From Gammaproteobacteria bacterium (GTDB taxonomy: Bacteria > Pseudomonadota > Gammaproteobacteria > Burkholderiales > Burkholderiaceae_B), in the NCBI GenBank assembly GCA_018812945.1, contig JAHJCM010000251.1, positions 1 to 32,828 of the forward strand: a stretch of 32,828 nt of DNA, given 5' to 3'. The translations under genes and the position numbers were made by a program. The notes under the pieces were generated by a model. It had not been told where the DNA came from. It ran no database searches and was given only the letters and a program-made list of their open reading frames with translations. Each line of letters opens with the position of its first letter. Position 1 is the stretch's first letter. This document shows, one piece after another, positions 1-32,828 of this stretch.

Positions 1-3
1 GGG

Positions 4-9
4 CATAAT
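4..9 (+). promoter_or_regulatory. Possible -10 box for the tRNA-Arg gene
   Basis: The hexamer CATAAT lies 14 bases upstream of the mature tRNA 5' end, a suitable place for a sigma-70 -10 element. Any -35 box would lie outside the window, so this is a weak call. Confidence 0.3.
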
Positions 10-23
10 CTCGCTTCTTCACA

Positions 24-100
24 GCGGCTGTAGCTCAGTTGGATAGAGTACTTGGCTACGAACCAAGGGGTCGTGGGTTCGAATCCTGCCAGCCGCACCA
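24..100 (+). tRNA. tRNA-Arg (anticodon ACG)
   Basis: A full cloverleaf can be folded by eye. The acceptor stem GCGGCTG (24-30) pairs with CAGCCGC (90-96), followed by discriminator A and an encoded CCA (98-100). The D-arm contains GCTCAGTTGGATAGAG. The anticodon stem CTTGG/CCAAG encloses the loop CTACGAA, which places ACG at positions 34-36. The T-arm has the usual GTTCGAAT. ACG is read as ICG after A34 deamination and decodes CGU, CGC and CGA arginine codons. An intrinsic terminator follows directly. Confidence 0.97.
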
Positions 101-106
101 AATTAA

Positions 107-138
107 AAAAACCCTCGCTCAAAAGGCGAGGGTTTTTT
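107..138 (+). terminator. Rho-independent terminator of the tRNA-Arg gene
   Basis: The arms ACCCTCGC (111-118) and GCGAGGGT (126-133) form a perfect 8-bp stem with a 7-nt loop. The stem is followed by a run of T and preceded by A residues, so it could also act in the reverse direction. It begins about 10 nt after the tRNA CCA end. Confidence 0.9.
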
Positions 139-162
139 GTTATTCAAGCTCTAAAAAAACAA

Positions 163-534
163 ATGTTCTCAATACCCGTCATCGTTGTTGCCATTTTCTT
201 TATCGGCGCAGGCATTCTGCATTTTGTGCTGCTGGATTTTTTCTCCAGTATCGTGCCTCCGTATTTCACCAATCCGGAAGCACTCGTCAAAATCAGCGGT
301 GTTTTCGAAATTCTGGGTGGCATTGGCATTCTGATTGAACGCACCCGCCAGTGGGCGGCGTATGGGCTGATTGCGCTTTGTGTGGCTGTGTTGCCCGCCA
401 ACATTCACATGGCCATGAACCCGGATCAATTTCCCGATATTCCCGTGGTTCTCCTGTATTTGCGCTTGCCCTTGCAAGCTTTGGTGATCTGGGTCATCTG
501 GAAGGCCGGTCAAAGTAGGCACTTCCAAAAATAG
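163..534 (+). CDS. DoxX-like small integral membrane protein
   Basis: The protein has 123 residues and is almost entirely hydrophobic. Four membrane segments are visible, at about residues 3-27, 38-57, 65-82 and 95-115. The pattern 'F..AGILHF', followed by 'PP.FTNP..LV.ISG.FEILGGIGI', matches the DoxX/DoxX-like family of four-helix membrane proteins, whose members have been linked to quinone or thiol redox metabolism; the specific role here is unknown. The reading frame stays open upstream into the tRNA gene, but the ATG at 163 is the first start that leaves both the tRNA and its terminator outside the gene. No good ribosome binding site precedes it. The gene stands alone, 64 bp before the acyl-CoA synthetase. 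Confidence 0.7.
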   Translation: MFSIPVIVVAIFFIGAGILHFVLLDFFSSIVPPYFTNPEALVKISGVFEILGGIGILIERTRQWAAYGLIALCVAVLPANIHMAMNPDQFPDIPVVLLYLRLPLQALVIWVIWKAGQSRHFQK

Positions 535-548
535 AATAACGATTACAG

Positions 549-588
549 TTCTCTGCGGTACACTTTAAAAAAAATACAACGCAGAGGA
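549..588 (+). promoter_or_regulatory. Inverted repeat covering the ribosome binding site of the acyl-CoA synthetase
   Basis: CTCTGCG (551-557) is the exact reverse complement of CGCAGAG (580-586). One G-U and one A-U pair extend the stem to 549-588. The downstream arm overlaps the Shine-Dalgarno GAGGAG (584-589). If the transcript starts upstream of 549, this hairpin could hide the ribosome binding site; if it starts inside the loop, the repeat may instead be a protein-binding site. Confidence 0.35.
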
Positions 589-598
589 GATGAAAACA

Positions 599-2245
599 AT
601 GTTGAAGCCAGGCCTGATGATGAAGCCGGAAATGCTGCTTTCTTCAATTTTGGTGCATGCCGAACGTTTTTACGGCTGGCAAGAAGTGGTGAGCCGCAGG
701 GTTGAAGGTGACCTGCACCGAATCACCTTCAAGGCCATGGCAGCACGTGCCAGGCAACTTGCCAATGCCTTGCATGCCTTGAATATTCAGCAAGGCGAGA
801 ACATTGCCACGATTGCGTGGAACAGTCATCGCCACATCGAAGTTTATTATGCCGTGGCGGGCATGGGGGCGATTACCCACACCTTGAACCCCAGATACAC
901 GCCTCAGCAGTTGATTTACATCATCAACCACGCGAAAGACTCCACCATCTTTTTCGACCTCACCTTTGCGCCCCTGATCAAGGCGATCGCTCCACATTGC
1001 CCCAGCGTTAAAAACTGGATTTTGTTGATTGATGAAAACAAAATGCCTGCAGAACCCCCAGTGGCTGGTTTGTTGAATTACGAAACTTTGCTCAAGGCGC
1101 AAAACGATGACTATGTGTGGCCCGAATTTGATGAAAATTCAGCCTGCACCCTGTGTTACACCTCCGGCACAACAGGCAACCCAAAAGGCATTCTGTATTC
1201 GCACCGGTCCACCATGTTGCACGCCATGATGTCCAATTGCGCGGATGCAATTGCGTTGACCCGAAAAGACACTTTGCTGCCCGTTGTGCCCATGTTCCAT
1301 GTGAATGCTTGGGGCTTGCCCTATGCCGCGTTGATGACCGGCTGCAAACTGGTCATGCCTGGTCCGCAACTGGATGGCCCTTCTGTTTACAGTTTGCTGG
1401 AAAGCGAGAAGGTAACCGTGGCCGCGGGCGTACCGACTATTTGGCTGGGTTTGATCAATCACATGAAGCAAAACGGGCTCACGTTCAGTACCTTGAAACG
1501 CTCGCTGGTGGGTGGCTCGGCCGTGCCCGTCAGTTTGATCAAAGAATTTGACGAAATGGGCGTGGAACTGATGCAAGGTTGGGGCAGCACAGAAATGTCA
1601 CCCTTGGGCACTGTTTCCAAACTGAGCGGTGATGAGCGCACTTTGCCCAAACAAGAGCAATACGAGATTGTGGCCAAGCAAGGGCGCACCATTTTTGGCG
1701 TGGACATGAAATTGCTCGCTGAGGACGGCACCGAGCTGCCTTGGGATTTTGAGCAAAGCGGCGAGTTGCATGTGCGTGGCCACTGGGTATTGCAGGAGTA
1801 CTACGGTGGTGATGGCGCAAAAGCCTTCAGCCACGATGCCACGGGCAAGCGTTGGTTTGCCACCGGGGATGTAGCCCGCATGGCGCCGGACGGCTTGATG
1901 CAAATTACTGATCGCACCAAAGACGTGATCAAGTCGGGTGGTGAGTGGATCAGTTCAATTGATCTGGAAAACATAGCCATGTCTCACCCGGCGGTGCTTC
2001 AGTCTGCAGTGATCGCCGTTCCCCATGAAAAGTGGAACGAGCGCCCCCTGCTGATTGTGGTGAAGCGGCCTGGTGCTGAAGTCAGCAAACAAGACATTCT
2101 GAATTTCTATGAAGGCCGTATTACCAAAATGCACATTCCCGACGATGTTGAGTTTGTAGACGCCATGCCGATTGGTGCAACAGGCAAGGTGCAGAAGTCA
2201 GAACTTCGTGAAAAGTTCAAAGGTCTGACATTCCGGTCAGTCTGA
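599..2245 (+). CDS. AMP-forming fatty acyl-CoA synthetase (AlkK/FadD-like)
   Basis: This 548-residue ANL-superfamily ligase would activate a fatty acid with ATP to acyl-AMP and then acyl-CoA. The P-loop [11 protein letters not shown] lies near residues 185-195. The motifs [20 protein letters not shown] (hinge region) and [12 protein letters not shown] follow in the expected order, and the C-terminal GKVQKSELR carries the presumed catalytic lysine. Length and motif spacing fit medium- and long-chain acyl-CoA ligases of the AlkK type; chain length cannot be read from the sequence. I chose the ATG at 599 rather than the in-frame ATG at 590, because the Shine-Dalgarno GAGGAG (584-589) abuts 590 but is 9 nt from 599. 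The gene converges on msrA with one base between stop codons and no terminator in between. Confidence 0.9.
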
Positions 2246-2246
2246 A

Positions 2247-2849
2247 TTACCTCGACGCCTTGGGTCCCCACAATTCCTCAAGGCGTTTGTCCCGACCACA
2301 GCCGTTGCGGTAATAGCCGTAGCGAATAGGATTTTTAATGTAGTAGTCCTGGTGGTATTCCTCAGCGGGATAAAATTTCACCACCGGTGCAACTTCCGTG
2401 TAAATGGTTTTGAATTTTCCAGTGGCCTGTAGTTTGGCTTTGCTGGCTTCAGCCACTTTCTTCTGTTCCTCATTCAGGTAATAAAATCCGCTTCGGTATT
2501 GGGTACCACTGTCGCAAAACTGGCGATTTTTCACGGTGGGGTCGATGGTTTTCCAGAAGTACTCTACCAACTGGCTGTAGCTTACTTTGGTGTCGTCGTA
2601 AGTCACCTCAACCACCTCGGTGTGGTCCGTGCGGCCGGCACTTACTACCTTGTAATCCGGGTCTTTGTATTGCCCACCGGCGTAGCCTGAAATTGTTTTC
2701 AACACGCCAGGTACTTTGTCAAAGTCTGCTTCGGTGCACCAAAAGCAGCCCCCGCCAAACACCGCGGTTTTTGTTTCAGCCTGTGCGCCTGTCGCAGCAA
2801 GCAAGCCCAAGGCTACGGCCAAGGTTGTTTTTAGTTTCATATATGTCAT
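2247..2849 (-). CDS. msrA: Exported peptide-methionine (S)-S-oxide reductase MsrA
   Basis: The 200-residue protein carries the MsrA catalytic motif GGCFWCTE (catalytic Cys35) after a Sec-type signal peptide (about residues 4-24, ending AQA). The region YAGGQYKDPDYKVVSAGRT is typical of the family. The C-terminal segment YYRNGCGRDKRLEELWG has the resolving-cysteine context. It reduces the S epimer of methionine sulfoxide in proteins, here predicted to act in the periplasm. The start at 2849 lies 4 bp after the msrB stop; a second ATG at 2840 would give nearly the same signal peptide. The frame extends further upstream, but that stretch overlaps msrB and is not credible. Confidence 0.93.
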   Translation of the reverse strand: MTYMKLKTTLAVALGLLAATGAQAETKTAVFGGGCFWCTEADFDKVPGVLKTISGYAGGQYKDPDYKVVSAGRTDHTEVVEVTYDDTKVSYSQLVEYFWKTIDPTVKNRQFCDSGTQYRSGFYYLNEEQKKVAEASKAKLQATGKFKTIYTEVAPVVKFYPAEEYHQDYYIKNPIRYGYYRNGCGRDKRLEELWGPKASR

Positions 2850-2853
2850 TTTT

Positions 2854-3357
2854 TTACGCCTTGCGCACTGCGGGTAATGTTTGACCTTCGGGAACGAAAG
2901 CCAATGCCAGGCCGTTGTTGCAATATCGCTTGCCGGTCGGGGCAGGGCCGTCGTCAAACACATGGCCCTGGTGGCCGCCACAATTGCTGCAGTGGTATTC
3001 GGTGCGCGGCAAAATCAATTTGTAATCGGTTTTGGTATTCAGTGCGCCTTTGTTGGCATCAAAAAAACTGGGCCAGCCTGTTCCACTGTCGTATTTATAC
3101 TGGGAGGGAAACAGAGGCAAATTGCATGCTGCGCACACATAGGTGCCTTTGCGTTTTTCGTCGTTCAAGGGGCTGGAGAATGGGCGTTCAGTGGCCTCTT
3201 TGAACAACACGTTGTACTGGTCTTTCTTGATGATTTTCAGCCATTCGGCTTCTGTTTTGTTCAGTTTGTTCATGCTGGCAATTGCACTCATGGGTTTTGT
3301 GATCATCAGTCCTGCGCCGAATGCGGCAAGTCCTGTTAACAGGGTACGACGTTGCAT
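2854..3357 (-). CDS. msrB: Exported (Tat-type leader) peptide-methionine (R)-S-oxide reductase MsrB
   Basis: The 167-residue protein shows the zinc-binding CxxC pairs CAAC and CSNC, the motif SGTGWPSFF, the GHVFDDGP segment and RYCNNGLALAF with the catalytic cysteine. It reduces methionine-R-sulfoxide. The N-terminus MQRRTLLTGLAAFGAGLM has a twin arginine and a hydrophobic stretch, suggesting Tat export of a folded zinc protein. I chose the ATG at 3357 because AAGGAA sits 8 nt upstream; that Shine-Dalgarno would be inside the coding sequence if the in-frame ATG at 3378 were used. It lies between the DUF1223 gene and msrA, so both sulfoxide epimers can be repaired from one transcript. Confidence 0.94.
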   Translation of the reverse strand: MQRRTLLTGLAAFGAGLMITKPMSAIASMNKLNKTEAEWLKIIKKDQYNVLFKEATERPFSSPLNDEKRKGTYVCAACNLPLFPSQYKYDSGTGWPSFFDANKGALNTKTDYKLILPRTEYHCSNCGGHQGHVFDDGPAPTGKRYCNNGLALAFVPEGQTLPAVRKA

Positions 3358-3393
3358 GCTTGTGTTTCCTTTTTTCAATCACTCAATCAATAT

Positions 3394-4203
3394 TCAACTG
3401 CATTGGCTCAAAGCCCTTGGTGCATTCAATGCTTGAAGAACGGTATTGGATTCATTGTTCTCAACAATAACGCCCAGTCCTACATTACTCTGGTTCCAGT
3501 CGCTTGGCAGCGTGTGCCTGAACACCTGTATTCTGGATCCGGGGGATACCTTTTTCGCATCGCTCAAGTGTCGAACCACCCGATCATGCTTCAATAACTC
3601 TCCCCGATTTTCTCCCGTTTTCACTTGTTGGCTTAAACCGTCTTCGTAGAAGGCCACGTATACGCGTCCACCGGAATAGCGCTCATCCAGCCATTCGGTT
3701 TTTACCTGAACTTCGACCTGATTGGCGGCCTTTCGTTCAAGCGAAACTTGCAGGCCCACGGGGGCTTTGTCTTGTTGCATCGCGGACAATCTCTGAGGAA
3801 TAAGCCCAGCCTGGCCCCACCGCCGAACTTCCCGGTTCGAGAATACATACTGCGGTGTGTAAATTTGACTTACATTTCCAGCCCGTTTGTGGGCGTATTG
3901 CCGATCGGTGAATTGCTTTTTGGAGTAGGGATCTTCCCAGCCAATGTAATTCCAGTAATCCACATGAAATGAAAGCGCCAGAATACTGCTTGATCGCTCC
4001 GGTGTAGTGAGTTGGCTGCTTAACCATCGGTCTGCAGGCGGACAGCTGCTACAGCCTTCTGAGGTGTAAAGCTCGGCGACAATCATTCGCTCAGCAGGGC
4101 TGGTCCAATTGCAGTTAACTTGCTGGCCCCAAACAGGTGCAGAGCCAAGGCCTAGTAGAGCCAAGCCACCGGTTCCTGCCATGTACTTCAAGCAATTTGT
4201 CAT
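3394..4203 (-). CDS. Exported DUF1223 thioredoxin-fold protein
   Basis: The 269-residue protein has an N-terminal signal peptide (hydrophobic core up to about residue 25, ending VWG). A redox-like CxxC motif follows in ELYTSEGCSSCPPADRWL (about residues 45-62), then LSFHVDYWNYIGWEDPYS, with YTPQYVF further on. These are hallmarks of DUF1223, a family assigned to the thioredoxin-like fold with no agreed function. The start is supported by GGAGGG four bases before the ATG. It is the first gene of a run with msrB (36 bp downstream) and msrA, so a role in the redox biology of the envelope is a reasonable inference, for example supplying electrons to the reductases. That role is not demonstrated. 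Confidence 0.85.
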   Translation of the reverse strand: MTNCLKYMAGTGGLALLGLGSAPVWGQQVNCNWTSPAERMIVAELYTSEGCSSCPPADRWLSSQLTTPERSSSILALSFHVDYWNYIGWEDPYSKKQFTDRQYAHKRAGNVSQIYTPQYVFSNREVRRWGQAGLIPQRLSAMQQDKAPVGLQVSLERKAANQVEVQVKTEWLDERYSGGRVYVAFYEDGLSQQVKTGENRGELLKHDRVVRHLSDAKKVSPGSRIQVFRHTLPSDWNQSNVGLGVIVENNESNTVLQALNAPRALSQCS

Positions 4204-4425
4204 ACAACCCTCCGCCTGCTGCGTTCTGTTCAGGAGGGTATTCGCCGGATTTCACCGAAAGGTTACATCGCGACTCCTAGCAAATTCTGCGATTGTTAAC
4301 AACTGTGGCATGTCCTGTGTCTACTCGGTGTAAGTGACCCATGGGTAATTTACTTACCCTGTTAGAGTTAACCAGCCTCGACAAACCAAGTGTTGAGGCG
4401 AGTTTCATAAAAACAGGAGAATGGG
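4204..4425. promoter_or_regulatory. Divergent intergenic region with two inverted repeats (DUF1223-msrBA / asparaginase)
   Basis: This 222-bp gap separates the two divergent units and must hold both promoters. It contains the perfect 10-bp palindrome TTGTTAACAA (4293-4302). It also contains an inverted repeat with arms GGGTAA (4343-4348) and TTACCC (4354-4359) around a 5-bp spacer, about 67-83 bp before the asparaginase start. I see no convincing gene. Either repeat could be an operator; which protein would bind is unknown. Confidence 0.4.
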
Positions 4426-5472
4426 ATGAAATTAAAAGCCTTGCTTGCGTCAGCTCTGCTGACCACTACCTTTGCCGTACACGCTCAATACAAACCCGTG
4501 GTGCAGTTCATTGCTACGGGGGGCACCATTGCCATGAAAATTGATCCAGTGAAAAACGCGCCCGTGCCAGCCATTTCAGGCGAAGACCTTTTGGCCACCG
4601 TGCCGGATGTGGGCAAGTACGCCAACATTCAGGTCAAGAGTTTGTCGAACGTGCCCTCCGATTACATGGATCCTCCACGTTGGGTGCAATTGACCAAAGA
4701 GGTAAATGCGGCGTTGGCCCGCCCTGAGGTGGCCGGTGTCATTGTTTCTCATGGTACCGATACATTAGAGGAAACCGCGTTTTGGCTGGACCTCACCGTT
4801 CGTTCGGAAAAGCCGGTGGTGTTGATCGGAGCACAGCGAAATGCGTCGTCTTCTGATTTTGACGGTCCTCGCAATTTGCTGAATGCAGTGCGCATCGCCG
4901 TGGATGCACAGTCCAAAAACAAGGGCGTAATGCTGGCCATGAACAACCAGATCAATGCTGCGCGTTACGTGACCAAAACCCACACTCAGAATGTTGAAAC
5001 CTTCCAAAGCGGTGCGTTTGGTCTGATTGGTGAGGTTTACCCCGACCGTGTCATGTACGCGACCACGCCGTTGCGTCGCCAAACATTCCAGTTGGTAGAT
5101 GGTCCCATGCCTGAAGTGGAAATTGTCGCCATGTATGGCGGTGCCACAGGCGCTGCTTTGCGCAATGCGGTAGACCGTGGTGTAAAGGGCATTGTGGTTC
5201 AGGCGCTGGGCATGGGTAATATGAATGTGCCCATGTTTGAAGCCGTTCAATATGCTTTGTCGAAAAACGTTCCCGTGGTGATCTCTACCCGAGTGCATCA
5301 AGGCCGCGTGATGGCGAACTACGGTTTTGTGGGCGGTGGTAAAACCACATTTGACGCGGGTGCAATTATGGCCGACGACTTGTCGCCTCAAAAAGCACGT
5401 ATTTTGCTGATGCTGGCGATGCAATCGGGCATTAACAAAAAGGCTGACTTGCAGCCCTTGTTTGACCGATAA
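4426..5472 (+). CDS. ansB: Secreted type II L-asparaginase
   Basis: The 348-residue protein has a Sec signal peptide (MKLKALLASALLTTTFAVHA) followed by the asparaginase fold. It shows both signature sites: ATGGTIAMK (Thr34 corresponds to the catalytic Thr12 of E. coli AnsB) and SHGTDTLEET (Thr111-Asp112, the Thr89-Asp90 pair). VTKT at Lys184 matches the catalytic lysine. It hydrolyses asparagine, and possibly glutamine, to the acid and ammonia in the periplasm. AGGAG six bases before the ATG at 4426 decides the start over another ATG at 4421. It appears to be a single-gene unit, divergent from the Msr operon and convergent with the following minus-strand array. Confidence 0.93.
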   Translation: MKLKALLASALLTTTFAVHAQYKPVVQFIATGGTIAMKIDPVKNAPVPAISGEDLLATVPDVGKYANIQVKSLSNVPSDYMDPPRWVQLTKEVNAALARPEVAGVIVSHGTDTLEETAFWLDLTVRSEKPVVLIGAQRNASSSDFDGPRNLLNAVRIAVDAQSKNKGVMLAMNNQINAARYVTKTHTQNVETFQSGAFGLIGEVYPDRVMYATTPLRRQTFQLVDGPMPEVEIVAMYGGATGAALRNAVDRGVKGIVVQALGMGNMNVPMFEAVQYALSKNVPVVISTRVHQGRVMANYGFVGGGKTTFDAGAIMADDLSPQKARILLMLAMQSGINKKADLQPLFDR

Positions 5473-5487
5473 GTTGTACCAATCTGT

Positions 5488-6186
5488 TCAGGCGATGTGA
5501 GCCACTGGAAATGTCATCTGAAACTGGGTGATTTCCAGTGCGGTCACCACATCGCCAATGTCCATATCAGGAAAGGCATTGCCCAGGTTTTGCAATACAT
5601 GCACGTTGGCAAACCGGGCTTTGCCTTTCGCACTTGGGCTGTATAAAAATTCCTGCCCTTGCCAGCGTTGGCCCAAGGTTTTCATGAAACCTGGTACTAA
5701 ACCTGTGTTGATCGGAAAGGAAAAACCCTTGCCCCGATAAGCCAGGTCAAATTGAGGCACGCCATCTTGATGCAGGCTGATTTCCTGCAGATTTTCCGGG
5801 CCCTGTGCAACATCGAAGTTGCACAGGTTTTTCGGAATGCCCCAATTGATTCGACCATTTTTCACACTGCTTGCACTGCTCACCACAATGTTGCTGATGG
5901 TCAGTAGGCGTTTGCTCCCCAGCTTTTTGCTGAATTGCGCCGTGCCAGGAATGTACAGGAGCTCTTTGTAAGGGCCTGCATTGGAGTGCGTGTAGTCCAC
6001 ATACATCAATACGCTGACCGGACACTTCAAGGTGTCGCGAATGTCCAGTGGAATGCGGGTGTCAGCCATCAGCTTTTCAGCTTTGCTGCGCATGACCACA
6101 ATCAGTCCTTTTCCGGTGAGTGTCCAAGGCGCAGGCACTTCTTCAAGGCCTGCGAACTCGTCAATGGTTGGATCAATTGAATTCAA
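5488..6186 (-). CDS. Acetoacetate decarboxylase superfamily protein
   Basis: The protein has about 232 residues. GPYKELLYIPG (Glu75) and GRINWGIPKNL (Lys119) match the catalytic glutamate and Schiff-base lysine of acetoacetate decarboxylase (Glu76 and Lys115 in the clostridial enzyme) in context and spacing. Many members of this superfamily are not true decarboxylases, so the substrate is open. The only plausible start in this frame near the VOC gene is a TTG at 6186, three bases after the VOC stop; this start is uncertain. It is the last gene of the nine-gene minus-strand array. Confidence 0.75.
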   Translation of the reverse strand: MNSIDPTIDEFAGLEEVPAPWTLTGKGLIVVMRSKAEKLMADTRIPLDIRDTLKCPVSVLMYVDYTHSNAGPYKELLYIPGTAQFSKKLGSKRLLTISNIVVSSASSVKNGRINWGIPKNLCNFDVAQGPENLQEISLHQDGVPQFDLAYRGKGFSFPINTGLVPGFMKTLGQRWQGQEFLYSPSAKGKARFANVHVLQNLGNAFPDMDIGDVVTALEITQFQMTFPVAHIA

Positions 6187-6189
6187 GCT

Positions 6190-6558
6190 TTAGCCCATCT
6201 TGAAAATATTCATCTTGTGCCCGTCGGGTGTGCGGAAGTAAGCGGCATAAAAGCCAGGCATGCGTTCGCCGGGTGCACCTTCGCAGGTACAGCCCAGTGT
6301 TTTTGCATGTTCATAAAACGCGTCAACCTGGGCACGGTCCTTGGCGGTCAGTGCCACCATGGTGCCATTGCCTACGGTGGCCGCCTGGCCGTTGGCAGGC
6401 TTTAGCAATCCAATAAAGGGACTTGCCATGCTGGTGCCCCAAAAAATGCCATGTGGCAGTTCCAGAATTCGTTTCGCACCGAGGGGGGCAAACAACTTGT
6501 CGAAATATTCTCCGCTTTTGGGCAGGTCGTTGGTGCCTAAGGTAATGTATCCAATCAT
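6190..6558 (-). CDS. VOC (glyoxalase/bleomycin resistance) family protein
   Basis: The 122-residue single-domain protein starts MIGYITLGTNDLPKSGEYFDK. It ends with FRTPDGHKMNIFKMG, where the usual metal-ligand acid is replaced by asparagine in KMNIF. Family members bind a divalent metal in a paired beta-alpha-beta-beta-beta fold and catalyse isomerisations or ring openings, or bind drugs. No specific substrate can be assigned. GGAGAAG seven bases upstream fixes the ATG at 6558; the longer open frame would overlap the amidohydrolase gene. It sits between the amidohydrolase and the decarboxylase-like gene in the same transcript. Confidence 0.82.
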   Translation of the reverse strand: MIGYITLGTNDLPKSGEYFDKLFAPLGAKRILELPHGIFWGTSMASPFIGLLKPANGQAATVGNGTMVALTAKDRAQVDAFYEHAKTLGCTCEGAPGERMPGFYAAYFRTPDGHKMNIFKMG

Positions 6559-6592
6559 CGTACTTCTCCGTGGATTCTCTGTTTTTAAGTGT

Positions 6593-8341
6593 TCAGGTTT
6601 TTGCTGGCAGGAATTGCCCGTAACCCATTTCTTTGCCGAGCTCGGGCACAACGGCCTCGTTCTCAACTGCTATCTTGCCATTAATTAACACGTGTTTGAC
6701 AACACCGGGGTTGCGGTTTACCAAACGTTGCAAGCCGAAGTTTTCCATGTCTCCCCAAGTGACCTGTTCCAGATTCTGACGTAGTGCATCCGGGTTTAAC
6801 ACCACCAAATCTGCGCGGTCACCGATGCGAATTTTTCCGGCTTCAATGCCCAGCCAATCGGCTTGTTCACCAGTCAATCGCCACACCGCATGTTCCATGC
6901 TCATGATGGGTTCGTCCTCCTCAATGGCTTCTTTCACCAGTTTCAGGAAGCGCAGGGGCAGGTTGTAAAAGGCCATGTTGCGAATGTGCGCACCCGCATC
7001 ACTGAAGGTGATCAAGGTGTGTTTGTCTTGCACCAGTTCGCGGATTACTTCGCGCTTGTGGTTGCCCACCGTGGTGTACCAACGCAACTGGCGACCAAAC
7101 TGCACCACCAAATCGAGGAACAAATCCACCACATGCACTTTGCGGGCGCGGGCCACTTCGTCAAAGTTCTTGCCTACCAAATTGGCGTCGGGGCATTCAA
7201 GAATAATCGCATCACCGAAATCACGCTGCCATACGCGCGGGCTTAGTTTTTGCCCGTAAAACTTGCGGAATTGGCGGCGGTAATCTTCATTTTGCAGCAG
7301 GCTGTTGCGCTCTACCTGGGTTCGCAGGTCCAGTGCCATTTCACCTGCGCCAAATTCTTCAAAAAACACCACATCAATGCCATCGGCGTACACGGTGAAA
7401 GGGGTGGGCAATAGTTGCCAGCGGAAAGCCCCGCCAAGCCAGTTCACCACTCGGCTTGAAATTTGTGCCATGGGGCGAACAGTTTTGTTGCCTTTTAAAT
7501 CAATCAGCGCAATTAGCGTGGTTTTTAGTGGTTTGCGAATCCAGCCCAAGGTTTCAACAAGGTACTCAAAAATTTGCAGCGGGTTGGCTGCGTTGGGAGC
7601 ACCCTGGTGCACGCGGCGGTATTTGCGCAAAATTTTATTCAGGCGGCGAAGTTCACCCCAGCGTGCATAGGTACTTGGCAGGCTTTTCGACCAGGCGCGA
7701 TCACCATCAATTTTGTCCCACTTCAGGCACATGGTCGAAAGACCCAAAAACCCGGCTTCCATAGCCTCAGTCAGCGTGGCTTCCATTTGCTGCATTTGCG
7801 CTTCAGTGGGCTTGATTTTGCGGTCAGTCGAATCCAACAAACCCATGGTGCCCACACGCAAATCGCTGTGGCCCAGAAATGAAATCAGGTTGGGTCCCAA
7901 AGGTTGTTTTTGCACAAACTCAACCCATTCGCGAGGTGTATTCCATGTCTTTCTTTCTTGAAGAATGGGCAAGACCTTTTCACGCGGCACGGTTTCCACA
8001 CGAGTGAAAATGTCGGAGGCATCTTCGGCTTCGCTGCAAATCATGCTGAGCGAGCAACTGCCCACCAGTGCCGTGGTGACACCGTGGCGAACCGATTCAG
8101 ACAGGCTGGGTGCAACGATCATTTCTGCATCGTAGTGGGTGTGGGTATCCAGAAAGCCAGGGGTAATCCAGTGGCCGAAGGCATCAATCACTTTGGGCGT
8201 GCCTTGGTATTGCAATGGCGTTTCACTGACTGCTGCGATACGCCCGTTTTTAATGCCAATGTCGCGAAGGGCCGATGGGCCCCCAGTGCCATCGAAATAG
8301 CGTCCACCTGTGATGACTACGTCGAAGGTCGAGGCTGTCAT
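6593..8341 (-). CDS. Amidohydrolase 3 family protein (N-acyl-D-amino-acid deacylase-like)
   Basis: The 582-residue metal-dependent hydrolase starts with TFDVVITGGRYFDGTG. The metal-binding HTHYD lies at about residues 67-71, a cysteine-containing GSCSLS segment follows, then FSDAGAH near residue 460, and the protein ends with the usual return strands (GKIRIGDRADLVVLNP). This architecture matches D-aminoacylases and related N-acyl-amino-acid deacylases or dihydropyrimidinase-like enzymes; the true substrate is unknown. GGAG six bases before the ATG at 8341 supports this start; an in-frame TTG at 8353 is less likely. It has no signal peptide, so it is probably cytoplasmic. It lies 34 bp upstream of the VOC gene. 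Confidence 0.85.
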   Translation of the reverse strand: MTASTFDVVITGGRYFDGTGGPSALRDIGIKNGRIAAVSETPLQYQGTPKVIDAFGHWITPGFLDTHTHYDAEMIVAPSLSESVRHGVTTALVGSCSLSMICSEAEDASDIFTRVETVPREKVLPILQERKTWNTPREWVEFVQKQPLGPNLISFLGHSDLRVGTMGLLDSTDRKIKPTEAQMQQMEATLTEAMEAGFLGLSTMCLKWDKIDGDRAWSKSLPSTYARWGELRRLNKILRKYRRVHQGAPNAANPLQIFEYLVETLGWIRKPLKTTLIALIDLKGNKTVRPMAQISSRVVNWLGGAFRWQLLPTPFTVYADGIDVVFFEEFGAGEMALDLRTQVERNSLLQNEDYRRQFRKFYGQKLSPRVWQRDFGDAIILECPDANLVGKNFDEVARARKVHVVDLFLDLVVQFGRQLRWYTTVGNHKREVIRELVQDKHTLITFSDAGAHIRNMAFYNLPLRFLKLVKEAIEEDEPIMSMEHAVWRLTGEQADWLGIEAGKIRIGDRADLVVLNPDALRQNLEQVTWGDMENFGLQRLVNRNPGVVKHVLINGKIAVENEAVVPELGKEMGYGQFLPAKT

Positions 8342-8406
8342 GTTTGTCTCCAATTCTCATTTTTTTCAAATGTAACAAGAAATCTTGTCGAATTGGAAAA
8401 AAACTT

Positions 8407-9474
8407 TCATCGTCGGTCGTAAATCACCTCTTTGCTGCCCGTAGGAAGGCTGATGAAATCACCATCTTCCCCGATGCGGAAAGATCCTTTGAACATATCG
8501 GGTGCCTTGCCCAGAAATATTTCCCGCAAGGGTGGTAGTGGCAAGGGTGGCACAATGTGGCTTAACACCACATGTTTAACTTCGGCCTCCTGCGCCAATA
8601 CGGCCACATCCAGTGGGGTGGCGTGGTAATTGGGAATATCCGAGAAAATTTTGGCCAATTTGCTTCGATTGTTCTTGATGGCGGTCTCTTGCAAGCGGGC
8701 CACCAATTCGGGGTTCAGTGCTTCGTGCACCAACAAGTCGGCATTGCGGGCTGCGTCTTTCACTTGTGCATCGCTGGTGGTGTCACCACTTAGCACCACG
8801 GTTCGGCCTTTGTAAGTGATTCGATAACCTACCGCCGGGTTGATGGGCTGGTGATTCACTGCAAAAGCGTCTATTTGTAAATCGGGCAGTTGCAGTACGG
8901 TGGTGTAGATTCCTTTTTGCACCGTGAATTCATTCACATCGGCACCCGCCAGTTCGGGCGGCATGGTTGCCTCGCCATGGTGCGCTGTGCGGTAAGTGGT
9001 GTCTTGTTGGTAAGCCGTTTCAAAACCCTTCATCACTTTTTCAATTCCACTGGGGCCATGCACGGTTAATTTTTGCCCAGCGGTGTGTTGTGCCCAACGG
9101 GTCATGAGTACTTCGCCAAGACCATCAATGTGGTCCGAGTGAAAATGCGTAATAAACACGCCCTTGAGTTGACCTGTTGAAAATCCCATGGTGGAAATCT
9201 GTTTTGCGGCTGCGCTGCCTGCATCGAATAAAAACATGTTTTTGCCCGCGATGACCAAAGTGCAGGGCGCTGCCCGATCTGGGTCGGGAAAGGGGGAACC
9301 TGTTCCACACAGCCCAACATGCAAGCCGTCGCTGAGCGCAGCGATTGGGTCTTGCATGCGTTTGCTGGCCACTTTCTCGATTATGGCCAAGGTGATCTCG
9401 TGGCGCTGAACGTAAGCCACAGCGGCACCCGTGGCGATTAGAGTGACAGCGCCAATCATCAGTTTCTTGACCAT
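8407..9474 (-). CDS. Membrane-anchored or exported metallo-beta-lactamase-fold hydrolase
   Basis: The 355-residue protein has an N-terminal hydrophobic segment (residues 4-21). The MBL zinc motif THFHSDHIDG follows (His110, His112, Asp114, His115). LSGDTTSD and VLSHIVPP supply the later metal-site residues, and the spacing resembles RNase Z/arylsulfatase-like members. GLCGTGSPFPDPDRA is a common opening of this subgroup. The reaction is probably ester or phosphoester hydrolysis in the envelope; the substrate is unknown. AGGAA five bases before the ATG supports the start. It follows the DUF3604 gene by 12 bp. Confidence 0.85.
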   Translation of the reverse strand: MVKKLMIGAVTLIATGAAVAYVQRHEITLAIIEKVASKRMQDPIAALSDGLHVGLCGTGSPFPDPDRAAPCTLVIAGKNMFLFDAGSAAAKQISTMGFSTGQLKGVFITHFHSDHIDGLGEVLMTRWAQHTAGQKLTVHGPSGIEKVMKGFETAYQQDTTYRTAHHGEATMPPELAGADVNEFTVQKGIYTTVLQLPDLQIDAFAVNHQPINPAVGYRITYKGRTVVLSGDTTSDAQVKDAARNADLLVHEALNPELVARLQETAIKNNRSKLAKIFSDIPNYHATPLDVAVLAQEAEVKHVVLSHIVPPLPLPPLREIFLGKAPDMFKGSFRIGEDGDFISLPTGSKEVIYDRR

Positions 9475-9486
9475 GGTTGTTCCTGT

Positions 9487-11829
9487 TTATTGTTTGTTGT
9501 TTATTGCCTGTTTCGGGCTTTCTACCCAAATCGGTGAGCTCCACGCGCGTTCCTGCTGGGTAATGAAACGGAAGTCTCCTCGGAAATTTCCAGGTTCACC
9601 TTCAATGCGACAACAACCTTCAAACCCTGCAAAACCACTTTGTGCGGAAAACAGGCCATTGCCAGGTTGTAGCGCCTCGCATTGCACGCCTTTTGCTGTA
9701 CACATTTTTGTCGTCCAGCGGCAGGAGTTGTTCTCAAGTGCGCGTGCATAGTAGCTGGCACCTGTGCTGGCCTGGTATTGCGTGTCATGAAACACCGCAC
9801 ACATTTGTTCCGGGCCTTGTTGCTGAATGCTGCAATCGGAATTGGGCTGCGGCGCGTTGGCATTCTCAGCCAGTTTCAATACCTGCTGTTTCAAATCGCC
9901 TTTTGAGTCGGCCCAGGTTTTGATCAGCTCAAGCCGTTGCAGGGGTACACCGGCTTCTTCGCCGCCCGGGTCTTGAATGGCGTAGGCCACAATGTAGGGG
10001 CCCTTGTTTTTTACTTCCAGTGTGCCACCCATGGGTACACCTTCCACCAAACCTTCTTCGATCGGGCTGGCACCTGCGGCCAATTGTTCGCAAATATTGC
10101 TGGGGAAGGGCTTGCTAGATGCCAAGGTGCGAATGCGCATGCGCGAGCCCGAGGTGGCAAAAGTTTCTCTGCGTTTAAGGGCTGCGAAAATTTCCTTTCG
10201 TGTGTTTTCTCGCGCCCACACGCCCGCCAGTCCGCCCGGTGTGAAATTGGATGCCACCGGGTTGAATACCCGTTCTTCGCAGTTATTCGGGTCTGCGGCC
10301 GATTCGGTGCTAAATGGCAATTTGAAGCCGGTGATGGAGTCGGTGGGCAATGGCCGCTGCTTGCATTCCCAGTTGCCCAAGGCCTCATGGGGTTCATCAT
10401 CCAGCACACCGCCATGGCCCGAGTTTTTCGAAAATTTGGTTTTGTCGGTGTTGCCTGCGATGCCGTTGTGCGTATCGCTTGAGCCAATAAAACCATATTG
10501 ATAAGGGTTCACCCCCAGCTTGCGTGCAATCGCACTGCCTTCCGGCAACACGTTACGGGCGTAATCCAGTGGGGATGTACAATCGGCCGGGGTTGAGCCG
10601 CCAATGTCGCTGCCCGTGCATTCGCTGGCAGCGTGAATGCTTTTGCCAGTGCCTTGTAGCCGGTTGACCTGGCAAAACAGTGGGTCGTTGGCAGTGCCCT
10701 TGCATACTTTGGCGCATTCTGCAGGGTCGTCTGAATTGCCTTTGCAGAGTGTTTTCCATTCTTCAAATCCGCAACCCGATTCCTCGCCGCCAGTCAGTCC
10801 TTTGTTAAACCCGGTGATGCATTCGCTGGCCCCCTTGTGCTGAACAATCTCGAACAAACGGTCAAGGGTGTTGCGCAACGTGGCATCAGCCAACGTCAGT
10901 GTGCTGTTGTTTCTGGCCAATGGCAGGCCAGTATCCGCCTGGCGTGCACGGGCAAAGCGCCCATCGCTTTGGTTGGTACTGTGGGGAATGGTTACCACAT
11001 CGCAGCCCTCTACCTCGAGGCATTCGGTTTTCAATCGATCAAACAAGCCCCATTCGTCGTTGGTGTTGTCGGTGGTGGGAATGGGTGGAATTGAACTGAT
11101 CACATCGGCAGGTACTTTGGTGCCTTCGAAAATGACATTTCGATGCAGTACCTGGCCGCCTTTGTTGGATGAGAATTCATAACCATTGAAGGTGGTGAAT
11201 TTGCAGGGCTGGTTTTCGGCATTCGCGATAGCCTGTATTTCTTCCCAGGTTCGTGTGCTGGGCACGCGGCTGCCTGCACTGGTGACCAGTTGCAGGTACA
11301 AAGGCACATTGCCGGTGATGAACACTGAGACGTTGTCACGAATCACTTGCCCCAAGGCACTGCAAGCGGGGTTGGTGCCTGCTGGAACATTGCCCTGAAG
11401 CTCGCAAATATTGACAAAGGTGCCCAGTTGTTCGGCATGTTCGGTGACGGCTGCAAAATCAAGTGGCCGGCCAATATTGATTTGCCGCATGGGCGTATCC
11501 GGGTCTTCGCCGGATGGTAAAAATGCATTTTCACCTTTGGCAAATTGGTATGCTTCTCGAGGCCCATTGATTGAATTGAAGAAGTAGGCGTCAAACGACA
11601 GTTTGGTGTGAATGTGCAAATCACCAAAAAAAGCCTGCTTCCTGACGCTGCTGCCCACACATTCCACATCTTCCGGGCGCTCTGCGGGGCTTACCGTAGT
11701 GGGCATATCTGTTTGGGCCACATTGGTGTCGCCGGAGTTCAGGCAGCCCGAAAGGCTCAGTGCGAGAAGGGCGGGGATCAACAGGTGCGCTGGCAATAAT
11801 CTGCGCACAACGGTGCAGTGTTTATACAT
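9487..11829 (-). CDS. DUF3604 lipoprotein with PHP-like metal site
   Basis: The protein has 780 residues. The N-terminus has basic residues, a hydrophobic stretch and the lipobox LSGC (Cys29), so it is a predicted lipoprotein. FFGDLHIHTKLSFDAY (His72, His74) is the signature of DUF3604 and resembles the first metal-binding motif of PHP-type phosphoesterases. DFAAVTEHAE and GSSDTHNG are further metal-ligand-like segments. The protein contains many cysteines, as expected for an extracytoplasmic disulfide-bonded protein. No biochemical function is established for the family. The ATG at 11829 overlaps the HupE/UreJ stop by 8 nt, with AGGA nine bases upstream, so the longer open frame reading back into that gene is rejected. 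Confidence 0.85.
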   Translation of the reverse strand: MYKHCTVVRRLLPAHLLIPALLALSLSGCLNSGDTNVAQTDMPTTVSPAERPEDVECVGSSVRKQAFFGDLHIHTKLSFDAYFFNSINGPREAYQFAKGENAFLPSGEDPDTPMRQINIGRPLDFAAVTEHAEQLGTFVNICELQGNVPAGTNPACSALGQVIRDNVSVFITGNVPLYLQLVTSAGSRVPSTRTWEEIQAIANAENQPCKFTTFNGYEFSSNKGGQVLHRNVIFEGTKVPADVISSIPPIPTTDNTNDEWGLFDRLKTECLEVEGCDVVTIPHSTNQSDGRFARARQADTGLPLARNNSTLTLADATLRNTLDRLFEIVQHKGASECITGFNKGLTGGEESGCGFEEWKTLCKGNSDDPAECAKVCKGTANDPLFCQVNRLQGTGKSIHAASECTGSDIGGSTPADCTSPLDYARNVLPEGSAIARKLGVNPYQYGFIGSSDTHNGIAGNTDKTKFSKNSGHGGVLDDEPHEALGNWECKQRPLPTDSITGFKLPFSTESAADPNNCEERVFNPVASNFTPGGLAGVWARENTRKEIFAALKRRETFATSGSRMRIRTLASSKPFPSNICEQLAAGASPIEEGLVEGVPMGGTLEVKNKGPYIVAYAIQDPGGEEAGVPLQRLELIKTWADSKGDLKQQVLKLAENANAPQPNSDCSIQQQGPEQMCAVFHDTQYQASTGASYYARALENNSCRWTTKMCTAKGVQCEALQPGNGLFSAQSGFAGFEGCCRIEGEPGNFRGDFRFITQQERAWSSPIWVESPKQAINNKQ

Positions 11830-12826
11830 AGCTGTGAATCCTTTCAAGCGTCCAGTACAGAGCCGCACCGCCAATACACAGCGTAAGGGCATATTGGGCA
11901 AAGCGTGTGAAATTGGGCAGGTGGGTTTTTTCGAGCAGGGTGAATGTTGTGGCCAGCACGGTGACGATCCACAATTGGCCAATCTCGATACCCAGATTAA
12001 AAAGCAGCAAGGTGCTGAGAAGGGCGTCTTCCGGGAACCCCCGCTCTTCCATTGAAAGGGCAAAGCCCGAGCCATGCAAAAGGCCAAAGGCAGCGATCAA
12101 TAGCAGGTGAGACCAATTCGATGGTTGAGCAGGTTCTGTTCGCACCAGTTCCCAGGCAAGCCACAAGACGCTCAGTGCAATCCAGGCTTCGATCGCGCGA
12201 GTGGGCACTGCGATCCAGCCTAACACCAGCAAAGCCAGGGTTAGGCTGTGCCCCACGGTAAACAGTGTGAATTGCCCAATCAATTGTTTTGTATTTTGCT
12301 TCCGTTTTTTCCAAAGCAGGTAAAGCCCAGTAACAAACAATACATGATCAAAACCAAACACAATGTGTTCAATTCCGATGCTGAGATATTCCAGAGGCGG
12401 TGTTCTTCGGGTGTCCGTTCCCAATGAAATACTGGCCTGTTTCGGTGTCAACACTGCGTGAATGCGCTGACCTTGCTGTGGGCTAGCAAGAACGATGAGG
12501 TCGGGTGCAAGGCGGGTAAATCCGTTTGCAATAATTTCATGTTCAGCCAATGCGTTGCTGCAAAAAAAATTGCCGCGTTGTATCAGCTCTGTGTTGCCTT
12601 CCCACTCCGTGCCGACATCGCGCAATTCACAGGCTGGCGCAAATTGAAAATCAATCGGAGGTATTTTGTCGTCTGAACCCACAGTGCGTTTGAATACAAA
12701 CTGACCAGTACCAGAGGCGCTTTCATGCACAATCAACGCAGAGGTGCCCATCTCGTGTGCGTAGCCATTTTCTCCTGCACCCAGTAAACCGATGCAGAGC
12801 GCCCATGCAACAAGCAGCCTGTTCAT
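11822..12826 (-). CDS. HupE/UreJ-family membrane protein
   Basis: The 334-residue protein has a signal peptide (residues 1-23, ending YAHE), an extracytoplasmic domain of about 110 residues, then six or so membrane helices. GIEHIVFGFDHVLFVTGLYLL, FTVGHSLTLAL, GLLHGSGFA and FNLGIEIGQL are the His/Asp-rich signature of the HupE/UreJ group, whose smaller members are nickel or other metal transporters. The N-terminal domain makes this a long variant whose cargo is unknown. The start overlaps the isomerase stop (ATGA at 12823-12826), with AAGGAA upstream, and its own end overlaps the DUF3604 start. This indicates translational coupling of all three genes. Confidence 0.87.
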   Translation of the reverse strand: MNRLLVAWALCIGLLGAGENGYAHEMGTSALIVHESASGTGQFVFKRTVGSDDKIPPIDFQFAPACELRDVGTEWEGNTELIQRGNFFCSNALAEHEIIANGFTRLAPDLIVLASPQQGQRIHAVLTPKQASISLGTDTRRTPPLEYLSIGIEHIVFGFDHVLFVTGLYLLWKKRKQNTKQLIGQFTLFTVGHSLTLALLVLGWIAVPTRAIEAWIALSVLWLAWELVRTEPAQPSNWSHLLLIAAFGLLHGSGFALSMEERGFPEDALLSTLLLFNLGIEIGQLWIVTVLATTFTLLEKTHLPNFTRFAQYALTLCIGGAALYWTLERIHSYV

Positions 12827-13626
12827 GGTGCTTCCTTGATGGTGTAGGTGGCGCGCAAGGCAGCCAGGCCTGCGTCGTTCACTGCCTCACGTTGGGCTGC
12901 AATCAGATCGGACCGAAGTTGATTGCCGGCTTCTTCAAGCGTCATGGTGCGGCCTGCATTTTTCTGCTTCACCTTGAACAGGTGTACACCTAGCGGCGAT
13001 TGCACCGCTTGCGACCACTCGCCAAGGGGTAAGTCAAAAAGTGTTTCACTGGTGGCAACACCAAATTCTTTGGTGATCCTGTCCCGGCTCAGTAACTCAG
13101 AACCTGTTTGCAAGGGAAAGGGGTCAGAAATGATTTGTTGGCCTGCAAGCAAATCGTTGCGAGCAAGGCCTGCCTGATAAATAGCTTCGTCACCACGTTT
13201 GCCGCGGCTAAAGAAATGGTGGTCAAACACAATGGTTTGCTCGGTTTGATAGCGTTGGGCGTTTTGTTCCAGCCAGGTTTGAAGCTGCGCTTCGGTGGGG
13301 GGTGCTATTGGGGTTATGTCCTCCAGCAGAAAGCGCATTTTTTGCACCACGCGACGCTTTACAATCAAATCGTCTTTTTCCAAACCCAACTTCAAGCCTT
13401 CCCGGTAAAGAATTTCTTCATCGATGTAGGTGGCCATGGCTTGCTCGTAGTTTGCAGAACCAGCGGCCGGTGTGCCCGCCTGTAGCACTTGTTCGCGCAC
13501 AAAGGCCCGCTGTGCCTCGCTTACTACCAGTTCATTGCTGGCAGCCTGTTCACTGCTGCGCCATTCCAGAACGCCGATCAGAATGGCCACTGCAACGAAT
13601 CCAAGTACGGAATAGGAGGGTTTCAT
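12823..13626 (-). CDS. PpiC-type peptidyl-prolyl isomerase, membrane-anchored
   Basis: The 267-residue protein has one N-terminal membrane segment (about residues 7-23), then a SurA_N-like helical region with YIDEEILYREGLKLGLEKDD, then a parvulin-like domain ending in LPLGEWSQAVQSPLGVHLFKV. The last segment is the usual close of a PpiC rotamase domain. It probably assists folding in the periplasm. It is coupled by a 4-nt ATGA overlap to the HupE/UreJ-like gene and is separated by 7 bp from the SDR stop-side neighbour. A dedicated chaperone for the DUF3604 lipoprotein or the HupE/UreJ ectodomain is a plausible inference from the coupling. Confidence 0.83.
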   Translation of the reverse strand: MKPSYSVLGFVAVAILIGVLEWRSSEQAASNELVVSEAQRAFVREQVLQAGTPAAGSANYEQAMATYIDEEILYREGLKLGLEKDDLIVKRRVVQKMRFLLEDITPIAPPTEAQLQTWLEQNAQRYQTEQTIVFDHHFFSRGKRGDEAIYQAGLARNDLLAGQQIISDPFPLQTGSELLSRDRITKEFGVATSETLFDLPLGEWSQAVQSPLGVHLFKVKQKNAGRTMTLEEAGNQLRSDLIAAQREAVNDAGLAALRATYTIKEAP

Positions 13627-13633
13627 GGCCTGT

Positions 13634-14383
13634 TCATTTCATGTAACGCCATACACCCGTGGGCATGTTGGCCAACAGGGGTTTCAACAGTTTCCAAGGG
13701 TAGCCAGGCACCACGCCCACACTGCGGCGTTTCTCAATGTGATTGGCCATTTCCCGGGCGGCCTGTTCAGCCGACACCAGAAATGGAAACTTGTCCATGT
13801 CATCCACAATTTCAGTTTTTACAAAGCCGGGAAGAATTTTGGTGAAATCGATTTTGTACTTTTTCAATTCAATGGCAGCTGCATCCAGGTACATGGAGAA
13901 CCCTGCTTTGGTTGCACAATAGGCAGCTTGCTTTGGAATGGGGGTCAGCGAAGCCAGCGAGGAAATACCCACCACATGACCACCACCGGCTTGTTTGAAC
14001 CACTCTACGGCAGCATTCACGGTGGCGATCGCACCCAGCAAATTCGTTTGCATCAATCCCAACTCGTCACTCAACTGACCCTTGCCTATGCCGGTTAATT
14101 TGTTCACACCGGCGTTCACGATGACCACATCAATCTGGTTTAAATGACTGAACAGGGTGTGCAATGTTGGCCCCACAGCGCTTGTGTTGTTGACATCAAG
14201 TTCGATGATCTCGACTTGTAGATTCTGGCAGCCTGGCTGCAGTGCAATTTCGGCACGCAGCGCTTCAAGTTTGTTCAGCCTGCGTGCAGCCAGGCCAAGG
14301 TTGTAACCACGTTGTGCAAATTCAAGAGCCAAGGCTTTTCCAATACCCGATGAGGCCCCTGTGATAACCACTGTTTTGCTCAA
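13634..14383 (-). CDS. Short-chain dehydrogenase/reductase (SDR)
   Basis: The 249-residue classical SDR has TGASSGIG at residues 8-15, NAG at 90-92 and the catalytic Ser141/142, Tyr155 and Lys159 (YCATK). The basic pair ARR at residues 33-35, after the second strand, suggests a preference for NADPH. The substrate is unknown. The start overlaps the GST-like stop by 4 nt (ATGA at 14380-14383), so the two are cotranscribed and translationally coupled. Confidence 0.92.
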   Translation of the reverse strand: MSKTVVITGASSGIGKALALEFAQRGYNLGLAARRLNKLEALRAEIALQPGCQNLQVEIIELDVNNTSAVGPTLHTLFSHLNQIDVVIVNAGVNKLTGIGKGQLSDELGLMQTNLLGAIATVNAAVEWFKQAGGGHVVGISSLASLTPIPKQAAYCATKAGFSMYLDAAAIELKKYKIDFTKILPGFVKTEIVDDMDKFPFLVSAEQAAREMANHIEKRRSVGVVPGYPWKLLKPLLANMPTGVWRYMK

Positions 14384-15510
14384 GCTGCTTTCTCCATGTG
14401 TTTTGGTGGCAGTGCTGTCACCGCCACGGTCAATGCCCTGCGCTCTACACGAGGCAGGTTAAGGCGCAGAATATGTTCCGCGTTGTGTTGTTTCAGCCAG
14501 GTGCGAACATCGTGTTTGTCGCTGTCGGCCATGTGGGTGTAGCAATCCAGAGCACGTTGCATCATCCAGATCATGTAGGGAAGGGCGCCGCGCTTGAAGG
14601 GTTTCCCGCCCATGGTGGTCGTCACTTCGCCAATGCGTCGAGGCAAACGCTGATTCAATCCGTTTTGCTGCGCATACCGGGTGGCCAACTCGCCAACCTG
14701 TGCCACCATGGGTATAAACTCTTCGAAGACCGATTTGAAGATCGGGTCCAAGCTTGCAGGAATTTCATCGTTGCACAAAAGGGCTTGGCTTGAGTGCACA
14801 GCCGGGTTTTTCATGCGTTCCAGCCAGGCATTCAAATGGGTTCTTGGTTCTATCAATTCGCGTTTGGGCCAGGGGTCACGGCCGAGGTGACCATACATGG
14901 TGCCCACCAAACCGAAGTCGCCCAGGCTTGGACGCGCACCCAGTAAAAATGCAAATTGTTCGAAATGTCGGTTCAATGCATCGAGCATGTGCACCGTCCA
15001 TTCATTCATGGTGTTGTATTGCTCGGGCACTATTCCAACGAATGGCAACATGCCGCGCAGCATTTTTGCCGGGCGTTGCGCTGCTTTGTTTTGTAAAAAA
15101 CGTGGTGCCCACGGCAACAGGGCTTTTCCGGCGTCATGTTCAAATAATGCGAAATTTTCTGGGTAATTCCAGCGTGTGTGCATCGCGATTGGCACCCACC
15201 ATTCATCGCCCCAAGCCTCCAGCAACATGGAGGCAAATTCTTGCACCGGGGTATTGGGTGTCACCGGGTTGTTGTGGTGCAGTGACTCAATGTAGTCAAT
15301 GATCTCGCTGGTGTCCTGTATCCACTCACCCGATGGTGTTTTTAGAACGGGCATGACCGCCGCACCGGTTTTTTTCTTGATGGTTCGGGTCAGCGTGAAC
15401 AGGTTGACCGCTTTGAGTACATGGTCAACTTGTTTGTAGCGCAAATAGCAAAGCGCCTTGCCTGTGAAATAGGACAAGTGCCAGCCATACAAAGTGTAGG
15501 TTTGTCTCAT
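14380..15510 (-). CDS. Long GST-family protein (paralogue of the 16803-17891 gene)
   Basis: The 376-residue protein begins with a thioredoxin-like GST domain, YTLYGWHLSYFTGKALCYLRYK, and has the cis-proline region AAVMPVLKTPSGEWIQDTSEIIDYIE. An extended C-terminal helical half includes LGARPSLGDFGLVGTMYGHLGRDPWP. It is much longer than ordinary GSTs (about 200-220 residues). It shares the opening LSYFTGK, the length and the C-terminal layout with the second GST-like protein here, so the two are paralogues. Glutathione conjugation or a GSH-dependent isomerase/reductase activity is possible but unproved. It heads the nine-gene minus array and is divergent from a TetR regulator. Confidence 0.82.
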   Translation of the reverse strand: MRQTYTLYGWHLSYFTGKALCYLRYKQVDHVLKAVNLFTLTRTIKKKTGAAVMPVLKTPSGEWIQDTSEIIDYIESLHHNNPVTPNTPVQEFASMLLEAWGDEWWVPIAMHTRWNYPENFALFEHDAGKALLPWAPRFLQNKAAQRPAKMLRGMLPFVGIVPEQYNTMNEWTVHMLDALNRHFEQFAFLLGARPSLGDFGLVGTMYGHLGRDPWPKRELIEPRTHLNAWLERMKNPAVHSSQALLCNDEIPASLDPIFKSVFEEFIPMVAQVGELATRYAQQNGLNQRLPRRIGEVTTTMGGKPFKRGALPYMIWMMQRALDCYTHMADSDKHDVRTWLKQHNAEHILRLNLPRVERRALTVAVTALPPKHMEKAA

Positions 15511-15625
15511 GTGACCCTTGTTTGCGGGTTTCGAATAATTAATTAGAACATTAATATTTACACTGTGTCAATTTCTTTGAATGTGTGGCACACTGTCAAG
15601 CATTGAGACCTTGCTGCACAACGGA
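15511..15625. promoter_or_regulatory. Divergent promoter region between GST-SDR array and TetR gene
   Basis: The 115-bp region is AT-rich near 15536-15558. It carries two copies of ACACTGT exactly 30 bp apart (15560-15566 and 15590-15596) and the short palindrome GTGTG-G-CACAC (15583-15593). These are candidate operator elements for the adjacent TetR protein. On the minus strand TTGACA occurs twice and could serve as -35 for the GST-like gene. Confidence 0.4.
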
Positions 15626-16219
15626 ATGAACACACGCGTAACCCAGGAAAAGAGGCCTTACCTTGGCAAAGACGATCGCAGAAAGTCGCTGCTGAATGCC
15701 GCTTCGGAGTTGGTAGAAGAGGCGGGCTGGGGTGTGTTGAACATGAGTGCGCTAGCCGACAGGGCCGGTGTAAGCAGGCAGCTGGTTTACCAGCACTTTC
15801 CGAATCTGGAAAGTTTGCTGGGGGCTACTGCATGGGCTATTTTCACCGACACCATGCAAGGTACAGCGCTGGCAATCACCAGCAATCCCAGCGACATCAA
15901 ACTGGCCATACGTGCTGCGGTGTTTGTTTCTCTGGATATGCCGGTGGGCAAGGGTGATGCGTTGTGGCAGTTGATCGCTGGTTCGGGTTTGAATTCGCCC
16001 GAGCTTGAAACCATCCGTTTGGGAATTCGAGGCGTCATTTTGAAGTTGTGGGTCCCAACCTTGCGCAAAGCCAAAGGTCTGGATCAAGCCGCGGCCACTG
16101 GCTTGGTCTGGATGGTTATTCTCTCGTTTTGGGGAATTCGCCAGTTGATTCGTGATGGTGTGGTGTCGCGTGAGCAAGGCATCGCTCAGTTTGACGCGCT
16201 CCTTGATCGCCTTATCTAA
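15626..16219 (+). CDS. TetR/AcrR-family transcriptional regulator
   Basis: The 197-residue protein has the TetR helix-turn-helix MSALADRAGVSRQLVYQHFPN in its first 70 residues and a helical ligand-binding half after that. It is divergent from the GST-SDR array and probably controls it and itself. The frame is open back to an ATG at 15581; I prefer 15626 because it leaves the repeats in the intergenic region free and matches the usual distance to the HTH, but neither start has a good ribosome binding site. It ends 23 bp before the end of the next TetR gene on the other strand. Confidence 0.85.
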   Translation: MNTRVTQEKRPYLGKDDRRKSLLNAASELVEEAGWGVLNMSALADRAGVSRQLVYQHFPNLESLLGATAWAIFTDTMQGTALAITSNPSDIKLAIRAAVFVSLDMPVGKGDALWQLIAGSGLNSPELETIRLGIRGVILKLWVPTLRKAKGLDQAAATGLVWMVILSFWGIRQLIRDGVVSREQGIAQFDALLDRLI

Positions 16220-16242
16220 TCGCTCGTTTTATAACCGGGCTC

Positions 16243-16809
16243 TTATTTCAACAGTTGCTCAACGCTGCGCTGAAGAACTTTCTTGGCCGCGTTTACGCTA
16301 AGGTTTTGATCTCGGCGAAGTCGCAACCAGGTTTCAATGCTTAGCACCAAATCAAATGCTTCAAACAGGGCTTTGTCTTTAACAATCTCGCTGGGTAAAA
16401 AAGCCTTGAGCAGGTAGCGTTGTAGTTCAACAGTGCTGGCTTGCCTGTCACGCAGGTATTCGGATTCATGCAAGTGCACCAAGCTTGCAGTTTGTAGCGG
16501 AGCCAGTTTTTCAAACATGGCTGCACGGCGTTCAATGGCATGCATCAGTTTCTCATGCAGGCAATTACCCACTACAGGGGTGGCCAGTACCGGGGCAACA
16601 ATGGCGTCTACTTCGCTCGTCATTTCCCTGTATAGGGTTTCCATGTCTTTGAAATGCCTGAACACGGTTCGCAGGCCAACCCCAGCACGTGCTGAAACCA
16701 TTTCTGCTGTGGGTGCTGGGTGGCCTTCTCTAATCAGTTCAATCAGTGCCTGAACAATCTGTTTTTTATTGGCTTGTCCGCGTGTAGTGCGGCCGTCTAT
16801 TTTCACCAT
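16243..16809 (-). CDS. TetR-family transcriptional regulator
   Basis: The 188-residue protein has an N-terminal helix-turn-helix, TAEMVSARAGVGLRTVFRHFKDMETLY. The C-terminal half is helical and not recognisable by ligand. The ATG overlaps the stop of the second GST-like gene by 7 nt (TGGTGA/ATGGTGA), so the two form one translationally coupled unit. The 23-bp palindrome in front of that GST gene is the obvious candidate operator, which would make the unit autoregulated and would also control the divergent sulfatase. Confidence 0.88.
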   Translation of the reverse strand: MVKIDGRTTRGQANKKQIVQALIELIREGHPAPTAEMVSARAGVGLRTVFRHFKDMETLYREMTSEVDAIVAPVLATPVVGNCLHEKLMHAIERRAAMFEKLAPLQTASLVHLHESEYLRDRQASTVELQRYLLKAFLPSEIVKDKALFEAFDLVLSIETWLRLRRDQNLSVNAAKKVLQRSVEQLLK

Positions 16810-17891
16810 GTTCTACTTGTCATTGTTGTGGGTGTGCTAATGGGCAAGCCCTTGATTCTTGCCTCGATTGGGCATGTTACAGGTTTGGCCAGTGCTGTGC
16901 CCAGTTCGGGAAAACACGCGTTCAATTCTTGTTGGATTGAGAGCTCCAGTGCCTGATATCGATTTCTCAAGCGCTGGTAACGCCAGGCACGGTAACGTTG
17001 TGTGGGTATTTTGAACTGTACACCTTGGCTGTTGAATTCAAATCGCCGCGCGTTTTGCTCAATTGCCTGTTCATTGGCTTGCATATAGGGTAAAAATTCT
17101 GCGCAAACGATGTTCAGCAGGGGGTTCAATTCGCTGGGCCATTGCCCAGGAAATGGCGTGTTGTTGTATTCGGCCAGCGATGTATTCCAAAGGCGAGCAA
17201 CCCATTCATGCACGGCTGGGGCGCGAGTGCGCATTATTCTTGCCGGTGTAGGGTCGCAGAAAAAATGCCGGAACATGCTGCCATACAGCCCATAGTCGGC
17301 CAATGTTGGGCGTTGGCCAAGAACGAATGGTTGTTTCTCAAGCACTGTCTCAAGCGCATCCAGTGTTTCAAGGTAATGTGCTTCAACCCGCTTGGCGGTA
17401 CTATTGCGTACACCGTCAAGCCACAAAAAGTGCAGCCGCTGTCGACTTAAAATGGCCCAGCGTCGCATGAAAAAGGGCAGCGGTACATCGCGCATCATGC
17501 CGTCTGCCAGGCGGTGGCTCATCAGCCTTGCGTCCTGCGCATAAGCCCAGCGGTAATACAGCGCCGGGCGCCAAAGCCATTCGTCACCGAAATCCTCCAG
17601 CAGTTGCGCAATAAAACGAAGCGTGGGGTGTTCCGGCAACACGGATGTTTCTGGTCTCAAGGTTTCCAGAAATTCAATGATCAAGGTGGTGTCGCTAAGC
17701 CACTGCCCATCCAGCCATTCCACTTGGGGCATTTGCGCCACGCCGGTGGCCTTGCCACAGCGTTTGAAATCGCCGGTGTCCATTTCAATCAGTTCATAGG
17801 GAATTTCTTTGCCGCGCAAGTAGGCTTCCAGCTTTCCGGTGAAATAAGAAAGATCCAGACCATGAACTTTCAAGACTTTCGGCATTGCCAT
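16803..17891 (-). CDS. Long GST-family protein (second paralogue)
   Basis: The 362-residue protein opens with a thioredoxin-like domain, LKVHGLDLSYFTGKLEAYLRGKEIPYELIEM. It has AQMPQVEWLDGQWLSDTTLIIEFLE around the glutathione-site cis-proline, and a long helical C-terminal half with LGQRPTLADYGLYGSMFRHFFCDPTP. It parallels the 14380-15510 protein along its length. The ATG at 17891 has AAGGAG eight bases upstream and is preferred to an upstream in-frame ATG at 17939 that would lie inside the palindrome. Function is unknown beyond likely GSH dependence. It is coupled to a TetR gene and divergent from the sulfatase. Confidence 0.82.
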   Translation of the reverse strand: MAMPKVLKVHGLDLSYFTGKLEAYLRGKEIPYELIEMDTGDFKRCGKATGVAQMPQVEWLDGQWLSDTTLIIEFLETLRPETSVLPEHPTLRFIAQLLEDFGDEWLWRPALYYRWAYAQDARLMSHRLADGMMRDVPLPFFMRRWAILSRQRLHFLWLDGVRNSTAKRVEAHYLETLDALETVLEKQPFVLGQRPTLADYGLYGSMFRHFFCDPTPARIMRTRAPAVHEWVARLWNTSLAEYNNTPFPGQWPSELNPLLNIVCAEFLPYMQANEQAIEQNARRFEFNSQGVQFKIPTQRYRAWRYQRLRNRYQALELSIQQELNACFPELGTALAKPVTCPIEARIKGLPISTPTTMTSRTW

Positions 17892-17928
17892 GTGTTCGAC
17901 TCCTTGAGATTCGAATTTCTTTTGTATA

Positions 17929-17951
17929 TAGTGACACAAATAGTGTCACTA
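17929..17951. promoter_or_regulatory. 23-bp perfect palindrome, candidate TetR operator
   Basis: Nine-base arms TAGTGACAC and GTGTCACTA are perfect inverted repeats around AAATA. The site lies in the 108-bp divergent gap between the GST-TetR unit and the sulfatase-FGE unit, directly beside an AT-rich TATATA that could be the -10 of the GST promoter. Size, symmetry and place are those of a TetR-type operator. Confidence 0.65.
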
Positions 17952-17999
17952 GTTAAGAAATAGAACAACCGACACATTCAATTCAAATAGGGGACAAAC

Positions 18000-20429
18000 A
18001 TGACGCAGCAAAGTGATGATCAAAACGATGGCAGCAATTCAGAAGGTTTGTCCCCCAAACGTTTGAAACGGCGCGCATTCCTGTCGGGCCTTGCTGTGGG
18101 TGCAGCCACTGTGGGTGTGGCTGCCACTGGCGCGCATGTGGCCAACACCAAAGCACGTGCATTGATGACACCCAAGGCTCTGCCTGAAGGCGAGGCTGCA
18201 CAGGTGGCGCTGTCCTTTCAGGATTCTCGGCCCGCCACTGCCAGCAAAACAAAGGCCAAGGAAGGCGCGCCCAATGTAGTCGTCATTTTGCTGGACGACT
18301 GCGGTTTTTCCGACCTTGGGTGCTATGGCAGTGAAATTAAAACACCCGCCATCGATACCTTGGCAAAAACCGGTTTGCAGTACACCAACTTTCGCACCTG
18401 TTCAATGTGTTCGCCCACACGGGCCTCGTTCCTGACTGGTTTGAATCACCATTCCGCAGGCATGGGTTGGTTGGCCGACATTGATGCTGGTTACCCGGGG
18501 TATCGAGGTGATTTAACACACGAGGCGGCCACTTTGGCTGAGGTGTTGCAAGCGGCAGGGTGGTCCACTTTCCTGAGTGGAAAGTGGCATTTGAACAATG
18601 CGCACACCACAGGTGCAAACGGGCCTTACGACAATTGGCCCACGCAACGCGGTTTTGATCGGGCTTATTGGTTTCAGGGGCATTCCACCGATTATTTCAA
18701 ACCCTCGGAGCTGTTCGACGGCATCGCGCCGGTTGAACCGCCCGACACACCTGATTACTTTGTATGTGATGACCTCACCGACCGAGCCATTACCTACATT
18801 CGTACGCAGCAGGCACTTGAGCCAGGGCGGCCTTTCTACCTGCATTTGGCCTATCCCGGGCCTCATTCGCCTTTGCAGGCTCGTGCCCGTGAACGTGATG
18901 CCTACAAAGGCCAGTATGACAAAGGATGGGATATAGTTCGCGCCGAACGACTTGCACGACAGAAAGCCTTGGGTGTCATGCCCGACACAGTTGAACTGCC
19001 GCCGCTTTCCTTTGGTTCAGACAGTTGGGACAAGTTGCCTGAAGCGCATAAAAAAATTACCGCCCGTTACATGGAAGTGTATGCCGGCCTGATGAGCAAT
19101 ATGGACGCCAACATTGCGCGTTTGATGAGCAGTCTTGAAGAACTGGGTGTTCGTGAAAACACAATTGTGGTTCTGTTCTCTGACAATGGTGGCTCGCCCG
19201 AGGGTACCCCCACCGGCACGCCCAATGTATTTGCACCTGCGTTCGGTCGTCCAATCCCCGTGGAGGAAGCCGCGCAACTCTATGATGTACTGGGTGAAGA
19301 GGGCACTTATCCCCACTACCCCATGGGTTGGGCCAGTGCATCGAACACTCCTTTCAAAATGTACAAGCAGTATGCGCACCTGGGTGGTGTCGCCGACCCC
19401 CTGATCGTGAGCTGGCCCAAAGGTATTTCTGCGCAAGGCGAATTGCGTGACAACTTCGTGCATGTTGTGGATTTGTTTCCCACCTTGCTGGAGGCCACTG
19501 GTGTTGAGCGCCCAACCGTGTACAAAGGGCAAGCTCAAAAACCCATTGAAGGCCAAAGCGTGTTGCCAACATTTAGCAAACCTGAAAGCCCAACACGAAA
19601 TGAGCAGTATTTTGAGTTGGGTGGTCACCGCGCTTACATGGAGAACAATTGGCGTGCTGTGGCGCGCCACACGCGTGGAAAACCTTTCGAAGACGATGTG
19701 TGGGAACTGTACGATTTAAGCAAAGACCCCGCTGAGGGCACAGACCTGGCGAACCAGTTCCCAGAGGTCGTAGAACGCCTGAAAAGCAAATGGTTACAAG
19801 CGGCGCAACAGTACAATGTGTTGCCACTCGATGATCGCAACCTGGTGCTTCGCCTGGTGCAAGACAGGCAAGAAAAAGGATTGCGAGCGCGTTGGGATTT
19901 TTACCCGCCCGTTGAGCGTTTGGCGCGCGATGTGGCGCCCATTGTGTGTGGTTTGTCGCACACCATTGAGCTTGAATGTGAACGCAGCAATGTTGCGGGC
20001 GATGGTGTGCTGCTGGCCCAGGGGGCCAAATACGCAGGTTGGGTGCTTTACATTCAAAATGGCAAGCTGTGTTATGAACAAAGCCTGGTGCCTTATGTAG
20101 AGCGAATGGAATCGAGCGGTGTTTTGCCCGAAGGCAAATTGAACATCAAATACCAGCAGCGTATGACTGGCCGCCCATTTGATGGCGAGGGCGCTTTGTT
20201 TGTGAACGGTCAACAGGTGGCCAAGCACACCTTCAAGCGCGTGCTGTTTTCAACCAGTTACGATGGCTTTACCGTGGGTTCTGATCTGGGTAATCAGGTA
20301 TCAACCCGCTACAAAGGCCCCAATCCTTTTCAAGGCAAGTTGGGCAAGGTGACAATTGATGTGGACACCAGTAAAGTCAATCCGGTCGAAATGTTGCGCT
20401 TCTTAAGCCAAATGGGATTGAATGTCTAG
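18000..20429 (+). CDS. Tat-exported type I arylsulfatase (formylglycine-dependent)
   Basis: The protein has 809 residues. The N-terminus has RLKRRAFLSGLAVGAATVGVA, a twin-arginine-type signal. The sulfatase domain starts with PNVVVILLDDCGFSDLG (metal aspartates). It contains CSPTRASFLTG with Cys137, which is converted to formylglycine, and then SGKWHL and FSDNGGSPEG. The later part, with ASNTPFKMYKQYAHLGGVADPLIVSWP, and a beta-rich C-terminal region of about 190 residues resemble the AtsA-type arylsulfatases. It would hydrolyse a sulfate ester in the periplasm; the substrate is unknown. AGGGG before the ATG supports the start. Its last 8 nt overlap the gene for its maturation enzyme. Confidence 0.93.
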   Translation: MTQQSDDQNDGSNSEGLSPKRLKRRAFLSGLAVGAATVGVAATGAHVANTKARALMTPKALPEGEAAQVALSFQDSRPATASKTKAKEGAPNVVVILLDDCGFSDLGCYGSEIKTPAIDTLAKTGLQYTNFRTCSMCSPTRASFLTGLNHHSAGMGWLADIDAGYPGYRGDLTHEAATLAEVLQAAGWSTFLSGKWHLNNAHTTGANGPYDNWPTQRGFDRAYWFQGHSTDYFKPSELFDGIAPVEPPDTPDYFVCDDLTDRAITYIRTQQALEPGRPFYLHLAYPGPHSPLQARARERDAYKGQYDKGWDIVRAERLARQKALGVMPDTVELPPLSFGSDSWDKLPEAHKKITARYMEVYAGLMSNMDANIARLMSSLEELGVRENTIVVLFSDNGGSPEGTPTGTPNVFAPAFGRPIPVEEAAQLYDVLGEEGTYPHYPMGWASASNTPFKMYKQYAHLGGVADPLIVSWPKGISAQGELRDNFVHVVDLFPTLLEATGVERPTVYKGQAQKPIEGQSVLPTFSKPESPTRNEQYFELGGHRAYMENNWRAVARHTRGKPFEDDVWELYDLSKDPAEGTDLANQFPEVVERLKSKWLQAAQQYNVLPLDDRNLVLRLVQDRQEKGLRARWDFYPPVERLARDVAPIVCGLSHTIELECERSNVAGDGVLLAQGAKYAGWVLYIQNGKLCYEQSLVPYVERMESSGVLPEGKLNIKYQQRMTGRPFDGEGALFVNGQQVAKHTFKRVLFSTSYDGFTVGSDLGNQVSTRYKGPNPFQGKLGKVTIDVDTSKVNPVEMLRFLSQMGLNV

Positions 20430-21246
20430 GCACTGCAAAATGCTCTCGGGTGGCGAGTTTCGAATGGGCTCGAATCGCCACTATCCCGAGGAACGCCCCG
20501 AGCGCGCAGCTCGGGTGTGTGAATTTGCAATTGATGTTTTTCCTGTGCGCAATTCAGATTTTGCAGAATTTGTGGAGGCCACACGGTACCTCACCCTGGC
20601 CGAACGCCGGGGGCATTCCCACGTGTTTCAAATGACCGAGGGCCCTGTGCCTTTGAACAATTCTGACCTGTGGTGGAAAGCGGTGCCGGGTGCGTGTTGG
20701 CACGACCCAAGCCCTGGCACTGAATTGCCTGGCGATTTTAATGAACATCCTGTGGTGCATATTGCCCTTGCAGATGCAAAAGCCTACGCAGCATGGGCAG
20801 GTGGGCGCTTGCCCACAGAAGCTGAATGGGAGTTTGCGGCGCGCGGCGGTTTGCGCAATGCCCAATTTGCCTGGGGCGATGAATTTGCACCAGATGGCCA
20901 GCGCATGGCACAGGTGTGGCAAGGCGCATTTCCATGGTATTACGCCCCCGGTGGTAAACCCGGCACGGTTCGGGTTGGGCAATTCCCTGCCAATGGCCAC
21001 GGCTTGCACGACATGATAGGCAATGTGTGGGAATGGACCCAATCAGGATTCATCGAGCCCGCCACCTGTTGTTCATGCAGTCCACAGCAAGATTGGAACA
21101 CTCTGTTTGCCCTGAAAGGCGGCTCGCACCTGTGCGCTGCGGAATATTGCTTGCGTTACCGGCCAGCTGCGCGCATCGGAGTTGCAGGGGCCAGCAGCAC
21201 CTCTCACATTGGTTTTCGTTGCGTTTACGACGCATCACCCAAGTAA
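20422..21246 (+). CDS. Formylglycine-generating enzyme (sulfatase maturase)
   Basis: The 274-residue SUMF1/FGE-family protein shows GGEFRMGS near the start, GGRLPTEAEWEFAARGG (128-144), NVWEWTQSGF (201-210) and GGSHLCAAEYCLRYRPAAR, with the paired active-site cysteines Cys238 and Cys243 in the canonical context. It oxidises the CSPTR cysteine of the sulfatase to formylglycine in the cytoplasm, which must happen before Tat export. The ATG lies within the sulfatase stop region (8-nt overlap), so synthesis of enzyme and maturase is coupled. Confidence 0.93.
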   Translation: MSRHCKMLSGGEFRMGSNRHYPEERPERAARVCEFAIDVFPVRNSDFAEFVEATRYLTLAERRGHSHVFQMTEGPVPLNNSDLWWKAVPGACWHDPSPGTELPGDFNEHPVVHIALADAKAYAAWAGGRLPTEAEWEFAARGGLRNAQFAWGDEFAPDGQRMAQVWQGAFPWYYAPGGKPGTVRVGQFPANGHGLHDMIGNVWEWTQSGFIEPATCCSCSPQQDWNTLFALKGGSHLCAAEYCLRYRPAARIGVAGASSTSHIGFRCVYDASPK

Positions 21247-21263
21247 GCTGGGAATCTTTTTCA

Positions 21264-21289
21264 GGAGCAGGTTCGGCGAATTTGGACAG
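21264..21289 (+). repeat. Left terminal inverted repeat of the IS3-family element
   Basis: This 26-bp sequence matches the reverse complement of 22237-22262 at 18 of 26 positions, with perfect blocks GGAGCAGGT at the outer end and GGACAG at the inner end. Length and inner GGACAG-like block resemble IS3-group ends. Confidence 0.75.
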
Positions 21290-21351
21290 GTGGATAAAAG
21301 ATGAGAGCTCTGCTTTTTGGGTCAATAATGTTGGTCAGGAAAGGAAAAATC

Positions 21352-21654
21352 ATGAGTCGCAGACCACGCAGATACCACTGGCCTGAGTTTAAAGCCGAGG
21401 TGGCGCTAGAGGCAGTTCTAGGCGAACAACCACTTGCCGAGCTTGCCCAGAAATACGATGACCACGCCACCTAAATTGCCCAGTGGAAAGCTGAATTGCT
21501 GCAAGCTGCTTCCACAGCATTTGGTGCCACTAAACCCGCCGAATCCACAGTCGTTGTGAAAGTTTTGCATGCAAGAATTGGCGAGCTGACATCGGAGAAT
21601 GATTTTTTAGAAAGTGCGCTCATCAAGGTGGGTTTGCTGAGCTCAAAGCGATGA
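21352..21654 (+). pseudogene. IS3-family transposase orfA, nonsense mutation
   Basis: Reading from the ATG at 21352 gives MSRRPRRYHWPEFKAEVALE, then LAELAQKYDDHAT, then a TAA at 21472-21474. There the family expects a glutamine (DDHATQIAQWK), which is consistent with a CAA to TAA change. The same frame then continues IAQWKAELLQAASTAFG and ends at 21654 with a leucine-zipper-like tail. This is an inactive helix-turn-helix subunit. Confidence 0.85.
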
Positions 21655-22248
21655 TTGATACAAACTACGAATTTTCGATGAGCGAACAGGCCAAGATTCT
21701 TCGCATCGCCCGATCTGAGTGCTGTGCATATCACCTACCTTCCGATGAAACGCGGCTTTCTGTAACTGCTGTGCCTAGTCATCTATTGGTGCAGCAGGAA
21801 AGTGCTCAGTTGGAGGCTGTCGAACACCATGCATCTTGATTTCTGTGTCGAAGCGGTTCGAGAAGCGATCACCAAATACTGCAAGCACGAGATCGTCAAA
21901 CCCGATCAGGGCACTCAATTCACCAGTTTGGAGTTCACTGAAATGCTAAAGGGCCACGATATTCAAATCAGCATGGATGGCAAAGGTTGTTGGCGCGACA
22001 ACGTGGTGATTGAGCGATTCTGGCGCACAGTGAAATACGAGGAGGTTTACCTTCGGGCCTACGAAACAACCTCGGAGGCAAGAAAATATTTGCACGAGTA
22101 CAGTGCGTTTTACAATACCGGTCGAGGCCACCAGGCTTTGGAGTACAAAACCTCAGGCGAGGTGTATTTCATCAACAAAGTGCGGCATTGGTCGCTTAAC
22201 CCGCAGGACTGGATCTTTATTATAAATCCACGAAAACTGTCCGACTAA
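21651..22248 (+). pseudogene. IS3-family transposase orfB, internally deleted integrase core
   Basis: The start (MIDTNYEFSMSEQAKILRIARSE) overlaps the orfA stop. After about residue 25 the frame jumps. From 21730 the sequence reads ITYLPMKRGFL, a stop (21763), and then WCSRKVLSWRLSNTM in the same frame. About 100 residues are missing between these parts. The remaining rve domain contains PDQGTQFTS and NVVIERFWRTVKYEEVYL, holding the second Asp and the Glu of the DDE triad. The first Asp position appears as His (HITYLPM). Confidence 0.85.
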
Positions 22249-22262
22249 ACAAGACCTGCTCC
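22237..22262 (-). repeat. Right terminal inverted repeat of the IS3-family element
   Basis: This is the partner of the left repeat; the orfB stop lies inside it, as is common in compact insertion sequences. Confidence 0.75.
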
Positions 22263-22304
22263 GTTCTACTTTCAAGCCCGTTTTAATACTTGCATATCAA
22301 ATTA

Positions 22305-22333
22305 TGGACATTTGGTTGGTCAACCAATATAAT
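22305..22333 (+). promoter_or_regulatory. Sigma-70-like promoter with palindromic operator in the spacer
   Basis: TGGACA (22305-22310) and TATAAT (22328-22333) are separated by exactly 17 bp. The spacer contains TTGGTTGGTCAACCAA (22312-22327), with 7-bp perfect arms around GT. A repressor bound there would block RNA polymerase. It drives the four-gene operon starting at 22393. A second small inverted repeat ATCATT/AATGAT follows at 22338-22353. Confidence 0.75.
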
Positions 22334-22392
22334 TCCAATCATTATCAAATGATGTTCCGATCAAATAGTATAAGCAGCCTAAGGAGTTCAGC

Positions 22393-23262
22393 ATGAAAGC
22401 CGTACCTATCCGACCTCGCAAGGTTTCCTTTGACGTTTCGGCAGTGCAGCGTCACTGGAATGGTGGTGATCCAGTGCTAACTAGGTTTTTCGATGCTTTG
22501 TCGGTGCATTTTCCCGAGGGCGAGCGCTTTTTTATCCAATCAGTGCGCCACTTTCAGGATCAGGTGAACGAATCTCGTCTTCGAGAGGATATTCGTCACT
22601 TTATTCGTCAGGAAGGGCAACATGGCATCATTCACGATCGCTTTAACGATGTAATGGCCGGGCAAGGGATAGATGTCGAGCGGGTCACCACAAATCTGCG
22701 GCGTTTTATTCGAACTTCTCAAAAGTACCTTCCGAAAAAATATCAGTTGGCGATGACCGCTGCATTCGAGCATTTCACCGCCACGCTGGGTGAGGCCATG
22801 CTACGGGAAGACACTGACATGCTTCGCGAGGCCGATCCGGTTATGCGGGCGATGTTTCTCTGGCATGGTGTGGAGGAGGTTGAACACAAGGCAGTGGCCT
22901 ATGATCTTTATCAGACCGTAGCTGGAGGTGGATACATGATGCGCGTCTCTGCGCTAGTGACAGCAATGTTGATAATGCATGTGGTGGTGGCGCCTGTCTT
23001 TATCAATATGCTGCGTCTGGATGGTGTCTTGACAAAACCCGGCGTGGTAGCGCGTGGACTAAATCGGTTGTACGGGCGTAGAGGAGTTGTCACTTGTATG
23101 ATGCCAGAATTTCTTGCGTGGTTTCGACCCGGGTTTCATCCTTGGGAAACCGGTATGCCAGAGAAGGTGGCCGCTTGGCTGGAAGAATATGGTGAACATG
23201 GTGATCCAATGCGCGCGTCCGCAGCAGTCTACGGTGACCTCGCTGTCAAGGAGGTCGTGTGA
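22393..23262 (+). CDS. PF10118-type 'metal-dependent hydrolase' with diiron-like ligand pattern
   Basis: The 289-residue, largely helical protein begins with RPRKVSFDV and contains HWNGGDPVLTRFFDALS. It matches the family usually annotated as predicted metal-dependent hydrolase. Visible potential ligands are Glu44 (PEGERFF), Glu74-x-x-His77 (QEGQH), Glu126 (AFEHF) and Glu162-x-x-His165 (EEVEH). This E/ExxH/E/ExxH order, with gaps of about 30 and 36 residues, is that of ferritin-like diiron proteins. A hydrophobic segment lies at about residues 184-205. AAGGAG six bases before the ATG supports the start. It is the first gene of an operon with the BtrH-like protein and two thioesterases. The reaction is unknown; oxidation of a lipid substrate is an inference. 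Confidence 0.8.
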   Translation: MKAVPIRPRKVSFDVSAVQRHWNGGDPVLTRFFDALSVHFPEGERFFIQSVRHFQDQVNESRLREDIRHFIRQEGQHGIIHDRFNDVMAGQGIDVERVTTNLRRFIRTSQKYLPKKYQLAMTAAFEHFTATLGEAMLREDTDMLREADPVMRAMFLWHGVEEVEHKAVAYDLYQTVAGGGYMMRVSALVTAMLIMHVVVAPVFINMLRLDGVLTKPGVVARGLNRLYGRRGVVTCMMPEFLAWFRPGFHPWETGMPEKVAAWLEEYGEHGDPMRASAAVYGDLAVKEVV

Positions 23263-24282
23263 ATGAGCATGATCAAGCCGTCCTCGGGTACTGCAAAGTC
23301 ATCCTCAGAGTTTCATAGCCATACACCTGGGCGGCATTGTGGTAGTTCTGCGATTCGGGATTTGCTGGAGTTTCATGGTCTGACTATGACTGAGGCCTGT
23401 TGCTTTGGTCTTGGCGCTGGGCTTGGCATTACGTATGTTGAGGTGCCAGGGTCGTCAACGCCATTTATCGTTCATGTTCGCTCCATGGGATTCGAGGAGA
23501 AGGTATTCTCGACTTTGGGCGTGCCATTTGCCTGGGATGTTTTCGAGGACAAAACGCGGGCGAGCGACGCCCTCAATGTAGCTTTGCTGAGCGGGCGTCC
23601 AGCATTGTTACTCACGGACATCTTTCACCTCCCTTATTTCAACAGTAAAACCCACTTTCCGGGGCATGCTATCGTTGCCTGGCAAATTGATCCGCTGCGT
23701 AGTCAGGTTTTCGTCAGTGACACCGAGCGACCTGGTCTAATACCAGTGCCTCTAGAAAAGCTTGCTGACTCCCGCTTCTCCACTTCGGAACCCTTTGTAC
23801 ATTATGGCAACATGTATGCTCCGTTGCGTATTGACGCAGAAGTATCCCCTTTGAGCATTCGACGGGCTATCTTTGACAATGCTTCCAGCCTGATGCGGGG
23901 TAATCGCCATAGCGGGCTGGCGGCTCTGAATACTTGGATTGCAGAGTTGGCGCGCTGGGCGGCTGATCCGAACTGGCGTTGGAACCTGAGATTTGCTTAT
24001 CAGGTGATCGAGAAGAGAGGCACGGGTGGTTCAGGCTTTCGCACTATTTACTCGGAGTTCCTGGAGGAGGCGCAGATTCATTTACCTCAGGTGGAGCGTG
24101 GCGGGTTGGTTCGGAAAATGCGTGCTTCGGCAGCAGCGTGGTCAGATTTGGCAGCAGTGCTTAAAGCGGGTTCCGAGGCTTCTGTATTTCCCCATGAGAA
24201 AATTGAAGCTGCGATAAATCATGTTCTCATTAATGAGCATTGCTACGCAGAGAGCGCGCTCTCCATTTTTCCAGAATCTTGA
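23263..24282 (+). CDS. BtrH N-terminal-domain protein (predicted acyltransferase/C39-like fold)
   Basis: The 339-residue protein opens with TPGRHCGSSAIRDLLEFHGL, EACCFGLGAGLGITY and later FPGHAIVAW and VFVSDTERPG. This matches the BtrH N-terminal family, named after the butirosin side-chain acyltransferase, followed by a C-terminal DUF4872-like helical part. Cys26, His135 and Asp153 lie in contexts resembling the Cys/His/Asp sites of C39-like cysteine enzymes; that comparison is mine. There is no signal peptide. The ATG follows the upstream stop directly, with AAGGAGG (23248-23254) eight bases before it. With thioesterases downstream, transfer or hydrolysis of an acyl thioester is plausible. 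Confidence 0.8.
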   Translation: MSMIKPSSGTAKSSSEFHSHTPGRHCGSSAIRDLLEFHGLTMTEACCFGLGAGLGITYVEVPGSSTPFIVHVRSMGFEEKVFSTLGVPFAWDVFEDKTRASDALNVALLSGRPALLLTDIFHLPYFNSKTHFPGHAIVAWQIDPLRSQVFVSDTERPGLIPVPLEKLADSRFSTSEPFVHYGNMYAPLRIDAEVSPLSIRRAIFDNASSLMRGNRHSGLAALNTWIAELARWAADPNWRWNLRFAYQVIEKRGTGGSGFRTIYSEFLEEAQIHLPQVERGGLVRKMRASAAAWSDLAAVLKAGSEASVFPHEKIEAAINHVLINEHCYAESALSIFPES

Positions 24283-24348
24283 CCAAGTAATGTGGCCGGC
24301 TTTGCTCAATGGCCTGAACAAGAGTAGGTATCTTGGAGGTAACGCTGA

Positions 24349-24795
24349 ATGATTGATCGATATCTTGAAATGGCAAAGAGTTTTTTCGGTGCTTCACACC
24401 CACTGTTCAATACACTTGGTGTGGAAGTAGAGGAAATTTGCGGGGGTAAGGCTGTGATGACCATCTGTCACCAGAAGTTTTTGACAGGTCGCAACGGTAG
24501 TATGCATCGTGGCGTCATCGTGACTCTGCTTGATACAAATTGTGGTTTGGCAATATTCTCCAAACTCGGTGATATGAGGGCGATTGCTACAATAGATCTG
24601 CGAGTCGACTTCATCGCAGAGGCTGTGTCGGGAGACTCAGTAAGCAGTGAGGTGGAGTGCTATGCGATCAAGAATGATATTGCTTATGTTCGTGGCCGAG
24701 CAATAAATAATCGAGATGATCGGCTTTTGGCGACGGTGTCTGGGTCATTTGCTGTGGGTACACTTGGTCCAGGCTTTGATTCTTCTATGCAATAA
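24349..24795 (+). CDS. PaaI-type hotdog thioesterase
   Basis: The 148-residue hotdog-fold protein has the signature GSMHRGVIVTLLDTNCGLAIFS (His53, Asp62), where HRG replaces the usual HGG. DLRVDFIAEAVSGD is the typical central strand region. It probably hydrolyses an acyl-CoA. GGAGG nine bases before the ATG supports the start. It lies 66 bp after the BtrH-like gene and 13 bp before a second hotdog gene, so the two may work as a heteromer or on different chain lengths. Confidence 0.87.
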   Translation: MIDRYLEMAKSFFGASHPLFNTLGVEVEEICGGKAVMTICHQKFLTGRNGSMHRGVIVTLLDTNCGLAIFSKLGDMRAIATIDLRVDFIAEAVSGDSVSSEVECYAIKNDIAYVRGRAINNRDDRLLATVSGSFAVGTLGPGFDSSMQ

Positions 24796-24808
24796 AAGGC
24801 GGGCATTA

Positions 24809-25255
24809 ATGGCTGATGTAGGTACAAAGCGTGTCGGTAATGACAGAGAAGACAAAGTTGCATTGTTAAATCCTGCACAAGCAAAACTGCTGGAAGACAA
24901 TCCATTTGTAGGGTTTTTAGGAATGAAGCTGGTTAATTCGGCTGATGACGTAAGTTATCAGCTTTCATTCCGCGATCAGCATATGGGCAACCCTTTATTG
25001 CGTACCTTCCATGGTGGAATCTTGGCCAGTTTTGGTGAGATCAGCGCTGCTTTGCATGTTATAGGGATTCTTGATCTTAATAGCGAGCCTCAGTGCCAAA
25101 GTATGACCTTCGACTACTTGCGCCCGGCATTCGCCGGAACCATATGTGCGGTGCCTCAAGTCATCCGATCAGGCAAACGATTCATCATCACATCAGTAGA
25201 AATCTATCAAAATCAGACATTGGTGGCGATGGGCCGATTTATTTATACCCGATAG
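24809..25255 (+). CDS. Second hotdog-fold thioesterase-like protein
   Basis: The 148-residue protein has the hotdog signature RTFHGGILASFGEISAALHV (HGG at 68-70, Glu77 at the acidic position) and SMTFDYLRPAFAGT as the following strand. It belongs to the 4HBT/PaaI superfamily but is clearly diverged from its neighbour. The ATG at 24809 has AAAGG nine bases upstream, overlapping the previous stop; the frame extends upstream but would overlap the first thioesterase. It ends the operon. Confidence 0.85.
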   Translation: MADVGTKRVGNDREDKVALLNPAQAKLLEDNPFVGFLGMKLVNSADDVSYQLSFRDQHMGNPLLRTFHGGILASFGEISAALHVIGILDLNSEPQCQSMTFDYLRPAFAGTICAVPQVIRSGKRFIITSVEIYQNQTLVAMGRFIYTR

Positions 25256-25338
25256 CTCGGCCCTGAAGAGAAAATTCTATCGACCGTGTTGAATTGCTCC
25301 CCAATCCGCAGCTTCTGTGTGGTTTGCGGCTGAGTAGT

Positions 25339-25363
25339 CTGAGGCGGTGATCTTGGGCCTCAG
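25339..25363. terminator. Possible bidirectional terminator between thioesterase operon and AraC gene
   Basis: CTGAGGC (25339-25345) and GCCTCAG (25357-25363) form a perfect 7-bp stem with an 11-nt loop in the 113-bp gap between two convergent genes. There is no clear T tract on either side, so it may only be an RNA-stabilising hairpin. Confidence 0.35.
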
Positions 25364-25368
25364 CGTTA

Positions 25369-26412
25369 TCAAAGTGAGTTGGCAATACGCCTGTAATCAT
25401 CGGGGGGTTGGCCAAACCAGCGCTTGAATGCACGCCTGAAGTTGGCGCTGTCGTGGTAGTTCAGCAGCACGGCAATTTCTTCGATCGATAGAGTAGTTTC
25501 ACCCAAATAACTAGCCGCTTGATTGGAGAGAATTTCCTCACGAATTTTTCGAAAACTGGATTGCTCTTTCTTCAGCTTCCTCGCAAGGGTGCGTTTGCTC
25601 ATTAAAAGAGTAGCGGCGGCTTCTTCCTCACTTAGTGTGCCGGGCGGACGGGATAACATCATTTTCTTAAGGCGGTTCTGATAGCTCGATGTCTGCGCTT
25701 GAAGTTGCTCTAGCAAGACCTCACAATGCTGCAAAGCAAGTTGATAGCTTTCATGATTGGCTGAAGCATTCGGCTCAAGACACAACGCCATCGGCAATCT
25801 GAGTGTTAACTGTTCGCGGCAGAAATCAATTCGTCCGGAAAGATACTCTGCATAGATCGCTTGGTATTCAGGCGCTACATGGGTAAATCCAATCTCTGCC
25901 TCTTCCAAAGCACGGCCTAAAATAAATTCACCGAAATTAAGTAGCACAGTGACAATCAACTCTGCCACGCAACGAAGCAGATCGTTGTCCAGTTGTATCT
26001 TGAAGGTCACCCTACATTCAAGATTATCCTCAGTCTCATACAAACGCAGTTCGATAACACCAACACGAGTGGGCAGGAAAGTGTGTATGGCCTGAAATGC
26101 ACTGAGCAGGTTCGGGCTGCTGGAGGCAGCAAAGCCCATCGTGCCATGAGTTGCCGGTGTCAAGCGTCTGCCCAGCCGCAGTCCGAATCCCGGTCGGCCC
26201 GACAACGCCAGTGCGTTGCGTAGAATCTGTATCTGCTGAGCCGACGTGATCAGACCGTTATCACTCAACAGCTGAGCGGCCCTAAGACCGGTACCTTGTA
26301 GTAATTCCGGCAATTGCCTAGCTGTTAGCCCGAGCTCACGCGCTATAAGCCGTGAGTAATTGGACGGAATATTCTTCACCGAGTCGACACTTGTTTTGGT
26401 GTGATGTGTCAT
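25369..26412 (-). CDS. AraC-family transcriptional regulator of the CYP153 operon (predicted)
   Basis: The 347-residue protein has an N-terminal arabinose-binding-like regulatory domain (GRPGFGLRLGRRLTPATHGTMGFAASSSPNL) and a C-terminal double helix-turn-helix: EEEAAATLLMSKRTLARKLKKE, then LSIEEIAVLLNYHDSANFRRAFKRWFG. AraC regulators of this architecture often sit beside alkane-oxidation genes. It is divergent from the ferredoxin-P450 operon, with a tandem direct repeat in the shared gap. The ATG at 26412 has only a weak ribosome binding site. Confidence 0.9.
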   Translation of the reverse strand: MTHHTKTSVDSVKNIPSNYSRLIARELGLTARQLPELLQGTGLRAAQLLSDNGLITSAQQIQILRNALALSGRPGFGLRLGRRLTPATHGTMGFAASSSPNLLSAFQAIHTFLPTRVGVIELRLYETEDNLECRVTFKIQLDNDLLRCVAELIVTVLLNFGEFILGRALEEAEIGFTHVAPEYQAIYAEYLSGRIDFCREQLTLRLPMALCLEPNASANHESYQLALQHCEVLLEQLQAQTSSYQNRLKKMMLSRPPGTLSEEEAAATLLMSKRTLARKLKKEQSSFRKIREEILSNQAASYLGETTLSIEEIAVLLNYHDSANFRRAFKRWFGQPPDDYRRIANSL

Positions 26413-26444
26413 TGAGAGGGCTCTTGTAAAATTAAATTGTCTCC

Positions 26445-26476
26445 AAATGACCTCTATTTTGTCAAGAAATGACCTC
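26445..26476. promoter_or_regulatory. Tandem 10-bp direct repeat, candidate AraC-protein binding site
   Basis: AAATGACCTC occurs at 26445-26454 and again at 26467-26476, a 22-bp period, or two helical turns. This is the arrangement usually bound by AraC-family dimers. The second copy abuts a possible promoter for the ferredoxin gene (TCCTCT at 26475-26480, 17 bp, TAATAT at 26498-26503) that has a good -10 and a poor -35, as expected for an activator-dependent promoter. Confidence 0.7.
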
Positions 26477-26533
26477 CTCTACATGAGGATGCATCAATAA
26501 TATGATCACTCGTAGAGATAAAGGAGAAAAGCG

Positions 26534-26854
26534 TTGGGGAAGATTATTTTTGTTGAGCATAACAGCACCGAGCATGTCGCCAAGCTTGATGTGGGCTCTA
26601 CTTTGATGCAAATTGCCGTCACCAATGCTGTGCCAGGCATTGACGGGGATTGCGGCGGAGAGTGCGCGTGCGGCACCTGCCACATTGTTGTTGACGGTCA
26701 ATGGTTCAATAGAACCGGTGAGATCGCGGATGTCGAAGAGCAAATGCTATCCATGACACCGGAGCGGACTGACACTTCGCGTCTTGGTTGCCAGGTCAAG
26801 GTTACTGAAGAAATGGATGGCATGATTGTTTACTTGCCAGAATTCCAGATGTGA
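26534..26854 (+). CDS. Adrenodoxin-type 2Fe-2S ferredoxin, TTG start
   Basis: The 106-residue protein has cluster ligands Cys40, Cys46, Cys49 and Cys86 in CGGECACGTC...LGCQV, the C-x5-C-x2-C-xn-C pattern of putidaredoxin/adrenodoxin ferredoxins. An extra cysteine (Cys44) lies inside the loop. It would carry electrons from the reductase at 29975-31216 to the CYP153. The start codon is TTG, placed 7 nt after AAGGAG (26521-26526), and no ATG lies nearby. It is the first gene of the hydroxylase operon. Confidence 0.92.
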   Translation: MGKIIFVEHNSTEHVAKLDVGSTLMQIAVTNAVPGIDGDCGGECACGTCHIVVDGQWFNRTGEIADVEEQMLSMTPERTDTSRLGCQVKVTEEMDGMIVYLPEFQM

Positions 26855-26871
26855 AAAAAGTGGAGCGATTT

Positions 26872-27009
26872 ATGACAACGAAATCAAGCATGAGTGGCAC
26901 GATTCAGACAAAGGTAATTAATGCTACGGCCAAAATCGTGCCCATGAACTTGCAGATTAGGGCGCTAAAAGTATTGATGAAGGCAAAGAGAAAAACTATT
27001 GGGGCCTAA
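26872..27009 (+). pseudogene. Displaced N-terminus of the CYP153 gene (frameshifted)
   Basis: A 45-codon open frame with GGAG six bases before its ATG encodes a basic peptide ending VLMKAKRKTIGA and stops 7 bp before the first P450 ATG. The P450 frame at the same place reads GPKTPMLHFVESP. Removing one G from GGGG (27001-27004) fuses the two into one 471-codon gene. From memory, the Marinobacter CYP153A33 N-terminus has a similar stretch (INAT..., VPM..QI, AKRKT.GP) running into the conserved body, with about 470 residues in all. I therefore read this as the true start of the P450. Confidence 0.75.
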
Positions 27010-27016
27010 AACCCCT

Positions 27017-28288
27017 ATGCTCCATTTTGTCGAATCCCCATTGCCTGACGTTACTACGCTTTCCATTGAGGAGATTGACGCCAGCAATCCGTTTCTTTAC
27101 CGACAAGGCAAGTGCTCAGCCTATTTCAAGCGGCTGCGCGACGAGGCTCCAGTTCATTACCAGAAAAATAGCCCGTTCGGGCCATACTGGTCGATAACAC
27201 GCTTCGATGATATTTTATATGTGGATAAGAATCATCAGTTGTTTTCCTCGGAGCCTCAAATCGTTCTGGGAGATCCCCCGGATGGTTTGTCCGTCGAAAT
27301 GTTTATTGCCATGGATCCGCCTCGGCATGATAAGCAGCGACGGGCAGTTCAAGGCGTCGTGGCGCCTCAAAATCTGAGAGAAATAGAGGGGCTGATTCGT
27401 AGCCGTACCGGCGAGGTGCTTGACAGCCTTCCGCTGAATGAGCCTTTCAACTGGGTGCCCAAGGTATCGAAAGAACTAACCGCTAGGATGCTCGCAACCT
27501 TACTAGATTTTCCCTACGAAGAACGCCATAAGCTTGTGGGCTGGTCAGATCGATTATCGGGTGCGTCATCGGCAACAGGTGGTGAATCTACCAATGAAGA
27601 TGTCATGTTTGACGATGCAGCGGATATGGCGTGGTCCTTCTCAACCCTTTGGCGCAACAAAGAAGCTGATCGAGCAGCCGGCGAAAAGGTTGGCTTCGAC
27701 CTGATTAGCATGATGCAGAGTAACGAGGACACCAAAGACCTGATTAATCGTCCGATGGAGTTTATTGGTAACCTAGCGCTACTCATCGTCGGTGGCAATG
27801 ACACCACACGAAATTCTATGAGTGGTGGCGTGCTCGCCCTAAATCGGTTTCCCGAAGAATTCGTTAAGCTTAAGGCAAATCCGGGGCTGATTCCTAATAT
27901 GGTTTCGGAAATCATCCGTTGGCAAACCCCGCTTGCGCATATGCGTCGCGTTGCTACACAGGATGTCGAGCTGCATGGTCAGACCATCAAGAAGGGTGAC
28001 CGTGTTGTGATGTGGTATGCATCAGGAAATCGTGACGAACGAAAATTTGAAAATCCCGATCAATTCATCATCGACCGTCATGATGCAAGAAATCATATGT
28101 CGTTTGGCTATGGCGTTCATCGTTGTATGGGTAATCGCCTTGCTGAACTTCAACTGCGCATTCTTTGGGAGGAGTTGCTGAAGCGTTTCGATGACATCGA
28201 AGTCGTTGGCGAGCCGGAGCTTGTTCAATCAAACTTTGTACGCGGCTATTCAAAGCTGATGGTGAAGTTGACGGAGAAGAGTAGATGA
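27017..28288 (+). CDS. cyp153A: Cytochrome P450 CYP153 family (alkane/fatty-acid terminal hydroxylase), 5' part frameshifted
   Basis: The 423-residue open frame carries the body of a CYP153. FIAMDPPRHD lies near residue 100, LLIVGGNDTTRNSMSGG is the I-helix oxygen-binding region, SEIIRWQTPLAHMRR contains ExxR, and FGYGVHRCMGNRLAE contains the heme-ligand cysteine (Cys370 from this ATG). These are diagnostic for CYP153, which hydroxylates terminal carbons of alkanes, alcohols or fatty acids. A TTG at 26999 could extend it by six residues, but neither start has a proper ribosome binding site, and the family N-terminus is found in another frame just upstream. As written the protein lacks about 42 residues. 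The stop overlaps the GMC start (ATGA). Confidence 0.93.
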   Translation: MLHFVESPLPDVTTLSIEEIDASNPFLYRQGKCSAYFKRLRDEAPVHYQKNSPFGPYWSITRFDDILYVDKNHQLFSSEPQIVLGDPPDGLSVEMFIAMDPPRHDKQRRAVQGVVAPQNLREIEGLIRSRTGEVLDSLPLNEPFNWVPKVSKELTARMLATLLDFPYEERHKLVGWSDRLSGASSATGGESTNEDVMFDDAADMAWSFSTLWRNKEADRAAGEKVGFDLISMMQSNEDTKDLINRPMEFIGNLALLIVGGNDTTRNSMSGGVLALNRFPEEFVKLKANPGLIPNMVSEIIRWQTPLAHMRRVATQDVELHGQTIKKGDRVVMWYASGNRDERKFENPDQFIIDRHDARNHMSFGYGVHRCMGNRLAELQLRILWEELLKRFDDIEVVGEPELVQSNFVRGYSKLMVKLTEKSR

Positions 28289-29940
28289 GCCATCAGGGCG
28301 GGCGAGCGTCAGAGCAGTTTGACTACGTGGTGGTTGGGGCTGGCTCGGCAGGTTGTGCGGTCGCTAACCGGCTGTCCGAGAGTGGTCTTTATTCCGTACT
28401 TTTGCTCGAGGCCGGACCAGAGAGTCGTCATAACCCCTTCGTGAATATACCTCTGGGATTCTTGCAACTCATGTTCAGCCGTCGTTACAACTGGCAGTTC
28501 AAGACTGAGCCGCAGCGGCATATGTATGGTCGTTCGTTGTTCCAGCCTCGGGGTAAGATGCTTGGTGGGTCGAGCGGCATCAACGCTCAGGTTTACATCC
28601 GTGGTCATGCTCAAGATTATGATGAATGGGAGAAACTGGGTTGTCAGGGATGGTCATACCAAGAGGTGCTGCCTTATTTCACGAAGTCGGAGAATTTCGA
28701 GCCGCCATTGAATCCGCTTGATGTGCCGTTCCATGGTCGGGGAGGTCCACTCAATGTTGCTGAACGCCGCTATACCAATCCCCTTAGTCTGGTGTTTGTT
28801 GAGTCTGCAAAGCAGGCTGGACACCGCCACAACAGCGACTTTAATGGCCATCATCAGGAGGGTGTAGGTTTCTACTACGCCTATCAGAAAAATGGTGCGC
28901 GATGCAGCAATGCACGCGCCTATCTTGAGCCGGCGTCAGGACGCCCGAACCTGACTGTACGAAGTGGTTCACATGTCACCCGAGTACTGCTCGAAGGGAC
29001 ACGTGCTGTCGGTGTGGAGTATCGGAGCGGGACGGGCCTAGTACAGATTCGAGCAGCGCGCGAGGTCGTACTCTGCGGTGGCGCGTTCAATTCGCCGCAT
29101 CTGCTGATGTTATCCGGAATCGGTCCGCGTGAGGAACTTGACAGGCACGGCATTCAGGTGCGTCACGCGTTGGAAGGGGTGGGGCAGAATCTTCAGGACC
29201 ATATCGACGTGTTTGTTCGTGCCCGGGCACGCACCCGTCTGGGTATTTCGATGCATCCAAGCTACTGGCTCAAGGGATTATGGGCCGTGCTGCAGTATCT
29301 GGCTGGTCGGCGCGGGGTGCTGTCCAGCAACGGCGCCGAGGCTGGCGGGTTTATCCGCTCCCGGCCGCAAGAGCCGATTCCCGATCTGCAGCTACACTTC
29401 GGGCCCATGCTGTACGCTAATCACGGACGGGACATTAAGACCGCAATGAGTGGTTATGGCTACATAGTCATGATCTATGGGCTTCGGCCTTTGTCACGGG
29501 GCCGAGTCGGTCTGCACAGCGCTGATCCCCATGCGGCACCGCTGATCGATCCCGCCTATTTGTCCGACCCCGCGGATGTTGAGCGACTTGTTCGCGGGGT
29601 GCGAATGGTGCGCGAGATTCTGGTACAGCCGGCCTTTGCGCCGCACCATGATGTCGAGGTTTCCCCCGGAGAGGCGCTGTTGTCGGACCAAGACCTCGCA
29701 GACTGGGTGCGGCGCAGCGCTGAATCGGCATATCACCCGGTCGGTACATGCAAAATGGGCGTCGATTCGCTGGCAGTGGTGGACCCGCGTTTGCGAGTGC
29801 ATGGCGTGCAGTGTCTGCGGGTGATCGACGCGTCGATCATGCCGACCTTGGTGGGTGGCAATACCAATCAACCGGCGACCATGATCGGCGAGAAGGGCGC
29901 CGCGATGATGCTTGAGGATGCCGCGACATCCGGCGCCTGA
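28285..29940 (+). CDS. alkJ: GMC oxidoreductase (AlkJ-like alcohol dehydrogenase)
   Basis: The 551-residue FAD enzyme has the dinucleotide fold DYVVVGAGSAGCAVANRLSE (about 13-32). The GMC signatures are GKMLGGSSGINAQVYIRG and GGAFNSPHLLMLSGIGP, and the C-terminal HPVGTCKMG and GGNTNQPATMIGEKGA carry the active-site His/Asn. It belongs to the choline dehydrogenase/AlkJ branch and would oxidise the primary alcohol made by CYP153 to the aldehyde, probably passing electrons to the membrane quinone pool. The start overlaps the P450 stop by 4 nt. GC content rises sharply within this gene compared with the upstream P450 region. Confidence 0.9.
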   Translation: MSHQGGRASEQFDYVVVGAGSAGCAVANRLSESGLYSVLLLEAGPESRHNPFVNIPLGFLQLMFSRRYNWQFKTEPQRHMYGRSLFQPRGKMLGGSSGINAQVYIRGHAQDYDEWEKLGCQGWSYQEVLPYFTKSENFEPPLNPLDVPFHGRGGPLNVAERRYTNPLSLVFVESAKQAGHRHNSDFNGHHQEGVGFYYAYQKNGARCSNARAYLEPASGRPNLTVRSGSHVTRVLLEGTRAVGVEYRSGTGLVQIRAAREVVLCGGAFNSPHLLMLSGIGPREELDRHGIQVRHALEGVGQNLQDHIDVFVRARARTRLGISMHPSYWLKGLWAVLQYLAGRRGVLSSNGAEAGGFIRSRPQEPIPDLQLHFGPMLYANHGRDIKTAMSGYGYIVMIYGLRPLSRGRVGLHSADPHAAPLIDPAYLSDPADVERLVRGVRMVREILVQPAFAPHHDVEVSPGEALLSDQDLADWVRRSAESAYHPVGTCKMGVDSLAVVDPRLRVHGVQCLRVIDASIMPTLVGGNTNQPATMIGEKGAAMMLEDAATSGA

Positions 29941-29974
29941 AAAAACTTTCCCATAAATCAGTCTGAGAGAGGCC

Positions 29975-31216
29975 ATGGCGAATAAATCGCAAGAGGTGAC
30001 AGTCATCGTTGGGAGTGGGCATGCAGCAGGTGCGCTTTTGGCCGCCTTGCTGCGAGGCAGGTACCAGCATGAGGTGGTGCTGATCGGTGAAGAACCACAT
30101 CCACCGTACCAGCGACCACCTCTGTCGAAGAATTATCTGGCCGGTGAGGTTGAGCAGGAATCACTGTACCTGAAGCCACGCTCGGTATACGAAAATGCAG
30201 GTTATCAATTGCGGCTCGGTGTGCGTGTCGATCAGATCGACCGAGACAGCAAGACGGTCAGATTATCCGATCACAGTAAGATCAAATACGACCGCCTTGT
30301 CCTGGCCACTGGCTCACAGGTTCGGCGCCTGACGTCGCCGGGGGCCAAGCTGAAGGGCATTTATTATTTGCATGACATGGCTGACGCGGATGCCCTGCGT
30401 GAGGTGCTCGTTCCGGGCAAACGTCTGGTTATAGTCGGCGGCGGTTTCGTCGGCCTTGAGGTCGCCGCCAGCGCAGTCAAGAAGGGTGTCCATGTTACGG
30501 TGCTGGAAGCTGCCGGGCGTCTGATGCAGCGGGTTACCGGGCCGGAGATGTCCGCTTTTTTTTATGCCAGACATCGTGATGCCGGGGTGGATGTACGACT
30601 GGATACAGGGGTGACCGGGTTCGAAACCGGGGATCACGGGTTTGTTGCCGGGGTCCGGTTGGCCAATGGCGACACGGTGTCGGCGGATATCGTGCTTGTT
30701 TCGATTGGCGTCATACCAGATACCGCACTGGCAGAGGCCGCCGGCCTGACCTGCGATGGCGGTATTCTCGTCGATGAGTTTACTCGCACCGATGACCCCG
30801 CCATTCTGGCGATCGGAGACTGCACACGCCATCGCAATCTTTTTTTTGAAGACAGACTACGGCTGGAGTCGGTAGCGAATGCTGTTGATCAGGCGCGTAC
30901 TGCCGCAGCAGTATTGATGGGTGAGGACAAGCCCTACGATAGCGTGCCGTGGTTCTGGTCGAATCAGTATGACATTCGTCTGCAGATGGTCGGCTTGTCA
31001 CAAGGCCATGATCAGCGTGTCATGCATGGTAGCCCGGCGGATAAGGGATTTGTGGTGTTCTACTTGCGCGACGGCTGCGTCATCGCGGTAGACGCGGTAA
31101 ATTTGCCAATCGCTTTTATGGTCGGAAAGCAGCTGGTTCAGCGACGTATGATTTTGAATACTGAACTATTGAGCAATCCGGATGCGGATCTAACATTGCT
31201 CCTAATAGCTACCTAA
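29975..31216 (+). CDS. FAD-dependent ferredoxin reductase (putidaredoxin reductase/AlkT-like)
   Basis: The 413-residue protein has an FAD motif, VTVIVGSGHAAGALLAALL, near the N-terminus. The central motif LVLATGSQVRRL is followed by an NAD(P) motif, LVIVGGGFVGLEVAASAVKKG (about 150-170), and the second FAD site LAIGDCTRH. It transfers electrons from NAD(P)H to the ferredoxin encoded at the operon start, completing a three-component class I P450 system. It follows the GMC gene by 34 bp; GAGAGG lies very close to its ATG, so the start is likely but not certain. Confidence 0.92.
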   Translation: MANKSQEVTVIVGSGHAAGALLAALLRGRYQHEVVLIGEEPHPPYQRPPLSKNYLAGEVEQESLYLKPRSVYENAGYQLRLGVRVDQIDRDSKTVRLSDHSKIKYDRLVLATGSQVRRLTSPGAKLKGIYYLHDMADADALREVLVPGKRLVIVGGGFVGLEVAASAVKKGVHVTVLEAAGRLMQRVTGPEMSAFFYARHRDAGVDVRLDTGVTGFETGDHGFVAGVRLANGDTVSADIVLVSIGVIPDTALAEAAGLTCDGGILVDEFTRTDDPAILAIGDCTRHRNLFFEDRLRLESVANAVDQARTAAAVLMGEDKPYDSVPWFWSNQYDIRLQMVGLSQGHDQRVMHGSPADKGFVVFYLRDGCVIAVDAVNLPIAFMVGKQLVQRRMILNTELLSNPDADLTLLLIAT

Positions 31217-31534
31217 CGAAATTTTGAACCGCTCTGAGATTTGTGAGACTCCGTTGTTTGACACAATGGTGCCATCATCAGCAAACCCGAATTCAAATTC
31301 GCCCCTGAGCTTTGCAGGCGAGCAGTTCGCATGACAAGGGAAGTCTGCAAAGATTGGTTCAATTGCCATCGACTGATGGTGCCTCTGATAGACTTTTCTC
31401 CCGACGCAGATTTAAGTACGATCAACGAATCGGTTAGTAGGCGGAATATACCTGCACTTATGCAAATTGGCCTCAACGAAAACCGGGACTGTTCAACATT
31501 TCAGTAAATAATATGTTAACTAGTAAGACAACAT
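31217..31534. other. Gene-poor spacer with possible transposase remnant
   Basis: No convincing gene lies in these 318 bp. The plus-strand frame from about 31277 reads KPEFKFAPELCRRAVRMTREV, which resembles the N-terminus of IS3-family orfA proteins (FSPE.RERAVRMV.E). The likeness ends after about 25 codons. The 88-codon minus-strand open frame across the same region shows no family features. This may be the right border scar of the imported block. Confidence 0.35.
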
Positions 31535-32828
31535 ATGAATGTAAGCCGAATCCCAATCCGAATTGTACAAGTGTTAACGGTTGTTTTCTGTTTCCTACTG
31601 TTCGCCTGCACCTCCGATTCCAATGACAGCGAAAACCCCGCTAGCACCGGGGGTGTAACTGCATCAAGTGAGTCGACGAGAACCGTCTTGATGTTGGGCA
31701 CCCGGTCAAGTCAGTCCAGACCGGTGCAAGTGATTGAGGCAAATGAGGGTCAATGGACTAGTTATGAGCGCGCCGAAGATTTCCCATCAACCGTAACTTT
31801 GCCCAAAGGCTTTATTCGCATGCGCGATGGCATTGAACTGGCCTACACAGTCACTTTGCCTGCAAACGAATCTGCTCAACCCATTCCCGCTGAAACGTAT
31901 CCCGCCATTTTGATACAAACCGCTTACAACAAGGCGGCGGGTGCATTTGTGCCTGCGATCGGGGGAGCTGATCCATTTATGGTGAAGCGAGGTTACGCCA
32001 CAGTCGTTGTTGATGTGAGAGGTACGGGTAATTCACAGGGCGTTTGGGATGCGTTCGGGGAGAAAGAGCAGGGTGATTATTCCGAGGTTGTAGATTGGGT
32101 GATTTCTCAACCGTGGAGCAACCAAACAGTGGGTGTGTACGGAGTCTCTTATTTGGGTATCAGCGCGATTTTAACGGCTGCGAAAAATCACCCTGCGGTT
32201 AAAGCTGCGTTTCCAATAGTGCCGATTGGTGATGGTTACCGAGACATTGTGTTCACTGGAGGACAAGTCAACCCGACCTTTATACCGCTATGGATGGGGT
32301 TGGTGACCGGGCTTGGCGTGGTGCCGTTTGATGCTTTACAAACGGACCCGGCCCGGGGGATTGAGTTGTTGGTGTCGCACCTATTGAATGGGGTTGTTCA
32401 ATTTCAGGTGCCAACAATTCTCAAGGCGCTTTTGGGCGAAAATGAAACAGCATTTGATGGTGAGTTTTGGAAAACCCGTTCTCCGCTTGAACAGGCTGAC
32501 AACATCAAGGTGCCCACTTTCATCGTGGGCGGCCTTCGTGACCTCTTCCAACGAAGCGAGCCCATGTGGTTTGAGCAGTTAAAGGGCCAAACCACAGCCA
32601 AACTATTGATAGGGCCTTGGACGCATATTGAATCTGCCGGAATTCCAAGCGATGGGTTGCCTCGTGACGGGGTTCCTACTTTGCAACAAATTCAGTTGAT
32701 GTGGTTTGATCAGTACTTAAAAGGCATGGATGTAGGCGCGGACAAGTTGCCCAACGTGACACAGTATGTGCTGGGGCATGAAAAATATGTGACAGCCAGT
32801 GATTGGCCTCATCCAGGTGTCCAGGCCA
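31535..32828 (+). CDS. CocE/NonD (S15) family hydrolase, lipoprotein, 3' end outside window
   Basis: An open frame of 431 codons runs to the window edge without a stop. The N-terminus VLTVVFCFLLFACTS has a lipobox (LFAC, Cys25). GFIRMRDGIELAYTVTLP opens the hydrolase domain. VVVDVRGTGNSQG and YGVSYLGIS contain the oxyanion region and the nucleophile Ser205, GGLRDLFQ probably contains the acid, and GPWTHIE the histidine. The family includes X-Pro dipeptidyl peptidases, cocaine esterase and acylase-type enzymes; the substrate here is unknown. The ATG at 31535 lacks a strong ribosome binding site. Confidence 0.88.
   Translation, partial: MNVSRIPIRIVQVLTVVFCFLLFACTSDSNDSENPASTGGVTASSESTRTVLMLGTRSSQSRPVQVIEANEGQWTSYERAEDFPSTVTLPKGFIRMRDGIELAYTVTLPANESAQPIPAETYPAILIQTAYNKAAGAFVPAIGGADPFMVKRGYATVVVDVRGTGNSQGVWDAFGEKEQGDYSEVVDWVISQPWSNQTVGVYGVSYLGISAILTAAKNHPAVKAAFPIVPIGDGYRDIVFTGGQVNPTFIPLWMGLVTGLGVVPFDALQTDPARGIELLVSHLLNGVVQFQVPTILKALLGENETAFDGEFWKTRSPLEQADNIKVPTFIVGGLRDLFQRSEPMWFEQLKGQTTAKLLIGPWTHIESAGIPSDGLPRDGVPTLQQIQLMWFDQYLKGMDVGADKLPNVTQYVLGHEKYVTASDWPHPGVQA

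What the first reader, a model, noticed from the sequence alone, without database searches (positions are those of the whole stretch)
26872..27030. CYP153 gene split by one extra G in a GGGG run
Directly visible: a 45-codon frame with its own ribosome binding site ends 7 bp before the P450 ATG. The P450 ORF lacks a ribosome binding site and starts at a point where family members already have about 40 residues. Deleting one G at 27001-27004 joins KAKRKTIG to PKTPMLHFVE and gives a 471-residue protein. From memory, Marinobacter CYP153A33 is about 470 residues and has a closely similar junction (AKRKT.GP). The cause may be a homopolymer sequencing error, a real inactivating or attenuating frameshift, or, less likely, ribosomal slippage. 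An automatic annotation would give a truncated P450 and miss the small frame.
Basis: partly seen in the sequence, partly recalled or inferred. Interest (0 to 1): 0.8.

Follow-up and report, generated by a model that had tools for sequence, protein, structure and literature searches.

The report
One-base frameshift in a CYP153 gene
An ordinary bacterial alkane-oxidising P450 gene carries one extra G that cuts off its first 44 residues, either because the draft genome sequence is slightly wrong or because of a very recent mutation.

Summary
A 45-codon frame (26872-27009) and the P450 frame (27017-28288) are two halves of one CYP153A gene, put out of frame by four G at 27001-27004. A single-contig genome of the same genus (G008) has three G there. 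It differs at only two positions from 21374 to 32828, one of them this G, and reads as one 471-residue protein. Of 80 homologues kept, 34 carry the N-terminal arm in frame, none in another frame, and 46 have no detectable arm. So it is neither a separate small gene nor a conserved programmed frameshift.

The cause is undecided; a consensus error is slightly favoured. In this 253-contig draft, a carboxypeptidase gene whose frame is open in the 15 other genus genomes is also broken, by one base beside GGGGGG. A real, very recent mutation is nearly as likely.

Loss of function should not be assumed. The product from ATG 27017 keeps all 82 family-invariant columns. Its 423 residues match the 411-424 residues present in crystal chains of armed relatives, and reinitiation 7 nt after the stop could make it.

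In passing: the operon lies on a 13-15 kb island shared almost letter for letter by two species about 94% identical elsewhere.

The parts
26534..26854 (+). 2Fe-2S ferredoxin, first gene of the operon (TTG start)
   Evidence: Pfam PF00111, E 2.7e-8; identical to G008
26872..27009 (+). 45-codon frame = N-terminal arm of CYP153A, cut off by the frameshift
   Evidence: translation; the same residues begin the 471-aa protein of G008; arm in frame in 34 of 80 homologues
27001..27004 (+). run of four G; the neighbouring genome G008 has three
26999..28288 (+). CYP153A P450 frame (TTG 26999; likelier start ATG 27017, 423 aa)
   Evidence: NCBIfam P450 models, none over its curated cut-off; keeps 82 of 82 columns invariant in 78 relatives
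28285..29940 (+). GMC-type alcohol dehydrogenase; start overlaps the P450 stop by 4 nt (ATGA)
   Evidence: NCBIfam PRK02106, 619.4 bits against a cut-off of 605; sequence
29975..31216 (+). ferredoxin reductase
   Evidence: Pfam PF07992 and PF14759
25369..26412 (-). divergent AraC-type regulator
   Evidence: Pfam PF12625 and PF12833
21374..32828 (.). window part of the island shared almost letter for letter with G008
   Evidence: two differences in this stretch against a median of 93.9% identity over 164 ORFs; same-genus genomes with the flanks only about 1.8 kb apart

Best explanation
This is one ordinary CYP153A alkane/fatty-acid hydroxylase gene in a ferredoxin - P450 - GMC alcohol dehydrogenase - ferredoxin reductase operon. 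A single extra G in a short G run puts its first 44 codons out of frame with the catalytic domain. The frameshift relative to an intact allele is shown (about 0.97). The cause is inferred: an indel error in the consensus of a fragmented draft (probably metagenome-derived) is slightly more likely than a real mutation. If it is an error, the organism makes the normal 471-residue enzyme.
For: G008 has the intact gene with otherwise identical DNA over 4,287 bp. Of 80 homologues, 34 carry the arm in frame, 0 in another frame, and 46 have no detectable arm. Of 16 genus genomes searched (G000 included), only G000 and G008 match the junction pattern, with 4 and 3 G. G000 is a 253-contig draft. Control: of 1,095 ORFs in 1.28 Mb of G008, 190 had a hit in the 587 kb of G000 held, 164 were comparable (168 kb) and 12 had a net frame break. 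Seven of the 12 read open in G000 from a start near or after the change, and two hit stops in G000 and look like shadow ORFs, not verified further. One is an ORF with stops in 14 of the 15 genomes other than G008. The last two are inside genes: this one and a carboxypeptidase gene (PF02113), one base short beside GGGGGG and open in the 15 other genus genomes. The ORF overlaps the end of a gene on the other strand, and there the change is a one-base loss in an A run at its last codons.
Against: One other clear in-gene break in 164 pairs is a low rate that natural pseudogenes could also give. A run of four G is short for a homopolymer error. No other ORF of the window showed a net frame break against G008. 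The carboxypeptidase break, about 40 residues before the end, may itself be real. ORFs were taken from G008, so breaks in G008 were not counted and the two genomes are not compared evenly.
Confidence: 0.55

Rival explanations
1. A real, very recent one-G insertion. The arm is made as a 45-residue peptide. Ribosomes that stop at TAA 27007-27009 reinitiate at ATG 27017, 7 nt on, and make a 423-residue armless CYP153A that may keep activity. Output is probably reduced, with lower coupled translation of the alcohol dehydrogenase, whose start overlaps the P450 stop.
For: The armless product keeps 82 of 82 family-invariant columns, and 11 of 78 relatives begin at or after its start. Solved CYP153s 3rwl, 7ant, 6hqd, 6hqg and 5h1z align only from query residue 61-65. 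Armed 8b2p and 5fyf were 470-residue constructs whose chains hold 411-422 residues. A 7-nt gap lies in the -8 to +10 nt range taken as predictive of termination-reinitiation (PMC10666635, passages).
Against: All 21 homologues of 79% identity or more among the 80 kept have the arm. Pairing of -4.7 before 27017 is unremarkable (26% of background sites reach -4), and the extra G gives a more stable local fold (-9.2 against -5.1 kcal/mol, no shuffle control). No read or protein evidence.
Confidence: 0.4
2. Programmed or leaky ribosomal slippage on GGG-G joins the two frames and makes some full-length enzyme.
For: GGGG would let a glycine tRNA re-pair one base on (inference). The P450 frame is +1 to the small frame.
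Against: No relative shows the site: G008 reads straight through, and 0 of 80 homologues have the arm in another frame. No stimulatory element was sought beyond one short fold.
Confidence: 0.03
3. The 45-codon frame is a separate small gene, or the P450 natively starts at 27017.
For: Distant CYP153s lack the arm (46 of 80 without a detectable arm).
Against: The 45 residues are homologous to the start of in-frame CYP153A proteins (34 of 80), and the near-identical G008 gene is continuous.
Confidence: 0.01

Closest known systems
CYP153A of Marinobacter aquaeolei (5fyf, 5fyg, 8hgd; the name CYP153A33 is recalled)
   Same: Match of the intact G008 allele over residues 9-469, with the N-terminal arm and a similar junction (AKRKTIGP / AKRKTFGP)
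   Different: Continuous frame; no extra G
CYP153A71 (8b2p)
   Same: Best solved relative, aligned 1-469 of 471; the crystal chain holds 422 residues
   Different: Continuous frame
Armless CYP153s: 3rwl (CYP153A7), 7ant, 6hqd, 6hqg, 5h1z (CYP153D17)
   Same: Sequences begin near where the frameshifted product would begin
   Different: More distant (47-56% identity to the L033 model); armless by descent, not by a frameshift (inference)

Membership tests
CYP153 (cytochrome P450 alkane hydroxylases) | high similarity to known CYP153 over the P450 domain | tested here: met
   G008 allele matches 8b2p at 2.4e-268 and 5fyf at 1.4e-259
CYP153 (cytochrome P450 alkane hydroxylases) | heme-cysteine loop and I-helix residues intact | tested here: met
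   82 of 82 columns invariant in 78 relatives kept, including C418 and G307-T312 of the first row
CYP153 (cytochrome P450 alkane hydroxylases) | ferredoxin and ferredoxin reductase partners nearby | tested here: met
   26534-26854 and 29975-31216
CYP153A, armed subgroup | N-terminal arm in frame with the P450 domain | tested here: not met
   arm is in another frame in this record; in frame in G008
Programmed frameshift | shift site conserved in relatives | tested here: not met
   0 of 80 homologues and not G008
CYP153 (cytochrome P450 alkane hydroxylases) | hydroxylase activity | not testable with these tools
   none

The most novel reading that the evidence does not exclude
A natural, very recent armless form of an armed CYP153A: one inserted base splits off the flexible N-terminal arm as a leader peptide, and termination-reinitiation makes a working catalytic domain alone, which would test what the arm is for.
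Probability: 0.15. Interest if true: 0.35.

Novelty: new member of a known kind. Interest (0 to 1): 0.14.

Why it matters
Mostly for annotation: an automatic caller would report a short P450 and drop or misname a 45-codon frame, when the gene is probably an ordinary CYP153A. If the G is real, G000 and G008 are a nearly isogenic pair at this locus for asking what the CYP153A arm does and how one base changes a whole operon's translation.

Tried and rejected
A first structure model on 17 sequences was poor (mean pLDDT 51.1) and was not used. A second on 78 sequences was good (89.4). Both are models of L033, the closest collection relative, not of the window protein. The second shows two arm helices (3-19, 25-42) at lower confidence than most of the core. 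The 78 rows are 78 of the 80 homologues: L067 and L105 fell out at the filter on length and unknown bases.

The idea that the arm is an amphipathic membrane helix was not supported: 720 of 5,000 shuffles reach the hydrophobic moment of its second helix.

The viral collection scan gave no relative, and plasmids gave no megablast match to 21300-32828. A search for RNA polymerase beta (PF00562) in G000 found none and was not pursued. FA_desaturase-family proteins (PF00487, the family taken here, from recall, to include AlkB) occur seven times in G000 and in G008. They were not sorted, so whether another alkane hydroxylase covers for this one is unknown.

Papers. Seen as listings only: CYP153A + N-terminal + truncat + alkane (7), Limnobacter + CYP153 (2), CYP153A33 + crystal structure + N-terminal (0), CYP153A71 + structure (0), frameshift/homopolymer/MAG/indel error (1), CYP153A33 + N-terminal (1), CYP153 + frameshift (1). 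One search listed 15 papers; two were searched for passages (PMC5187867; PMC3815936), which said nothing on the arm. One search found 157 papers on translational coupling and listed 8; passages of two were read (PMC10666635; PMC6728339). In these listings and passages I saw nothing on this gene or on removing the arm.

The first pass of the frame-break control dismissed nine breaks by position alone. As the CYP153 break lies at nt 154 of its own ORF, that was too weak, so each was looked at: seven read open in G000 from a start near or after the change, and two (855030, 908971) hit stops in G000 and were taken as shadow ORFs.

Full report
Observation. The window is contig 149 of a 253-contig draft (G000, 3.09 Mb, completeness 91.75, contamination 3.15). 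The P450 frame mechanically opens at TTG 26999, six codons before ATG 27017.

It is one gene. Another genome of the genus, G008 (one contig, 3.30 Mb), has this DNA with three G. Over 4,287 bp around the gene blastn gives no mismatch and one gap, that G. From 21374 to the window end only two positions differ, 24248 (an A to V change) and the G. In G008 the frame is continuous and encodes 471 residues, aligned from residue 1 with 8b2p and from residue 9 with the Marinobacter enzyme 5fyf. Five further genus genomes (G001, G005, G006, G012, G013) hold a 79-80% identical homologue with the arm in frame; the other genus genomes gave no match or only a weak, distant one. Of the best 80 homologues in the genome collection (593 confirmed among capped candidates, 80 kept), 34 carry the arm in frame (score above the maximum of 800 shuffles) and none has it in another frame. 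The remaining 46 have no detectable arm; they include a few whose weak arm fell below the threshold, such as L054 and L059. Among the 16 genus genomes searched, the junction pattern is found in G000 and G008 alone. A separate small gene and a conserved programmed frameshift are therefore out.

Error or mutation. As a control, ORFs of 1.28 Mb of G008 were aligned to 61 G000 contigs or parts (587 kb). Of 1,095 ORFs, 190 had a hit and 164 were at least 90% covered at 80% identity or more (168 kb, median identity 93.9%). Twelve had a net frame break. Each was then looked at. Seven read open in G000 from a start near or after the change, and two hit stops in G000 and look like shadow ORFs. One (C9) is an ORF with stops in 14 of the 15 genomes other than G008, hence not a gene; but the change falls in an A run at the last codons of the gene on the other strand (hisI by recall). 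Two lie inside genes: the CYP153 gene, and a carboxypeptidase gene (PF02113) whose frame is open in the 15 other genus genomes and broken in G000, one base short beside GGGGGG. These three one-base changes sit in or beside homopolymers, which is what consensus errors do. But the count is small, natural pseudogenes are not excluded, and breaks in G008 itself would not be counted. I lean slightly to an error (0.55) over a real mutation (0.4).

If real, it need not be dead. The ATG 27017 product (423 aa) keeps 82 of 82 columns invariant in 78 relatives, and 11 of these 78 begin at or after its start (starts chosen mechanically). The CYP153 entries 3rwl, 7ant, 6hqd, 6hqg and 5h1z align only from query residue 61-65. 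The armed enzymes were crystallised as 470-480 residue constructs, but the chains hold 411-424 residues, aligned over almost their whole length with the model. That the missing residues are mainly the arm is my inference, since the table gives no residue ranges. The stop-to-start distance of 7 nt lies in the range (-8 to +10 nt) that PMC10666635 took as predictive of termination-reinitiation (passages). The part played by the SD varies by gene pair (PMC6728339, passages). Against this, the pairing before 27017 is unremarkable and the extra G stabilises a local fold. The alcohol dehydrogenase start overlaps the P450 stop by 4 nt, so weak P450 translation would probably lower it too (inference).

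Setting. The operon lies in a block almost identical in G000 and G008, although outside it the two are about 93-95% identical to the left and less to the right. The next G000 contig (C27) continues the block: its first 170 bases hold 10 differences, bases 169-3456 none, and identity falls away after about 3900. In G008 the two flanks are about 15.3 kb apart. In G005, G006, G007, G012 and G013 the same flanks are about 1.8 kb apart; G003, G009 and G010 show a similar gap with partial flanks, and G001 a gap of about 1 kb. The block is thus an island of roughly 13-15 kb, with a degenerate transposase (integrase core) at its left edge. The frameshift, real or not, most simply post-dates the sharing of the island.

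Verdict. The feature is an ordinary CYP153A gene with one extra base, of low interest unless reads prove the base real.

Noticed in passing
window 21374-32828, continuing in G000 contig C27 (L147) to about 3457-3900: The CYP153 operon sits on an island of about 13-15 kb, nearly letter-identical in two species that are about 94% identical elsewhere (median over 164 ORFs). Five genus genomes have only about 1.8 kb between the same flanks, so it looks recently shared or inserted.
   Followed up: partly
window 21351-22248: Degenerate transposase (an orfA-like start with an early stop, then an integrase-core frame at 21802-22248) at the left edge of the island; a 108-bp piece at 21265-21372 recurs at 84-89% identity in G001, G009, G012 and elsewhere in G000.
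   Followed up: partly
end of window (32828) / L147 1-170: G000 contigs 149 and 27 overlap by 15 bp, and the first 170 bases of contig 27 hold 10 differences from G008 amid identical DNA: a possible sign of strain mixture or a repeat at the assembly break.
   Followed up: no
L164 (G000 contig C44) 1556-3025: Carboxypeptidase (PF02113) gene whose frame is open in 15 other genus genomes is out of frame in G000 by one base beside GGGGGG, about 40 residues before its end.
   Followed up: partly
window 27113-27115: Cysteine in the P450 (YRQGKCSAYF) where 50 of 78 relatives have tryptophan and none has cysteine; the same in G008.
   Followed up: no
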